64,000 nt of DNA, from the NCBI GenBank assembly GCA_017449975.1, contig JAFSYK010000091.1, positions 1 through 64,000 of the forward strand, read 5' to 3'. This DNA is from Bacteroidales bacterium (GTDB taxonomy: Bacteria; Bacteroidota; Bacteroidia; Bacteroidales; P3). The notes below the pieces were generated by a model, which had not been told where the DNA came from, did no database searches, and was given only the letters and a program-made list of their open reading frames with translations. This document shows, piece after piece, positions 1 through 64,000 of the stretch (positions are counted from its first letter, which is position 1; each line of letters opens with the position of its first letter). The position numbers and the translations under genes are program-made.

Positions 1-1365
<1,365 letters not shown>

Positions 1366-1488
1366 AGTTGTGTATTATTATTTGTTAATTATTCGTTATT
1401 ATATTGTCGCATCATATACGACACACCTTTCACTGAACAACTACAGTGCCAAATCCAATCCAAGAACCAAAACATGACATTTTGACAG

Positions 1489-2928
1489 ATGAAAGATTTG
1501 ATTGAACGACTTTACGCGACATATCTGCAATCTCGGCGGGTGACTACTGACAGTCGTGCCATCACGCCGGGGTGCATTTTCTTTGCCTTCAAGGGTGAGC
1601 ATTTCGACGGCAATGCCTTTGCCCCTACCGCTTTGGAGCAGGGGGCGGCCTGCTGCGTCATCAGCGATGCACAGTACAAGGTGGACGACCGCTGTGTGGT
1701 GGTACCCGATGTGCTGGCCACGCTGCAGGAGCTGGCACGCCACCACCGCAGCCAGCTGACGATACCGGTTATCGGCATCACCGGCACCAACGGCAAGACC
1801 ACCACCAAGGAGTTGGTACACGCCGTGCTGAGCCGTCGCTATCGCACTGCCGCCACCAAAGGCAACTTCAACAACCACCTGGGTGTGCCGTTGACGCTGC
1901 TGTCCATCCCTGCCGACGCAGAGCTGGCCATCGTGGAGATGGGTGCCAATCACCCGGGCGAGATCGCTTTTCTCTGCGGCATCGCCGACCCCGACTGCGG
2001 CCTCATCACCAACGTGGGACGCGCCCACCTGGAGGGCTTCGGCTCGTTTGAGGGCGTGGTGCAGACCAAAACGGAACTCTACCGCCATCTGGCCGGCAAG
2101 CACGGCCTGGTGTTTGTCAATGCCGACAACGAACGACTCATGCACGAAGCCGAGAGACTGGCCACGCTGCCGGGACTGCGCTCCGTCATCCCCGCCTACG
2201 CTCCCGACAATCCCGCCTTTGTGCCTGACACCATCGAGCGCACACCGCTGTCGCTGCTCACCTACGGCCGCGCCAACGACGCCGACATCCGTGGAACACT
2301 TGTAAATTGCTTGAATGCTAACATAAGCAATAACTCAAGCAATCAACCAATCAAGCAATCAAGCAATCCGTACTTGCGTTTCTATTTCGAGGTGGGCGAC
2401 CAAGTATATAACGTGCAGAGCAAGCTGTTGGGCGACTACAACTTCGACAACTGCATGGCTGCCGTGGCGGTGGGACTGCATTTCGGCGTCGAGCCTTTCG
2501 ACATCAAGGAGGCCATCGAGAACTACCAGCCCAGCAACCAGCGGTCGGAATGGAAGCAGACGCAGCGCAACTGTCTCTACCTCGACTGCTACAACGCCAA
2601 CCCCTCGTCGATGGCGGCCGCCATCGCCTCGTTCCGCAACATGGAGGCGTCCCACAAGATGGCCATCATCGGCGGCATGCATGAGTTGGGCAGCGCCGAG
2701 CACAGCGAACACGAAAAGTTAGTGGAGATGCTGGCCGAATGCCAGCTGGAACAGGTGCTACTGGTGGGTCCCGAATGGGAAGGACTCCCCCACCCTGACA
2801 ATATGTTGCTCTTCCCCGACACCGAAGCTATAGCACATTTTCTGCGACAGAATCCCGTCAACGGTGCCACCCTCCTCATCAAAGGCTCCAACACCAACCG
2901 TCTCTGGACGCTGGAAGAGGAACTTTGA
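1489..2928 (+). CDS. murF: UDP-N-acetylmuramoyl-tripeptide--D-alanyl-D-alanine ligase MurF
   Basis: Cytoplasmic peptidoglycan enzyme that adds D-Ala-D-Ala to the UDP-MurNAc tripeptide with ATP. The Mur ligase P-loop GITGTNGKTTT is at residues 96-106. It is followed by KGNFNNHLGVPLTLL and the central-domain EMGANHPGEIAFL, then the C-terminal domain with YNANPSSMAAAI. Length (479 aa) is slightly above the usual ~430-460. The excess is explained by about 23 residues near 270-293 (bases ~2299-2368), rich in Asn/Ser and encoded by AT-rich CAATCAAG-type repeats unlike the surrounding GC-rich codons. Reading frame is kept through this insert. It is divergent from dnaK and convergent with hipT. Confidence 0.95.
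   Translation: MKDLIERLYATYLQSRRVTTDSRAITPGCIFFAFKGEHFDGNAFAPTALEQGAACCVISDAQYKVDDRCVVVPDVLATLQELARHHRSQLTIPVIGITGTNGKTTTKELVHAVLSRRYRTAATKGNFNNHLGVPLTLLSIPADAELAIVEMGANHPGEIAFLCGIADPDCGLITNVGRAHLEGFGSFEGVVQTKTELYRHLAGKHGLVFVNADNERLMHEAERLATLPGLRSVIPAYAPDNPAFVPDTIERTPLSLLTYGRANDADIRGTLVNCLNANISNNSSNQPIKQSSNPYLRFYFEVGDQVYNVQSKLLGDYNFDNCMAAVAVGLHFGVEPFDIKEAIENYQPSNQRSEWKQTQRNCLYLDCYNANPSSMAAAIASFRNMEASHKMAIIGGMHELGSAEHSEHEKLVEMLAECQLEQVLLVGPEWEGLPHPDNMLLFPDTEAIAHFLRQNPVNGATLLIKGSNTNRLWTLEEEL
2299..2368 (+). repeat. In-frame simple-sequence insert inside murF
   Basis: A 70-bp AT-rich patch built from degenerate GCTTGAA/CAAGCAAT/CAATCAAC words interrupts otherwise GC-rich murF. It codes for an Asn/Ser/Gln-rich linker between conserved segments (DIRG... 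and ...YLRFYFEV). The motif style matches intergenic filler elsewhere in this window rather than coding DNA. Confidence 0.6.
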
Positions 2929-2976
2929 GAATTGTGAATTATGAATTGTGAAGGTGTGAAGGTGTGAAAATCACCG

Positions 2977-3942
2977 TCAGACCTTATCATTTCTGACGAA
3001 TCTGCTGATACGCTCTTTGACGATTTTCAGATAGTTGCGCTGGAGTTTCTTTGTCAACTGACTTTCCATCACCATTTCCGTCACAGGATCGGGCAAGACG
3101 CTGTATTTATCCAGTATACGACGTACACGACTGTCAACCATGCCGGCCTCGTTGCCGAACCATTCAAAATCCTGACGGCAGGGATGGCCTGTGTGGAGAT
3201 AGGCATCGCTTTTCGGAAGGGCGGGAGACAAGCCGTCCGACAATGCAAAATCTTCGTCACGGACATGCAGTGCGGTGTTCATCAGGTCGTATGCCGGAGT
3301 CAGACGGCAGTCTCCTCCCACATTGATTAAGGAGAAATTCTTTAAGTGGGCATCACCATTGGCATATATATAATTGAATACAACCAGTTCAAAGAAACGT
3401 TCCATATTGACCATCCATGCCGGCATATATCGGCGGATGGCTTGTGCCACCTCCATATACGAACCCCTGTATTTGAATACCGCCCCCTCGCCGACCTCAC
3501 TTCGGCCAATGAGTGTCGCCATGTCCTCCATCGGGTATTTCGTTCCATTGGAATCAATGTCAAAACGACGGGTGATGTAGACCGAATGCCCGCTTGGAGT
3601 GGAACAGAGACCGTTGGCGGCAGTCTCCATCCCATAAACCTTGGAGGCAATCTGCATAGTCAGATGCTCATTGGCAGGAATGTACCATCTTTCATTAAGA
3701 GAGGCATCCCACGGCGCGGGTTTCAGTATATGTGTCGAACGCTCTCCATCTTCAGCAAGACGAATCTTTCCTCCGACTACCACTGCGGGGAACTTCTCCA
3801 GCACTCCCAACACAGAGATACGTTGCATGGCCCGCGTCATCTCTTCGGTGTGGTGCCGCTCATCTAAATTGAAATCGAGCTCCAAGGAAACCCTCCGTCC
3901 GTCAAACAGTCTATCTTTCATAGTTTTCAATTCACTAATCAC
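2977..3942 (-). CDS. hipT: HipT-like Ser/Thr kinase (HipA C-terminal domain)
   Basis: Kinase subunit of a split HipA toxin-antitoxin module; HipT enzymes of this type phosphorylate aminoacyl-tRNA synthetases and stall translation. The HipA-C fold is clear: STHILKP (residues 69-75), YITRRFD (122-128), catalytic NGDAHLKNF (195-203, with the D-x4-N pair) and AYDL (217-220). It overlaps hipS by 8 bp if translation starts at 3942; an ATG at 3921 (MKDRLFDGRR) would leave a 14-bp gap and is about as likely. Related Bacteroidota HipT proteins often carry an N-terminal CxxC ribbon before the LFDGR motif; it is absent here. Transcribed with hipS and probably hipB. Confidence 0.85.
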   Translation of the reverse strand: MISELKTMKDRLFDGRRVSLELDFNLDERHHTEEMTRAMQRISVLGVLEKFPAVVVGGKIRLAEDGERSTHILKPAPWDASLNERWYIPANEHLTMQIASKVYGMETAANGLCSTPSGHSVYITRRFDIDSNGTKYPMEDMATLIGRSEVGEGAVFKYRGSYMEVAQAIRRYMPAWMVNMERFFELVVFNYIYANGDAHLKNFSLINVGGDCRLTPAYDLMNTALHVRDEDFALSDGLSPALPKSDAYLHTGHPCRQDFEWFGNEAGMVDSRVRRILDKYSVLPDPVTEMVMESQLTKKLQRNYLKIVKERISRFVRNDKV

Positions 3943-4267
3943 CGTCTCTATTTCCTCTCACACTTACTGCCCCTATGAAATCAGCCCCATTCATCGCGCA
4001 CAGAATCCCAAATAGGTCATTCTCGTCCACATGATGCTGACGACATACAACACGGCGCAAGGCACCCTCAGGCAGAAGGTTGGCAAAGAATGGGAACAAC
4101 GTGTCACTGGTATAAGGTGTTTCTTTCTTTGGCAGCGTTACTGAAATGTTAGGATTGTCGCCTCTCAAATAATCGGGATCATACTCGAAACTATAGTCCT
4201 TTCCCGGGAACTGCTCCTTCAAAATGCCAGCCTTCTGGTCATTATACATTATATCCACTTGTCGCAT
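3935..4267 (-). CDS. hipS: HipS-like protein (HipA N-terminal subdomain)
   Basis: Separate small protein matching the N-terminal subdomain 1 of HipA (Couple_hipA type). Diagnostic is FANLLPEGALRRVVCRQH followed by NDLFGILCAMNGADFIGAV. In characterised HipBST systems this piece acts as the antitoxin that blocks HipT. The ATG at 4267 (MRQVDIMYNDQKAGILKE) fits the family N-terminus; an ATG five codons upstream (4282) is possible. Its stop overlaps the hipT start region, indicating translational coupling. It lies 294 bp downstream of hipB, separated by a palindrome-rich spacer. Confidence 0.82.
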   Translation of the reverse strand: MRQVDIMYNDQKAGILKEQFPGKDYSFEYDPDYLRGDNPNISVTLPKKETPYTSDTLFPFFANLLPEGALRRVVCRQHHVDENDLFGILCAMNGADFIGAVSVRGNRDGD

Positions 4268-4282
4268 AATGGGAACCTCCAA

Positions 4283-4561
4283 TCAATAAATTTGAACACG
4301 GATCTAACAAAACTAACGAAAGTAAAATAATAAGGTGCAACGATATTTATTAAATAATACTGAAAAATAACATGTACCATTAATTATTTTGAACACGGAT
4401 ATCTCGGATTGAACGGATATTTGCTTGCCAATCGGCAAGCGCAGCCGCAGGCATTATCCGAATTATCCGCTAAATCCGTGTTCGTTCAACAAGTCCGATA
4501 CCACATTTTATTAAAATTAAACATCTTATCATGTTATTTTTTTAACGTTACTAAACAGTAT
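4283..4561. repeat. Spacer between hipB and hipS with imperfect inverted repeat
   Basis: A 279-bp AT-rich gap without a gene. It carries GAACACGGATAT (from ~4392) and its near-inverse ATCCGTGTTC (~4477-4486), plus inner CGGATTGAACGGAT / CCGAATTATCCG words, so about 95 bp can fold into a long hairpin. A further GAACACGGAT lies at ~4293. The motif resembles the GAACACGAAT...ATTCGTGTTC palindromes at 20.2, 21.3 and 27.6 kb. It is probably a small non-coding repeat element inserted between the two antitoxin genes. Confidence 0.5.
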
Positions 4562-4762
4562 CTATACGGTTTTTCTCAATTGATAGATTATCTCCATTCC
4601 AAGCACGGCAAGCAACTTCTCCACTGTTTGGATGGAAGGGTTTCCTTTGCCGCGCTCAATATCCTTCACAGTGGCAAGACTCACGTCCGCCATTTCCGCA
4701 AGGTCGGATTGCGATATATTCAACTGCGACCTACGTTCTTTTAGCGTATCTTTTAAATCCAT
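4562..4762 (-). CDS. hipB: HipB-like XRE-family HTH antitoxin/regulator
   Basis: A 66-residue helix-turn-helix protein, the likely DNA-binding autorepressor of the hipBST module. The HTH is clear: LNISQSDLAEMADVSLATVK followed by DIERGKGNPSIQTVEKLLAVLG. The ATG at 4762 (MDLKDTLKERR) is preferred over an upstream ATG at 4804 because it matches family length and sits 32 bp downstream of a TAnnTTTG -7 box at 4801-4794. In known HipBST operons hipB is first, as here, but the 279-bp spacer before hipS is unusually long. Confidence 0.82.
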   Translation of the reverse strand: MDLKDTLKERRSQLNISQSDLAEMADVSLATVKDIERGKGNPSIQTVEKLLAVLGMEIIYQLRKTV

Positions 4763-4793
4763 ATATAGTTTACCATAATAAACTTTTACAATG

Positions 4794-4801
4794 CAAAGAT
4801 A
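4794..4801 (-). promoter_or_regulatory. -7 promoter box upstream of hipB
   Basis: Minus-strand TATCTTTG (plus strand CAAAGATA) matches the Bacteroidota -7 consensus TAnnTTTG and is positioned 32 bp before the hipB start. Confidence 0.6.
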
Positions 4802-4855
4802 CAACTAACTTATGAGAAACAAGGAAAAAGTTTAATAAAATATACTGCGGTGACG

Positions 4856-4971
4856 TTTAACGTTTAAGGTTTAACGTTTAACGTGTCTCAGAATCTGAAA
4901 AAAGGAAAGAAGAGTTCGATTTGAACTCTTCTTTCCTTTTTATTGGTCGGGGCGAAAAGACTCGAACTTTC
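4856..4971. repeat. Direct repeat 1: tRNA-Pro 3' end plus its terminator
   Basis: A 116-bp near-copy of 5842-5954. It includes the TTTAACGTTTAAGG tract, the GGAAAGAAGAGTTC hairpin, and the last 28 nt of tRNA-Pro (4944-4971, CCA end, acceptor strand and T arm on the minus strand), then diverges abruptly. The 5' half of the tRNA is missing here. With direct repeat 2 it brackets the lipoprotein gene, as expected for insertion into a tRNA 3' end. Confidence 0.8.
4893..4940 (-). terminator. Rho-independent terminator downstream of the FISUMP-like lipoprotein
   Basis: Stem GGAAAGAAGAGTTC / GAACTCTTCTTTCC flanked by A and T runs, readable in both directions. It is the duplicated copy of the tRNA-Pro terminator and now ends the lipoprotein transcript. 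Confidence 0.7.
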
Positions 4972-5032
4972 AATCTCCTGTCTACCATCTCGGCCTTTTC
5001 TGTTGCCAGTTTTTGGTGGAGCGGAACTAGGG

Positions 5033-5737
5033 CTAGTTATGACGCACAGCGCGGACAGAGAACCCGCCGTCGCGGTTGACGCGGCCCCTGCCCTGGTAGC
5101 TCGAATCGAAGTCGAAGTCCCAAGCGTTGTACAGGTAGTCCGTGTCGAGCGACGAAGACCAGTAGTAGCCGTAGCTTCCGGCATCGCTGAGCCCAGCGTC
5201 CACGCGGTTGCCGGCGGCGGGCAAGAAAATGCTGTTTCCATTGGAGGCGGTGAATAGACGGCCATTTACGTCATTCTGAGTAGTCCAAACGGAAACGGTG
5301 TTGTCGAGAAGTTCCTGCCACTCCGCCCTGGTCGGGGTGCGGGCTCCGTTGCCCATGTTGGCCGTGGCGGCATCGTCGCCAGGCTGCAGGATGGTCAGGT
5401 TGTCGGTGAAACCGTTGAGACCATAACTGGAATTGTTGCAATATTTGGTGAGTTGGTCGTAGTCGTTGCCGTAGGCATAGGTACTCCAGTTGTAGGTGCT
5501 CTTTGTGGCGGTCTCGCCCCAGGCGTAGTAGTCACCAAACTCCTCGGGGGTGGAGGCACCCACGTTACGGTCTGCCCATAAAAGTCCACTTGGCAAGCCC
5601 AAATCCACCCAAACTACCTCGGCCTGTCCGCCTCCTCCACTCGAGGCTGAATCATTGTTGTCATCTTCTTTTCCACAGGACCACAATCCTGCGCTCAGCA
5701 GCGCAACTGCTGCAAAAACAAAAAATACTTTTTTCAT
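5033..5737 (-). CDS. FISUMP-like lipoprotein inserted beside tRNA-Pro
   Basis: Predicted outer-membrane lipoprotein of about 234 aa. The start at 5737 gives MKKVFFVFAAVALLSAGLWS followed by the lipobox Cys, and a low-complexity Asp/Ser/Gly linker that follows is typical of exported Bacteroidota lipoproteins. The mature part has the hallmarks of the Fibrobacter paralogous (FISUMP/DUF1566-like) fold: VWVDLGLPSGLLWADRNVGA, YYAWGET, ARTPTRAEWQELL, FLPAAGNR, YYWSSS and FSVRAVRHN at the end. Function is unknown; the fold is C-type-lectin-like. The gene sits alone between two direct repeats carrying the tRNA-Pro 3' end, suggesting acquisition as a cassette. Confidence 0.8.
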   Translation of the reverse strand: MKKVFFVFAAVALLSAGLWSCGKEDDNNDSASSGGGGQAEVVWVDLGLPSGLLWADRNVGASTPEEFGDYYAWGETATKSTYNWSTYAYGNDYDQLTKYCNNSSYGLNGFTDNLTILQPGDDAATANMGNGARTPTRAEWQELLDNTVSVWTTQNDVNGRLFTASNGNSIFLPAAGNRVDAGLSDAGSYGYYWSSSLDTDYLYNAWDFDFDSSYQGRGRVNRDGGFSVRAVRHN

Positions 5738-5819
5738 AATGCTGTTTGTTTTAATGCCATATCCCGCCCGCTTCAACCCGTCGTTCTTGTCGGGCTTCGG
5801 CGGTACGGAAACGACACTG

Positions 5820-5827
5820 CAAAGATA
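5820..5827 (-). promoter_or_regulatory. -7 promoter box for the FISUMP-like lipoprotein
   Basis: Minus-strand TATCTTTG at 5827-5820, about 83 bp upstream of the lipoprotein start and inside the repeat-bounded segment. Confidence 0.5.
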
Positions 5828-5841
5828 ACAATAAAATTGAA

Positions 5842-5954
5842 TTTAACGTTTAAGGTTTAACGTTTAACGTGTCTCAGAATCTGAAAAAGGAAGATGAGTT
5901 CAAAACGAACTCTTCTTCCTTTTTATTGGTCGGGGCGAAAAGACTCGAACTTTC
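5842..5954. repeat. Direct repeat 2: intact tRNA-Pro 3' end side
   Basis: A 113-bp partner of 4856-4971, differing by a few bases in the hairpin. It runs from the TTTAACGTTTAAGG tract through the terminator hairpin into the T arm of the intact tRNA-Pro gene. After 5954 the tRNA continues normally, so this is the original locus and repeat 1 the duplicated end. Confidence 0.8.
5878..5924 (-). terminator. Terminator of tRNA-Pro
   Basis: Directly downstream of the encoded CCA end: stem GGAAGAAGAGTTC / GAACTCATCTTCC with a T run (minus-strand sense). Confidence 0.75.
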
Positions 5955-6003
5955 GACCCCTTGCACCCCATGCAAGTGCGCTAGCCAACTGCGCCACGCC
6001 CCG
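5927..6003 (-). tRNA. tRNA-Pro (anticodon GGG)
   Basis: A 77-nt cloverleaf on the minus strand. Acceptor strand CGGGGCG pairs with CGCCCCG, discriminator A, and the CCA is encoded. The D arm is GCGCAGTTGGCTAGCGC. The anticodon stem is CTTGC/GCAAG with loop ATGGGGT, giving anticodon GGG after T33. The T arm reads AAAGTTCGAGTCTTT. A C at position 1 is typical of tRNA-Pro. Its 3' end is duplicated at 4944-4971. Confidence 0.93.
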
Positions 6004-6034
6004 AACAAATACTTTTTTCTCTCAAAAGCGGGTG

Positions 6035-6042
6035 CAAAGGTA
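6035..6042 (-). promoter_or_regulatory. -7 promoter box of tRNA-Pro
   Basis: Minus-strand TACCTTTG, 32 bp upstream of the tRNA 5' end, lying in the spacer after the OmpA-family gene. Confidence 0.55.
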
Positions 6043-6077
6043 CTACAAAATTCGCAACCCGCCAAATTTTTTTACAC

Positions 6078-7550
6078 TTATTTTTTTTGAAACGTCACTT
6101 CCAGCCAGTCGTACAGGGGCTTTCCATCTATCAACTCCTCCCCCATATCGTCGGCGGCAACATAGCGTGCATAGGCCGTCGCATCGTCCAAAAAGTCACG
6201 TAGCACCGACAGACGACGCTGGTTAATCAAACCATTGACATAGGCATCGCTGGTGCGCGAGCAATGCAAGGTAAACGTGGCCCGCAGCTGTGGATTGTCC
6301 TTCAAGAACTGGCGTACCAAGGCCAGCTGATGTTCCGACTCGGGCGCTATCGCCACATCGGCATTGTCGCCAAAGAGATTATTGATACGGGCGGGTTCTT
6401 CGACCGACCACTGACGAACTACCGCATCGCGCTGCAACGGTTGCAGCAGCTTGTCGTGGCTGTGGTGCAGCACCAGCGGTATCTCCTCGGAAAAGCAGGC
6501 CGGACAGGTGACGCGCAACGTGTAGTCGCGTCCCACCTGCAACGGAAGACTGTAGCGCCCCTGCTTGTCGGAGACGACCGTCGCCAGACGCTGGCCGGCG
6601 CTCCGCACTTCAATCTGCGCCCCTGTCAGCGGTCTGCGGCCCTCGCCGAACACCTGACCTGACAGCAGAAAACCTTCCGGCAGACCCTTGGCGGCGCACA
6701 ACGCCGGAAGACCGCCGCGCAGGGTAATCCAATACATGGTGCGATGCAACGTGTCGACCACCAGCTCCAGGTCACCCAGGCCGCTGTTGACCACTTTCGG
6801 CAACGCCTGCACCTCGGCACCCTCGCCGATGGACTGCAGCGAGAACAAACTGTCGACCGACGGGTTGGACGACAGCCGTGTGGCATAGACCTGCCACGAT
6901 GACATGCCCTCGCCGTTGCGGCCACGAGAAGCGAACAACAGATAGTCATTCCAAACGAACGGCGACACCTCGTCGCCCGTGGTATTCACAGCGCCCCCCA
7001 TACGGATGGGCTCCGACCAGCCGTCCTCCTCCTGCCAGCTATACCAGATGTCCATGCCCGACCCTTCGGTCAGACGTGCGGAGAACACCATCATCCGACC
7101 GTCGCGCGAGAAGACGGGATGCATGACACCATATTTGACAGAACCCACCTTGACGCGGTTCTGCTTGGGCGACTTGCCCTCGCGCGGCACCAACTCGTAG
7201 AGGCTGACACGTCCACGGCGGTCGCGGGTGGAGTAGAACAGGTTGCCCGTGTAAGGATGTCGTACCACATAGACCACATCCTCGTCGATGGCATTCATGA
7301 CGACGTCGGCCTCCAGGGACAATATCTCATCGCGGCTGCATTCCGCGCGCAGCAGAAGACCTGCCGACGACACCCACAGATTGTTGTCCAGCATCATGAG
7401 CGCCGCTTCGTTGCCGGGCAACGAAACGGCGGCGGGACGGCTGACAGCAGCATAGGCGTCGGGCTGCTGCGCCGACAACCGGCACGGCGCCAGCACGGCG
7501 AACAGCGCAAGAAAGGCGGCAGGGCAAAGTCGTATGACAAGACGGCGCAT
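6078..7550 (-). CDS. PD40 propeller / carboxypeptidase-regulatory / OmpA-family envelope protein
   Basis: Exported 490-aa protein with a signal peptide ([17 protein letters not shown]... to a cut near AQQ at residue ~28). Residues ~80-290 contain PD40-like repeat motifs ([61 protein letters not shown]). Residues ~300-370 form a carboxypeptidase regulatory-like beta domain ([20 protein letters not shown]). The C-terminus (~400-490) has OmpA-like features ([20 protein letters not shown]...[13 protein letters not shown]) for peptidoglycan contact. This domain order recalls T9SS protein PorE and OmpA partners of PorP, but no TPR region is seen, so the exact role is open. The gene lies 14 bp downstream of lon and may share its transcript. 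Confidence 0.7.
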
Positions 7551-7564
7551 GATTCTATTCTTCT

Positions 7565-9997
<2,433 letters not shown>

Positions 9998-10110
9998 AGG
10001 TATGTTATGGTGTCTCGTCGGTGTGTCCGAAACAAAGACAGGGATTAATAGATACGTTAAAAAAGGTCAGAATGTTTCGTTTACCACCTTATACTATCAA
10101 GAACCATGCC

Positions 10111-10146
10111 AAAAAGAAGAGAGTCGCACCAAATGGATGCGACTCC
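10111..10146 (-). terminator. Terminator after rpmE2
   Basis: Stem GGAGTCGCATCC...GGTGCGACTC followed by TCTTCTTTTTGG on the minus strand, between rpmE2 and lon. Confidence 0.7.
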
Positions 10147-10186
10147 CTGTCTCTAAAACAAATTACGGGTTCTGATTCGGGACGCC

Positions 10187-10444
10187 TTATTTCTTGGCGT
10201 ACTTTTTGTACTTGCTCATGAACTTGTCGACGCGTCCAGCGGTGTCGACCAGTTTCAACTTGCCCGTGAAGAAGGGGTGCGACGTATTGGAAATCTCAAG
10301 TTTCACCACAGGATATTCCTTGCCGTCGGTGTAGACCACGGTCTCCTTGGTGTTGGCGCAACTCTTGGTGAGAATCATGTTGTCGTTGGACATGTCTTTG
10401 AAGACAACCAGACGATAGCTTTCGGGATGGATTCCTTTTTTCAT
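10187..10444 (-). CDS. rpmE2: 50S ribosomal protein L31 type B
   Basis: An 85-aa ribosomal protein of the large subunit. MKKGIHPESYRLVVFKDMSN, EISNTSHPFFTGKLKLVDTAGR and the basic tail MSKYKKYAKK define the L31 family. Only one Cys is present, so the zinc ribbon of type A is missing and this is the zinc-independent type B form. It appears monocistronic, with a -7 box at 10524-10517 upstream and a terminator downstream. Confidence 0.96.
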   Translation of the reverse strand: MKKGIHPESYRLVVFKDMSNDNMILTKSCANTKETVVYTDGKEYPVVKLEISNTSHPFFTGKLKLVDTAGRVDKFMSKYKKYAKK

Positions 10445-10516
10445 TTTCTTTACTTTTGCCGTTTTAAGCAGTGGCTCTTAAACGATTGTTATCGAATATT
10501 GTTTACTTTGAGTTTG

Positions 10517-10524
10517 CAAAGGTA
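10517..10524 (-). promoter_or_regulatory. -7 promoter box of rpmE2
   Basis: Minus-strand TACCTTTG, 73 bp before the rpmE2 start. Confidence 0.55.
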
Positions 10525-10903
10525 CGAATTATTTTTCATCCGACAAAATAAAGTAACGTTTAATGTTTAACGTTTAACGTTTAATGAGTTTACTGGGATA
10601 ATATTCAACACTTTATAAATAATCACATTCGTAAAATTGTGAAGGTGTGAAATTGTGAAGGTGTGAAATTGTGAAGGTGTGAAGTTGTGAAGGGACGATT
10701 GATTATAAACATCGAAAAAACGACACAATCTAAATTTTCGAGTATTTTGTGTTTTTAGATGTTCCTTTTCTCGAGTATTTCGTGTTTTTAGATGTTCCAA
10801 ATTCTATTTTTTAACAAAAAGTGAAAAAAAACATGCCCTCGGAGATGCTTTTTGCACACCTCAGCCCCCTCTCCTTTTGCATAATATATGTACATTTGCA
10901 AAA
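10525..10903. repeat. Repeat-filled spacer between rpmE2 and the acyltransferase
   Basis: No convincing gene in this 379-bp stretch. It holds three blocks of simple repeats. First is AACGTTTAATGTTTAACG-type words at ~10555-10585. Next is a GTGAAGGTGTGAAATT array at ~10636-10692. Last are two 28-bp copies of TCGAGTATTTTGTGTTTTTA followed by GATGTTCC at 10738-10765 and 10771-10798 (one mismatch, 33-bp period). A short minus-strand reading frame over the last block only reflects the repeat. TACATTTG at 10891-10898 may be the promoter of the next gene. Confidence 0.6.
10891..10898 (+). promoter_or_regulatory. Possible -7 box immediately before the PlsC-like gene
   Basis: TACATTTG ends 5 bp before the ATG at 10904. 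If used, the transcript would be nearly leaderless. No well-spaced -33 TTTG was found, so this is tentative. Confidence 0.35.
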
Positions 10904-11461
10904 ATGAAAAAACTACTCATTGGCATAGCACGGCTGCGTGGCTGGAAATATGACATTCCCGCCCCCGGCAGTCGTCCCGAAATTGAACGTTGTGTGATGA
11001 TTATGGCACCGCACACATCCTCTTCCGACTTCTATCTGGGTGCCACCTGCCTGTGGAAACTGGGGGTCAACTTCCGCGTCTTCATCAAGCAGGACTACTT
11101 CAAATACCCCGTGGTGGGCTGGCTGCTGCGCCGTGTGGGCGCGATACCCGTCGACCGCGGCAACCGTCACAACGGACTCGTCGGTCAGGCAGTGGAGGCT
11201 TTCCAGCGCAACGAACGCTTTGTGATGGTCATCACCCCCGAAGGCACCCGAAAGGCCACCAAGCACTGGAAACGCGGCTTCTACGAGATAGCCACTACGG
11301 CGCAGGTGCCCATCGTGCTCACCTATGTCGACTACGGCAAGAAGCAGATGGGTGTGGGTCCCCGCTTCGACCCCACGGGCGACTGGGAGACCGACCTGAA
11401 GCAAATCAAGGAGTACTACCGCGACGTGCAAGCCCGTCATCCCGAGAATTTTGTAATCTAA
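10904..11461 (+). CDS. PlsC-like 1-acyl-glycerol-3-phosphate acyltransferase family protein
   Basis: A 185-aa membrane-associated acyltransferase of the LPLAT superfamily. Visible blocks are MAPHTSSSDFYLGA (an HTSSxD variant of the HxxxxD catalytic motif), FKYPVVGWLLRRVGAIPVDR, VMVITPEGTRKATKHWKRGF (PEGTR substrate motif) and a late VPIVLTYVDYGKKQMGVG. It probably transfers acyl chains to lysophosphatidate or a related acceptor; the short size fits the single-domain branch. Start at 10904 (MKKLLIGIARLRGWK) is chosen over an upstream ATG at 10877 because the latter overlaps the putative promoter. It is followed 41 bp later by purL. Confidence 0.82.
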   Translation: MKKLLIGIARLRGWKYDIPAPGSRPEIERCVMIMAPHTSSSDFYLGATCLWKLGVNFRVFIKQDYFKYPVVGWLLRRVGAIPVDRGNRHNGLVGQAVEAFQRNERFVMVITPEGTRKATKHWKRGFYEIATTAQVPIVLTYVDYGKKQMGVGPRFDPTGDWETDLKQIKEYYRDVQARHPENFVI

Positions 11462-11502
11462 AACCCGCATAAACTTTAAACGACATAAAAACTAACAGCA
11501 AT

Positions 11503-14500
11503 ATGGTAAGACGTATCTTCGTTGAAAAGAAACCCCAATACGCGGTCCGTGCCCACGAGCTGCGTGCCGAACTAACCGAATACTTGAACATCGACGTGCA
11601 GGACGTGCGTGTACTCATCCGCTACGACGTGGAGAACGTGAGCGACGACACCTTCGAGAAGGCCAAGAGCACCGTCTTCAGCGAGCCGCCCGTCGACGAC
11701 CTCTACGACGAGGTGTTTCCGCACCAGGCCGACGACTTCTGCTTCACGGTGGAGTACCTGCCCGGCCAGTTTGACCAGCGCGCCGACTCGGCGGAGCAGT
11801 GCGTCAAGCTGCTCTGCGACAGCGAAGAGCCCATCATCAAAAGCGCGACAACCTATATCATCACGACCAAAACCAGCATGAATAGCGACACGCGGGAAAA
11901 GATTGTCAAGCACTGCGTCAACCCCGTCGACAGCCGCGTTACCGACGAGCCCAAGCCCGCCACCCTCGAAGACCATTTCGACGAACCCGCCGACGTCATC
12001 ACCTTCAACGGCTTCAAAGACATGGCCGAGCCCGAGCTGAAAGCGCTCTACGAGTCGCTGGGTCTGGCCATGACCTTCGCCGACTTCAAACACATCCAGC
12101 GCTACTTCCACGATGAGGAGCACCGCAACCCCACGATGACCGAAATCCGTGTGCTCGACACCTACTGGAGCGACCACTGCCGCCACACCACCTTCGCCAC
12201 CGAGCTGAAGGATGTGAAGTTTGACGACGGCTACTACCGTCCCCTCATCGAGGGGGCCTTCCAGCAGTACCTCGCCGACCACAAGGAGCACTACGCCGGT
12301 CGCAACGACAAATTCGTCTGCCTGATGGACATCGGCACCCTTGCCGCCAAGCGACTCAAGAAGGCCGGCATCCTCGACGACCAGGAGCCCAGCGACGAAA
12401 TCAACGCCTGTTCCATCGTGGTGCCCGTCGTCATCGACGGCAACAAGGAGGAGTGGCTCATCAACTTCAAGAACGAGACCCACAACCACCCGACGGAGAT
12501 TGAGCCCTTCGGTGGCGCGGCCACCTGCCTCGGCGGCTGCATCCGCGACCCGCTCAGCGGCCGCACCTACGTCTACCAGGCCATGCGCGTCACCGGCGCC
12601 GCCGACCCCACCAAGCCGCTCAGCGAGACGCTGCCCGGCAAGCTGCCGCAGCGCAAAATCGTCACCACCGCAGCCCACGGCTACAGCAGCTACGGAAACC
12701 AGATTGGCCTTGCCACGGGTCTGGTGAACGAGATATACCATCCCAACTATGTGGCCAAACGCATGGAGATCGGTGCCGTCATCGCCGCCGCCCCGCGGCG
12801 TGCCGTGCAGCGCCTCACCTCCGACCCCGGTGACGTCATCATCCTGCTGGGCGGCCGCACCGGTCGCGACGGCATCGGCGGTGCCACGGGTGCGTCGAAG
12901 AGCCACACCACCAAGTCGCTGACCACCTGCGGCGCCGAGGTGCAGAAGGGCAACGCCCCCACCGAGCGCAAAATCCAGCGCCTGTTCCGCCGCGAGGAGG
13001 TCTCCCATATCATCAAGAAATGCAACGACTTCGGCGCCGGTGGCGTCAGCGTCGCCATCGGCGAGCTGGCCGACGGCCTGCAGATCAACCTCGACCGTGT
13101 GCCCAAGAAATACGCCGGCCTCGATGGCACCGAGCTGGCCATCAGCGAGAGCCAGGAGCGCATGGCCGTGGTCGTCGACCCCAAGGATGTGGACCGCATG
13201 CTGAAATATGCCGACGAGGAGAACCTCGAAGCCACCGTCGTGGCCACCGTCACCGCAGAGCCCCGCATGGTCATCAACTGGCGCGGCAAGGAGATTGTCA
13301 ACCTCAGCCGCCGCTTCATCGACACCAACGGCGCCCACCAGGAGACGACCGTGAGCGTCAGCATGCCGGACCAGAATGCCCAGCATACGCAGAGCACTAC
13401 GACTAATCTGAAAGAGCGCTGGCTCAAAACCCTCGCCGACCTCAACGTCTGTTCGCAGAAAGGCCTCGTCGAGATGTTCGACAGCAGCATCGGCGCGGGC
13501 AGCGTGGTGATGCCCTTCGGCGGCAAATACCAGCTCACGCCCACGCAGAGCATGATTGGCAAGCTGCCGCTGCTGGACGGCAAATGCGACACCGTCACCA
13601 TCATGTCCTACGGCATGGACCCCTACCAGACCACGTGGAGCCCCTTCCACGGCGCCGTCTACGCCGTCCTGTCGTCGGTGGCCAAAATCGCCGCCGCCGG
13701 TGGCGACGCCAGCCGTGTGCGACTCACCTTCCAGGAATACTTCAAGAAACTGGGCAACGACCCCTACCGCTGGGGCGAACCCTTCACCGCGCTGCTGGGT
13801 GCCTACCACGCACAGATGGGACTGAAGCTGCCCGCCATCGGCGGCAAGGACTCCATGTCCGGCACCTTCAACGACATCGACGTGCCGCCCACGCTCTGCT
13901 CTTTCGCCGTGGGCATCAGCGACCTGCAGCATGTCGTCACCCCCGAAATGAAACAGGCCGGCAACAAGCTGGTGCTGTTGGATGTCAAAGAGAAAGAGTT
14001 CGACATGCCCGACTATGAGGACGCCCTTAACCAGTACGCCGCCCTGCGTCGCGCCATCGAGGCCGGACAGGTGTGCAGCGCCTACGCCCTCGGCTTCGGC
14101 GGACTCATCGAGGCCGTCAGCAAGATGGCCTTCGGCAACAAACTGGGTGTGAAACTATCGTCCGACAAGGACCTCACCGCCAAGCGCTATGGCTGGATTG
14201 TTGTCGAGGTGAAAGACGCCAGCGGACTCCCCTTCCGCTGCAAAGAGATTGGCGAGGTCACCGCCGAGCCTGTATTTGAGGTGTCGGGCGAAAAGATAGC
14301 CCTCGAAGAGGCGCTGGCCGCCTGTCAGCAGACGCTCGAAGGGGTCTTCCCCACCCGCTCCGGCGCCGCCAGCAGCAACAGCGTCGCGACCGAGCTCTAC
14401 AAGGCAGACAACCCCAAGACCCATTCTCAATTCTCAATTCTCAATTCTCAATTGGCGAAGCCCCACGTCTTCATTCCCGCCTTCCCGGGCACCAACTGCG

Positions 14501-15255
14501 AATACGACAGCGCCCGCGCCTTCAACCGCGCCGGTGCCGAGAGTGAGATCATCGTCTTCCGCAACCAGAACGGCAACCAGATCCGCGAGAGTGTCGACGC
14601 CTACGTTGACGCCATCCGTCGCAGCCAGATTGTCATGATCCCCGGTGGCTTCTCGGCGGGCGACGAGCCCGAAGGCTCCGCCAAGTTCATCACCAGCGTC
14701 TTCCGCAACCCGCGCATCGCCGAGGCCGTCATGGAACTCCTCACCAAGCGCGACGGACTCATGCTGGGCATCTGCAACGGCTTCCAGGCTTTGGTCAAGC
14801 TCGGCCTCGTACCCTACGGCGAGATTCGTCCGCAGGCCGCCGACGCCCCCACGCTGACCTTCAACACCATCGGTCGCCACCAAAGCAAGATGGCCTACAC
14901 GCGCGTCACCTCCAACCTCAGCCCCTGGCTGCGCCGAGCCGAACTCGGTGCCACCTACACCATCCCCATCTCCCACGGCGAAGGTCGCTTCGTCGCTCCG
15001 CAGGAGTGGATCGACCGCCTGTTCAAGAACGGCCAGGTGGCCACCCAGTACTGCGACATGGCGGGCAACCCCACCATGGACGAGGAATACAACATGAACG
15101 GTTCCTTCATGGCCATCGAAGGCATCACCAGCCCCGACGGCCGCGTCCTCGGCAAGATGGGCCACAGCGAAAGAAGAAGCAAAGGCAGCGCCATGACCAT
15201 CCCCGGCAACGACGACCAGCAAATCTTCGAATCCGGCGTGGAGTATTTCAAGTAG
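11503..15255 (+). CDS. purL: Phosphoribosylformylglycinamidine synthase (PurL with fused PurQ-type glutaminase)
   Basis: Purine biosynthesis enzyme converting FGAR, glutamine and ATP to FGAM (1250 aa, the large single-chain form). The synthetase part shows TYWSDHCRHTTF, FKNETHNHPTEIEPFGGAAT, GGRTGRDGIGGATGAS, FGAGGVSVAIGELADG and PAIGGKDSMSGTF. The C-terminal class I amidotransferase has FPGTNCEYDSARAF, PGGFSAGDE, the nucleophile in LGICNGFQALVKLGL and SHGEGRF. Between the two parts lies a short linker encoded by four tandem TCTCAAT heptamers (14425-14452), foreign in style to this GC-rich gene. A terminator follows the stop. Confidence 0.97.
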   Translation: MVRRIFVEKKPQYAVRAHELRAELTEYLNIDVQDVRVLIRYDVENVSDDTFEKAKSTVFSEPPVDDLYDEVFPHQADDFCFTVEYLPGQFDQRADSAEQCVKLLCDSEEPIIKSATTYIITTKTSMNSDTREKIVKHCVNPVDSRVTDEPKPATLEDHFDEPADVITFNGFKDMAEPELKALYESLGLAMTFADFKHIQRYFHDEEHRNPTMTEIRVLDTYWSDHCRHTTFATELKDVKFDDGYYRPLIEGAFQQYLADHKEHYAGRNDKFVCLMDIGTLAAKRLKKAGILDDQEPSDEINACSIVVPVVIDGNKEEWLINFKNETHNHPTEIEPFGGAATCLGGCIRDPLSGRTYVYQAMRVTGAADPTKPLSETLPGKLPQRKIVTTAAHGYSSYGNQIGLATGLVNEIYHPNYVAKRMEIGAVIAAAPRRAVQRLTSDPGDVIILLGGRTGRDGIGGATGASKSHTTKSLTTCGAEVQKGNAPTERKIQRLFRREEVSHIIKKCNDFGAGGVSVAIGELADGLQINLDRVPKKYAGLDGTELAISESQERMAVVVDPKDVDRMLKYADEENLEATVVATVTAEPRMVINWRGKEIVNLSRRFIDTNGAHQETTVSVSMPDQNAQHTQSTTTNLKERWLKTLADLNVCSQKGLVEMFDSSIGAGSVVMPFGGKYQLTPTQSMIGKLPLLDGKCDTVTIMSYGMDPYQTTWSPFHGAVYAVLSSVAKIAAAGGDASRVRLTFQEYFKKLGNDPYRWGEPFTALLGAYHAQMGLKLPAIGGKDSMSGTFNDIDVPPTLCSFAVGISDLQHVVTPEMKQAGNKLVLLDVKEKEFDMPDYEDALNQYAALRRAIEAGQVCSAYALGFGGLIEAVSKMAFGNKLGVKLSSDKDLTAKRYGWIVVEVKDASGLPFRCKEIGEVTAEPVFEVSGEKIALEEALAACQQTLEGVFPTRSGAASSNSVATELYKADNPKTHSQFSILNSQLAKPHVFIPAFPGTNCEYDSARAFNRAGAESEIIVFRNQNGNQIRESVDAYVDAIRRSQIVMIPGGFSAGDEPEGSAKFITSVFRNPRIAEAVMELLTKRDGLMLGICNGFQALVKLGLVPYGEIRPQAADAPTLTFNTIGRHQSKMAYTRVTSNLSPWLRRAELGATYTIPISHGEGRFVAPQEWIDRLFKNGQVATQYCDMAGNPTMDEEYNMNGSFMAIEGITSPDGRVLGKMGHSERRSKGSAMTIPGNDDQQIFESGVEYFK
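14425..14452 (+). repeat. Heptamer tandem repeat (TCTCAAT x4) inside purL
   Basis: Four perfect 7-bp units in the linker just before the glutaminase domain. Seven is not a multiple of three, so gain or loss of one unit would shift the frame and remove the amidotransferase domain. The same AATTCTCAA words occur in intergenic DNA (for example ~38730-38755). Confidence 0.85.
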
Positions 15256-15285
15256 GAACGCAGTCACACTGCAACCAAACAATCC

Positions 15286-15318
15286 AAAGTGGGAGACATC
15301 CAACGGGGCTCCCACTTT
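15286..15318 (+). terminator. Terminator after purL
   Basis: Perfect 10-bp stem AAAGTGGGAG / CTCCCACTTT with a short loop, 31 bp after the purL stop. Confidence 0.7.
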
Positions 15319-15345
15319 ATAAAAACGACCAACATCCGAAATAAT

Positions 15346-15996
15346 ATGAAGAAAACTGAACCAGGATATGTTTACATACTAACCAATCCCAGTTTTCGTG
15401 AAGATTGGGTGAAGATTGGCAAGAGTAGTCGTCCTGTGGATGTAAGGAGCAAGGAACTTGACAACACCGCAGTCCCCTTGCCATTTGAGATTTTCGCCAC
15501 GATAAAGACCACGAAATACAACGAGGTGGAGAAGTTGGTGCACAAAACCATCGACCGTCTCACCGACTTGCGTATCCGTCAGAATCGCGAGTTCTTCAAT
15601 GTGCCTCCACAGATGGCACTCGATATCTTCCGCGACATTGCGATGACGATAGACGATGCCGAGGTGACACTATACGAAGACAACAAGCCCATCGTGGAAT
15701 GTGAACATAAGGAACCGCAAAAACGAGAGGTGAAACGCCCAAGGTTCAAATTCTCCATGTGTGGTATCAAGATTGGCGAACAGGTCACCTTCGACCCGAC
15801 GGGACTTGTCGTAAAAGTGGCTTCTGACGACTCTATTGAGTACGAGGGTCGTATTTATAAACTATCACCTTTCGTCGGCACATTTATGCCCGAAGACCAC
15901 CGCAACACCTCCGGCGCCTATCAAGGTGCCAAGTATTTCTCGTACAATGGGAAGGTGCTGGAGGAGATAAGAAAAGAGAAAGAAAAGGAAAATTAG
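15346..15996 (+). CDS. T5orf172 (GIY-YIG-like) domain protein
   Basis: A 216-aa protein with an N-terminal T5orf172/MUG113-type GIY-YIG domain: GYVYILTNPSFREDWVKIGK, then VRSKELDNTAVPLPFEIFAT and the REFFNVP segment (~residues 5-100). The C-terminal ~110 residues are basic and end in a charged EIRKEKEKEN tail; a segment there (EQVTFDPTGLVVKVASDDSIEYEG) looks like a small beta domain often found in restriction-linked proteins. Nuclease activity is suggested by the fold but not shown. Start at 15346 (MKKTEPGYVYIL) is chosen because upstream codons overlap the purL terminator. It borders decayed methylase and KilA-N remnants, so it may belong to an old mobile segment. Confidence 0.7.
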   Translation: MKKTEPGYVYILTNPSFREDWVKIGKSSRPVDVRSKELDNTAVPLPFEIFATIKTTKYNEVEKLVHKTIDRLTDLRIRQNREFFNVPPQMALDIFRDIAMTIDDAEVTLYEDNKPIVECEHKEPQKREVKRPRFKFSMCGIKIGEQVTFDPTGLVVKVASDDSIEYEGRIYKLSPFVGTFMPEDHRNTSGAYQGAKYFSYNGKVLEEIRKEKEKEN

Positions 15997-16114
15997 ACTG
16001 GTACATTTCTGAATATTATTTGATGTTTGATTCAGAAACTTTGCATCGTGAAAAACAATAAGAAGAATTAACTAAAACAGAAGTAATTATTGTAATTAAT
16101 GTAATATAAAACCA

Positions 16115-16276
16115 ATGAAAGCGAAACCATTTATCAAATGGGTGGGCGGTAAAGGCCAACTCATTGAACAACTGGAAGCGCTGCTTCCCGCTGACTTTGA
16201 CAAATGGGAGAATGTCACTTACATTGAGCCTTTTGTGGGCGGAGGAGCAATGCTCTTCTACATACTGAAGAAATAA
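16115..16276 (+). pseudogene. DNA adenine methylase (D12/Dam class), N-terminal remnant
   Basis: 53 codons, MKAKPFIKWVGGKGQLIEQL, then YIEPFVGGGAMLFYILKK and a stop. WVGGKGQL is the SAM-binding motif and EPFVGGGAM the following motif of D12-class N6-adenine methyltransferases (~270-300 aa). Everything after, including the DPPY catalytic motif, is missing, so the remnant cannot be active. It appears cut short where the KilA-N-like segment begins. Confidence 0.8.
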
Positions 16277-16292
16277 TTATTATAATCATTCT

Positions 16293-16829
16293 ATGGCAAC
16301 CAAACTTATTGTACAAAACACCCCGGTAACGGTTATTATAGACAAAGGTAAGGATTATATTTGTCTTACCGATATGGCTGGTGCGAAAACCGATGGAATA
16401 AGGGCTGCTGATATCATAAAAAATTGGCTACGTAACCGATACACGATTGAGTTTCTTGGCACTTGGGAGATGATACACAACCCTGATTTTAAAGTGGTCG
16501 AATTTGACCACTTTAGGATGCATGCTGGCTTACCCAATTTTGTATTGAGTGCAACTGAATGGATTGAGCGAAGGGACAAGGGGACAGGCACCTGTCCCAT
16601 ACCAATAGTGATGGAATATCAAGTGACACATTTTCGGTTTTTGGATACTATTAGAGATTTTCCCACCCCGCCAGCAGAATATGTGAGAAATGTGCAACCT
16701 GCAGGGCATCTGCCGACTGGTGCAGGGACAGAAGATCGACGAGGTCATCAGCCGTCTGGACGGCATACGCTGCGGCGACAAATACACCTCCAGCTCTGCC
16801 GCGCGTTGGAACAACTGAAAAATCAATAA
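16293..16829 (+). pseudogene. Chimeric KilA-N remnant fused to a shifted TSCPD copy
   Basis: Residues 1-90 match a KilA-N domain (VIIDKGKDYICLTDMAG, IIKNWLRNRYTIEFLGTWE, GLPNFVLSATEWIER), a phage/mobile-element DNA-binding module. The usual continuation after TEWIE (GIxxxxGRxGGTYAH) is lost. From about base 16694 the frame enters a damaged copy of the TSCPD gene downstream, read mostly in the wrong frame until a 10-bp deletion restores LCRALEQLK near the end. The product, if made, is a junk fusion. Interpreted as decay after insertion and partial duplication. Confidence 0.75.
16694..16820 (+). repeat. Partial duplicate of the TSCPD gene
   Basis: 127 bp nearly identical to 17414-17550, with a few point changes and a 10-bp deletion (TGCCCCGACC missing). 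It shows a local direct duplication that brackets mutT. Confidence 0.9.
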
Positions 16830-16836
16830 TATCAAC

Positions 16837-17223
16837 ATGAGAACCTTCGAAGTTGTTGCAGCCATTATCCATGACGCTGAGGGGCGTATTTTTGCTACGC
16901 AGCGGGGGTATGGTGAATGGGAAGGCTGGTGGGAGTTCCCGGGTGGGAAGATGGAGTGCGGCGAGGGGCGCGAGGAGGCTCTGCGGCGCGAGATCTGGGA
17001 AGAGCTGGAGACACGGATTGCCATTGAGCGACTGGTGACGACGGTGGAGTATGACTACCCAAAGTTCCATCTGACGATGCATTGCTTCTGGTGCCATGTC
17101 GAGCAGGGTGCGCTGACGCTGAAGGAGCATGAGGCGGCGCGATGGCTCGGCAAGGAGGAGCTGGACAGCGTGCGCTGGCTGCCCGCCGACTGGGATGTGG
17201 TGGAGCTATTGAAGAAGATGTAA
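16837..17223 (+). CDS. Nudix hydrolase, MutT/8-oxo-dGTP diphosphatase-like
   Basis: A 128-aa single-domain Nudix protein, probably sanitising oxidised nucleotides (8-oxo-dGTP) in the cytosol. The Nudix box is complete: GGKMECGEGREEALRREI followed by WEELE, matching Gx5Ex7REUxEExGU apart from the last Gly. The opening EVVAAIIHDAEGRIFATQRG and WEFPGG, and the closing VRWLPADWDVVELLKK, fit the MutT branch with its WLPAD product-binding tail. Substrate is inferred from family resemblance only. It lies between a broken and an intact TSCPD copy, so its present neighbourhood arose through duplication. Confidence 0.88.
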   Translation: MRTFEVVAAIIHDAEGRIFATQRGYGEWEGWWEFPGGKMECGEGREEALRREIWEELETRIAIERLVTTVEYDYPKFHLTMHCFWCHVEQGALTLKEHEAARWLGKEELDSVRWLPADWDVVELLKKM

Positions 17224-17304
17224 GACGGGCGATGAATGATGTAATAATGAAGGGAATAGCAACGTTATATACATAATACCATCTATTTATAGCAAAACAA
17301 CAAC

Positions 17305-17565
17305 ATGAAACACATTCAATATCCAACACAGGGAACCTGCTCGGTGCTGATTGATGTGACGGCCGACGAGAACGACATCATTCAAGAGGTATCTTTCCTG
17401 GGTGGCTGCAACGGCAACCTGCAGGGCATCTGCCGTCTGGTGCAGGGACAGAAGATTGACGAGGTCATCAGCCGTCTGGACGGCATACGCTGCGGCGACA
17501 AATACACCTCCTGCCCCGACCAGCTCTGCCGCGCCCTGGAGCAACTGAAACAAGTCAACGCTTGA
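17305..17565 (+). CDS. TSCPD domain protein
   Basis: An 86-aa protein covering a complete TSCPD domain of the small stand-alone type (TIGR03905-like): GTCSVLIDVTADENDIIQEV, FLGGCNGNLQGICRLVQGQ, then the signature CGDKYTSCPDQLCRALEQL. The domain is also found at the C-terminus of some ribonucleotide reductases, where its Cys pairs bind metal; the role of the stand-alone form is not established. A damaged partial copy lies 0.7 kb upstream. The start ATG at 17305 is the only good one. Confidence 0.82.
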   Translation: MKHIQYPTQGTCSVLIDVTADENDIIQEVSFLGGCNGNLQGICRLVQGQKIDEVISRLDGIRCGDKYTSCPDQLCRALEQLKQVNA

Positions 17566-17586
17566 ATCGTTCAAATACTTGACGCA

Positions 17587-18516
17587 ATGATTATGAGAAG
17601 ACTACTTCTACCGATAACCGTCACCCTGCTGCTGGCCGCTTGCGGCGACAGCGAGAAACAGCTGCGCGACCGTGCGACGGAGTTGTGCCAGTACATCCCC
17701 GACCATGAGCTGCAGGAAGCGTCGCGCGACTATATGACGGCGGACTTCTATGCCGTGCTGGACACGATGTTCAACCAGTTGCCCGAACATGAGGCCATGG
17801 ACCACGAGTGGCTCTACTATTTCGTGACGGGCAACGGTGGCGCGATGGCCGACTACGAGGTGGTCGGCGTGGAACAGACCGACAAGAGCCATGCGGTGGC
17901 GACCATACACGTGCGCCAAGTATGGGAGGACGGCTCTTTCGACACTGCGACCGATATCGAAGAGCACCAACTCTATATGGAGAAGGTGGACGGCCGATGG
18001 CTGATGTCCGACTTCGACGGACACAAGGCCGACTGCATCCGTCATATCGCCATTAGTCGAGACGAACAGGCGAAGCGTGACGCCATCAGCAACTACCTGG
18101 TGAACGAAATTGGTAGCCAGTATCGGAAAGGCGAGGTGTGCATCCCCACCCTGATGATGGTCTATGAGGACTCGCTCCAAGTATGGGGCGACTTCTGGGT
18201 GTTTTGGTACAACGTGGCTGGCGACACGCTGAAATGTGTTTCCGGCGGCAACCACAGCGGACGGATAACGCTCAGCCAGGAGTGCGGCCGCTACGCCGTG
18301 ACTGCCTTCGAGCAGACCGCTGACGGCGCCGGCAACGAGGCCAGCGCCCGCCGCATCTTCGGCGAACACTACGACATCTACCAAAACATGCACGCCAACG
18401 AGGCGGTGCGCGATGCCGTGCGCAAGGAACAGCTGCAGGAATATGCAAAGCGCTACAACCTGAATGTCCACTACTACCAAGACCAAGGCTGGCCGGCTGT
18501 AGCATTAGAGGAATAG
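17587..18516 (+). CDS. Predicted lipoprotein, unknown function
   Basis: A ~307-aa protein with a clear lipoprotein signal (MRRLLLPITVTLLLAAC, lipobox LLAAC). ATG at 17587 or 17593 are both possible. The mature part has no family I recognise. It has a region resembling DUF3828/NTF2-like folds (YVVTG-type strands, VDGRWLMSDFDGHKADCIRH) in the first half and a charged, Tyr-rich C-terminus (EQLQEYAKRYNLNVHYYQDQ). It is 26 bp upstream of a second lipoprotein gene in the same direction and probably co-transcribed, which suggests a shared envelope role. Confidence 0.65.
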   Translation: MIMRRLLLPITVTLLLAACGDSEKQLRDRATELCQYIPDHELQEASRDYMTADFYAVLDTMFNQLPEHEAMDHEWLYYFVTGNGGAMADYEVVGVEQTDKSHAVATIHVRQVWEDGSFDTATDIEEHQLYMEKVDGRWLMSDFDGHKADCIRHIAISRDEQAKRDAISNYLVNEIGSQYRKGEVCIPTLMMVYEDSLQVWGDFWVFWYNVAGDTLKCVSGGNHSGRITLSQECGRYAVTAFEQTADGAGNEASARRIFGEHYDIYQNMHANEAVRDAVRKEQLQEYAKRYNLNVHYYQDQGWPAVALEE

Positions 18517-18542
18517 ACTAATAAAATCTTGAAACAAAAAAA

Positions 18543-19376
18543 ATGAAACGTACCCTTCTATTTTTCGCCATGACGGCGCTGATGATGGCCGGATGCCATC
18601 GCAAGGCAGTGGAAGAAAAGCCTTTCAGCACGCATACGCTGAGCGGCGAACAGAGCTATCAACTGACCTTCAAAGAAGAACAAGGTCCTTGGGGCAACAC
18701 CGTCGAAATGAGCGTCTCCTATTCCGTGGCCTGGCCCGACAAGGGCCTCCTCCCACCTGAAGCGGAACGGGAGCTGCAGTACTTCTACTTCGGCGACAGC
18801 ACCAACACGTTTGAGGTGGCAGCCAAAGGCTGGCTGGAAAAAACGTTCTTTTATGACAACGAGGAAGAATACGAAAAAGCACCCATCGATCAGGTCGACG
18901 ATGAAAGCGACTACTGCTACGTCACGCTCGAAAGCGAATGCGCGCGCGACAGCCAGCTGGTCACCTTTCTCGCTTTACGCGAGAACCTCATCGCCGGTGC
19001 CGCCCACGGCATGCATTCAGCAGACTACCTGACCTTTGACCTTGAGACGGGGCGCTCCGTCCATCTGGCCGACCTGGTCAGCGACACCACCCTACTCTGC
19101 GAGGCCATTGCACACGCCATCCAAGACCTGGAGGTCAACAAGGGCATGCGGGACTGCCTCTTCGATGAGTTCCGCGATGTGGAGCGCATGCCCATGCCGC
19201 ACAACTTCACCATCGACAGCGACCGCAACAGCATCACCGTCTACTACGGCCTGTACGAGATTGCGCCCTACGCCTGCGGAATCCAGGAGGTCACACTGCC
19301 CATTTTCTGGCTGTCCAAACACGTCGCTCTCACCCCCTACGCCAAACAACTCTTCGGCCCGGGATGTTCGTTGTAG
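18543..19376 (+). CDS. DUF3298-type lipoprotein
   Basis: A 277-aa predicted lipoprotein (MKRTLLFFAMTALMMAGC, lipobox MAGC). The C-terminal half fits DUF3298/RsiV-like domains: NLIAGAAHGMHSADYLTFDL, GRSVHLADLVSD, then NFTIDSDRNSITVYYGLYEI and IAPYACGIQEVTLP, the usual closing block. Domains of this kind occur in sigma-factor inhibitor RsiV and in periplasmic lipoproteins of unknown role; no transmembrane anti-sigma part is present here. It directly follows another lipoprotein gene. Confidence 0.78.
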   Translation: MKRTLLFFAMTALMMAGCHRKAVEEKPFSTHTLSGEQSYQLTFKEEQGPWGNTVEMSVSYSVAWPDKGLLPPEAERELQYFYFGDSTNTFEVAAKGWLEKTFFYDNEEEYEKAPIDQVDDESDYCYVTLESECARDSQLVTFLALRENLIAGAAHGMHSADYLTFDLETGRSVHLADLVSDTTLLCEAIAHAIQDLEVNKGMRDCLFDEFRDVERMPMPHNFTIDSDRNSITVYYGLYEIAPYACGIQEVTLPIFWLSKHVALTPYAKQLFGPGCSL

Positions 19377-19399
19377 CCAATAATACGTGACCAGCGGTT

Positions 19400-19575
19400 A
19401 GTACAAAAAAGTAAAAAGTAAAAAGTAAAAACTCAAAAAACAGCTAGCGGTTAGCAGTTAGACATAAATTGTGTAGACGTTTAGATGTTAAGATGATAAG
19501 TTCACAACTTCACACTTCCACAACTTCACGACTTCACGACTTCACGACTTCACGATTCACCATTTACCATTCACC
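19400..19575. repeat. Simple-repeat spacer before carbonic anhydrase
   Basis: AAAAAGTAAAAAGT words, AGCGGTTAGCAGTTAG, then an octamer-like CTTCACGA array (~19510-19558) and CACCATTTACCATTCACCAT up to the start codon. No gene seen. The array is the inverse of the GTGAAGGTGTGAA tracts at 2.95 and 10.65 kb. Confidence 0.65.
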
Positions 19576-20118
19576 ATGATAAACCAAATTGTAGCCTACA
19601 ACAAGGAATTCGTGGCCAATAAGGGCTACGAACAGTATCGCACAGACAAATACCCCGACAAGAAGTTGGCGGTGCTGTCGTGTATGGACACACGACTTAC
19701 CGAGTTGCTGCCGGCGGCGCTGGGACTGCGCAACGGCGATGCCAAAATCATCAAGAACGCCGGCGGACTGGTTATCTCGGCCTTCGACTCCGCCATGCGC
19801 AGCCTCATCGTGGCCATCTACGAGCTGGGAGTGAAGCACGTGATGGTGGTGGCGCACTCGCACTGCGGTGCCTGTCACATGAGCTACAGCCACTTCCACG
19901 ACGAGATGCTGGCACGCGGCGTGACGGAGCAGACGCTCGACACCATCCGCAAGTGTGGCATCGACCTCAACCACTGGCTCGAAGGCTTCAAGGACACCCC
20001 CGAGTCCGTCCGCCGCACGGTGGAGACCATCCGCACCCACCCGCTGGTACCCAAAGACATCGAAGTGCGCGGCTTCATCATCGACTCCGAGACCGGCGCC
20101 CTGGAAGAGATACAATAA
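19576..20118 (+). CDS. Beta-class carbonic anhydrase
   Basis: A 180-aa cytosolic zinc enzyme interconverting CO2 and bicarbonate. Zinc ligands are visible: Cys36 and the Asp38/Arg40 dyad in SCMDTRL, and His94/Cys97 in HSHCGAC. KIIKNAGG and VRGFIIDSETG complete the short beta-CA (type II-like) pattern. Length is typical of the compact branch found in Gram-positive and Bacteroidota genomes. The ATG at 19576 sits directly after the CACCAT repeat, so no clear Shine-Dalgarno is present. A strong terminator follows. Confidence 0.93.
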   Translation: MINQIVAYNKEFVANKGYEQYRTDKYPDKKLAVLSCMDTRLTELLPAALGLRNGDAKIIKNAGGLVISAFDSAMRSLIVAIYELGVKHVMVVAHSHCGACHMSYSHFHDEMLARGVTEQTLDTIRKCGIDLNHWLEGFKDTPESVRRTVETIRTHPLVPKDIEVRGFIIDSETGALEEIQ

Positions 20119-20190
20119 ACGCCTTGTCGCTCCGCGACAGAAATCATGTAAATCTATCCTACCGAGGTCGGAGGCGGAATTTAAAACTGA

Positions 20191-20233
20191 AAAGGGATGC
20201 GGCGGATTTATTAAATCCGCCGCATCCCTTTTT
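20191..20233 (+). terminator. Strong terminator after carbonic anhydrase
   Basis: Near-perfect 20-bp stem, AAAGGGATGCGGCGGATTTA paired with its inverse, ending in a T run; works on either strand. Confidence 0.85.
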
Positions 20234-20243
20234 AATAAATCAC

Positions 20244-20345
20244 AAATAACCTCTAATAATTAGTTGTGAACACGAATCTAACGAATTACTATTCGTGTTA
20301 TTCGTGCAATTCGTGTTCAAATAAAACGAATAATTAGTGGTTACC
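20244..20345 (+). mobile_element. 102-bp palindromic repeat, copy 1
   Basis: By eye identical to 21333-21434 and, inverted, closely similar to 27614-27724. It contains GAACACGAAT...ATTCGTGTTC inverted arms with inner ATTCGTGT repeats, and its ends (TAACCTCTAAT / TAACCACTAAT inverted) form imperfect 11-bp terminal inverted repeats. No coding capacity. Interpreted as a MITE- or REP-like element. Confidence 0.8.
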
Positions 20346-20361
20346 CACAATAATAGATACA

Positions 20362-21261
20362 CTACGCGCCTTCGCGCTTTTTGCTTTTGTTGACGATGGC
20401 GACGCCGGTGAAGACCAAGGCGGCGGCGAGGGCTTTAGCGAAAGTAATTCTGTCGGTGCCTGCGGCGATGGAGAGCAGGATAGCGATGATGGGCTGCAGG
20501 TAGCCGTACATACTCACCAACGTGGGACGGATGCGTGCCTGTCCGACGGGTAACAGCACGTAGGCCACAAAGGTGGCGAAGAATATCAGGAACCCTATCT
20601 CCCACCACACCGTGGGCGTGATATTGGCAAAATGGCACGCCGGCAGCAGCGGCAGCGCCAACGGTATGGACAAGATGAAGGAGAAGAGAAACACCCAGCG
20701 CATGAGCGTGACCACCGAATAGCGCGCAATCAGCGGACGGCAGGTGCCGAGGTAGAGCGCGAAGCAGGTGCAGTTGAGTACACAGTACATAAGTCCCAGG
20801 GGCGTGGTCTCGGAGGCGCCGCCCACGTTGAAATTGCTCTGCAGGATAATCCACACCACGCCGACAAAGCTGACCAACACACCCAGCACCTTCTTCCACG
20901 TGATAGGCTCACGCAGGAAGATGGCGGCGGTGAACATGGTGAGGATGGGCGTGATGGTGGTGATAATGGAGACATCGACCGGCGTAGTACGTGCCACGGC
21001 GTTGAGAAAGGTAATCTGTGGCAGCACGATGCCGATGACAGCAGCACCCAGCATCTTCAGCAGGTCGAGCTTCGGCACCCGCTCACGCGGTGTGAAGATA
21101 GAGACCAACCAGAACAGGGCCGCCGCCACGAGCACCCGCATGGCAAGGAGTACTACCGGCGCCAAATCGGTCTTGACAGCGATGTCACGACAGACAACGA
21201 TGTTGAGGCCGAAGATGATGTAGGTGCCCGCAACGGCAAGATGACCAACTGTGGTTCGCAA
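20362..21261 (-). CDS. EamA/DMT-superfamily transporter
   Basis: A 299-aa inner-membrane protein with two EamA (DUF6) repeats and about ten membrane segments, for example LAVAGTYIIFGLNIVVCRDI, VLLAMRVLVAAALFWLVSI, VLGVLVSFVGVVWIIL, FLIFFATFVAYVLLPVGQ and the final ALAAALVFTGVAIVNKS. Members export amino acids, purines or other metabolites; substrate cannot be told from sequence. The gene is exactly bracketed by two identical 102-bp repeats (20244-20345 and 21333-21434), so it could be lost or moved as a unit. Confidence 0.88.
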   Translation of the reverse strand: MRTTVGHLAVAGTYIIFGLNIVVCRDIAVKTDLAPVVLLAMRVLVAAALFWLVSIFTPRERVPKLDLLKMLGAAVIGIVLPQITFLNAVARTTPVDVSIITTITPILTMFTAAIFLREPITWKKVLGVLVSFVGVVWIILQSNFNVGGASETTPLGLMYCVLNCTCFALYLGTCRPLIARYSVVTLMRWVFLFSFILSIPLALPLLPACHFANITPTVWWEIGFLIFFATFVAYVLLPVGQARIRPTLVSMYGYLQPIIAILLSIAAGTDRITFAKALAAALVFTGVAIVNKSKKREGA

Positions 21262-21332
21262 GGGTGGAGGGTTGGAAGGGTTAAAATGAGTTGACTGGAC
21301 AAATCAGACTAATTGATCCAATGGGTCTAATT

Positions 21333-21434
21333 AAATAACCTCTAATAATTAGTTGTGAACACGAATCTAACGAATTACTATTCGTGTTATTCGTGCAATT
21401 CGTGTTCAAATAAAACGAATAATTAGTGGTTACC
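21333..21434 (+). mobile_element. 102-bp palindromic repeat, copy 2
   Basis: Same orientation and, by eye, the same sequence as copy 1, 1089 bp away; lies between the EamA gene and pepD. Confidence 0.8.
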
Positions 21435-21454
21435 ATTAGTCGAATCACTAATCA

Positions 21455-22909
21455 CTACTTCAAACTGCGGAGGATTTCCAGGGTCTGGTTCCAGAACATC
21501 TGGACGGTCTTGATCTCGATGCGCTCGTCGGGGCTGTGGACGCCGCGCAGCGTGGGACCGTAGGAGATCATATCCATACGCGGGTACTTTTCGCCAATGA
21601 GGCCGCACTCCAAGCCGGCGTGGATGGCACGCACCACAGGCTCCTTGCCATACATGCGGCGATAGACCTCCACCGCCACCTGCAGCACACGGCTGTCGGG
21701 GTTGGGCGTCCAGCCCGGGTAGCCGTCGCCATGCGACACATGGGCACCAATCATGCGGAAGGTCGCCTCAATCTTCTGTGCGGCGGCATACTTGGCGCTC
21801 TCCACGGAGCTACGCTGACTGGTGGCGATATGGATCTGCTTGTCATCCATCTTGATGGATGCCAGGTTGGTCGACGTCTCAACAAAGTTGGGTATCTCGC
21901 GGCTCATAGCCAGCACACCGTGTGCGCAAGCAAAGAGGCTGTTGAGCAGGTTGTATTGCGTCTGACGGTCGATGAGACAGGTCGGCATGGCGATGGGTTC
22001 GAGGGTCACCTGCAGCCCCGGCTCGGTGCTGCGGAACTCGAACTTCAGATGCTCGGCGAAATCAGCCACCAGCGACTGCCACTCCTTGTCGGAAGCCTCG
22101 GCCACCACGATGTCGGCCCACGCCTCACGGGCGATAGCGTTGCGCAGGTTGCCGCCGTCGATGCGGGCAATGCCAATCTGGCACTTCTCGGTACCGTTCC
22201 AGAGGATGCGCGTGAGCATTTTATTGGCGTTGCCGAGACCTTTGTTGATATCGTCGCCGCTGTGGCCACCACGCAGGCCGCTCACTTTGACACGGTAGGC
22301 CTTCTCGCCTGCCGGCACGGGACGCGTGGTATAGTCGATGGCCACCGTGGTGTCGATGCCACCGGCACAGCCGATGCAGTACTCGCCCTCGTCCTCGTCG
22401 TCGAAATTGAGCAGGATATCGCTCTGCAGCCAATCCGTAGAGAGACCGCCGGCACCGGTCAGACCCGTCTCCTCGTCCACCGTGAAGAGCGCCTCCAGCG
22501 GACCGTGCTCCAGCGTGTTATCGTCGAGGATAGCCAGAATGGCTGCCACGCCGATGCCGTCGTCGGCACCCAGCGTGGTACCGTTGGCGGTGAGCCATTC
22601 GCCGTCTAGCTGCGGCTCGATGGGGTCGGTCATAAAGTCAAACACCTTGTCGCCGTTCTTCTCGCACACCATGTCCATGTGCGCCTGGAGACAGACACGC
22701 GCCGACTGCTCGAAGCCCTTGCTGGCAGGCTTGCGGATGAGGACATTGCCCAGCGCGTCGCTGAGGGTCTCGAGACCACGGGAGCGGCCAAACTCTTGAA
22801 GATAGGCCGAGATGCGTTCCTCGTGTTTCGACGGACGCGGTATCTGCATAATTTCACCAAAGAAGCGCCACACAGGGGCAGGCTGAAGGTTGGAAAGAAG
22901 TGGGTTCAT
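21455..22909 (-). CDS. pepD: Cytosol nonspecific dipeptidase (aminoacyl-histidine dipeptidase) PepD
   Basis: M20-family metallopeptidase (484 aa) that cleaves dipeptides such as Xaa-His in the cytosol. Metal-site motifs are seen in order: LQAHMDMVCEKN (His and Asp ligands), LGADDGIGVA (bridging Asp), DEETGLTGAGGL (catalytic Glu), NFDDEDEGEY and HAGLECGLIGEKYP near the C-terminus. The lid domain with GGHSGDDINKGLGNANKML lies in the middle. Length is standard for PepD. Start at 22909 (MNPLLSNLQPAPVWRFF) matches the family. A -7 box lies 61 bp upstream. Confidence 0.95.
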   Translation of the reverse strand: MNPLLSNLQPAPVWRFFGEIMQIPRPSKHEERISAYLQEFGRSRGLETLSDALGNVLIRKPASKGFEQSARVCLQAHMDMVCEKNGDKVFDFMTDPIEPQLDGEWLTANGTTLGADDGIGVAAILAILDDNTLEHGPLEALFTVDEETGLTGAGGLSTDWLQSDILLNFDDEDEGEYCIGCAGGIDTTVAIDYTTRPVPAGEKAYRVKVSGLRGGHSGDDINKGLGNANKMLTRILWNGTEKCQIGIARIDGGNLRNAIAREAWADIVVAEASDKEWQSLVADFAEHLKFEFRSTEPGLQVTLEPIAMPTCLIDRQTQYNLLNSLFACAHGVLAMSREIPNFVETSTNLASIKMDDKQIHIATSQRSSVESAKYAAAQKIEATFRMIGAHVSHGDGYPGWTPNPDSRVLQVAVEVYRRMYGKEPVVRAIHAGLECGLIGEKYPRMDMISYGPTLRGVHSPDERIEIKTVQMFWNQTLEILRSLK

Positions 22910-22969
22910 AATATTGGGAATGCGTTAATGTGTTAATACGTTAGTGGGAAGTTTTGAAAAACGGAAGTA

Positions 22970-22977
22970 CAAAGATA
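22970..22977 (-). promoter_or_regulatory. -7 promoter box of pepD
   Basis: Minus-strand TATCTTTG, 61 bp before the pepD start. Confidence 0.5.
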
Positions 22978-23025
22978 CGCATTTTAGTGGAATATATTAT
23001 TATAATCTGTTTTCAAGATTATTTG

Positions 23026-23033
23026 TATCTTTG
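23026..23033 (+). promoter_or_regulatory. -7 promoter box of the 145-aa membrane protein
   Basis: TATCTTTG, 27 bp before the ATG at 23060, divergent from the pepD promoter. Confidence 0.55.
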
Positions 23034-23059
23034 ACTTTTGAAAACGAAGAGACAGTTTC

Positions 23060-23497
23060 ATGGAACAACAAGAACAAAACATTGGCGGGGTGCCGCCGAC
23101 AAGCAATAAGGAGAAGTGGCTGAAGGGTTTGACCATTGCCGGATATGCCTGTAGCGGACTGACGGTGGTGGGTTTCATCGTACTGGTGTGCGCGGTCGTC
23201 GGGGATTGGAGCAAAGCCGTCGAAATCATCACGCTGCCGATTGTCTTCTTTTCCCTGCTGATGAGCGTGGCTGGCATCGCCGCCTCGCTGATTGGCAAAC
23301 GGTGGCTGCTGGCTGGCGGAGGCTGCGGTTGCCTTGTGCTGACGCTGATTATCGGATTCCTTGCCGCCATCCTCGTCGGAGTGGGACAACACCACCCGCC
23401 AAAGCGGTTAGACCTCGACACCTGCATAGGGGAGGTGGAGGAATGGGACACCTGCATGGTGGTAAATGAAAATTGGGACCCTGAAGAACAAAATTAG
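23060..23497 (+). CDS. Small predicted membrane protein, unknown function
   Basis: A 145-aa protein with three hydrophobic segments: LTIAGYACSGLTVVGFIVLV, IITLPIVFFSLLMSVAGIAA and LVLTLIIGFLAAILVGVG. The polar N-terminus (MEQQEQNIGGVPPTSNKEKW) and acidic C-terminus (IGEVEEWDTCMVVNENWD) should face the same or opposite sides depending on topology. The layout resembles DUF4190-like proteins but no family is firmly recognised. It has its own promoter and is followed by the ferredoxin gene, which also has its own promoter. Confidence 0.65.
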   Translation: MEQQEQNIGGVPPTSNKEKWLKGLTIAGYACSGLTVVGFIVLVCAVVGDWSKAVEIITLPIVFFSLLMSVAGIAASLIGKRWLLAGGGCGCLVLTLIIGFLAAILVGVGQHHPPKRLDLDTCIGEVEEWDTCMVVNENWDPEEQN

Positions 23498-23520
23498 TTT
23501 TTTCTTTCGCGGAAAGTTTG

Positions 23521-23528
23521 TATCTTTG
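23521..23528 (+). promoter_or_regulatory. -7 promoter box of the ferredoxin gene
   Basis: TATCTTTG, 32 bp before the ATG at 23560. Confidence 0.6.
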
Positions 23529-23559
23529 CAAATCTATTAACCCCAAAAACACAAAAAAA

Positions 23560-23727
23560 ATGGCTTACAAAATTACCGACACTTGCGTTGCTTGTGGTAC
23601 TTGCGCTGGCGAATGCCCCGTTGGAGCTATCTCCGAAGGCGACATCTACAAGATTGATGCTGATCAGTGCGTGAGCTGCGGCACCTGCGCCGACGCTTGC
23701 CCCACGGGTGCTATCGTCGAAGGCTAA
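23560..23727 (+). CDS. 2[4Fe-4S] ferredoxin
   Basis: A 55-aa clostridial-type electron carrier. It has two complete CxxCxxCxxxCP cluster motifs, CVACGTCAGECP and CVSCGTCADACP, separated by the usual spacer (VGAISEGDIYKIDADQ). Partners may include pyruvate:ferredoxin oxidoreductase or Rnf, which are not in this window. The start at 23560 (MAYKITDTC) is the family start. It is monocistronic between its own promoter and a strong bidirectional terminator. Confidence 0.96.
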   Translation: MAYKITDTCVACGTCAGECPVGAISEGDIYKIDADQCVSCGTCADACPTGAIVEG

Positions 23728-23748
23728 TCGACAGCATATCCCAAAAGA

Positions 23749-23785
23749 AAAAAACGGCTGCTCCTCTCGGATGCAGCCGTTTTTC
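23749..23785. terminator. Bidirectional terminator between ferredoxin and OmpA-family gene
   Basis: AAAAACGGCTGC...GCAGCCGTTTTT hairpin in a convergent spacer; serves both genes. Confidence 0.85.
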
Positions 23786-25315
23786 TTATCGGCACTGGTA
23801 GCCCACAATCTCAACCCGTCGTTCCCGTGCCATCTCGACACTGAAAACCGGGTCCACCCTACCCTTGAGCGCGGCGGCGGTCTGACTGCCATAGGGCAGC
23901 ACCTGAACCTGCAGCTGACCGCTGTCCAGATAGCGCGACAACACGCCTCCCTTCCATTGACGCAACTGATTGACTACACTGGCGATGCGTCGCGCAGAAA
24001 GGTGCATATTGTAGGAACCCGTGTGGGGCGTACTGGCATAGCCTTGCAGCGTCACCTCCACCTTGCGACCCGCCTCCAGGTCGTCACGCATATACTCCAT
24101 CAGCTGTTCGAAGCGGTCGCAGTTGTAGCGTGCCTCATCGAAAAACGACTCCACCTGCCAACGTGTCGCACTGTCGGCGGCAGCGATATATTCTTCGCGC
24201 CGAAACATATAGCGGTTGTAGGTCTGGAAATAAGTCTGCTCCGTCCTGTCGCTCCAACTGCCCGCATCGGGCTGGTCGTTGTGGAAGAAGAGAACGATTG
24301 ATTGCGTGAATGAGGGTGTATGCGATTGTGTGGGTGGTGTGGGTTCAGGGTTAGAGGGTTGGAGGGTTAGAGTGTTGGAGGGTTCCGGGGTTGGAGGGTT
24401 AGCTTCTTCTTTTTTATCGGGTAGGAGACGCCAGCGATAGAGGTCGTTACAGCAGGAGCTGTCGGTCTCGAACATCGAATCCTCGCGGTTGGAGGAGAGG
24501 AAGCCCCAGCATCCGCAGGCGGTACCGACGGTGAAGTAGAGGTCGTTGTATTTGCTGTTTATCGGCGCTGGCAACGGCTTGGGTCGCTGCCAAGCGTCGC
24601 GGTCGCCGGTGGAACGGTAGATGTCGTAGCCGCCCAACCCATCAGTACGGTCACTGCTGAAATACAGGGTACGGCTGGTCGTGTCATAGAACGGCGTCAA
24701 CTCGTCGGCGGCACTGTTGACCGGCGCGCCCAGGTTGACACAGCGTCCTGCGACCTCGTCGCGCACCACGACATACCAGATATCCAAGCCACCCAGACCA
24801 CCAGGCCGGTCGGAGACAAAATAGAGCAATGTGCTGCCATCGGGCTGGTAGCCCACGGTGGGATGGGTGTTGGTATAGCCCGACAGATTCACGTCGCCAC
24901 CCAGCCGACGACCGCGCTGCCAGCGACCGTTGCGTCGTTGCGCCATCCACACCGCGCACTGGATAGCACCCGTATCGTCAGCCTCGCACAACGTGTAGAA
25001 AAGACGGTCATGTTGGGCATCATAGGCGGCGTTGCCCGTGTGGGTACGCTTGTTGTTGATGGGCCAGGTACAATTGCGACCACGACCCGTGCGTCCCAAC
25101 GAATCCACCGACGCCAAACGCAGCTGCATCAAATCCTTATCGCCGATGCCATGCGAAGAATAGAGCAGCAGCGCGTCGTCCAGCACCACCGCCCCCGTCT
25201 CGCTACCCACCGTATTGACCTTCGTGCTGAGGTGCGACACATCGTACCGCTGCGCGAAAGAGAGAATGGGCAAGAGGCAAAAAACAAAAATGAGAAGTGA
25301 GACGAAGCGAGACAT
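23786..25315 (-). CDS. PD40/OmpA-family envelope protein next to porP
   Basis: Exported 509-aa protein (signal MSRFVSLLIFVFCLLPILSF, cut near AQR). Residues ~60-290 carry PD40-type propeller motifs (LLYFVSDRPGGLGGLDIWY, TLYFSSDRTDGLGGYDIYR, WGFLSSNRE). A Pro/Thr/Ser/Glu-rich linker (~300-345) is encoded by GTTGGAGGGTTAGAG-type repeats. The C-terminal OmpA-like domain includes EVTLQGYASTPHTGSYNMHL, SARRIASVVNQLRQWK and ERRVEIVGY. PD40-OmpA proteins encoded beside PorP/SprF proteins are a standard partner pair in Bacteroidota, often tied to type IX secretion or gliding. Confidence 0.82.
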   Translation of the reverse strand: MSRFVSLLIFVFCLLPILSFAQRYDVSHLSTKVNTVGSETGAVVLDDALLLYSSHGIGDKDLMQLRLASVDSLGRTGRGRNCTWPINNKRTHTGNAAYDAQHDRLFYTLCEADDTGAIQCAVWMAQRRNGRWQRGRRLGGDVNLSGYTNTHPTVGYQPDGSTLLYFVSDRPGGLGGLDIWYVVVRDEVAGRCVNLGAPVNSAADELTPFYDTTSRTLYFSSDRTDGLGGYDIYRSTGDRDAWQRPKPLPAPINSKYNDLYFTVGTACGCWGFLSSNREDSMFETDSSCCNDLYRWRLLPDKKEEANPPTPEPSNTLTLQPSNPEPTPPTQSHTPSFTQSIVLFFHNDQPDAGSWSDRTEQTYFQTYNRYMFRREEYIAAADSATRWQVESFFDEARYNCDRFEQLMEYMRDDLEAGRKVEVTLQGYASTPHTGSYNMHLSARRIASVVNQLRQWKGGVLSRYLDSGQLQVQVLPYGSQTAAALKGRVDPVFSVEMARERRVEIVGYQCR

Positions 25316-25334
25316 AGGAAATAATGAGCGGTAT

Positions 25335-25525
25335 ATTATAGGTCTTATTGGACTTATTAGTCTAATTGGTCCAATTGGACTAATTGGTCTAATTGGTCTA
25401 ATGGGTTTTATTGGTCAAAGTGGACTAATTGGTCTAATGGGTTTTATTGGTCAAATTGGACTAATGGGTCTAATGGGTCTAATGGGTTTTATTGGACTAA
25501 TTTGTCTTATTTTATTGTACTACAT
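25335..25525. repeat. Tandem repeat array between ompA-like and porP genes
   Basis: About 190 bp built from degenerate 9-bp words (ATTGGTCTA / ATGGGTCTA / ATTGGACTA), with a higher-order ~50-bp unit (GGTTTTATTGGTCAAA...GGACTAATTGGTCTAATG) repeated twice. Because the unit is 9 bp, all frames stay open and one reads as a GLIGLIGLMG peptide. A weaker copy (AATTGATCCAATGGGTCTAA) lies at ~21310-21330. No gene is claimed here. Confidence 0.85.
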
Positions 25526-26500
25526 GATTGGACAGGGAAGTGCCTTGCGGCGTTTCTTTTGTGATTTGACAAAGCGGTAGCCCACACCCAGTTCCACTGC
25601 GCCGTAGCCCGACGAAGCATCGGAGAGCGAAGAGGTGTTGGCATCGTAGCAGAAGATGACCTGCAGGGCGTTGTACTCCGCCATCACCGAGATGATGGCC
25701 GCGTCGGCATGGCGCAAAGCGAGGCCAGCCCCCAGCAGCAGATGGTGACGGTCGTCATCGCCAAGCAGCCAGCGCACATCGGCGCCGTAGCACAACTCGT
25801 TGTTGCCCTGCTGCCGTTGCACCTGCAGCACTGGCGACAACAGCCAGTGGTCGCCCAGCATACGTCCCCAGCGTGCCGACAGCAGCCAGCGCTGTGCCAG
25901 CCGACTGTCGTCGCCTTCGAGCAGCGCCAGCGACGGTTGATTGAGGTTGTGCGCCGCCAGTCCCACCCGCAGCCACCATCCGTCGTCGGGCTCACACGAC
26001 CAGGCCACGCCGGCACCCACTGTTAGGTAGCGACGGTGTTGCTGATCCAACGTCTCCCCCTCGTCGTAGAGGGTGACCTGCGACACATCGTAGCCCAGCT
26101 GGTGGTAGCCCAGCGAGACACCCAGCGACAGATGGTGCACGCCACTCCAGTCGAGGGTGCGGTTGTAGGCCGCCATCGCCTCGACCGACGTGGTGCCGTA
26201 GTCCAACGTACCCGCCTTGTCGCGATAGAACCTGCCGCCCAGTCCCAGGCCGTTGCGACGGTAGCGGTCGCGCAGCACCAAACCGTCGGCGGTGAGGGCA
26301 AACGTCTGAAAGGGGTAACTCACCGACGCCCACTGAGTTCGATAAGCCGCCCCCACCCGCGCGCCGCCGTCAATAAAACCGGAATAGGCGGTGTTGAGCA
26401 GCAGCGGATTGAAGTCCAGCTGTGAGAAATGGACATCCTGGGCAGACGCCGTGGCCGTCGCCCACAAAAACAACAGTACCAAACACCGTCTACCGCGCAT
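25520..26500 (-). CDS. PorP/SprF family type IX secretion membrane protein
   Basis: A ~326-aa outer-membrane beta-barrel protein. The start at 26500 gives a signal peptide MRGRRCLVLLFLWATATASA followed by QDVHFSQLDFNPLLLNTAYSG, the PorP/SprF hallmark. Further family blocks are ALTADGLVLRDRYRRNGLGL, LSLGVSLGYHQLGYD, VRVGLAAHNLNQPS-like and a terminal VELGVGYRF strand. Family members take part in the T9SS or anchor SprB-like adhesins. It overlaps the 3' end of tsaD by 11 bp and is followed by an OmpA/PD40 partner gene across a tandem repeat. Confidence 0.85.
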   Translation of the reverse strand: MRGRRCLVLLFLWATATASAQDVHFSQLDFNPLLLNTAYSGFIDGGARVGAAYRTQWASVSYPFQTFALTADGLVLRDRYRRNGLGLGGRFYRDKAGTLDYGTTSVEAMAAYNRTLDWSGVHHLSLGVSLGYHQLGYDVSQVTLYDEGETLDQQHRRYLTVGAGVAWSCEPDDGWWLRVGLAAHNLNQPSLALLEGDDSRLAQRWLLSARWGRMLGDHWLLSPVLQVQRQQGNNELCYGADVRWLLGDDDRHHLLLGAGLALRHADAAIISVMAEYNALQVIFCYDANTSSLSDASSGYGAVELGVGYRFVKSQKKRRKALPCPIM

Positions 26501-27491
26501 AGGGAGGAAGACTGATGTCGGCGAAATCGTTACGTAAGTATTTGTAGTAGCCAGCGATACCCACCATGGCCGCATTGTCGGTACAGAATTGGAACGGAGG
26601 GATGAAGACCTCCCAATGGTGCTTCTTGCCCAACCGTTGCAGCCCCTCACGCAGCCTTGAGTTGGCGCTGACGCCGCCCGCTATGGCCACCTGACGCACG
26701 CCGCTGGCGATAACGGCACGTTCCAGCTTGCGCAGCAGGAAATCGACGATGCAAGCCTGTATGGAGGCACAGAGGTCGGCACGGTGATGTTCAATAAACT
26801 GCGGATCCTCCTTGAGGTGGTCGCGGAGGAAGTAGAGAAACGAGGTCTTGACACCGCTGAAGCTGTAGTCGTAGCCCGGAATGGCGGGGGTGGCAAAATG
26901 GTATGCGTCGTCGCGACCTTCCTTCGCCAGCCGGTCGATGACAGGGCCTCCCGGGTAGCCAAGGTCCATGATTTTCGCCGCCTTGTCTATGGCCTCGCCC
27001 GCCGCGTCGTCGATGGTCTGACCCAGCACCTCCATGTCGAAATAGTCGCGCAGCAGCAGTATCTGGGTGTGACCGCCCGACACCAGCAGACAGATGAACG
27101 GAAACTGGGGCAACGTGTTGTCGTCGCGACGGATAAAGTGCGACAGCACATGCGCCTGCAGGTGGTTCACCTCCACCAGCGGGATGTTGCGCGCCTGGGC
27201 GAAGCCCTTGGCAAACGAGACACCCACCATCAACGAACCCAGCAGTCCGGGGCCGCGGGTGAACGCCACGGCGTCGATGGACTGACTGGATACATCGGCC
27301 TGCCGCAAAGCGGCGTCGACCACAGGGATAATGTTCTGCTGGTGGGCACGCGACGCCAGTTCGGGCACCACGCCACCGTATTGCTCGTGAACCTTCTGCG
27401 AGGCAATCACATTGGAAAGTATGCGGTCGTCGCGCAGCACGGCAGCCGATGTGTCGTCACACGACGACTCGATAGCAAGAATCGTAGTCAT
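26490..27491 (-). CDS. tsaD: tRNA N6-adenosine threonylcarbamoyltransferase TsaD
   Basis: Catalytic subunit (333 aa) that, with TsaB and TsaE, transfers threonylcarbamoyl to A37 of ANN-decoding tRNAs. Signatures: ILAIESSCDDTSAAVL at the start, metal ligands in VEVNHLQAHVLSHF, CLLVSGGHTQILL, DDAAGEAIDKAAKIMDLGYP, YDYSFSGVKTS and VAIAGGVSANSRLRE, then FCTDNAAMVG with the last metal Asp. Length and order are standard. It is divergent from tamB, an arrangement common in Bacteroidota. A -7 box sits only 9 bp before the start, so the leader would be very short. Confidence 0.97.
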   Translation of the reverse strand: MTTILAIESSCDDTSAAVLRDDRILSNVIASQKVHEQYGGVVPELASRAHQQNIIPVVDAALRQADVSSQSIDAVAFTRGPGLLGSLMVGVSFAKGFAQARNIPLVEVNHLQAHVLSHFIRRDDNTLPQFPFICLLVSGGHTQILLLRDYFDMEVLGQTIDDAAGEAIDKAAKIMDLGYPGGPVIDRLAKEGRDDAYHFATPAIPGYDYSFSGVKTSFLYFLRDHLKEDPQFIEHHRADLCASIQACIVDFLLRKLERAVIASGVRQVAIAGGVSANSRLREGLQRLGKKHHWEVFIPPFQFCTDNAAMVGIAGYYKYLRNDFADISLPPYAR

Positions 27492-27499
27492 AACCTCTG

Positions 27500-27507
27500 C
27501 AAAGATA
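27500..27507 (-). promoter_or_regulatory. -7 promoter box of tsaD
   Basis: Minus-strand TATCTTTG just before the tsaD ATG; implies an almost leaderless message. Confidence 0.5.
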
Positions 27508-27613
27508 CGAAAAATTGAAAATTGAAAGTTGAAATTTGAAATAGAGTGGTCAATGGGCAGTGGTTAGTGGGCAGCGGGCAGTGATCAGTTAAAAATTGAA
27601 AAAAATAACAATA

Positions 27614-27724
27614 GGTAACCACTAATTATTCGTTTTATTTGAACACGAATTGTACGAATAACACGAATAGTAATTCGTTAGATTCGTTAGATTCGTGTTC
27701 ACAACTAATTATTAGAGGTTATTA
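27614..27724 (-). mobile_element. Palindromic repeat, copy 3 (inverted)
   Basis: Reverse-complement copy of the 102-bp element, with one extra tandem TCTAACGAA 9-mer and one base change. It lies in the tsaD-tamB divergent spacer, together with GAAAATTGAAAGTTGAAATT and GGGCAGTGGTTAGT simple repeats (27510-27600). Confidence 0.78.
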
Positions 27725-27777
27725 ATAACTATTAAACAATATTTATAATAAAAATACGTTAATACGTTATAACGTAA

Positions 27778-30700
27778 TTGCGTTATAACGTAGTTCGAGA
27801 TTTGAAAAGGGTACTGAAAATAGTTGGCAAAGTGATGCTTGCGTTACTGGTGGTGGTCTACATCACCGTGGCGTTGTTCAACCTTTCCATCGTCCAATCC
27901 TATCTGGGCGCCGCCGTCAGCCGTCATTTCAGCCAGGAATGGGGCGGCACAGTACGGGTCGCATCACTGCACGTCACTCCGCTGGGTCACGTCAAACTGC
28001 GCAGCATCCTGCTGGTCAGTCCCACCAACGACACCATCTTCCGCGGCGACGTGATCGACTGCCACTTCGACCACTTCCCCATCACTGACGAAGGGCTGAC
28101 ACTCAGTCGAGTGCGCCTGAGCAACGTCTACTACCACCTCCAGATCGACAGTGCCGGCATCAACCTCAAATACATCTTCGACTACTTCGCCTCGCCGGAA
28201 ACACCCGAGGACACCACACCGTCGAAACCTTTTGTCGTCAACATCAAACGACTCATCCTCGACGACATACACTATAAGCAAGACCTTAAGCATCAAAGCG
28301 AGTACTTCGCTCGCTACGGTCACGGCGTCAACGTCTCGCACATGGAATTCCGTCATATCCACGGCAATTTCAAAGACGTGCGCGTACAAGAGGCCAATGT
28401 GGACTGCCGCATGGTGCATTTTGAATGCGTGGAGCGGTCGGGCTTCCGACTGCGCGACATGTCGGCCGACGTGAAAGTGTCGGAACAGACCATCCAGACG
28501 CACAACATGGAGCTGACCACCGACAACACACACATGCTCTGCGACATAGAACTGAACTACGACAACTGGGGCTTCTTCTCGGGCGACAATGTCTTCGACA
28601 GCGTCATCTTCGGCGTCACGCTACACGAGGGTACCACCATCGGACTGCGCGACGCCACCTATTGGGCACCCAGCCTGTGGGGCATGGACGACTCCGTCCA
28701 GATTTCCGGTGAAGTCAACGGACCGCTGTCAAACCTGCAAGTCGACGGCATGTCGGTCGCCGTCGGCAACCGCACCCGTATGCAATTCGACGGCTCCATC
28801 ATCGGACTGCCGCACATCGAGCGCACCGCCTTCAACCTCGACCTGCATGCTCCCTGCATCGCCACCGCCGACGTGGCTGCTTTCCACCAGCCGCTGCTGC
28901 AGCCTTTCTTCACCGTTCCCAAACCGGTGCTTCAGCTGGGCGACATCGCATTGGATGCCGTGTTGCGCGGATCGCTGCAGAATGGCACCGCAAACCTGAC
29001 GATGGGCAGCGACGTCGGTCCCATCACAGCACTTGCCACGGTGGCCTATGACAACAGTCCACGCAATCTGCGCTACCAGCTGCAGCTGCAATCCGACCGA
29101 CTGCATATTGCCAAACTGATTAACGACAACCGGTTTTCCTCGACGGCACTGCAACTCGACATCAAGGGACATGGGATTTCGGCCGATGAATTGACGCTCG
29201 ATGGCGACATTGCCTTGCGCAACACCGTGGTGCAGCAATACCGACTGGCGCCGCTAAACGCACAGCTGCAGATAGACCACCGCCAAATCAGCCTCCAGGG
29301 CGACATCGACGACCCGCTGGCGGCATTGCAGATTGAGGGTTCCGGCCATCTCGACGGCGACAGTACCACCTACCAGGCCCATCTGATTTTGCAGCACTGC
29401 CAGTTGTCACAACTGCTGGGGGCGACCGACAGCAGTCGCGCCGTCACCCTCGCCACCACCGCCGACATTGACTTGCAAGGCTTCGACATTGACCGGATGC
29501 GCGGCACCATCGCGTTGCGCGACAACTACCTCACCATAGGCAAAGAGCAGGGACAGGTGGACGACATTGTGGTCACCCTTGACGAAAACAACCAGTACAA
29601 AACCCTGCGGCTGCAGAGCGACATCGTAGAAATCACCCTGAACGGCTACATCGACTACAGCCGCATACCGCAACTGGGACAGCTATTCCTGCAACGCTAC
29701 CTGCCCATCGACATAGCGGCTGATCCGCTCACCACCGCAGACAACAACGCACTGGTGGCCCACGCCTTCAACATCGACATCGTGTGGAACGACCCACACC
29801 AAAACCTCAACCTGCTGCTGCCCGGCCTGTATATCGCCCCCGGCACACAGATTCACGGCTCCTACAACCACACCGAGTCGATGAAGTTGGTGGCACGCTC
29901 CGACTCGATACGCTATGGCTCGTTGCGGATGCAATATCTGGCGCTGTCAGGCCACCCCGTGGGCGAGAACTACGACGCCCTCTGCGACATCGAGCAGTTG
30001 GACATGGGCGGACTGCCCCTGTTCAACAACCTGCGCCTGACCACCAGCAACAACAACCGCACCGGCCGGCTGCGGCTCAACTGGGACGATGACGAGGGCA
30101 GCATACGCGACCAAGGCGACATCGGCATTCTAGTACAACATGAAGTCGGCAGCCATCACCTGATACAGATCACCGACCCCACTTTCTATGTGCGCGGGAA
30201 ACGCTGGGACATTGACTGCGACGACATCTTACTGGCACATAAGACACTCATTATGCCACATCTGTCCATCCACAGCGATATCGGCGCAATCAACGCCACC
30301 GCCGAGGTGACACCCGACGGGGAGTTTTCGGCCACCGCCAACTTCGACCACTTCTCCATCGACCTGCTCGACAGCCTGCTGCTGGCCAACTCACATTTCT
30401 TGATTGACGGCGTCGTTGACGGACAAATACAGGCCTACAGTACCACGACCTCCACCACGCCCTACCTGCTGGCCGACCTGACCGTCGACAACTGCTCGGT
30501 CAACGGACAAACACTCGGCGACGTCAGCGTGAAATCGGCGCTCGACCTCGACCGGCAGTGGCTCGACATCAATGCCACCTCCCACCTCCAGCGCGAGACA
30601 GGCACCCTGCACCCCGTCGCCGCCAACGGACACATCACGCTGGACAAAAACCCGCAGATCGACCTCGACGTACAGTTCGACAACTTCGCGCTGGCCACGG

Positions 30701-32238
30701 CGGCACCGCTACTGCGCAGCTTCGCCTCGCGCGTCGACGGCACCCTGTCGGCCGATATGGCGATTGACGGCGACCTGTCGCGACCCAAAGTGGAGGGTAT
30801 CGCACACCTGCACAACGGATTGCTGGACATCGACTATACCGGCGTCACCTACCGTTGCACCGACAGCGTGACCTTTACCAACGGCCGCATTTCGGTCAAC
30901 AACTTCCACATCTACGACCCGCAGGACAACCTCCTCGTGGCCAACGGCGGCATCGACTACAGCGACCCCGACGACCTGCACATCGACCTGGCGCTACAGT
31001 CCGACCGCATCACCGTTATCAACACCAAGGCGCAGGGCAACAATCCCTACGGCACATTGGTGGCGGCACTCAACGGCACCGTCACCGGACGCAAAGGCGT
31101 CATCACTATCGACGCCTCCGCACAGACCCGTTCCGGCAGCGATATCACCTTCCCCGTGGACAACAAACTCAGCACCACGGAACAGGACTACATCCATTTC
31201 GTCACACAGAACACCCACTACAACGAGACGGTGAGCAAGAGTGGCGGCTCCTCCAATATCCCCGCTATCAATCTGGCCATCACCATCACGCCCGACCTCT
31301 CGCTGCATGTACCGATGGATTTCAACCAGTTGGATGCCAATATCCGCGCGGCGGGCGCCGGCAACCTGCAACTCAAGACCGGCAACGGCAACCGCACCAA
31401 CATCGTCGGTAACTATGAATTCACCTCCGGTACACTGGCGCTGTCCATGTTGTCGCTGGTAGAAAAGAACTTTACCATTGAGCCAGGCAGCAGCCTGCTC
31501 TTCCCCGGCGACATCAACCAGATACAATTTGACGTCAGCGCTGTCTACGCCCTGCGCGCCAGCATCGCCTCGCTCACCAGCAACGAGACCGACAACAACC
31601 AGCGCAACATCCCCGTGCAGAGCATCATCAACCTGGCGGGCAACCTGCAAGAACCCAATATCACCTTCGACATCCGGCTGCCCAACGTCGATGCCTCCAC
31701 CTCCGAAGAAATCTTCACCTATATCGACCGCAGCAACCAGCGCGACATGCTCAACCAGACGGTCTCGCTGCTGGCCATGGGACAATTCTATAGCAACACC
31801 AGCAACCAGTCCTCCTCTGCAGCCTCCTCCAGCGGCTACAACGCCATGGTCAAATCGGCGAGCTACATCGTCTCGCAGATGGTGACCGTGGTCGACATCG
31901 ACTTCGGCTACACAGCGGCCACCGACCTCAGCACCGAGCAATTCGACATCGACATCAGCAAGTCATGGGACCGCTTCTACTTTGAATCCACGCTGGGCTA
32001 CGGCGGCGAGTCGCGCAGCCTCAGCAAGGACGCCGACGCCCACGCCATCAACAACCTGGTGGGCGACATCCTGGTGGGCTACCGACTCAACCCGCGCCTG
32101 CACCTCTTCGTGTTCAACCGCACCAACACCAACGACTACACCCGTATCGAGCTACCCTACAAGCAAGGATTCGGACTCAAATACACACGCGACTTCAACC
32201 GATGGGGCGACCTGTTCCACCGCGTCAAAAAAGAATAA
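27778..32238 (+). CDS. tamB: Translocation/assembly module TamB (AsmA-like, DUF490)
   Basis: Very large (up to 1486 aa) inner-membrane-anchored periplasmic protein that forms a lipid-conducting groove between the membranes and aids outer-membrane assembly. An N-terminal membrane helix (MLALLVVVYITVALFNLSIV) is followed by long stretches of repeated beta motifs, AsmA-like in the first third. The C-terminal TamB domain is recognisable: LAISIT-type strands, IVGNYEFTSGTLALSMLSLV, FTIEPGSSLLFPGD, LAGNLQEPNITFDIRLPN and the barrel-like end GFGLKYTRDFNRWGDLFHR. The start is unclear: TTG at 27778 or 27802 lie in an ACGTTATAACGT repeat, while ATG at 27835 would leave only a short cytoplasmic tail. Confidence 0.9.
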   Translation: MRYNVVRDLKRVLKIVGKVMLALLVVVYITVALFNLSIVQSYLGAAVSRHFSQEWGGTVRVASLHVTPLGHVKLRSILLVSPTNDTIFRGDVIDCHFDHFPITDEGLTLSRVRLSNVYYHLQIDSAGINLKYIFDYFASPETPEDTTPSKPFVVNIKRLILDDIHYKQDLKHQSEYFARYGHGVNVSHMEFRHIHGNFKDVRVQEANVDCRMVHFECVERSGFRLRDMSADVKVSEQTIQTHNMELTTDNTHMLCDIELNYDNWGFFSGDNVFDSVIFGVTLHEGTTIGLRDATYWAPSLWGMDDSVQISGEVNGPLSNLQVDGMSVAVGNRTRMQFDGSIIGLPHIERTAFNLDLHAPCIATADVAAFHQPLLQPFFTVPKPVLQLGDIALDAVLRGSLQNGTANLTMGSDVGPITALATVAYDNSPRNLRYQLQLQSDRLHIAKLINDNRFSSTALQLDIKGHGISADELTLDGDIALRNTVVQQYRLAPLNAQLQIDHRQISLQGDIDDPLAALQIEGSGHLDGDSTTYQAHLILQHCQLSQLLGATDSSRAVTLATTADIDLQGFDIDRMRGTIALRDNYLTIGKEQGQVDDIVVTLDENNQYKTLRLQSDIVEITLNGYIDYSRIPQLGQLFLQRYLPIDIAADPLTTADNNALVAHAFNIDIVWNDPHQNLNLLLPGLYIAPGTQIHGSYNHTESMKLVARSDSIRYGSLRMQYLALSGHPVGENYDALCDIEQLDMGGLPLFNNLRLTTSNNNRTGRLRLNWDDDEGSIRDQGDIGILVQHEVGSHHLIQITDPTFYVRGKRWDIDCDDILLAHKTLIMPHLSIHSDIGAINATAEVTPDGEFSATANFDHFSIDLLDSLLLANSHFLIDGVVDGQIQAYSTTTSTTPYLLADLTVDNCSVNGQTLGDVSVKSALDLDRQWLDINATSHLQRETGTLHPVAANGHITLDKNPQIDLDVQFDNFALATAAPLLRSFASRVDGTLSADMAIDGDLSRPKVEGIAHLHNGLLDIDYTGVTYRCTDSVTFTNGRISVNNFHIYDPQDNLLVANGGIDYSDPDDLHIDLALQSDRITVINTKAQGNNPYGTLVAALNGTVTGRKGVITIDASAQTRSGSDITFPVDNKLSTTEQDYIHFVTQNTHYNETVSKSGGSSNIPAINLAITITPDLSLHVPMDFNQLDANIRAAGAGNLQLKTGNGNRTNIVGNYEFTSGTLALSMLSLVEKNFTIEPGSSLLFPGDINQIQFDVSAVYALRASIASLTSNETDNNQRNIPVQSIINLAGNLQEPNITFDIRLPNVDASTSEEIFTYIDRSNQRDMLNQTVSLLAMGQFYSNTSNQSSSAASSSGYNAMVKSASYIVSQMVTVVDIDFGYTAATDLSTEQFDIDISKSWDRFYFESTLGYGGESRSLSKDADAHAINNLVGDILVGYRLNPRLHLFVFNRTNTNDYTRIELPYKQGFGLKYTRDFNRWGDLFHRVKKE

Positions 32239-32283
32239 GACTAACGCATTCCCACTAACGCAATCACAAGGATTTCCGAATTC

Positions 32284-33066
32284 ATGATAACTCATCCCAA
32301 CTGTAAAATCAACTTAGGTCTGCAGATTCTGTCGCAGCGTCCCGACGGCTACCACGACATCGCTTCTATCATGGTTCCCGTCGACACGATGCACGACACT
32401 CTCGACATCGAGCCGCTGACTGACCCCGCAGCGGAGACCCGCTTCGAGTTGGTCGGTGCCACGCTCGACTGCACGGACGACAAGAACACCTGTCTGCGTG
32501 CCTACCGACTGCTGCGCGACACCTATCCCGACCAGGTTAGACCCGTACAGATACGTCTGACCAAAGGCATCCCCCACGGTGCCGGACTGGGCGGTGGCAG
32601 CAGCGACGCCGCCTTCACGTTGCGCATGCTCAACAAGCTCTTTCAGCTGCATCTCGACGACGAGACACTCTGCCGACTGGCGGTGAAGATTGGCGCCGAC
32701 TGCCCCTTTTTCATCCACAACCGACCTGCCTATATCACCGGCATCGGCGACAAGATTGAGCCCATCGACTTGGACTTAGCCCAGCTCGGGCTGCGCATAG
32801 CGGTGGTCAAGCCCGAAGTGAGCGTCAGCACCCGCGAAGCCTACGCCGGCACCACACCCCATGCCGCCACCGTCGACCTGCGCGAAGCGGTGCGACAGCC
32901 TGTTGAGGGTTGGCGCAACACCATCGTCAACGACTTTGAGGAGAGCATCTTAACCCAACATCCAACCATAGCGGAATGCAAAGCCGCATTCTACCGAAGG
33001 GGGGCGGTGTACGCCTCCATGTCGGGCAGCGGCAGCGCCGTCTACGGATTCTTTAGAAACAAATAA
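32284..33066 (+). CDS. ispE: 4-diphosphocytidyl-2-C-methyl-D-erythritol kinase IspE
   Basis: GHMP kinase (260 aa) of the MEP isoprenoid pathway, phosphorylating CDP-ME. Visible motifs: PNCKINLGLQILSQRPDGYH at the N-terminus (CDP-ME site), the ATP loop IPHGAGLGGGSSDAAFTL, GADCPFF, and the C-terminal YASMSGSGSAVYGFF GHMP motif. Length is slightly short but complete. It follows tamB after 45 bp and precedes an OmpA-family gene after 20 bp in the same direction, so a common transcript is likely. Confidence 0.96.
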   Translation: MITHPNCKINLGLQILSQRPDGYHDIASIMVPVDTMHDTLDIEPLTDPAAETRFELVGATLDCTDDKNTCLRAYRLLRDTYPDQVRPVQIRLTKGIPHGAGLGGGSSDAAFTLRMLNKLFQLHLDDETLCRLAVKIGADCPFFIHNRPAYITGIGDKIEPIDLDLAQLGLRIAVVKPEVSVSTREAYAGTTPHAATVDLREAVRQPVEGWRNTIVNDFEESILTQHPTIAECKAAFYRRGAVYASMSGSGSAVYGFFRNK

Positions 33067-33086
33067 AACAACAAAACCTTATAACG

Positions 33087-34466
33087 ATGAAGAAGCACAG
33101 TATTCTCTTCTTGCTTGTCGGTATCGCCATGTTGACACAGGCGCAAACCTCATACAACGACACCGTACGCACCGACCGTTGGTCCACCCATCTGCACCTG
33201 GGTTTCAGCAACCACACCGGCATGCGTGGCAAGCAGTATGTCGGCAGCCACAAAACGGCACCGTTATTCAGTCTCGGCGTGGCCTACAACCTCACCGCCG
33301 CCTGGCGATTTGACTTCAATATAGGGTACAGCAATTTCCGCTATTCCGCTGACGACCAGCTGGCCAAGCCGCCACAGAGCAGTGCCCTGGGACTCCTTCC
33401 CTACACCGATCGCAACATCACCCATCTGCTGTTCTCCGACCTCAACTTCTCCTACAACCTGATGGAGATCAACCACACACGGAATCTCCAAAAACTCAAC
33501 GTATGGCTGGGTGTCGGCCTCGGACTGATGCATGGCTGGAACACCCATGAGCAGACATGGGAGATTGAGACCGAAACCGACGCGTGGACGGAAGTCAGAA
33601 CCCGCGACCGGCAGCCCAACACCATCTATTTCCCCGTCACCCTTGCCGCGGAATACGATGTGATGCCCGAACTGACGTTGGGACTGACCACACAGCTCAG
33701 CGCATTCCCCCTCTCCCGCAACCATACGCCCAAAAGCATGTGGTTCATGGCACTGACGGTACGTTACAACTGGGGCATCAAACGCGCCGACAATAACAGC
33801 ATGGTCATGCAGAAACTGCTCGAGTCGTATCGCGACCAGGCGCAATACCGCGACCTGCTGCGGCAGGCTGCCGACGACAACAACGCACTGATTGACCAAC
33901 AGATGGCGCTGCGCGACAGCAACGAGCTGCTGATGCGGGAAAACGACAGTCTGATTGACCTTATCATCGACCTGCGCGACGAGCGTTCGCGTCTGCGCCA
34001 GCAGGTCAGCGAGATGACTGCCGCGCCCGCCCCCACACCGGCTGCAACGGTCGAGACAACGACAAACGAAACGACCCTCGCCGCAGCCACAACGGCATCC
34101 GTGGAGACACCCGCCACTGAATCAAAAAAAAAAGAGACACCTACCGCTAGACTGGGCGACACGTGCATCTACTTTGGAGTAAGCTCGTCGGAGATATCGT
34201 CGGAAGGCATGGAAACCATACGTGCCGTGGGCAGTCTGCTCAAGGCCAATCCTAAAAAAAAAGTGTTTATCATAGGATATGCCTCCTCAACGGGTAATGT
34301 CGACTACAACCATCGTCTCTCCGAAGACCGCATCTACGCTGTGCGTAAAGCGCTGCTGCGTGCGGGAGCTCGCCCGGGACAGTTCATCGGAGACCGTGCC
34401 AACGGGAAAGACAACATGGGGGCCTCTGCCAACAACCGCAAGGTGAAGATTCTGATTAAGAACTAA
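33087..34466 (+). CDS. OmpA-family outer-membrane protein with coiled-coil middle
   Basis: Exported 459-aa protein. Signal peptide MKKHSILFLLVGIAMLTQAQ; residues ~30-235 form an OmpA-like beta-barrel (LGVAYNLTAAWRFDFNIGYS, TLGLTTQLSAFPLSRNHTP, MALTVRYNWG). A coiled-coil region follows (QKLLESYRDQAQYRDLLRQA...LIDLIIDLRDERSRLRQQ), then a Thr/Ala-rich linker, then the C-terminal OmpA peptidoglycan-binding domain (KKVFIIGYASSTGNVDYNHR, LSEDRIYAVRKALLRAG, NRKVKILIKN). Two homopolymer A runs (10 A at ~34124, 9 A at ~34254) lie in the coding part. Role: outer-membrane stability or anchoring. Confidence 0.85.
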   Translation: MKKHSILFLLVGIAMLTQAQTSYNDTVRTDRWSTHLHLGFSNHTGMRGKQYVGSHKTAPLFSLGVAYNLTAAWRFDFNIGYSNFRYSADDQLAKPPQSSALGLLPYTDRNITHLLFSDLNFSYNLMEINHTRNLQKLNVWLGVGLGLMHGWNTHEQTWEIETETDAWTEVRTRDRQPNTIYFPVTLAAEYDVMPELTLGLTTQLSAFPLSRNHTPKSMWFMALTVRYNWGIKRADNNSMVMQKLLESYRDQAQYRDLLRQAADDNNALIDQQMALRDSNELLMRENDSLIDLIIDLRDERSRLRQQVSEMTAAPAPTPAATVETTTNETTLAAATTASVETPATESKKKETPTARLGDTCIYFGVSSSEISSEGMETIRAVGSLLKANPKKKVFIIGYASSTGNVDYNHRLSEDRIYAVRKALLRAGARPGQFIGDRANGKDNMGASANNRKVKILIKN

Positions 34467-34507
34467 CGGTATTGCGAAAAGAAATACTTGACGAGTTAAA
34501 AAATAGA

Positions 34508-34539
34508 TTTGTTAATGTCAGCGAAAATTGGCATCTTTG
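34508..34539 (+). promoter_or_regulatory. Promoter of fba
   Basis: TTTG (34508-34511), 20-bp spacer, then CATCTTTG (34532-34539): a good fit to the Bacteroidota TTTG / TAnnTTTG promoter with one -7 mismatch, 50 bp upstream of the start. Confidence 0.6.
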
Positions 34540-34589
34540 TAAATTGAAAACCGAAAATAGATTAACGAATTCACTTAATACATACAATT

Positions 34590-35588
34590 ATGGTAGACTA
34601 CAAAAAAATAGGACTGGTGAACACCCGTGCGATGTTTGCCAAAGCCGTTGATGGCGGCTACGCCATTCCGGCCTTCAACTTCAACAACATGGAGCAGATG
34701 CAGGCCATCATCCAGGCTGCAGTCGAGACCAAGAGTCCCGTCATCCTTCAGGTCAGCAAGGGTGCCCGCGACTATGCGAACCCGACCCTGCTGCGCTACA
34801 TGGCCGAGGGTGCTGTGGAGTACGCCAAGGAGCTTGGCTGCCCCAATCCGCAGATTGTGCTGCACCTCGACCACGGCGACAGCTTCGAGACCTGCAAGAG
34901 CTGCATCGACATGGGCTTCAGCAGCGTGATGTATGACGGTAGCGCACTGCCCTACGAGGAGAACATCAAGATTTCGCGTCAGGTGGTGGAATATGCCCAC
35001 CAGTACGATGTCACCGTCGAATGTGAGCTCGGCGTGCTGGCCGGCGTAGAGGACGAAGTGGCCTCTGAGGTGAGCCACTACACCAAACCCGAAGAGGTGA
35101 TTGACTTTGCCACCCGTACCGGCTGCGACTCGCTGGCTATCAGCATCGGCACCAGCCACGGCGCCTATAAGTTCAAACCCGAGCAGTGCACCGTCGACCC
35201 GCAGACGGGTCGCCTCGTGCCTCCTCCCCTGGCATTCGACGTCCTCGAGGCTGTCGAAAAGAAGCTCCCCGGCTTCCCCATCGTGCTCCACGGCTCGAGC
35301 TCGGTGCCGCAGGACGAAGTCGACACCATCAACGCCAACGGTGGTGCGCTGAAAGCCGCCGTCGGTATTCCCGAGGAGCAGCTGCGCAAAGCTGCCAAGA
35401 GTGCTGTCTGCAAGATCAACATCGACAGCGACAGCCGTCTGGCTATGACTGCCGCCATCCGCAAGCATATGGCTGAGCATCCCGACCACTTCGACCCGCG
35501 CCAGTATCTGAAACCGGCCCGCGAGAGCATGAAGAAGATGTACATCCACAAGATTGTGAACGTGCTGGGTAGCAACGATAAACTCTAA
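34590..35588 (+). CDS. fba: Class II fructose-1,6-bisphosphate aldolase
   Basis: Zinc-dependent glycolytic/gluconeogenic enzyme (332 aa). Family blocks: GYAIPAFNFNNMEQMQAIIQ, catalytic/zinc region VLHLDHGDSFETCKSCIDMG, FSSVMYDGSALPYEENI, ECELGVLAGVEDEV, ISIGTSHGAYKF (zinc His) and IVLHGSSSVPQDEV, then KINIDSDSRLAMT. The C-terminal RQYLKPARESMKKMY fits the longer branch seen in Bacteroidota. It has its own promoter and ends in a strong terminator, so it is monocistronic. Confidence 0.96.
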   Translation: MVDYKKIGLVNTRAMFAKAVDGGYAIPAFNFNNMEQMQAIIQAAVETKSPVILQVSKGARDYANPTLLRYMAEGAVEYAKELGCPNPQIVLHLDHGDSFETCKSCIDMGFSSVMYDGSALPYEENIKISRQVVEYAHQYDVTVECELGVLAGVEDEVASEVSHYTKPEEVIDFATRTGCDSLAISIGTSHGAYKFKPEQCTVDPQTGRLVPPPLAFDVLEAVEKKLPGFPIVLHGSSSVPQDEVDTINANGGALKAAVGIPEEQLRKAAKSAVCKINIDSDSRLAMTAAIRKHMAEHPDHFDPRQYLKPARESMKKMYIHKIVNVLGSNDKL

Positions 35589-35596
35589 CACATGAC

Positions 35597-35638
35597 AGGC
35601 GGTGCAACAGATGTGTTGCACCGCCTTTTTCTTTTTTT
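35597..35638 (+). terminator. Terminator between fba and uvrA
   Basis: Perfect 13-bp stem AGGCGGTGCAACA / TGTTGCACCGCCT, 4-base loop, then T5-C-T7. The uvrA ATG (35639) overlaps the end of the T run, leaving no usual space for a ribosome-binding site. Confidence 0.9.
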
Positions 35639-38497
35639 ATGAAGCGGACGGACAACGAGGCGGAACTGATTACTATTAAAGGGGCGCGGGTCAACAACCT
35701 GCAGAATATCGACGTCACCATACCCCGCAACAAGCTGGTGGTGGTCACCGGCGTGAGCGGCAGCGGTAAGTCGAGCCTGGTTTTCGACACCCTCTATGCC
35801 GAAGGCCAGCGACGCTATGTGGAGAGCCTGAGCAGCTATGCGCGCCAGTTCATGGGACGCATGGCCAAGCCCGAGGTGGACTACATCCACGGCATCGCCC
35901 CTGCCGTGGCCATAGAACAGAAAGTCAACACCGGCAACCCCCGATCGACGGTGGGCACCAGCACCGAGATATACGAATACCTCAAGCTGCTCTTCGCCCG
36001 CATAGGACGCACCTTCTCCCCCATATCGGGCTGCGAGGTGCGGCGCCATTCGGTGAGCGATGTCGTCGACCATATCTACAGTCTGCCGCCCGACACGGCG
36101 GTCATGATATTGGCCCCGCTGAAGGCCGACACCAGCGACCAGCTCGACGGCCAGCTGTCGATGCTGCAACAGGAGGGCTTTGTGCGCATCAGCGTCAAAG
36201 GCACCGTGGTACGCATCGAAGACTATCTGGCAACGCCCCACGACAAATGTGTCAGTCTTGACCTTGTGGTCGACCGCGTACACACCGATGCCGCCAACGA
36301 CGACCAGCGGTCGCGTGTGGCCGAATCGGTGCAGAGTGCTTTCTTCGAAGGCCGTGGCGCCTGCAGCATCACCAGTCAGCCTGCCGACAGCGATACGATG
36401 CAACGTGCCGACTTCTCCAACCGCTTCGAGGCCGACGGCATCACGTTCGAGAAACCCAACCCCAACTTTTTCAGCTTCAACAACCCCTACGGCGCCTGCC
36501 CCACCTGCCAAGGCTACGGCAGCACCATCGGCATCGACGAAAACATCGTGGTGCCCAACAAGAGCCTGTCCATCTATGAAGATGCGGTGGTCTGTTGGCG
36601 CGGCGAGAAGATGAACGAATGGAAGCAGATGCTCATCCAGCTGGCGTCGCGCATGGACTTCCCCATCCACAAGCCCTACAACCAGCTCACCAAACGGGAG
36701 CACGACATCCTGTGGCACGGCTACGGCAACTGGGAAGGCATCGACGGCTTCTTCAAATGGGTGGAGTCGCAGAACTACAAGATACAATACCGTGTGATGC
36801 TGGCACGCTTCCGCGGCAAGACCGTCTGTCCCGACTGCCACGGCAGCCGGCTGCGCAAAGATGCCGACTACGTCAAAGTCGGCGGGAAAAATATCTCCGA
36901 ACTGGTACGCATGCCCATCAGCGACTTTGCGCAATGGGTCGAGACGCTGCAGCTGACCGACAATGAGCAAGCCATCTCGGCGCGCCTGATGAAAGAGTTG
37001 CGCACCCGTTCCGACTATCTTATCCGCGTGGGACTAGGGTACCTCTCGCTGGATCGACCCTCCAACACGCTGAGTGGCGGCGAGGCACAGCGCATCAACC
37101 TGGCCACCTCGCTGGGCAGCTCGCTCATCGGATCGCTCTACATACTTGACGAGCCCTCCATTGGACTGCATCCGCGCGACACGCAGCGTCTTATCGACGT
37201 ACTGTGCCAGTTGCGCGACCTGGGCAACACCGTCATCGTGGTCGAGCACGACGAAGAAATCATGCGTGCCGCCGACTACATCATCGACATCGGACCGGGA
37301 GCCGGACGCCTCGGCGGACAAGTCGTTTTCGCAGGCCCCCTCCCCTCCCCCAAGGCAAAAACCCTCAAACCCTCCGCTACCAAGACTAACACAATCTCTC
37401 AATCTCTAACGCTTGACTATCTGAACGGACGACTGCGCATCGACATGCCCGACCACCATCGGGTGTGGCGCGACCGCATCCGCATCCACGGCGCATACCT
37501 CAACAACCTGAAACATATCGACGTGGAGATTCCGCTCCACGTGCTCACCGTAGTCACCGGTGTCAGCGGCAGCGGCAAGACCAGCCTAATCAAGGGGGTG
37601 CTGTACGACGTGCTGCAGAAACGCTTCGACGGCAACAACGGCTATATCGGTGCCTGCGACGCCATCGACGGCGACCTGAGTCGCATCAGCGGCATTGAGC
37701 TGGTGGACCAGAACCCCATCGGACGTTCGAGCCGCAGCAACCCCGCCACCTACATGAAAGCCTACGACGAGATACGAGCCCTCTACGCCCAGCAGCCGCT
37801 GGCCAAAACCAGAGGCTACAAGGCCGGCTATTTCTCGTTCAACACCGAAGGCGGCCGCTGCGACGCCTGCGAGGGCGAAGGCTACGTCACCATCGGCATG
37901 CAGTTTATGGCCGACGTGCACCTAATCTGCGACGAATGCCACGGCACCCGCTTCAAAGAAGAGACGCTGGAGGTGACGTACCGCGACAAGAACATCAGCC
38001 AAGTGCTGGAGATGACCGTCGACCAGGCTGTCGACTTCTTTGGTGGCGAAGATGGGAAGGACAACCCCGCCATCATCAATCGACTGACGCCGCTGCAAGA
38101 GGTCGGACTGGGTTATCTGACGCTGGGTCAGAGCAGCAGCTCGCTCAGCGGCGGCGAAGCACAGCGCATCAAGCTAGCTTCGTTCCTCAGCAAAGGCAAC
38201 GGCGACGGGTCCAAGCTGTTCATCTTCGACGAGCCGTCGACAGGTCTGCATTTCCACGACATACAGAAACTGCTCCACGCATTCGACCGACTCATTGAGA
38301 AAGGGCACAGCATCGTCGTCATCGAGCACCACCCCGACATCTTCAAGACCGCCGACTGGATTATCGACATCGGTCCCGAAGGCGGCAACGGCGGCGGTCA
38401 GATAGTATTCGCCGGCACACCCGAGGCGCTGGCGGAATGCAAAGCCTCCTATACGGGAAAAGTGATAAAGGAAGTACGCAGTAAAACTAAAAAGTAA
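35639..38497 (+). CDS. uvrA: Excinuclease ABC subunit A
   Basis: Damage-sensing ATPase of nucleotide-excision repair (952 aa) acting with UvrB and UvrC. Two ABC halves: Walker A VTGVSGSGKSSLVFDTL near residue 35-50 and VTGVSGSGKTSLIKGVL near 640; signature LSGGEAQRINLA and LSGGEAQRIKLA. Zinc modules CPTCQGYG...CPDCHGSRL and CDACEGEGY...CDECHGTRF are intact. Between the halves, after GGQVVFAG, a Pro/Ser/Thr-rich stretch (~37345-37410, PLPSPKAKTLKPSATKT) replaces the usual shorter segment and is encoded by CCTCAAACCCTCC-like filler. The start at 35639 lies directly after the fba terminator. Confidence 0.96.
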   Translation: MKRTDNEAELITIKGARVNNLQNIDVTIPRNKLVVVTGVSGSGKSSLVFDTLYAEGQRRYVESLSSYARQFMGRMAKPEVDYIHGIAPAVAIEQKVNTGNPRSTVGTSTEIYEYLKLLFARIGRTFSPISGCEVRRHSVSDVVDHIYSLPPDTAVMILAPLKADTSDQLDGQLSMLQQEGFVRISVKGTVVRIEDYLATPHDKCVSLDLVVDRVHTDAANDDQRSRVAESVQSAFFEGRGACSITSQPADSDTMQRADFSNRFEADGITFEKPNPNFFSFNNPYGACPTCQGYGSTIGIDENIVVPNKSLSIYEDAVVCWRGEKMNEWKQMLIQLASRMDFPIHKPYNQLTKREHDILWHGYGNWEGIDGFFKWVESQNYKIQYRVMLARFRGKTVCPDCHGSRLRKDADYVKVGGKNISELVRMPISDFAQWVETLQLTDNEQAISARLMKELRTRSDYLIRVGLGYLSLDRPSNTLSGGEAQRINLATSLGSSLIGSLYILDEPSIGLHPRDTQRLIDVLCQLRDLGNTVIVVEHDEEIMRAADYIIDIGPGAGRLGGQVVFAGPLPSPKAKTLKPSATKTNTISQSLTLDYLNGRLRIDMPDHHRVWRDRIRIHGAYLNNLKHIDVEIPLHVLTVVTGVSGSGKTSLIKGVLYDVLQKRFDGNNGYIGACDAIDGDLSRISGIELVDQNPIGRSSRSNPATYMKAYDEIRALYAQQPLAKTRGYKAGYFSFNTEGGRCDACEGEGYVTIGMQFMADVHLICDECHGTRFKEETLEVTYRDKNISQVLEMTVDQAVDFFGGEDGKDNPAIINRLTPLQEVGLGYLTLGQSSSSLSGGEAQRIKLASFLSKGNGDGSKLFIFDEPSTGLHFHDIQKLLHAFDRLIEKGHSIVVIEHHPDIFKTADWIIDIGPEGGNGGGQIVFAGTPEALAECKASYTGKVIKEVRSKTKK

Positions 38498-38538
38498 AAA
38501 CTAAAAACTAAAAAGAAAAAGCTAAAAAGTAAAAACTA

Positions 38539-38702
38539 AGAAGCTGTTTAAATTTGATTGATGAGTTTTATTATGGACATGGGCGAGCAGGTTTTTTGCC
38601 TTTCCGATGGAACAATGGGGTTCCATTGTGACTGAGGAAAGGTGAAAAAGATGCCGTTCAGGTACTTTAAGAAAAACATTGAATTAAATTTAAACAGCTT
38701 CT
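38539..38702. mobile_element. 164-bp MITE-like element
   Basis: Perfect 17-bp terminal inverted repeats (AGAAGCTGTTTAAATTT at 38539-38555 and its inverse at 38686-38702). If the ends are taken as GAAGCTG...CAGCTTC, TAA occurs on both sides as a possible target duplication. The interior has no gene but an inner hairpin, TTTCCGATGGAAC...GTTCCATTG...GAGGAAA. AT-rich ends with a GC-richer core. Preceded by AAAAACTAAAAAGT simple repeat (38490-38538). Confidence 0.8.
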
Positions 38703-38723
38703 AAAAGTAAAGAATACGAATAT

Positions 38724-39215
38724 ATGCCAGAATTCTCAACTCTCAATACTCAGTCCGCAATTAAAAAAATACAACGCCGAGCCAATATCGGCCTCTACGG
38801 GTCGCTGATTATCGGTGTCGCCACTTTGCTATTCCATCAGTTCTGCCACTATCGGTTTTATGTCAACGACTACGGCCATCGGCTGATGCTCATTGGCGGC
38901 AGCGTATTGACGGTACTCGTCGTTGCCACCATCCTGCTCACCGTGCGACGCAGCCTGCCACAGATACGACAGCTCGACAGCGTCGAAGAACGGCTGAAAC
39001 GATACACCGACCTCGTCGCCAACCTCTACAACAGCACGCTCGCCGTGGTGTTTATCGACTGCTTGATTGTCGTCCTCGCCCACGAAAGCACCCTCTTCAT
39101 GCTACTGCTGTTGCTCGTCATGTGCCTCGTCATGCTTTATCCCAGCAGTCTGAAGATGAAGGTAGACCTTGGACTGACCGATGAACAGTTCGACCAACTC
39201 TTCCCCCATGAATAG
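38724..39215 (+). CDS. Predicted membrane protein, unknown function
   Basis: A 163-aa protein with about four membrane segments: IGLYGSLIIGVATLLFHQF, LMLIGGSVLTVLVVATILLT, LAVVFIDCLIVVLAHES and STLFMLLLLLVMCLVMLYP. The middle (VRRSLPQIRQLDSVEERLKR) is basic and probably cytosolic. No family recognised. Its N-terminus (MPEFSTLNTQSAIK) is coded by the AATTCTCAACTCTCAATACTCAG intergenic-type repeat, so the true start could be further in. It overlaps mnmE by 8 bp and is probably translationally coupled to it. Confidence 0.65.
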   Translation: MPEFSTLNTQSAIKKIQRRANIGLYGSLIIGVATLLFHQFCHYRFYVNDYGHRLMLIGGSVLTVLVVATILLTVRRSLPQIRQLDSVEERLKRYTDLVANLYNSTLAVVFIDCLIVVLAHESTLFMLLLLLVMCLVMLYPSSLKMKVDLGLTDEQFDQLFPHE

Positions 39216-40569
39216 CACCATCGCCGCCATCGCCACTCCCGCAGGTCGCGGCGCCATCGCCGTGGTGCGGCTGTCGGGCCCCGACGCACTGGCCATCTGC
39301 CAGCGTCACATCCAGCCCACGCTGCAGCCGCGACATGCCAGCTTCGCCTCGTTTGTCGTCGACGGACAGATGCTCGACGAGGTGGTGGCCATCTACTTCC
39401 AGGCGCCGCACTCCTATACGGGAGAGGACGTGGTGGAGATCAGCTGCCACGGCTCCTCCTACATCCAACAGGCGCTATTGGCGACACTGCTCGCCGACGG
39501 CTGCCGCATGGCCGAGCCGGGCGAGTTCACACGGCGTGCTTTCCTCAACGGACGCCTCAACCTGTCGCAGGCCGAAGCCGTGGCAGACCTTATCGACGCC
39601 ACCAACCGTGGCGCACAACGGATGGCCGTCAGCCAACTGCGCGGCGGCTATGCCGCCCTGCTGGGCGAACTGCGTGAACGTTTTGTGGAACTGACGGCAC
39701 TGCTGGAATTGGAGCTGGACTTCAGCGAAGAAGAAGTTGAGTTTGCCGACCGCAGCCAGTTGCGCAACCTGCTCACCACCCTCATTGAGCGTTGCCGGAA
39801 GCTGGCCGACAGCTTCACGCTGGGCAACGCCATCCGCTGCGGCGTACCCGTCGCCATCATCGGACCGCCCAACGCGGGCAAGTCCACCCTGCTCAACCGT
39901 CTGGTCGGCGACGACCGGGCCATCGTCAGCGACCAACCCGGCACTACGCGCGACACCGTGGAAGAGACCGTGACCCTCGACGGCATCGGGTTCCGTTTCA
40001 TCGACACAGCCGGACTGCGGCACAGCGACAACGAGATAGAACAGGTAGGCATCGAGCGCAGCTACCGCGCTGCCAGTCGCGCCACCGTCGTGGTCTATGT
40101 CGTCGACCGCAGCGATAGCGCCAGCCTGCCGCAGCAGCTCGCCGCACTGGCACAATCCGTAGCATTGGCCGACAAGCAACTTATCGTGGTCTGCAACAAG
40201 AGCGACCGCTACAACAACATGCCGCTACCCGTTGCCGAGAATCTGCCAACCGCCGTCGACGCCATCCTCCCCATCTCGGCACAGACTGGTGACGGCATCG
40301 ATGCGCTCCAGCAGCGTCTGACCGACCGTTACCGTCAAGAGGGCGACGACCTTGAACCCACCGTCAGCAACCTGCGCCACTACGAGGCCTTGACACACAT
40401 CGTCGAAGCCAGCCAGCGCGCCCTCGACGCCCTGCAGCAGAACATGCCCGCCGACCTCGTCGCCATCGACCTACGCGACGCCCTCTACCACCTCGGCACC
40501 ATCACCGGAGAAGTAGCCCCCGACGAAATCCTCGGCACCATCTTCTCCCGCTTCTGCGTCGGAAAATAA
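39208..40569 (+). CDS. mnmE: tRNA uridine-5-carboxymethylaminomethyl modification GTPase MnmE
   Basis: A 453-aa GTPase that with MnmG modifies U34 in certain tRNAs. The N-terminal tetrahydrofolate-binding domain has TIAAIATPAGRGAIAVVRLSG and YTGEDVVEISCHGS. The helical domain is followed by the G domain (GPPNAGKSTLLNRLVG, DQPGTTRDTVEE with the K-loop, DTAGLRHS, NKSD). The C-terminus ends in the diagnostic ILGTIFSRFCVGK with its catalytic Cys. Start at 39208 (MNSTIAAIATPAG) is preferred to the ATG at 39181. It is the last housekeeping gene before the AT-rich defence island. Confidence 0.97.
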   Translation: MNSTIAAIATPAGRGAIAVVRLSGPDALAICQRHIQPTLQPRHASFASFVVDGQMLDEVVAIYFQAPHSYTGEDVVEISCHGSSYIQQALLATLLADGCRMAEPGEFTRRAFLNGRLNLSQAEAVADLIDATNRGAQRMAVSQLRGGYAALLGELRERFVELTALLELELDFSEEEVEFADRSQLRNLLTTLIERCRKLADSFTLGNAIRCGVPVAIIGPPNAGKSTLLNRLVGDDRAIVSDQPGTTRDTVEETVTLDGIGFRFIDTAGLRHSDNEIEQVGIERSYRAASRATVVVYVVDRSDSASLPQQLAALAQSVALADKQLIVVCNKSDRYNNMPLPVAENLPTAVDAILPISAQTGDGIDALQQRLTDRYRQEGDDLEPTVSNLRHYEALTHIVEASQRALDALQQNMPADLVAIDLRDALYHLGTITGEVAPDEILGTIFSRFCVGK

Positions 40570-40885
40570 TCTTTGATAACTACCTGCACCTTGCCTTCGT
40601 CATCGGGCAACTAGTACAAAATAAACTGTATCTCTTTGTTCATATTACTTCTAAGTCTTTATTCAATTCGGTATTGTATTACAACCTGTTTCCGTTTATT
40701 TATGGTGAGCTTGTCGTGGTTTGCCGTCGGCTCGGCAGACAACCATCTTGTGATGAGCTTGTCGAATCATCGTTTTCGTTTCCTTACATCTTCCTTCTTC
40801 CATCATACATCTTCCATCTTATTCATATCCAAAAACCGGAAATGATACATCCACCCTGTACTTCAAATCTTGTTTCCTCGGAATA
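40570..40885. other. Left boundary spacer of the defence island
   Basis: A 316-bp AT-rich spacer. It contains a partial repeat start (CCTGTTTCCGTTTATTTATGGTGAGCTTGTCG from ~40685, given here as its start CCTGTTTCCG) and then the full repeat copy R1 (40747-40850). No gene seen. Base composition changes sharply here from GC-rich to AT-rich. Confidence 0.6.
40747..40850 (+). repeat. Island repeat R1
   Basis: About 104 bp, CTTGTGATGAGCTTGTCGAA ... TCCAAAAACCGGAAATGATA. Closely similar copies at 42712-42808 and 44561-44665 bracket the two AlbA_2 genes in the same orientation. Confidence 0.85.
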
Positions 40886-41128
40886 TTATTCAGTTGGCAA
40901 CACCTCCCAATGTCCACCATACGTACCTCCTACACGTCTGATGAAATTGTTCTTTTTCAATTTTTTGGTATTCCAGTAAACGCCATCCTCGGTAAGACAA
41001 CAGGCTTCTGCCAATTCTTTATTGGTGATATGTGGGTTATATTTTATCAACCTAATGATTTTCTCCGTAGTTTTTTCTCTTTTCTCCGTAGTTGTTCCCG
41101 TAGTACTTTCCGTAGTAGTTTACGTAGT
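40886..41128 (-). pseudogene. Orphan C-terminal winged-helix segment after AlbA_2 gene 1
   Basis: In the same frame as the upstream AlbA_2 gene but past its stop (and a second stop at 41120-41122). It reads a Thr/Glu repeat linker (TTESTTGTTTEKREKTTEK) then a winged-helix: IIRLIKYNPHITNKELAEAC, EDGVYWNTKKLKKNNFIRRV and GGTYGGHWEVLPTE, stop. This parallels the intact gene's own tail (QKNPNITTKELGRLCGLNSK ... GSGYSGHWKI). It is best read as an old or alternative 3' cassette displaced by recombination. Confidence 0.75.
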
Positions 41129-42652
41129 TTACTTGTGGGTATCAATAATCTTCCAGTGTCCACTGTAACCACTTCCTACATATTCTATATGAGAGAGTTT
41201 GCTAATATGTCTCTGAATGGTTTTTGAGTTCAAGCCACACAATCTTCCCAACTCCTTGGTTGTAATATTGGGGTTCTTCTGTATTTGTTCCGTTATCCAA
41301 TCGTCGAGTTTGCCTTGAGGGACATCTTGAGGGACATCTTGAGGGACATCTTGAGTGCCACTTTGGGTGCCATTCAGCACCACCGTCTTCTCGCATCCCT
41401 CATGGATGGGGATGAATACATTGATGAAATTACGCTCATCGTTTGTTTCGATTGTGGCTCGCGGCGATCCGTTCTCCTGCATTTCCTCTTGTATTGTTGG
41501 TATGCCAGTCGAGCGACCTTCCGTCAAGTCAAGCTCTTTCAGGAAGTCTCCCAAACGACGGTTGCGGTATCTACGTGAAACAAGACGTTCCCCTCTTTCA
41601 ATGGCAGTTTTTGAAATGGATCTGTCGGGACCTGGAAAACTAAGCACACTTATTCCTTCCGGTTCTACCGAAATCTCCACTGGCTCATATTGCTGATAAT
41701 CGCGATGATACATAGCATTCACAATCACCTCTTCCAGAGCGGCAAGCGGGTAGTTCCAAAAACGATTGGCCTCTTCCTGATAACTCACTTTGAAAACATA
41801 CTCCCGCAACACAGTGGTCTTCAGATAGTTCAATGCACCTTTTATAATCTGCGGCACACTGCCTCGTATTGTTGTCTCGCTGAAGTTGTTCGGCCCTTTG
41901 ACGCGCCCTTCTGGGAAGATAACTATGTCTATCTGAGTGTATTTGAAGAACTTCTCCGGATGCTCGCAGAACATCATCGCTGCCACGTTCTTGATCATGC
42001 GGTTCTCCGTCGGTCCGGTCATCAGTTCCATCTGCTCCAATGTCTCTGCCAAAGGCTGGGTGAACAGCGAAGCCTCCAGCTTGCTACCGATAGTGGCCAG
42101 ATAGTCGCGCAGCAATACCATCGAGATGTCGTTCAAGGTGATTTCGGGGTTCGGACGCTCGTCAAACGGCACACGGTTGGCCATCTCGCGCAGTTCGTCC
42201 AGCACCTCGCCCTTGGCCTCGATGCTGCTCGAGCAACTGCGGACGTAATACTTCATCTTCTTCTCCTTTGCCGTCACGTCCATCGGGATGGCATAGGGAC
42301 GGTTCACGCCCGACGGTGCCCATATCACCAATACCTGCTGCCCGTCAACCTCTTCCAGTGAGGTACGCGGCAAATAGTAAGGGTCAAACATATTGTTATA
42401 TCCCACCATCTTCTTCAATATACCATCTACAGCATCGATATTGATGCCTTTCACGGGACGCTTCGACAAACCGTTATCGTCCTGCTCCACACCCACGAGC
42501 ACATAGCCGCCACCGAGATTGTCGAAGTCGTTGGCAAACGCGCAGAGGCTGTGATAGATGTCCGCAGGGTTCCATCCCTTCTTGAACTCAATCCTGTTTC
42601 CCTCAATCTTTCGCTTGTTCAGCAGGTCTTCTACGTTGATTGGTAGTGCCAT
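41129..42652 (-). CDS. AlbA_2 (Schlafen-like) domain protein 1 with C-terminal winged helix
   Basis: A ~507-aa protein. N-terminal AlbA_2 domain (residues ~5-130: NRIEFKKGWNPADIYHSLCA, GGGYVLVGVEQDDNG). The middle resembles the RecG-type HATPase_c_4 region (LAALEEVIVNAMYHRDYQQY, ISVLSFPGP, RRYRNRRLGDFLKEL, GRSTGIPTI). A linker of four-residue DVPQ units (tandem 12-bp repeat at 41315-41350) leads to a winged helix. Such proteins are usually annotated as regulators or ATP-binding proteins and are enriched in defence and mobile regions; the activity is unknown. Start at 42652 (MALPINVEDLLNKRK) is favoured because the -7 box at 42681-42674 overlaps the upstream ATG. Confidence 0.82.
   Translation of the reverse strand: MALPINVEDLLNKRKIEGNRIEFKKGWNPADIYHSLCAFANDFDNLGGGYVLVGVEQDDNGLSKRPVKGINIDAVDGILKKMVGYNNMFDPYYLPRTSLEEVDGQQVLVIWAPSGVNRPYAIPMDVTAKEKKMKYYVRSCSSSIEAKGEVLDELREMANRVPFDERPNPEITLNDISMVLLRDYLATIGSKLEASLFTQPLAETLEQMELMTGPTENRMIKNVAAMMFCEHPEKFFKYTQIDIVIFPEGRVKGPNNFSETTIRGSVPQIIKGALNYLKTTVLREYVFKVSYQEEANRFWNYPLAALEEVIVNAMYHRDYQQYEPVEISVEPEGISVLSFPGPDRSISKTAIERGERLVSRRYRNRRLGDFLKELDLTEGRSTGIPTIQEEMQENGSPRATIETNDERNFINVFIPIHEGCEKTVVLNGTQSGTQDVPQDVPQDVPQGKLDDWITEQIQKNPNITTKELGRLCGLNSKTIQRHISKLSHIEYVGSGYSGHWKIIDTHK
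41315..41350 (-). repeat. 12-bp tandem repeat coding for DVPQ units
   Basis: Three perfect TTGAGGGACATC units (plus a partial) in the linker before the winged helix. Unit length is a multiple of three, so copy changes alter linker length without frameshift. Confidence 0.85.
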
Positions 42653-42673
42653 ATATTTATTTTTTTCTTTTTG

Positions 42674-42681
42674 CAAAAATA
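42674..42681 (-). promoter_or_regulatory. -7 promoter box of AlbA_2 gene 1
   Basis: Minus-strand TATTTTTG, 22 bp before the start; the flanking TTTTTGCAAAAATACTCAAA is shared with the promoter of AlbA_2 gene 2. Confidence 0.45.
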
Positions 42682-42711
42682 CTCAAATCAGTTAATTTCC
42701 ACACCTGTTTA

Positions 42712-42808
42712 CTTGTGATGAGCTTGTCGAATCATCGTTTTCGTTTCCTTACATCTTCCTTCTTCCATCATACATCTTATCAGTATCCAAAAACCGAAAA
42801 TGTTACAT
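42712..42808 (+). repeat. Island repeat R2
   Basis: Second copy of the CTTGTGATGAGCTTGTCGAA repeat, between the two AlbA_2 genes, with a short deletion (CTTATCAGTATCC in place of CTTCCATCTTATTCATATCC). Confidence 0.85.
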
Positions 42809-42866
42809 ATAATTCACCCAAATTTCATCAACGTCATCTTCCTCACTCATGGCGCAGGAGGGACAC

Positions 42867-44495
42867 CTATTCCCGCGCACCTCTTTTATACCTGTATTTC
42901 TTATTCTTGGTCACGCCCTCAGCTTCCAAAAATCCCAAATCCACAAGCCTGTTGAGGTATCGTCTGGCTTGCCTTTCATCCACAGATAGTAGAGAAAAGA
43001 CATCTGATGCCGCAATGAGTTCCTGAGATTTTGCCATCATGATGATTTCGGACAATCTTTCAGACATCTTTTCGGACATTATTTCGGACAATCGCAACAT
43101 AATATTCTGCTTTTCGGATATTTTTTCGGACAAACCAACATCATTTCGGACATCTTCCCCATTTCCGGACACATATTCGGACACCCCTTCCTCAGGGAAA
43201 GTCAGTTCCTCCGGATGGTCATACAGCTCCAGCATCGCCTTCACATCCTGCTCGTGGCCTCCATTAGGCAACGTGACCGTCACGCGGTCGACCCCCATAT
43301 CCTCGTGGATTTCCGCAGGAGTGTGATAGACATGGTTCCATACATGGAAGATGCTGTTCAGGCCGCTGCCGGCACGCTCACCGTAGTTGATTAAAGAGAA
43401 TATTTTCAGCATAACGCCGTTTCTCGGGTCGGACACGCCGCCCTCGATGGCCTCTTTCTTCGCCACGCGCATGCTGCCCGGATTTGCAAAACTGAAACCC
43501 ACGCTGTTCTTGCTGATGACCAACCCCCTGCGTCCATAAAAATCAGCATGGGCACAGGCGTTAGTGATGGCCTCGCGCAATATCTTGTGTACAGGCGTAT
43601 CATCCACTCTCTGCATACCCCTCATCACGAAAGGAACCTTCAATTCTGCCGTTAACTTCGGCACCACCTTATAGACAAAGTCGAACACATTGCCGCTCCA
43701 GTCGCCCGATGACGACACGATGCGGTCTGTCCATCGCGTGGTAGCCATCTGTCGGTTCTCTTGGTAATCAAGGAAATACTGCGGAAACTCCCTCACAATC
43801 TCATTTTCGTAGCCAAACACCAGCAATCCAGCTGCCGTGGGATGAAAACCGCCGTCGTCGCCCATGGCCGAAGCTCCAATACGCCGCAGGAATACCTCGT
43901 CCTCCAGACGGTTCCATGTATGGTTGGGGTGAATGTTTTGGAACACCTGACGATAGCCGCGTATGCTATCCTGACAGAACACCGTCAAGTCCATCTTCTT
44001 CAGCACCTTTGCGTCCTGTGAGTCCAGTGCCGCATCGCGAAACATGGCCGACACCTCTTCGAGCGAGCACAGATAGTCGCCCTCATGGTTGCGGCGATAA
44101 GTGCCTTTGCGAGGATCCATGCCCTTGAATACCGGACGCGAAGTCCTTTCGGCACGGGGCACTTCAAGCACGATGATATCCTTGCCATCCACATTCTCGA
44201 TGCGCACCCTACGTTCTGTCATCAGGTTCACGCTGATTTTCTGCCGGTTGTTCACCCCGTTCCAGAAGTCCTTTTTCATCTTTTCAGCGTCCTTCAGGCC
44301 TATCACATGGAGTGAGTGGTCGTCATATTCCTTCACGCCCAGCAGGATGCATCCCCCGTCGGTGTTGGCGAAAGCCGAATAGCTGTCCCACAGCGTATCG
44401 GGCATACCCCCTTGAGCCGCCTTAGCCTCCAGTTGGTTCCCCTCGCGGTATTCCTCCAATTTGTTTAGTTCCAAAATGTTCTCTTTTTTCATCAT
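42867..44495 (-). CDS. AlbA_2 (Schlafen-like) domain protein 2
   Basis: A 542-aa protein with the same layout as its neighbour but only distantly similar. AlbA_2 domain at ~10-140 (EYREGNQLEAKAAQGGMPDT, AFANTDGGCILLGVKEYD, IIVLEVPRAERTSRPVFKG). RecG-like/HATPase region (ILREAITNACAHADFYGRRG, FSFANPGSMRVAKKEAIEGG, GERAGSGLNSIF). C-terminal Ser-Glu-Lys repeat linker (SEKISEK, SEIMSEKMSERLSE; bases ~43045-43185) and a winged helix (ELIAASDVFSLLSVDERQAR, YLNRLVDLGFLEAEG). The start may be either of two adjacent ATGs. Flanked by island repeats R2 and R3. Confidence 0.82.
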   Translation of the reverse strand: MMKKENILELNKLEEYREGNQLEAKAAQGGMPDTLWDSYSAFANTDGGCILLGVKEYDDHSLHVIGLKDAEKMKKDFWNGVNNRQKISVNLMTERRVRIENVDGKDIIVLEVPRAERTSRPVFKGMDPRKGTYRRNHEGDYLCSLEEVSAMFRDAALDSQDAKVLKKMDLTVFCQDSIRGYRQVFQNIHPNHTWNRLEDEVFLRRIGASAMGDDGGFHPTAAGLLVFGYENEIVREFPQYFLDYQENRQMATTRWTDRIVSSSGDWSGNVFDFVYKVVPKLTAELKVPFVMRGMQRVDDTPVHKILREAITNACAHADFYGRRGLVISKNSVGFSFANPGSMRVAKKEAIEGGVSDPRNGVMLKIFSLINYGERAGSGLNSIFHVWNHVYHTPAEIHEDMGVDRVTVTLPNGGHEQDVKAMLELYDHPEELTFPEEGVSEYVSGNGEDVRNDVGLSEKISEKQNIMLRLSEIMSEKMSERLSEIIMMAKSQELIAASDVFSLLSVDERQARRYLNRLVDLGFLEAEGVTKNKKYRYKRGARE

Positions 44496-44516
44496 CTCTT
44501 GTTTCTATTTCTTTTG

Positions 44517-44524
44517 CAAAGTTA
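44517..44524 (-). promoter_or_regulatory. -7 promoter box of AlbA_2 gene 2
   Basis: Minus-strand TAACTTTG, 22 bp before the start, the same distance and flanks as for AlbA_2 gene 1. Confidence 0.5.
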
Positions 44525-44560
44525 TTCAAATCAGTTCACATCCTTACCTGTTTTCGTTTC

Positions 44561-44665
44561 CTTGTGGTGAGCTTGTCGAATCATCGTTTTCGTTTCTCCA
44601 CATTTTCCTTCTTCCATCATACATCTTCCATCTTATTAGTATCCAAAAACCGAAAATGCTACACA
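44561..44665 (+). repeat. Island repeat R3
   Basis: Third copy (CTTGTGGTGAGCTTGTCGAA ...), between AlbA_2 gene 2 and the helicase gene; marks the left end of the long minus-strand operon. Confidence 0.85.
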
Positions 44666-44680
44666 TCATCTAATCCTTCT

Positions 44681-44761
44681 CTATTTCTCATCAATCTTCT
44701 CCTGCTTGAATATCGCCTCATTATTGTGTATAAAAGTTCCTGTCCCACTGATTGCATTGGC
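44681..44761 (-). other. In-frame 26-codon tail after the helicase stop
   Basis: Directly after the TAG of the UvrD-like gene, the same frame stays open for ANAISGTGTFIHNNEAIFKQ and EKIDEK to a second TAG. It may be the lost natural C-terminus, or the fused end of another gene. Confidence 0.35.
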
Positions 44762-46792
44762 CTATTTCTCCTCCCTTATCTCCCATATCTTCTCCAACTT
44801 AGCCTTATCCAACAGGTCAAAACGTTCTTTATGGATTGCATAAGCCAGCATATATTTCGGTCTGCTCATGGCTACGTAGGCAACTTTGAGGGCTGGGAGC
44901 ACATGCGAATCCCCCTTTCGTGGTTTGTATGCTTCGCCACATAGTTGGGCACCGAAATGTTCACTTTCAAACTTATAGTATTTGGTTTCAAGAAACAATG
45001 TCGCTGCATGGGTCTCGCCTTTTACAGAATGAACTGTTGCCACTTCTATATCCAAATCTCTGTCGTGATATATATTCTCACTTTGTTGTTCCTTTTTTGC
45101 CTCATAATAAGCCGCATCTTCTTTTTTCAAGAACGTTTTCACAACTCCAATATTAGCCCTAAACCCAAACACTGAAGCGAAATCAACAGTAATAAACGAC
45201 TTCACACTATCAAACACCTCGGAATCTACGCTGAACTCTGATTTACATATCTTCAGTACCCATTCCGACAGTTTTCCTTTCAAGAGTTCATACACTTCCG
45301 GTGTATCTCCTTCAAGACGCTCCAGCATCGTAGTTTTGTTGTATCGTCTGCCATTCTCTCTTTTTATATCCGCCCTTTCCAGCACTGTCACCAACGCATC
45401 TAAAAGATGACTCCGGTATTCCTGCGGATTATTTTGAAGGGAGTTCTTCTGCAAAAAAGTATTCAGCGTTACTGTTTCACCGAAAGGTTTCTTTGCGGTC
45501 GTTTGATTCTCGAACTGCGGGAAATATCTGTGCAGTGACAGCCATTCGCCATCAACCTCTTTGGGCTTTCCCACAAAACCTACTGCCTTAACATTAACTC
45601 GGTTCAAAGGGTCTTTCTTTCGCTCTCCTAAAGCAATATCCGCCACAGTATATGCACCTATTTTCTTTTCTCTCAGCAATTTAGCAAAGTCAGGCAACAC
45701 TTTCTGCGCATCAGTATATACTAACATAACAGGCTTTACAGAGGCCACAGCGTTATTTCCTTGCAACTCATTATTGTCATTGATGCATATGGTACGCAAT
45801 ACCTTGGCAATGTTTTCGCCAAATCGCTTGCTCTCGTTCAATGGCAAAGGATTGTTTGGTTCCCATGCACAAGCCTCATCAATGTTATAAATGGCTTGGT
45901 TTTCATCACCGAACCGCTGAACTACAGTTTTTTCACTATCAAAGACAGCTTCCAACAAATCCAATTGCAATTGGCTCGAATCCTGAACTTCATCAATAAA
46001 AACGTACTTGAAACGTTTCGAAAGCGATTCTCTAATCTCTGGCTTCATTGCATAGTAAGCCAATCCTACTGAGTACGCATCATCGTATTTCAAAACACCT
46101 TCTCTAAAGGCACATGCACGCACATTTTGTAGAAATGTATATGTGGGGGATGGCTTTTTCGGATTGAGAGAAGCTATAGAAGGAGACGTACCATATTTCT
46201 TGTAATATTTGCCTTCTAAAACATCTAAATACACTTTGGTAACAAAGTCCGCCTTCATTCTCTTTACGTCTTCCCACCTTTTTTCTTCGCAAGCCTTTTT
46301 ATACTCACTGTTTTCCCTAAACAGGTGATTCAAGGCCGTTTGGTCATCCCAGGACGTTTTATAGAACTCTTTTTTTATAAGTGATACGGCTCTATCGTCA
46401 TCAACGGTCACCAATGATTTAGTCCTTATAGAATTAAACCACGGAATCGTTAAGAATCTGTCAACAAATACCTGTATTGTACCACAAAAGTTAGGATAGC
46501 CAAACAGCAAATCTGCCTTTCCACCAAATCTGGCCTTAATTTCATCTATGGCCACGTTGGTATGAGTAAGTACACATATCCCCGTACCATCAGCAGAGGG
46601 CATTCTATTGGAGAGAATGGATAACTTTGCCAGCAGCACGGTTGTCTTACCGCTACCAGGACAGGCTTTAATGTCACGCGACACGTTCGACTCTATTACC
46701 TTCAACTTGTCATCTTCAAAGTCAGGCATACCTGGTAATAGAATATCATGCGCAGCCTTTATCTCTTCTATAGTAGCAAACGGTTCTTTCAT
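44762..46792 (-). CDS. UvrD/PcrA-like superfamily 1 helicase (Gabija GajB-like)
   Basis: A 676-aa SF1 helicase. Motif I DIKACPGSGKTTVLLAKL (residues ~40-57), Ia VLTHTNVAIDEI, motif II FIDEVQDSSQLQLDLLE (~265), motif III FGDENQAIYNI, motif V ATVHSVKGETHAATLFLE and motif VI VAYVAMSRPKYML. It overlaps the upstream OLD-type nuclease by 4 bp (ATGA), so the two are made together, as in Gabija (GajA nuclease, GajB helicase). It is longer than the ~500-aa reference GajB, so it may be a Gabija relative rather than a classic member. Last gene of the long operon. Confidence 0.85.
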   Translation of the reverse strand: MKEPFATIEEIKAAHDILLPGMPDFEDDKLKVIESNVSRDIKACPGSGKTTVLLAKLSILSNRMPSADGTGICVLTHTNVAIDEIKARFGGKADLLFGYPNFCGTIQVFVDRFLTIPWFNSIRTKSLVTVDDDRAVSLIKKEFYKTSWDDQTALNHLFRENSEYKKACEEKRWEDVKRMKADFVTKVYLDVLEGKYYKKYGTSPSIASLNPKKPSPTYTFLQNVRACAFREGVLKYDDAYSVGLAYYAMKPEIRESLSKRFKYVFIDEVQDSSQLQLDLLEAVFDSEKTVVQRFGDENQAIYNIDEACAWEPNNPLPLNESKRFGENIAKVLRTICINDNNELQGNNAVASVKPVMLVYTDAQKVLPDFAKLLREKKIGAYTVADIALGERKKDPLNRVNVKAVGFVGKPKEVDGEWLSLHRYFPQFENQTTAKKPFGETVTLNTFLQKNSLQNNPQEYRSHLLDALVTVLERADIKRENGRRYNKTTMLERLEGDTPEVYELLKGKLSEWVLKICKSEFSVDSEVFDSVKSFITVDFASVFGFRANIGVVKTFLKKEDAAYYEAKKEQQSENIYHDRDLDIEVATVHSVKGETHAATLFLETKYYKFESEHFGAQLCGEAYKPRKGDSHVLPALKVAYVAMSRPKYMLAYAIHKERFDLLDKAKLEKIWEIREEK

Positions 46793-48837
46793 TTTCTAGT
46801 GGTAACGTAGTTGATGGCTTTTGTCAGATACTCAAGGCTCTCATCCGTTTCAAATAAGCTTTTATAGTCCTTGTCTCCTCTTTCAATGATAGCAGCCAAA
46901 TATTGTGCAACAATAGCTTTCGAAACCGTACCGTCATTGATAGGTTTGAATATCTCGTATGCTATTGCGTCATTGGTGCCGTCATTGTATTTTGATTCAG
47001 CTTCCTTTTTGGCTTCTTCTACTGTCAACTCCTTTCCGACTTGTTCAGCCTTAGCCAGAACCACTGCTGTAGCCAATTCTTGATAAAGACCGCTTTGGGC
47101 TATCTCATATTCAAGCGTCCAGTGTTTTGCTGCATATAGTTTTATGTCTCCTTCTGGATAAAAGGCAGACAATTTATTGGTCTTCACCAGCCTTTCGTGT
47201 GCTATAGCCTCTGCTGAAATTGCAATCGCTTTTTCGTCAAAGATGGCGATTGCCACCTCCCTTTCTTCCTTCTTGATACCTTTACCCCTAACGCCCGCCT
47301 TTTTATGAGGAGACAGATAGTCATTAAGTTCTGCCTTTGTCCTTATATAGTTTGGTAGTTCTGCGAAATCAACCGAAGGGCATTTCTCTGCAAGCTCGCT
47401 CTTAACGTCTTCTGTGCAGTGAAGGATTTTCTTGATTCTTTTCTCGTCAGGGTCATCTTGATAGTACTCTATACTTCTCACATCAAGGTCTGTAACTATC
47501 GCCACAGGTATCCCCATCTGCTGTCCATCTGTCCTTTGGAATATCTTTGCATATCGTTTATATGCCGTACTTCCCACGTTCACAATTGAAACGCCATACT
47601 CATGCAAAGGTTTACCCAATACTCTTGCCACGGCTGGCAGCAGTAGGTTTTCTGCATCACCTTCCACCATCAGCACACCTCTCGCAAAGAAGAGGTTAGC
47701 CTTAGTGGCATCCAGAAAACGATGCAGGAAGTTGTAGTCTCCATCTGTACTTTGCGTGTATGCCCTCCCCATCGGAAACACTTTGTCTTCTTTCAATACA
47801 ATAAGGTTCTCCAAAGGGATGTTTGCAGCAAGTGTGATACTATGTGTCGTAAGGACAAACTGACCAAAGTCTTCTTGGCTTCTTATGTAGTCCAACAGCC
47901 TAAGCTGGTATTGAGGATGCAGGTGAGCCTCCAACTCTTCAATCAAAGTCAGTTTCAAACCTTGTTTTTCTTCAAGGAACAATAGGAGTTCCGCAGCCAC
48001 ACAGAGCAAGTTCAATGAACCGAGACCACTTTTGTTGTTCTCCAGAATCAAGTCCAGTTGGCGAAGTATGTCTATCAGCTCACTCCCAGTTAAGGACAGC
48101 TGTGCCTCACGGCTTTCACCCGCCATCAAGAAGTTCTTCACCAATATATCATTGATGTTCTTCGTGATGACTTTCCCATCTTCTTCCTGCTTCAAGTCAA
48201 AGTATTTATCGATCTCCGCTTTTAAATCTGCATATAGTTTTTCTAATTTGTGTCTTCCCTCTTCATCTCTTTTACTATCTCCAAAAATACTATGGGCCTG
48301 AAGGATCTGGGCGATTCTCGACTTATGTCCATGCGTCATGTCTTGGAGGGCATCACGAAGCGGCTTAAGATACACCACCCGAAGCAAATCCCTAGCTTTC
48401 CCGTCCATAGGTGTCCCTTCATTGCCCATACCTGCTTTCACCACGGGGTAAATACGACCGTCTTCAAGCATTGTTGCATTAAGCGTCATTCGCAGACAAT
48501 ATGCTACTCCCTTGTCATTTTTTGTTAGCCCAATCCATTCCAGAAAAGGAGCCGCTTCCGTCTCATTTATACCCTCAAAAATGCACTCAATCTTCAAACT
48601 TTTGACACGCATCTTCTTGTTGTCCATATAGAAGTCTTTCTCATCCATATAGATAGGTTCACCGCTTTTGGTGCGGAGAACATAGCGAATAGCATCCACA
48701 ATGGCGGTCTTACCAGAGTCATTTTCTCCAATAAGAATATTCACGCCTTCATGAAAACGCACTTCCAATCCCGGCTTTCCGTCAAGACCTTCTCCGTATT
48801 TTCGAAAATTCCAAATCTTTAGGGTGGACAAATACAT
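46789..48837 (-). CDS. OLD-family ATPase/TOPRIM nuclease (Gabija GajA-like)
   Basis: A 682-aa overcoming-lysogenization-defect protein. N-terminal ABC-like ATPase: LKIWNFRKYGEGLDG, Walker A VNILIGENDSGKTAIVDAI (34-50), signature-like LSLTGSELIDIL, Walker B LTLIEELEAHLHPQYQ (~300) and the H-loop FVLTTHSITLAANI. The C-terminal TOPRIM nuclease has GVLMVEGDAENLLLPAVA (~390, metal Glu) and PVAIVTDLDVRSIEYY. Such proteins act as DNA nickases or nucleases in phage defence. Its 4-bp overlap with a UvrD-type gene is the Gabija arrangement, and it follows the BREX-like genes after only 33 bp plus a small hypothetical. Confidence 0.87.
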   Translation of the reverse strand: MYLSTLKIWNFRKYGEGLDGKPGLEVRFHEGVNILIGENDSGKTAIVDAIRYVLRTKSGEPIYMDEKDFYMDNKKMRVKSLKIECIFEGINETEAAPFLEWIGLTKNDKGVAYCLRMTLNATMLEDGRIYPVVKAGMGNEGTPMDGKARDLLRVVYLKPLRDALQDMTHGHKSRIAQILQAHSIFGDSKRDEEGRHKLEKLYADLKAEIDKYFDLKQEEDGKVITKNINDILVKNFLMAGESREAQLSLTGSELIDILRQLDLILENNKSGLGSLNLLCVAAELLLFLEEKQGLKLTLIEELEAHLHPQYQLRLLDYIRSQEDFGQFVLTTHSITLAANIPLENLIVLKEDKVFPMGRAYTQSTDGDYNFLHRFLDATKANLFFARGVLMVEGDAENLLLPAVARVLGKPLHEYGVSIVNVGSTAYKRYAKIFQRTDGQQMGIPVAIVTDLDVRSIEYYQDDPDEKRIKKILHCTEDVKSELAEKCPSVDFAELPNYIRTKAELNDYLSPHKKAGVRGKGIKKEEREVAIAIFDEKAIAISAEAIAHERLVKTNKLSAFYPEGDIKLYAAKHWTLEYEIAQSGLYQELATAVVLAKAEQVGKELTVEEAKKEAESKYNDGTNDAIAYEIFKPINDGTVSKAIVAQYLAAIIERGDKDYKSLFETDESLEYLTKAINYVTTRK

Positions 48838-48870
48838 ACATCAACTGATTTATTCTTTTTGATAATTCAT

Positions 48871-49287
48871 CTACTTGCTATACTTCCTTTTCATCAATTT
48901 ATCCCACTCTTCATAGAAAATTCTCTCCACTTCTTCATAGGCAAAATATCGCTCTAGTAGATTCCATTTATTTCCAGATTCATATTGACCTTCATAGCAT
49001 TCTTTCGGAAACAGAACTGGGTCTGGCTCAAGATCATCAGCTTGTGTGTCGCCAATAAGTGATTCTGATATCTGATCATGTATACCGTCATACAACCATT
49101 CCGGTTTTGGTCGCCCATCCTCCATCAAATAATCTGCAGGAATATCTTCATTATTTTCCACATTTGCTTCATAAAATTCCTTTGCCACTTTTTTAGCCGC
49201 TTCGTGAATCGAAGCAAGCAACGATTGTCTTTTTATATCTTCCAATTTGTTCTTGTTTTGTAAAACGTCTGTTTCACTTCTTGTCAT
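48871..49287 (-). CDS. Hypothetical acidic protein in the defence operon
   Basis: A 138-aa hydrophilic, acidic protein without recognisable domain. The N-terminal ~45 residues look helical (NKLEDIKRQSLLASIHEAAK). The middle has PADYLMEDGRPKPEWLYDGI and the end is aromatic and charged (RYFAYEEVERIFYEEWDKLM). Its start overlaps the desulfurase stop by 4 bp (ATGA), and the nuclease gene begins 33 bp downstream. Position suggests an accessory or coupling factor between the sulfur module and the nuclease/helicase pair; this is inference only. Confidence 0.7.
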   Translation of the reverse strand: MTRSETDVLQNKNKLEDIKRQSLLASIHEAAKKVAKEFYEANVENNEDIPADYLMEDGRPKPEWLYDGIHDQISESLIGDTQADDLEPDPVLFPKECYEGQYESGNKWNLLERYFAYEEVERIFYEEWDKLMKRKYSK

Positions 49288-50408
49288 AGTCGCTCTCCCA
49301 TTATCTTTTTTAATGCAGAAACTATTGTTTGCACTTCTTGTTCGGTATTATGATGACTTAATGTTATTCTAATTGTTCCTTTTGCATATGTCTCTTCCAA
49401 ACCAATAGCTTTTAGCACATGGGATATTTGATTTCTGGTACTATCACATGCAGAACCTGTAGAAACACTGATTCCCATAAGGTCAAGACGATGGAGAATG
49501 GCTTCACCATCATTTTTCGGAAAAGAAATACTAATATTCCCAGGGATGTGTTTTTGACAACCGTTTCGCCTAAACCGAATTCCTGAATCCTTTAAACTGA
49601 TTAGCAACAAATCTTCAAGATGACTAATATGCTTTGTGTTATTATCAAGAGATTTTACGTTCTCTTGTAGAGCGATCGCCATACCCACAATTGATGCCAC
49701 ATTTTCTGTACCTGCTCTATGGTTGGATTCTTGCGATCCGCCCAACAACAACGACGGCCATTGTGTTCCTTTCTTGATATATAAAAACCCAATTCCTTTA
49801 GGGCCATTGAACTTGTGCGCTGAAGCAGATAGCATATCAACGTCTATTTCGTGAACATCAATGGGAACATGTCCAATGGCTTGCACTGCATCGGTGTGAA
49901 AAAGCCAATTGTGTTGATGTGCAATTGAAGTCAATTCATCAATGGGTTCAATTGTCCCGATCTCGTTGTTGGCAAACATCACAGATGTAATACCGTATTT
50001 ATTATCACCCAATATGTTTTCAAGTTGCTTTGATTGAACAACACCTTCTTTGTCAACTGGTAAAAATACAACATTATCAGTCAGAGCGCATGGCTCCAAA
50101 ACGGAATGATGCTCAATTGCAGAAGTGACGATGGGCTTATCTTGTTTAATTGCTCCTTGAATGACCCAGTTATTGCTTTCTGTTCCACCTGAAGTGAAGA
50201 AGATTTCTTCTGGTAAAGCCCCTATGCATTCAGCAATTTCGGCACGAGCCTCTTTTAGTGCTTTCTTGGGATTCCTTGCAAAAGCATAAGGTTGAGAAGC
50301 ATTACCATAATCAACCATTAAATACGGCAACATGGCCTCATAAGCTTTGCTATTTAATGGGGTCGTTGCGGCATTGTCTGCATATATATGTTGTGTTATG
50401 TTACTCAT
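49284..50408 (-). CDS. Cysteine desulfurase (NifS/IscS/DndA-like)
   Basis: PLP-dependent enzyme (374 aa) that removes sulfur from cysteine as an enzyme-bound persulfide. The fold is complete: YADNAATTPLNSKAYEAM, FTSGGTESNNWVI, IEHHSVLEP, HTDAVQAIGHVPID, the PLP lysine in SASAHKFNGPKG (Lys199), ESNHRAGTENVASIVG and the active-site Cys321 in SVSTGSACDSTR. Encoded inside a defence operon, not with isc/suf genes, and overlapping both neighbours by 4 bp. By analogy with DndA or IscS in Dnd and Ssp systems it probably feeds sulfur to the PP-loop/Fe-S protein encoded upstream in the same operon. Confidence 0.92.
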   Translation of the reverse strand: MSNITQHIYADNAATTPLNSKAYEAMLPYLMVDYGNASQPYAFARNPKKALKEARAEIAECIGALPEEIFFTSGGTESNNWVIQGAIKQDKPIVTSAIEHHSVLEPCALTDNVVFLPVDKEGVVQSKQLENILGDNKYGITSVMFANNEIGTIEPIDELTSIAHQHNWLFHTDAVQAIGHVPIDVHEIDVDMLSASAHKFNGPKGIGFLYIKKGTQWPSLLLGGSQESNHRAGTENVASIVGMAIALQENVKSLDNNTKHISHLEDLLLISLKDSGIRFRRNGCQKHIPGNISISFPKNDGEAILHRLDLMGISVSTGSACDSTRNQISHVLKAIGLEETYAKGTIRITLSHHNTEQEVQTIVSALKKIMGERL

Positions 50409-50608
50409 TTAAACAATTTACATCCTTCTTCTTTAAATTCTTCTATTTTGTCAACAATATCTTGTACTGAACATCCAAGATAGTCAGCAAGACAGTCCAT
50501 GCAATAGAAGGTCTTGACATCCATGCCTAACAATTTCTTGTTAATTCCAATCGTGTCTTTGTCCAGACCTTTTTCACCACAAGCAATGCAACATACATTA
50601 TTCGCCAT
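50405..50608 (-). CDS. Small cysteine-rich protein in the defence operon
   Basis: A 67-aa protein starting MANNVCCIACGEKGLDKDTI. Two Cys pairs (CIAC and CMDC) plus CCI, a later LGC and a terminal GC make it a likely zinc or iron-sulfur binder. The second half (CLADYLGCSVQDIVDKIEEF) looks like a small helical unit. The ATG at 50608 is preferred to 50659; it overlaps the BrxL-like stop by 11 bp and the desulfurase start by 4 bp. It could be a sulfur-relay or metal-binding partner; no family is recognised. Confidence 0.72.
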   Translation of the reverse strand: MANNVCCIACGEKGLDKDTIGINKKLLGMDVKTFYCMDCLADYLGCSVQDIVDKIEEFKEEGCKLFK

Positions 50609-52028
50609 ACTCTCTAATAGTAAAAGTTGGGACATTCTTTCCTTTATACTGTAAATCAATCATACCCATCTGCTTTACAATTATTTGTCGCATTTTCTTT
50701 GCGGGGATTAGGCAATAGGTGTTGAACTCGTGCGCATTGATGTCTCTTTCCGAGCGTACATGAGGAAACAGTAACTTCAGATATGCAGTAGCTATACGTT
50801 TCACGGCCTCAGTATCGCGTGTATCAGCATTTGCAGGATATTCAACAAGTCGATCAACGATTGCTCTATAAGAAACGTCATCACGCAATAAATGCATAAT
50901 GGTCGAATAGTATTCTGAATTTAGTGCCCATCCGCATATCTTGAGACCTTCATTCATTCGAGGAATGTCCCATCCTTTGATGAAACCGTGAATACGGTCC
51001 ATCAATGCACTCGTACGGAATATGGATGGGAGACCTTCAAACATGTTTTGATATTCATCCATTTTCTCCTCATCAATATTCCCAAGCATTACAAAACCAG
51101 CATCTGCCACATCATCTTTATCTCCAATTTTCACCGTACCCTGCTCCATATACCCTTGCAAGGTCTGTGTCATTTCATTGGGATTATCAAATTCCACTTT
51201 CTGAATTTCGTCAAAAGCAATATAGTCATGGAAAAACACTAGTCCTTCTTCCCTGCGTGCCAAATCATAAAATAACTTGGCTCGGGTCATCTTGCCAGCA
51301 GAAAGATAACCATAACGACTAACACCTCCAAACAAATATGATTTTCCTGTTCCTTTGGGAGCCAATTCAATAAGGTTTAATCTTTTTTCCACGAATGGCA
51401 AAAGACGGGTTAACATGGAGAGCTTCTGATGCTCATTTTCATAACCCTCAGCATTATAATCAATTGCTCCCAAAAGAACATCTATCCATTCATGTACGGA
51501 AAATTCCTTACGAACATCCTTAAAATAGTCCAAATCAATATCGTAAGGGCAGAAATCCTGGAAGCTCAGTAATTTGATTTTACCTTTTGCCTTTCCTTCT
51601 GGATAGCGATAACCCAGTTCAACAACGCCCCATGTTTCTTTTGCTTTTACCAACTCATCCTTACATTCATCCCATACATTAGGTTCAATTATGGTTTCTC
51701 TATTAGGCAAACCAAAATCTGGGAGAGAAAAAGAAACCTCATGAGTTGTGATATTAATATCGACAGAAACACGAGTAAGTAGTTTAACACGTTCATTCTC
51801 TACAACAATGCGGTTTTTTATGGCTATCCAATCAAGTTTTGAGGGAATGTATGATTTGACAAAAGCGGACAGTTCTTCAACGTCAAACCTTCCGTCTTCG
51901 TCCTCAAACGTCTTCAATAACCAGTCACGAAGAAAAGATGGCAATTTTAAATCCTTGAAGAAATTACTCTCCTTAAGGTTTTTGAATACGACCATGTCGT
52001 CGAAATATTCTTTCAATTTTTCTTTCAT
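50598..52028 (-). CDS. brxL: BrxL-like ATPase lacking the Lon protease domain
   Basis: A 476-aa protein matching the N-terminal and AAA+ parts of BrxL (BREX Lon-like): DWLLKTFEDEDGRFDVEELS at ~35-55, VELGYRYPEGKAKGKIKLL, then the Walker A IELAPKGTGKSYLFGG (~220-234), FFHDYIAFDEIQKVEF (Walker B) and GFVMLGNIDEEKMDEY. Typical BrxL proteins of other BREX types are ~670-690 aa and add a Lon-like S16 domain; here the protein ends soon after the ATPase at TFTIREYGE. Short forms may be normal for type 4 BREX. Sits between pglZ and the sulfur genes. Confidence 0.85.
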   Translation of the reverse strand: MKEKLKEYFDDMVVFKNLKESNFFKDLKLPSFLRDWLLKTFEDEDGRFDVEELSAFVKSYIPSKLDWIAIKNRIVVENERVKLLTRVSVDINITTHEVSFSLPDFGLPNRETIIEPNVWDECKDELVKAKETWGVVELGYRYPEGKAKGKIKLLSFQDFCPYDIDLDYFKDVRKEFSVHEWIDVLLGAIDYNAEGYENEHQKLSMLTRLLPFVEKRLNLIELAPKGTGKSYLFGGVSRYGYLSAGKMTRAKLFYDLARREEGLVFFHDYIAFDEIQKVEFDNPNEMTQTLQGYMEQGTVKIGDKDDVADAGFVMLGNIDEEKMDEYQNMFEGLPSIFRTSALMDRIHGFIKGWDIPRMNEGLKICGWALNSEYYSTIMHLLRDDVSYRAIVDRLVEYPANADTRDTEAVKRIATAYLKLLFPHVRSERDINAHEFNTYCLIPAKKMRQIIVKQMGMIDLQYKGKNVPTFTIREYGE

Positions 52029-52040
52029 ACATGTAATAAT

Positions 52041-54320
52041 TTAAAAGAATTTACGCTCTGAAGCTCCTTCCTTTTTTACCTCAAACATGAGATTTTTGGC
52101 TATTATCATATCATTAAGCAATACATCAAAATAATATACTCCTGCATTTTTAATATCAGGCATTTCTATTGTGTAATTGTATGGTGTTTCCGTAATAGTT
52201 GCACGATAGTTTTTATTGTTAACTATTATAGAAAGATTGTCTGATTGGCTGTCAACAAATAAGTTGAGCAACGCTTTCTTTTTAAAGCTTACGATGACGG
52301 GCTTCGTATCAGATACTTTACACACCCATTTTGTTTGTTGCTTACGAATTCTTATTATTGGAACAGTTACCTCTTCTATGGAAGCTCCTCCATGCACTTC
52401 CACTATAGACGCTCTTCCCCCCTTGAACCTATCATAATTGGCCAGACACCAGAAATCGTTCTCCTCGGTTGCAAATTCCGGTTTTTCATTTAGGTCTGTT
52501 TTAGGGCAACAACGACCTGAATGTTTTCCCTTTTCTGCAACTTCCCACTTGTTTACCTTCTCATAAATTACGGCAAGTCTTGAAGAACCATGATCTGCAA
52601 TTATATAGGCAGTTTGGTTATTGTTTATCGTTTTAAGTTGAGACAACAAATTGTTGATAATATTCAACTCCTCAACGATATGAATAGGAAGTTTGTTGTT
52701 TTCGTAGTTGTAAGTACTGTTACCCTCATGTTTCAGTGTATCCAAATCCCTGTTTTCGTATACCCTACATCCGTTCTTTTTAAAATCAGGAATAAATTCC
52801 TTATTTATGCATGTAATTGATGGTAGTTCACAGAGGGCCACATCCGAATGGAATTCGAATCCCAAATCATAACACTTATTTTGTATATAACCCAGATATT
52901 CTGCACCCATTGCGTCCATAAAGTATAGTACAGACAGTTCCTTATCTTTTGGAATATTATCAACATAAGAGGTACGTGGATGAAGCCATGTGTTATATTT
53001 TCTCCGTGTTGCTTGTTCCTCAACCATTACTAATTGTTCTGGAAGAATGGTGTTGGTAACCTTACACCACTTGTAGATTTGAAAATAGCGATTCAGATAG
53101 TCATTTTTGAAATCATAAGGTTTGAGATATGTGGCCAAATCCGGATAAGTTAATTCGAGAATAAACAACAATTCTGTTCGCGAATATTCAGCAGCATACT
53201 TATCCAATAGCTCTATTGTCATTTCTTTTTCCTGATTGGATATGTCGGTTAGGTAAAAAAACGACTCCTTCCCTTTAGAGTAAACCTGTTTGCAGAACAA
53301 ACTGATTTCATCTGTTTGACCTACCATTTGAGACACAACAATCTTTCTTTGCTGATAAATAGTATTAAACGCAATGTCTTTCGGTGAATACTCTAAAATA
53401 TCACAAAAAGAATTATTAATGAATTCAGTATAGGTTTTGGATCTGGATACTACTTTTGAAAGATAATCATTTCCACTCACTCCATAAACTCGTAATGCAA
53501 TAAAATACAACCATTTTTTAAAAGCATCATAAGTGGAAAAGCCATATATGGCATTAACTAAAGAATGTGTGCCTCCGAATGATTGATTGACATAATCACC
53601 AAACGTCTCATACTTTTCCAATTCATAGTGTAACCTTCTCCATTGGTCATTCGTACCGGATATTGAACCAATGTTATCCAGTTCTCTAAATGAACTTGCC
53701 AATGTTTGGTAGTCCGATGAATATTCAGCAATGCAGTATAGCGAATTAGGGAAATCAGCTTTCCGCTTTTCTGTCAAGACAGGGATGTCTTTCTGCCCTG
53801 TTTCCCAAAGAGCTGTAATTTGACTTAAATCGCCTAATCCGTTTATGTGTACTTCCGGTTGTGCTATATGTTTTGACCAAAAATACAAGGAGGGGAGTTC
53901 TTCGGGGTGTCCACCCTCGACAATGATTTTGGACGAATCCATAAGCCTTTTATCAAAGTCTGACAAAAAGCGTTCACAACCAGTAGTAAGTATTACAAGT
54001 TTGCCCTTCACCTGCATATCAAGAAGAGAACGTAACTCTTGTTTTAACTTTTCATCACCATATAGGAAGAGATAATAAAACAATCCATCAAGGAACACAA
54101 CACCATCGTGTTGGGACAAAGTGTTTTTTAGTTTGTCCATCAATGGCATTCCGTCATCTTCACAAAAACGTTTGGCTTTTATAACAATATTGCTTCCAAT
54201 ACTATAGTGCAGTATAATTTGCTTCATCGCACAAACAGTAGGAACATCGACTATTATAGGGCGATGCTTATCTGAATGCAGATACTTATCAATTTTGTTT
54301 ATAACATCCTCGTGAGTCAT
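52041..54320 (-). CDS. pglZ: PglZ-domain protein of a BREX system
   Basis: A 759-aa alkaline-phosphatase-superfamily protein. The PglZ domain occupies about residues 450-680: SVLYFMDAMGAEYLGYIQ (first metal Asp, ~469), ALCELPSITCINKEF, and YIIADHGSSRLAVIY (second metal site, ~577). The N-terminal part has a REC-like or ATPase-like look (RPIIVDVPTVCAMKQII). A C-terminal beta domain (IVNNKNYRATITETPYNYTI) follows. PglZ is the hallmark of BREX; it may hydrolyse a phosphodiester or nucleotide signal. The ATG at 54320 (MTHEDVINKIDKYL) leaves 16 bp after brxC and is preferred over 54368. Confidence 0.88.
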   Translation of the reverse strand: MTHEDVINKIDKYLHSDKHRPIIVDVPTVCAMKQIILHYSIGSNIVIKAKRFCEDDGMPLMDKLKNTLSQHDGVVFLDGLFYYLFLYGDEKLKQELRSLLDMQVKGKLVILTTGCERFLSDFDKRLMDSSKIIVEGGHPEELPSLYFWSKHIAQPEVHINGLGDLSQITALWETGQKDIPVLTEKRKADFPNSLYCIAEYSSDYQTLASSFRELDNIGSISGTNDQWRRLHYELEKYETFGDYVNQSFGGTHSLVNAIYGFSTYDAFKKWLYFIALRVYGVSGNDYLSKVVSRSKTYTEFINNSFCDILEYSPKDIAFNTIYQQRKIVVSQMVGQTDEISLFCKQVYSKGKESFFYLTDISNQEKEMTIELLDKYAAEYSRTELLFILELTYPDLATYLKPYDFKNDYLNRYFQIYKWCKVTNTILPEQLVMVEEQATRRKYNTWLHPRTSYVDNIPKDKELSVLYFMDAMGAEYLGYIQNKCYDLGFEFHSDVALCELPSITCINKEFIPDFKKNGCRVYENRDLDTLKHEGNSTYNYENNKLPIHIVEELNIINNLLSQLKTINNNQTAYIIADHGSSRLAVIYEKVNKWEVAEKGKHSGRCCPKTDLNEKPEFATEENDFWCLANYDRFKGGRASIVEVHGGASIEEVTVPIIRIRKQQTKWVCKVSDTKPVIVSFKKKALLNLFVDSQSDNLSIIVNNKNYRATITETPYNYTIEMPDIKNAGVYYFDVLLNDMIIAKNLMFEVKKEGASERKFF

Positions 54321-54336
54321 ATGCCAGTTACTAATA

Positions 54337-57300
54337 CTAATTGTTCTTGATAATCTGAATGCCAACACTCATGTTATTCTTGATGAGGTCTTTCAGATAT
54401 TTTTTCACAGATTCAGCATCCATGTTATCTATCTTCTTCATAGCCTCTTCATAACCTTTAGTGATATATTTTGATTGGGCATATTCTCTTATGAGTTTCA
54501 TTACTTCAGCATTACCCATCCAATGATAAGGGGCATCTGAGACATGATTGATGAGATATTTCTGAACTTCTTCCACATCGCCAATCATAACAGCATTGTC
54601 GCCAAGCATCTTTTGACAGAATGCTTTCTTACGAGTTTTTTCATCGTTCAACTCTCCCCAATGGTCAAATGTCTCCAAATATAGTAGTGCCTTTTCAATA
54701 TCTTTGTCTGTTGGATTTTGGTTGTTTAAGACACCAAATACGGGTCTACATTCAGGCCATTCCTTATCAGGTATCATCAGTTGGATGGGCATCATATATT
54801 GCCCACTCCATTGCAATGGCGATTCTGTACCTGTTTGTTCTTTCCACAATGACTTTAATTTGGTAGAACCAAGTGCTTTTTTGTGTTCTGCCACAAGGCT
54901 TTCTACTTTTTGTTTATATGTGACAGTATCCATCGTGAAGCAGCCGCTTTGCATCTTTGCGAATATCTTCTCTTTATCGCTGTCACTCAAATCTTGTAAT
55001 TCGAATGAACAGGCTTGTTCGAAAACTGCAAACTGATCTGTATAGAAAGCATTGAAGTGTGCACCATAACCTTGTAGTATATCTAAGAAAGCCTGCTTTT
55101 TGTTCTCTGCCAAAGCGCCATTTTGTTTTATTTCCTTCAGTTTGGAAAGGAGAGGCTGAATATCTGGGACGAATTGCTTAATAGCCTCGTATGCCACCTT
55201 CATGTTTCCACATTTTTCATTCCATAAAGCGATGGCATCTCTATATTGTGTACAACTTCCCAACAAGTTAAATGTCTCCACAGTTATTTCATACTCCAAA
55301 ATAACTGCATCAATCTGTTGATCCACTGTTTGAGATTTCCAAACCCAATTAGCGTCTCCTGCATCTATCTTATGACGTAGCTCGTTGATGTATTGTCCTC
55401 CATCGCCTACTTGCTTGGCAAGGCGAGGCAACTTCCCATCACAATATTCTTCCAGATACTTTAACATACCCTTCCGACAGTTCTCCTCTGTCAAGAGACT
55501 CTTTAGATCTGACGCGGCATTTTTGTTGGCAATATAGATTTTGCCAATTTCATTTGCTATGTCGGTATCAGTTTTGTTATCAGAGATGTTATTCGTCAGT
55601 TCCATATAATTACCAAGAAGAGTGCGAATCACATCTGTCGGTGTTTGCATAACTTCTCCATCCAATATGTATGTTATTGTCCATATTGGGAATGACAAAC
55701 CATCCTTCATCTTCATACCAAGCCTTGTTCTTACACTCTCTATAGAAGAACAATACTCCTTTGAGATTCCAAATGAAGTAGAAGTTCCTTCCATGAATGA
55801 CTTTTCCTCAGGTGTCATAGTAACAAGGTATTTGGGACGATAGCGATTGATGGGGGTGACGTCATTCTTGATTATCTCCTCCACCATCTCTTTCATACGG
55901 GTTGAATTCATACTATCACTGGTAATGTCATCACTCCATGAGTATTTGTCATTGACATACTCCTTTAGTAGAAATCCAATAAAGAATGCGGTCATGTTGC
56001 AAGGAAGGAAACCGTAAGGCTTTTCTTTAAGAAAGTCATAGATAGCACCAACAGCTATTCGTCCATGTTCCTTCAGCTCCTTACCAATGAAATCATCCAG
56101 TTGAACTTTTATTCGCGATATGGGATCTGAAGGATGCATTTCCCAGTACTTCTCAACATTCCATGCATTGGAGAGGGATATACTTAATTTTGCATTGTTA
56201 TTGTTGTACGTTCCTTTTTCGGTTTGTGTGATGCCACATTCAACGCCAACTTGCAAGCTATTCGCAATCCACCAGTTATTTATTGATTTGTAATTACACT
56301 CCAGAGCAAGTGGGTATCTCTTTCTGTCAATATTACGAAACTCTTCTTTCAGTATTTCTATGCTATTTACATTATCTCCAAGGGGGGTATTACTTGTATA
56401 GAGTACAAACTGACCTTCCTTAATACGAAGCCTCCAATTTGTCAATTCATCTTTTGCATATCTACTATATTGGACAGCCTCGTTGTTGTCCTTGCCTGTA
56501 TAATATGCTGATGTGGCCATATTTTCCACCCATTTCAGAAAGGACTCTTTGCCCAAAGGTGTTTTCCCACAGTCAACGAACACGGCTTTACTTTCTGGGT
56601 ACTCATCTATGACAGCCCGAATCTTTTTTGTCAGAGCGATGCTCTCGCTGACATCTTTCGATAATCCCACAACAACGTATATGTGCCGCTCGTCATCAGC
56701 AGCATCATTTATTGCCTTCTTTGCCAGTTGGTCAAAATCCGTTACTCCTGCAAACAACAACTTATAGCGCATCTTCAAATCGTGAGGCAATTCTATTGAT
56801 TCGTTTAGCTCTCCATCACGTATAAGAGTGCTTGTTGTTCTGTTTTCGAATTCTGCTTTTTTCTTCTCAATTTGATCGGTGTCCAGTTCGCCCGTCAATA
56901 CAGAATAGAGCGATGTTCCATCCTTTAGATTTTTCTTATAGATAATTTTATCTCGTATTAGCTTTTCAGCACACTTCACAGCCTGTCCCTGATCTAGGCT
57001 TGACCCCTCAAAGGCATAGTTCAAGTTCTGTTCGTTTGGAAGAAAAATTTCAACGGTATCGCCCGATTGCTGAGAGATGGCTTGAAACAACAGGATGGTT
57101 TTTAGCACTTTTTGCTCATCTGAATCCAAATGTTTTGAAAGACTTGGGTAGCGATCCAGAATCTGCCTGATGCTTTGTGACAAATCGTCTCTTCCTGTTT
57201 CATAAAAGAAGCCCCACAGGAGATCTATGGTTAGAAATGGATTCTCGTCATAGAAACCGAAATTATCAATGTACCATTGGAATCCCTTTTGATCTTCATT

Positions 57301-58515
57301 GCCGTTATTTTTAATGAAGTCAAACATACTTCTCTGGTTTGATGCGAAAGACGCAGATATATGTTTGAGCAAACAAGCTGCATAAGGGTGGATGGGCAGG
57401 ATTCCTCGCAAATGCTTGTCATCGATACCAGCATGTTTTTTGATGCGTGTCCTCGAATCGTTAGTGCGTTCTTCCAAATCTGGCAATATGTCATTCTCCC
57501 ATTCGCCACGAATCATCCCATCTCCTTTTTTGCGCATAGCAGCTCCCATCAATTGAAATGCCATGTTTTCAGGCAGATCAATGATGCACGTAGGTTTAAT
57601 GAAACGGTCAAGAATCTTCTTCTTGTCGCTGTCTGCATCATCAAGACCAGCTTCACTACGGTGCGTCACTGGAATAAAACAAAATGGTTGTGTCTGGCTC
57701 AATTGTAACACATGTTGGAATCCAGTCAGGCGATGAGCATTGTTGCTGAAATATTCAGTGAATTCATCCCAAATAAAAACAATGGCTTTCAATTTGTTAG
57801 CCTCTATTACTTCAGTTATCCACTGACACATCGCAGCATCATCTAATATGAATGCCTTAATATTCTTCTCGTTCGCCACCTTGAAAATTTTGTTCATCAG
57901 TGTCTGCAAAGCTTGGTCTGTGTATTCTCCAAGATGCTTTATGATGTCATCAACATTTTCATTACCAAAGGATTCTTTATAGCTTCCTTTGACATAGACT
58001 TCGAAACTTTGCTTGTTTTCGTTGTCCGACAAGTATCTTACAATTCCATCCTTCATGGCATTTGGACCAGCATTTTCTATCCCAGCATCTTTCAAGGCCT
58101 TCTCGATGCTCTCTTGCATAGCGAGGAATAGATCATTATCGCTATGTATGGACGAAGAACCATAGCGGTGTGCGGTAATTATCTTCCCTTGAGATTTTGC
58201 AGCAACAAATTTGTTGCACAAATCTTGGTCAATACTGAACTGAGTGAAATAATCACGGGTCTCCTGCTCAGATGCATCCAGCAGGTGTTTCAAAGTTAGT
58301 ACGGCATGACTTTTGCCTGTACCGTAGGCTCCTTCCACCCAGATGTTCAACTTTTGTTTGCGTTCCAGTACATTGACTGTATTTCTGAGCAATTTGATGA
58401 AGGTCTCGTGTGGAAAGAATTTCTTCCACAAGTCAGGCTCCTTTTTTATCACATCACTATCGACCGCTGGAAAGAAGTCGGGGTCTATGTCGAAATATTT
58501 GCGATATGTATCCAT
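54337..58515 (-). CDS. brxC: BrxC-like giant ATPase of a BREX system
   Basis: A 1392-aa P-loop protein matching BrxC/PglY. N-terminal YFDIDPDFFPAVDSDVI and Walker A NIWVEGAYGTGKSHAVL (57-73), then the Walker-B-like KAIVFIWDEFTEYFSN near residue 240. The long C-terminal part is helical with few clear motifs (KKAFCQKMLGDNAVMIGDVE). BrxC ATPases oligomerise and act in host modification and phage exclusion. The gene lies 20 bp after brxP and 16 bp before pglZ, the core order of type 4 BREX. Confidence 0.86.
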   Translation of the reverse strand: MDTYRKYFDIDPDFFPAVDSDVIKKEPDLWKKFFPHETFIKLLRNTVNVLERKQKLNIWVEGAYGTGKSHAVLTLKHLLDASEQETRDYFTQFSIDQDLCNKFVAAKSQGKIITAHRYGSSSIHSDNDLFLAMQESIEKALKDAGIENAGPNAMKDGIVRYLSDNENKQSFEVYVKGSYKESFGNENVDDIIKHLGEYTDQALQTLMNKIFKVANEKNIKAFILDDAAMCQWITEVIEANKLKAIVFIWDEFTEYFSNNAHRLTGFQHVLQLSQTQPFCFIPVTHRSEAGLDDADSDKKKILDRFIKPTCIIDLPENMAFQLMGAAMRKKGDGMIRGEWENDILPDLEERTNDSRTRIKKHAGIDDKHLRGILPIHPYAACLLKHISASFASNQRSMFDFIKNNGNEDQKGFQWYIDNFGFYDENPFLTIDLLWGFFYETGRDDLSQSIRQILDRYPSLSKHLDSDEQKVLKTILLFQAISQQSGDTVEIFLPNEQNLNYAFEGSSLDQGQAVKCAEKLIRDKIIYKKNLKDGTSLYSVLTGELDTDQIEKKKAEFENRTTSTLIRDGELNESIELPHDLKMRYKLLFAGVTDFDQLAKKAINDAADDERHIYVVVGLSKDVSESIALTKKIRAVIDEYPESKAVFVDCGKTPLGKESFLKWVENMATSAYYTGKDNNEAVQYSRYAKDELTNWRLRIKEGQFVLYTSNTPLGDNVNSIEILKEEFRNIDRKRYPLALECNYKSINNWWIANSLQVGVECGITQTEKGTYNNNNAKLSISLSNAWNVEKYWEMHPSDPISRIKVQLDDFIGKELKEHGRIAVGAIYDFLKEKPYGFLPCNMTAFFIGFLLKEYVNDKYSWSDDITSDSMNSTRMKEMVEEIIKNDVTPINRYRPKYLVTMTPEEKSFMEGTSTSFGISKEYCSSIESVRTRLGMKMKDGLSFPIWTITYILDGEVMQTPTDVIRTLLGNYMELTNNISDNKTDTDIANEIGKIYIANKNAASDLKSLLTEENCRKGMLKYLEEYCDGKLPRLAKQVGDGGQYINELRHKIDAGDANWVWKSQTVDQQIDAVILEYEITVETFNLLGSCTQYRDAIALWNEKCGNMKVAYEAIKQFVPDIQPLLSKLKEIKQNGALAENKKQAFLDILQGYGAHFNAFYTDQFAVFEQACSFELQDLSDSDKEKIFAKMQSGCFTMDTVTYKQKVESLVAEHKKALGSTKLKSLWKEQTGTESPLQWSGQYMMPIQLMIPDKEWPECRPVFGVLNNQNPTDKDIEKALLYLETFDHWGELNDEKTRKKAFCQKMLGDNAVMIGDVEEVQKYLINHVSDAPYHWMGNAEVMKLIREYAQSKYITKGYEEAMKKIDNMDAESVKKYLKDLIKNNMSVGIQIIKNN

Positions 58516-58535
58516 TTCACTAATGATTTATGCAA

Positions 58536-60887
58536 TTAGAACAAGTCAAGAACATCTTTTGAAGTCTTTGACTCTTTAAGATTGATGTTGTCCAAATCGT
58601 GGGTAAATGTGGTAGATATAAAATCAGGGTGATTCATGCTGAGTCCGTTCAATATTTTTATTAGTTCATCTCTCTCTATGCCAAAGATGCGATAAGGTCC
58701 CACACCGTCACTTTCTATATGCTCATCATATAATCGCGAAACAGTGAATTGATAGTAGCCGTCACATGCTTCCGCGAACTTGTAGAGACTATAGAGAATG
58801 ACTCTGGAGTCAGGACTGTTCCAAGAAGTACGAATGAATCTTGTTCCCCCATCTTCCTTGGTTGATTTCTCTGCGAAGCCAAATCCCACATGCTGCAACG
58901 GTAATGCTGCGATACGTTTAAGGGCAGCCGGTATTGACTTCTGTGCACTTGGACTAACACCTTCTGTTGTACTAAGCTTATTAACGATAGAGCTTTGTCC
59001 GAAAATGTCATTGATATTGAAATTGTGGACATACCATCCGACTTCTGGAGTGTACACAAGATTTACCATCATTATCGCCCACACTAACTCATCTTCGAGA
59101 TTGCTCTTCCGAAGCCATTTTCCCAAAGAAGTCTCCGTGTCACCGTCAATAATGCCAGCATCACGAAGGAATCTATTAAAATTAGGTATTTGTTTGTTAC
59201 CTAGCGTGTTCTCAGATTTAAATCTGTCACTTAATTCAATCCACTGTTTGAACCACTCAATTTTCGGGCCATGAGCGTCATAACAATCAATGGATCTAGT
59301 TTTGTTATTCTTCATATTGCCTAAACCTTTTGATAATCTTAATGAATTATAAACATAGCATCCAGCATCAACATCCAAGCATTGACCACATTTGATGCAA
59401 CTATCTGATATTGACAAAGAACCTTTTTCATCAAAATGCAAGTTTCCGTACTTACAATTAGCCATACACACCCTACATCCTATACAGTAATGGCTTTTTC
59501 TACAGATTATTCTAATCTTCTTTATGAACAAAGAATCCGTCGGTGAACTTCCATTTAAAGTTTGTAGTTTCATGCGTCCTTCAGACAGTTTTGTTAATAA
59601 AATCATATAGCTTCCGCCACCACATTCAATGATATACTTATCCTTTGTATCTGAAGAGACAACATTCCCTATTGTTTTCAACCACTGATGCCATTGATCA
59701 TGATAATCATTGAAAGTTATTTCTAAATTATCACCACATATTGATTCATCGTAGTCTTTGGGAGCAATAGATAGATCACGGCCACTTTTTCTTGCTTTCC
59801 AACCATTGTTCTCAATGTAACTTTTCATACGCACATCATCTCCCTTTTCAGAAATGTTAAGAGTTTGAATGACATCAAGCAATGCATTTGTTTGCTCATG
59901 ATAACATACATTATTGAGGAAGTCGTTTCTGTTTGTTGACATTGGACAAACCAAACACCCCGCACGCGTATTTCCTCGTTTGTAGGCCTCATTCAAATGC
60001 AATTTATTGGCGAAAATATACATGTATACTTCTGCTGAGTTCCAGGAGAGTATGGGATAGTAACTGTATTGTCCACGATGTTTCTTCCCATATGCAATAG
60101 TGTCATAACCACTTCTTCTTACACTCTCATCCGCTCTTACTCCAACAAATGCCATTTCTGTTACAGAATGTTTGCCTACGATATCGTTGATAAGAAGAAG
60201 TTGAGGCGTCGTTTTGTGAACACTACAACACCAGCGAACTGTTGCTGTCGGTGGGCCAAATAACCTCCATGATTCAGATGGCTTTAAATGGGATTTTGCC
60301 ACATAGAAACGGATATTATCCGCCTCACACTTCTGCTTGGCCAATTCTACAGAAGAATAAGTATCTGGGAATTCCATGCCTGTATCACCAAATATTACCA
60401 CAAAAGCATTGTGTGGTAGTGCGCGTTGAACTATATCCAACGTCACTTCACTGTCTTTACCACCGCTATACGATACATGAAAAATATCCACTTTGTTCTT
60501 GAATTTCATGTAGGTGTTGTAGGCATTTTTGACGGTATCAGCCACAAGGCTATCCATAATGTCCTTGTTGTGCAAGACCATTGCGTCAATGTCAACTGGA
60601 TGCAATTTACGTCCAGTTGGTTCAGGGTCCTCAATTATCTCTATGGTCGGTGCTGTGAAAAAGCCACCGCCTTTTACTGTTGCAACATGCCGCCCTCGAT
60701 AGTAATAATTATTGGCTTCAGCCCACATAAATGGCGCATCGGTTTTACTGTCGTATTTCCAATACTTGTCAAATCCAAGGATGTCTAGTTCCTTGCTATA
60801 TACCGGCCTTGGCTCCTTGCTGAAATGCAGGGGCGAATTGTTGAGTAGCAAGCCTCCAGTTTTGTCATCCCAAGTATATGAGTACAT
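58536..60887 (-). CDS. brxP: BrxP-like PAPS-reductase-family PP-loop protein with 2[4Fe-4S] ferredoxin module
   Basis: A 783-aa protein. Residues ~130-345 form a PAPS-reductase/DndC-like PP-loop domain: HVSYSGGKDSEVTLDIV (SGGKDS at 141-146), FGDTGMEFPDTY, RWCCSVHKTTP (Cys220/221), YPILSWNSAEVYMYI and AGCLVCPMS (Cys311, Cys314), likely Fe-S ligands as in DndC. Residues ~462-512 add a ferredoxin-like module (CIGCRVCMANC and CIKCGQC). A C-terminal ~250-residue domain has no clear match. In Dnd systems DndC activates DNA for sulfur insertion. BrxP is the signature of type 4 BREX; with the desulfurase in the same operon, DNA phosphorothioation is the favoured role. Confidence 0.87.
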   Translation of the reverse strand: MYSYTWDDKTGGLLLNNSPLHFSKEPRPVYSKELDILGFDKYWKYDSKTDAPFMWAEANNYYYRGRHVATVKGGGFFTAPTIEIIEDPEPTGRKLHPVDIDAMVLHNKDIMDSLVADTVKNAYNTYMKFKNKVDIFHVSYSGGKDSEVTLDIVQRALPHNAFVVIFGDTGMEFPDTYSSVELAKQKCEADNIRFYVAKSHLKPSESWRLFGPPTATVRWCCSVHKTTPQLLLINDIVGKHSVTEMAFVGVRADESVRRSGYDTIAYGKKHRGQYSYYPILSWNSAEVYMYIFANKLHLNEAYKRGNTRAGCLVCPMSTNRNDFLNNVCYHEQTNALLDVIQTLNISEKGDDVRMKSYIENNGWKARKSGRDLSIAPKDYDESICGDNLEITFNDYHDQWHQWLKTIGNVVSSDTKDKYIIECGGGSYMILLTKLSEGRMKLQTLNGSSPTDSLFIKKIRIICRKSHYCIGCRVCMANCKYGNLHFDEKGSLSISDSCIKCGQCLDVDAGCYVYNSLRLSKGLGNMKNNKTRSIDCYDAHGPKIEWFKQWIELSDRFKSENTLGNKQIPNFNRFLRDAGIIDGDTETSLGKWLRKSNLEDELVWAIMMVNLVYTPEVGWYVHNFNINDIFGQSSIVNKLSTTEGVSPSAQKSIPAALKRIAALPLQHVGFGFAEKSTKEDGGTRFIRTSWNSPDSRVILYSLYKFAEACDGYYQFTVSRLYDEHIESDGVGPYRIFGIERDELIKILNGLSMNHPDFISTTFTHDLDNINLKESKTSKDVLDLF

Positions 60888-60888
60888 A

Positions 60889-62775
60889 TTATTTCAATTT
60901 ATTTTTATTAGATTCATCTATGGCTCTCGCTTTTGCAAGAACTTGTTCAATTTGTGAATAACGTCGTTGCACAATATAACCATCTCTTGCTAGAAAATCA
61001 AGAGCCTTTTCCTTAACAAGGGGTATGTGTTCACGAATTAATGCAAAGCTGAGAATGGTATCAAATGGTTTTTGTGACGAATTGATATCAGACAATTCTT
61101 TCATGTTGCTTCTGACCACAACTCCACAAACATTGTTCTTGTTCAAACAATCTCCACGCAGTAGTTTGAATCGATTACTTGATGTCAACAAGAAACTTTC
61201 TAACAGTCGCTGCGTCCAAGGGAATTCACCTTCCGGAAATGTTACAAAATCAGAAATGCTTTTCAAAGGAATGAATGGCTGTGATTCGGTACACCATAAA
61301 CCTATCGCATAATCTATAGCATCAACATCATAATGCACTTTTGATTTTCTTATAAACATATCATGATTAATCCGAACACTGTATTCTAACAATGTTTCCA
61401 GGTGATAGTTAAGCACTGTACCTAAACTCTCGGCAAGGGCATCTACCTCAGCAAGAGTATATGTTTCATGAAGCTTTGCAAAAGATAGCAATGCGTCTTT
61501 AGCAGAAAGATTGTTGCCATACTTGCTGACAATAGCATTGTTGAATGAGTATCTGCCTTCAAGTTTACAAGATAAAGCTTTGCGAATACCATAATCCGAC
61601 AACGCACCGTTATTCTTTATCAATGATGGAACTTCCTTACGAATATCATCAAACAATTCATTGTGCCCGATGAACTCATATTGTTCTATCGATCTGTCAA
61701 TTATCCTTGACACAGCATCCAATTCGTCATTAGTTGCAATAAACAGGTCTATGTGGAAACGCTGATTGCGTCCTGAGGAAACAAGCTCTACCGGATGAGA
61801 GTTGAAACATCTGTGAACATCATCTGCAGGCAGGTATTCCAATGCTTCTACTGTTTCATCTTCTGTCACTACACATCCTTGACTTTTCACAAATTCCAGA
61901 ACCTCTGCATCAATATCTGGTTCCACATTGCGAGAACATGTCATATAATCTTTGAAGAAAAACCACCTGTCGCCATAGTAGAAACTGACGTATGAACGAA
62001 GCATCCCTTCATTGACAATAATACTGTCAAGCAATTCATTCTCAAAATGATGAAACAATGTCTTGTAATATAGATATCCCCTCCTTGTATTAAAGGTTTC
62101 TTCAATGAAGGAGACGATGTCTCGTTTAACATCATTCGACAAGATACGTTCAGGAACAAATAATTTACTATCTGAAATTATGCCACACGCGTTAATGTCG
62201 TTAGTCAAACAATCATCGGATTTTTGATATTCTCTCCCGGTATAATCTAGATAAAAGTGACGAAAACGCTTTAGTTCAATGGATGACTCTATGCGAAATC
62301 CTTTTGCAAAACGTTGACTTAATATTTCCTTTATCTGTCCTAAAGTGTAATCATCGCTAATTTCTGCTTCTCGCACGAAATCAAAGATCAGTTTTTGTTG
62401 GGGTTCGTACACAACATGTGTAACAGGTTCGGGATATAGTTTTAGAGCTTCTTCAAGAAGTGATTTAAAAGAAACTCTGTCTTCCATAGCCAGATAAGCT
62501 ATGTCAACAAACATCTTACTGGGATTTTCAAACCCTTTCTCACCATGTGTCATACAATACTCTATCGCAGACATTTGCATTGCTATACCGTTTTCATTCC
62601 GGTACTTGTCACTAACTTCAATCCCATTTAACAACATACGATTACGAAGACGATCGGACAATCTTTTTATTGCATCCTTTCGACTCTCCTCACCTGATGC
62701 AACCCTTTCGTATGCATCAATCAGTAAGGCTGTCTCATATTTATTCCATCCTATGCGTATAAATGGAGAACCCAT
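60889..62775 (-). CDS. Unknown 628-aa protein heading the BREX operon
   Basis: No family recognised with confidence. The N-terminus (GWNKYETALLIDAYERVASG, then RLSDRLRNRMLLNGIEVSDK, IAMQMSAIEYCM) looks like a Myb/SANT-like DNA-binding unit of the sort seen at the start of defence proteins. The middle is rich in charged helices and short aromatic strands. The C-terminal ~90 residues (FKLLRGDCLNKNNVCGVVVR, LVKEKALDFLARDGYIVQRR) may form a winged helix. It is 1 bp upstream of brxP and 24 bp downstream of the XRE regulator, so it is co-expressed with the core. It could supply DNA recognition for a system without a visible methylase. Confidence 0.75.
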   Translation of the reverse strand: MGSPFIRIGWNKYETALLIDAYERVASGEESRKDAIKRLSDRLRNRMLLNGIEVSDKYRNENGIAMQMSAIEYCMTHGEKGFENPSKMFVDIAYLAMEDRVSFKSLLEEALKLYPEPVTHVVYEPQQKLIFDFVREAEISDDYTLGQIKEILSQRFAKGFRIESSIELKRFRHFYLDYTGREYQKSDDCLTNDINACGIISDSKLFVPERILSNDVKRDIVSFIEETFNTRRGYLYYKTLFHHFENELLDSIIVNEGMLRSYVSFYYGDRWFFFKDYMTCSRNVEPDIDAEVLEFVKSQGCVVTEDETVEALEYLPADDVHRCFNSHPVELVSSGRNQRFHIDLFIATNDELDAVSRIIDRSIEQYEFIGHNELFDDIRKEVPSLIKNNGALSDYGIRKALSCKLEGRYSFNNAIVSKYGNNLSAKDALLSFAKLHETYTLAEVDALAESLGTVLNYHLETLLEYSVRINHDMFIRKSKVHYDVDAIDYAIGLWCTESQPFIPLKSISDFVTFPEGEFPWTQRLLESFLLTSSNRFKLLRGDCLNKNNVCGVVVRSNMKELSDINSSQKPFDTILSFALIREHIPLVKEKALDFLARDGYIVQRRYSQIEQVLAKARAIDESNKNKLK

Positions 62776-62799
62776 AATTATTTCCTAAGTTGTCCTTGC

Positions 62800-63003
62800 C
62801 TATTTTTCAATTCTTACTAATTCACTTAATTCCACTTCCAGCAACTTCGCAACCTTGATGAAAGTCTCCATCGGTGGCTGACAGGCGTTGGTACACCACT
62901 TGGACACGGTGGTCGGTGCACAGCCTAATTGTTCTGCCAGCCACTTGTTGGTACGCTTCTTCTCAGCTAAAACCACTTTGATTCGATTAATGTCTTTATC
63001 CAT
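62800..63003 (-). CDS. XRE-family HTH regulator of the BREX operon
   Basis: A 67-aa single-HTH protein: DINRIKVVLAEKKRTNKWLA, EQLGCAPTTVSKWCTNACQP, then PPMETFIKVAKLLEVELSEL. The HTH spans residues ~16-45. It is the first gene of the minus-strand operon, 24 bp before the 628-aa gene, with a -7 box 26 bp upstream. Small XRE proteins in this place commonly repress their own operon; that function is inferred. Confidence 0.85.
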   Translation of the reverse strand: MDKDINRIKVVLAEKKRTNKWLAEQLGCAPTTVSKWCTNACQPPMETFIKVAKLLEVELSELVRIEK

Positions 63004-63028
63004 TTTGACTTTTTCAAAAATTACGATG

Positions 63029-63036
63029 CAAAGATA
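63029..63036 (-). promoter_or_regulatory. -7 promoter box of the BREX/defence operon
   Basis: Minus-strand TATCTTTG 26 bp before the XRE start; a TTTTG about 22 bp further upstream may be the -33 element. Confidence 0.6.
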
Positions 63037-63247
63037 CTTTTTTTTATAATATACCGTTCAAAATATGTCAATTATTATCACTTTCGTTCACTAAATATCC
63101 ATTTTCACCACTTCCATGTCAAAGAATTGCCGCTAAATGTTTTAGAAACACCATAATACAATGCTTATTAGTCACTTTCTGTTTTCGTTTTGGCAAGCTC
63201 TACCCAAGGTGCAGGCAAGGACTTGGCAAGCTGTTGGCATACTCTTA

Positions 63248-63276
63248 GCATACTCAAACCGGCCTTTTGAGTATGC
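63248..63276. promoter_or_regulatory. Palindrome GCATACTCAAA - 7 bp - TTTGAGTATGC
   Basis: Perfect 11-bp arms around CCGGCCT, preceded by another GGCATACTC word. Could be a regulator-binding site or a small hairpin. Confidence 0.45.
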
Positions 63277-63450
63277 CATCACTATGCGAACACGATGCGA
63301 AGTGCGAGAGAAGGGTATGGGATGCTTGTTCCGGCTGAAGTTGGTTGACAGATGTTTACCGTTACGACTGTTTTCTGTTGACAAGGAGGAACCAAAAGTC
63401 TCTAAAGGAACACTAAAGGAGGGGTAAAGGAGGATGTCAGTTCTATATCC

Positions 63451-63517
63451 AAAAATACTGAGTTTTTTCCAAAATTGAAGAAAAATATCGATTTTGGAAA
63501 AAACTCAACGTATTTTT
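63451..63517. promoter_or_regulatory. Long inverted repeat upstream of the DUF234-type ATPase
   Basis: Left arm AAAAATACTGAGTTTTTTCC + AAAAT, right arm ATTTTGGAAAAAACTCAACG + TATTTTT: about 25-bp arms with few mismatches around a 15-bp centre. It ends 15 bp before the -7 box at 63532, in the position of the -33 element, so it may be an operator. Confidence 0.6.
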
Positions 63518-63531
63518 CAAGATTTATTTCT

Positions 63532-63539
63532 TATCTTTG
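63532..63539 (+). promoter_or_regulatory. -7 promoter box of the right-edge ATPase
   Basis: TATCTTTG, 24 bp before the ATG at 63564. Confidence 0.6.
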
Positions 63540-63563
63540 AAAACGGATTACACTACAAATGAT

Positions 63564-64000
63564 ATGGATAAACTGATTGGTAGAGAACAGGAAATCAGAC
63601 TACTGAAGGAATACACCTCTTCAGAAAGGCCGGAGTTTGTGGCCATATATGGCAGAAGACGCGTCGGAAAAACGTTCCTCGTCAACCAATTGTTTGGCAG
63701 GAAGCTGTCTTTTTCGATGACAGGTGTCCTCGATGGCACCAAGGATGAGCAGATGGAGGCTTTCGTAGATGCCATGCAGGAATATAGCGGCGAGCTGGTT
63801 GAAAAGCCAAAGACATGGATGGAGGCTTTCCGTGTGCTGAAAGCGTTCTTGAAGAAAAAGGCAGAACTGAAGCAACGATGCATCGTGTTTCTCGACGAAC
63901 TGCCTTCGATGGACACGCAGCGTTCAGGATTTGTCCGGGCACTGGGGTATTTCTGGAACAGTTGGGCCTCGCTGCAGGACAACTTGACGCTGATTGTATG
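63564..64000 (+). CDS. DUF234-type AAA ATPase, 3' end off the right edge
   Basis: The first ~145 codons of an ATP-binding protein of the prokaryotic STAND-like ATPase_2/DUF234 family. It opens MDKLIGREQEIRLLKEYTSS, then Walker A AIYGRRRVGKTFLVNQLFG and Walker B CIVFLDELPSMDT. Full members are ~450-520 aa with a C-terminal DUF234/PD-(D/E)xK-like part, which is not visible. Members are frequent, scattered accessory genes in Bacteroidota of unclear role. GC content rises again here compared with the BREX genes, so it may mark the far side of the island or a separate insertion. Confidence 0.85.
   Translation, partial: MDKLIGREQEIRLLKEYTSSERPEFVAIYGRRRVGKTFLVNQLFGRKLSFSMTGVLDGTKDEQMEAFVDAMQEYSGELVEKPKTWMEAFRVLKAFLKKKAELKQRCIVFLDELPSMDTQRSGFVRALGYFWNSWASLQDNLTLIV

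Follow-up and report, generated by a model that had tools for sequence, protein, structure and literature searches.

A type 4 BREX operon with its own cysteine desulfurase in a Bacteroidales genome and its probable role in marking DNA with sulfur

Gene content of the operon

The window analysed in this study is a stretch of 64,000 nucleotides from a Bacteroidales contig (JAFSYK010000091.1). Its minus strand carries an unbroken run of genes from position 63,003 down to 44,762, which opens with a helix-turn-helix (HTH) gene and closes with gajB. The HTH gene (62800..63003, minus strand) encodes a 67-aa protein of the Cro/CI type (Pfam HTH_26, 33.2 bits). This protein is probably the regulator of the operon, and a relative was present in just one of the 86 loci compared (L047). 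The next gene on the same strand (60889..62775) lies directly upstream of brxP and encodes U628, a protein of 628 residues that is predicted to form a winged-helix array and has no family in the libraries searched (PADLOC, Pfam and NCBIfam).

The four BREX genes follow, all on the minus strand. The product of brxP (58536..60887) matches the PADLOC BrxP model with an E-value of 7.8e-240 and 796 bits over residues 1-782. The ATPase gene brxC (54337..58515) is recognized by the PADLOC BrxC model (2.1e-256) and also by SspC models (5.7e-14). The phosphatase/nuclease-like pglZ (52041..54368) is of the BREX-4 type (PADLOC 6.9e-86; NCBIfam BREX_PglZ_4, NF033445, 451 bits at a cut-off of 140 bits), and brxL (50598..52028) matches PADLOC (1.2e-208), TIGR02688 (395.7 bits, cut-off 329.3) and the Pfam families BrxL_ATPase and BrxL_N. 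For all four proteins the PADLOC matches extend over almost the entire length. Downstream of brxL, a second gene of 67 codons (50405..50608, minus strand) encodes a CxxC...CxxC protein with a conserved C-terminal GCxLF tail; it begins with an ATG at 50,608 and shares an ATGA overlap with the gene for an intact cysteine desulfurase of 374 residues (49284..50408, minus strand), which belongs to the IscS/NifS/DndA/SspA type (Pfam Aminotran_5, 251 bits).

The sequence-only reading had described brxP, brxC, pglZ, brxL, the 67-aa gene and the desulfurase as a tightly spaced operon behind one promoter and free of any DNA methyltransferase. The library matches confirmed each of these genes at its place on the minus strand, and neighbouring genes within 49284..63003 are at most 24 bp apart or overlap, by up to 32 bp. 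No methyltransferase model of PADLOC, Pfam or NCBIfam matched any of the nine operon proteins scanned. The core run thus stands, but the operon extends beyond it, with the HTH gene and U628 ahead of brxP and the 138-aa gene, gajA and gajB downstream without a wide gap. A single promoter is not demonstrable, as 59 promoter-like matches were observed against 53.9 expected in shuffles. Features of type 4 BREX are present: a BrxP without a methyltransferase match, a subtype-4 PglZ, and genes for BrxC and BrxL within the one operon. To judge from its gene content, the locus is a type 4 BREX operon with all parts intact and a clean example of the published system.

BrxP contains a PP-loop domain of the PAPS-reductase-like type with the motif SGGKDS (Pfam PAPS-reductase, 95 bits), and a stretch of eight cysteines that gave weak Fer4 matches and matches to ferredoxin-type PDB chains. 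Both the motif and the additional 2[4Fe-4S] module of the sequence-only reading are therefore present, the latter as a ferredoxin-like stretch. A further set of cysteines, CC at 220-221 and CxxC at 311-314, aligns with the corresponding cysteines of the APS reductase 2goy, which we take to bind the [4Fe-4S] cluster of that enzyme. The 12 cluster-type cysteines of BrxP, comprising the CC...CxxC set and the eight-cysteine module, were kept in 86 or 87 of the 87 alignment rows. These paired cysteines had been called DndC-like, a label that we dropped because of the alignment with APS reductase and because the PAPS reductase of type 4 is described, in the part of PMC12839542 cited here, as being without the cysteine dyad unique to DndC. 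The C-terminal region of about 250 residues is homologous to DUF4007. In an hhalign comparison against 19 DUF4007 proteins it reached a probability of 94.7% (E 5.8e-8, 230 columns), while the PAPS domain and the N-terminus of BrxP, used as controls, reached 0.2% and 0.1%; the Pfam DUF4007 model itself did not reach BrxP. A published reading treats this C-terminal module as SspB-like (PMC12839542, in the passage cited). Among 395 genomes of the class, a full-length match to BrxP was found in its own genome only.

The surrounding defence island

Immediately after the BREX operon, and on the same strand, comes a complete Gabija system. The two are linked by the gene for a 138-aa protein without a library family (48871..49287), and this gene shares 4 bp with the end of the desulfurase gene. 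The genes gajA (46789..48837, minus strand; OLD/TOPRIM, PADLOC GajA 3e-213) and gajB (44762..46792, minus strand; UvrD-like helicase, PADLOC GajB 3e-186) are side by side with an overlap of 4 bp. Across the 86 compared loci no relative of GajA or of the 138-aa protein was present, and GajB had one weak match (L081). We regard the 138-aa gene as not being a type 4 BREX gene. Two Schlafen proteins with AlbA_2 and HATPase_c_4 domains are encoded side by side after Gabija (41129-42676 and 42867-44495, both minus strand), and with this pair the defence island measures about 22 kb. According to the cited part of PMC12839542, backup effectors near BREX include OLD-ABC systems (Gabija, PARIS) and Schlafen genes. 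Both the sulfur finding and the kinds of neighbours seen here fit a pattern already described.

The island is preceded by a uvrA-like gene, u163 and mnmE (35639-40569, plus strand). The pair u163 and mnmE was kept together in all of six genomes from the same genus, with uvrA beside it in five. What comes after mnmE differs, and the stretches retrieved there from these six genomes contained none of the island genes that were looked for. The island thus has the look of an accessory element, and mnmE may be the marker of a variable insertion site. On the other side, before the operon, a divergently transcribed gene for an ATPase_2/AAA protein (63537-63998, plus strand) is cut by the end of the window.

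Conservation and candidate roles of the genes around the BREX core

Three aligned BrxP proteins were used to scan genome contigs, which gave 201 relatives. The best 80 were analysed, a selection biased to close kin. Neighbouring genes were scored by tblastn with the genes of the window, and counts were taken only over loci with enough DNA. To judge from the titles of their records, the carriers among these best 80 of 201 include Bacillota, Bacteroidota, Spirochaetota, Planctomycetota, Synergistota, Alphaproteobacteria, sulfate reducers, an archaeal MAG and others, and the gene order in this set is the same across hosts of many phyla. In five viral-contig loci the 67-aa gene was found in all five and the desulfurase and U628 in four each. 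The locus of Leyella stercorea An906 (L045), a carrier of a closely related operon, has a BrxP that is 70% identical. A plasmid locus of Methanosphaera sp. ISO3-F5, whose BrxP is 30% identical, had no detectable desulfurase, small gene or U628 beside BREX-4. Two further observations were made. The brxP of Pseudoramibacter alactolyticus (L094, 10001-12319) is interrupted by a stop codon in frame. A divergent PglZ-4-like protein adjoining a BrxL of 48-49% identity occurs in three genomes of the phylum (L129, L130 and L131), and these pairs may represent a further branch of type 4 BREX.

The gene for the 67-aa CxxC protein was found after brxL in every one of the 65 loci with enough DNA among the best 80 of 201 BrxP relatives. 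Its residues C7, C10, C36 and C39, as well as G62, C63 and F66, were invariant in 49 of 49 rows. In a wider set of 71 rows one protein departs at the fourth cysteine, and the fifth cysteine is kept in all 71. All 50 proteins measured have this last cysteine at a distance of 3 or 4 residues from their C-terminus, and in the predicted structure (pLDDT 85.5) it lies beyond the last helix. Four cysteines at a zinc site and one more at the terminus would be in keeping with a role in carrying sulfur, and the C-terminal cysteine would then be a direct handle on the delivery of sulfur to the enzyme that modifies the DNA. The cited section of PMC12839542 likens to HTH regulators a small zinc-finger protein frequently found together with the type 4 desulfurase, and we give even chances to the view suggested there, that the 67-aa protein is a transcription regulator and not a sulfur carrier. 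Its constant presence inside the operon speaks against a regulator, as do the strict conservation of the fifth cysteine and its position near the C-terminus and past the last predicted helix.

In 73 of the 75 loci with enough DNA (best 80 of 201 BrxP relatives) the gene for U628 immediately precedes brxP; the exceptions were L106, where the match lies further upstream, and L117. The predicted structure of U628 is an array of winged helices whose middle part varies, and open frames of its relatives reach up to 1,449 aa. Among 50 members of the family, one contains a sigma-70 region 4 and one an RNA polymerase alpha CTD. U628 is not mentioned in sections 34, 35, 38 and 40 of PMC12839542 or in the cited passages of PMC11931770, and other papers may describe it. 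Another genome of the same genus (L171, 7339-7677, minus strand) has an isolated 112-aa frame related to the U628 start domain (43% identity), which borders a cluster of other, co-directional long frames.

U628 might be only an operon-specific transcription regulator that controls expression together with the HTH gene, a possibility we hold to be appreciable yet below an even chance. The winged-helix prediction, the position as the first large gene of the operon and the family members with sigma-70 region 4 or the alpha CTD are in line with it. However, a working subunit fits better with the frames of up to 1,449 aa, with a divergence that keeps step with that of BrxP as strongly as PglZ does (r 0.63 each), and with matches ending 6-43 nt short of that to brxP in 70 of the 73 counted loci. 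We propose that U628 is a DNA-reading or sensing subunit, judging by these conservation patterns and the predicted fold. A more far-reaching model would make it a core subunit of type 4 BREX in this large clade, one absent from the cited texts, with a fixed body of about 480 aa and exchangeable DNA-binding modules ahead of it, that picks or senses DNA sites for BrxP in the manner of a specificity subunit; together with a 67-aa protein passing sulfur from the desulfurase to BrxP by way of its conserved C-terminal cysteine, this would form a seven-gene machine for sulfur marking. We put this model forward tentatively and regard it, taken as a whole, as rather unlikely. Should U628 define the target site or detect phage, it would go some way towards accounting for how type 4 BREX locates the sites on which it acts.

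The desulfurase matched the PADLOC models of SspA (1.8e-119) and DndA (3.3e-119), with 397 bits for SspA/DndA, and did not reach the curated thresholds of the NCBIfam models for NifS and DndA. K199 and C321, presumably the PLP lysine and the catalytic cysteine, were kept in 60 of 60 alignment rows, and the enzyme is complete, as the sequence-only reading had held. The gene followed brxL in 54 of 62 loci with enough DNA (best 80 of 201 BrxP relatives), each time on the same strand and starting 199-340 nt past the end of the brxL match. It was not found in the remaining eight (L070, L077, L098, L099, L103, L111, L114 and L116), and the open frames listed after brxL held no desulfurase in these eight genome loci or in L043, L109 and L122. 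Whole-genome searches in L070, L077, L098, L099 and L114 found other genes of the aminotransferase-V/desulfurase family scoring above 280 bits in all five. The missing operon desulfurase fits replacement by a housekeeping enzyme, and housekeeping enzymes are described as able to stand in for it in the cited part of PMC12839542. Among the genes compared, the desulfurase tracks the divergence of BrxP least (r 0.26 vs 0.45-0.63). Because of this low correlation and its absence from eight of 62 loci, the desulfurase is considered helpful rather than required. The 2026 paper PMC12839542, in the part cited, counts it in 255 of the 457 type 4 taxa and calls it a 'potential sixth core component'.

The desulfurase might mainly serve to build the iron-sulfur clusters of BrxP, namely the APS-reductase-type quartet and the two ferredoxin-like clusters, and not to donate sulfur to DNA. 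The 12 conserved cluster-type cysteines imply an unusual demand for clusters, and the title of You et al. 2007, by which DndA can reportedly assemble DndC as an iron-sulfur protein, points the same way. The two roles are not mutually exclusive, however, and the enzyme is described as a sulfur donor in the cited part of PMC12839542; we consider it doubtful that cluster assembly is its main task. It is very improbable that the desulfurase is a loosely attached neighbour with no role in BREX, as its absence from eight loci and its low correlation with BrxP might suggest, given its place on the same strand, 199-340 nt past the brxL match, in 54 of 62 loci from many phyla and its occurrence in more than half of the type 4 taxa counted in the same source. 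The sequence-only reading had named a chance neighbour, found next to no other brxP locus, as a finding that would overturn it, and the frequency with which the desulfurase follows brxL among the best 80 of 201 BrxP relatives speaks against this.

Probable sulfur route and relation to known systems

We consider it highly likely that the operon marks host DNA with phosphorothioate by means of its own desulfurase and blocks unmarked DNA. The marking of its own DNA with sulfur is itself very probable. In this scheme, the desulfurase would remove sulfur from cysteine and the sulfur would pass to BrxP, possibly through the 67-aa CxxC protein. BrxP, through its PP-loop ATP site and its iron-sulfur clusters, would insert the sulfur into the backbone of the host DNA as phosphorothioate. 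The sites would be chosen by the DUF4007 module of BrxP, by BrxC and perhaps by U628, and DNA lacking the mark would be blocked by BrxC, PglZ and BrxL. Gene content, gene order, conservation, domains and key residues were read from the sequence, whereas we infer the activity of this operon copy, the path of the sulfur and what U628 and the 67-aa protein do; the enzymatic steps come from knowledge of the families and from the cited papers. The proposal of the sequence-only reading that this BREX variant would use phosphorothioate in place of methyl groups and bring its own sulfur donor agrees with the cited parts of the published work and with the locus survey.

The locus shares with the Dnd system (DndABCDE) a DndA-like desulfurase and a PP-loop enzyme related to DndC (TIGR03183, 36 bits at a cut-off of 290). 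It differs in that the PP-loop enzyme BrxP is without the DndC dyad, by the description of type 4 in the cited part of PMC12839542, and the models of DndB, DndD and DndE matched none of the nine operon proteins scanned. The likeness to the Ssp system (SspABCD) comprises the desulfurase (SspA), the DUF4007 or SspB-like module, BrxC as a relative of SspC and the PAPS-reductase-like protein as one of SspD. In contrast to Ssp, the locus has PglZ and BrxL, and its BrxP is a fusion protein that includes an additional cluster module; such a module is also noted for a subset of SspD in the cited section of PMC12839542. No match to the SspE and SspFGH models was found among the nine operon proteins scanned.

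The closest likeness is to type 4 BREX itself. The gene family brxPCZL is one of three known to make phosphorothioates, as stated in a passage of PMC11931770 citing Yuan et al., and type 4 BREX is called a phosphorothioation system in the cited part of PMC12839542. The locus agrees with the description given there in its four core genes, the DUF4007 module fused to BrxP, the ferredoxin-type module, the lack of a matched methyltransferase, the desulfurase and the small CxxC protein. Nothing essential sets it apart, U628 being the component that goes without mention in the four sections named above. The sulfur-marking reading, including the operon's own desulfurase, is already published in the sources cited, and the locus presented here is a further example of it.
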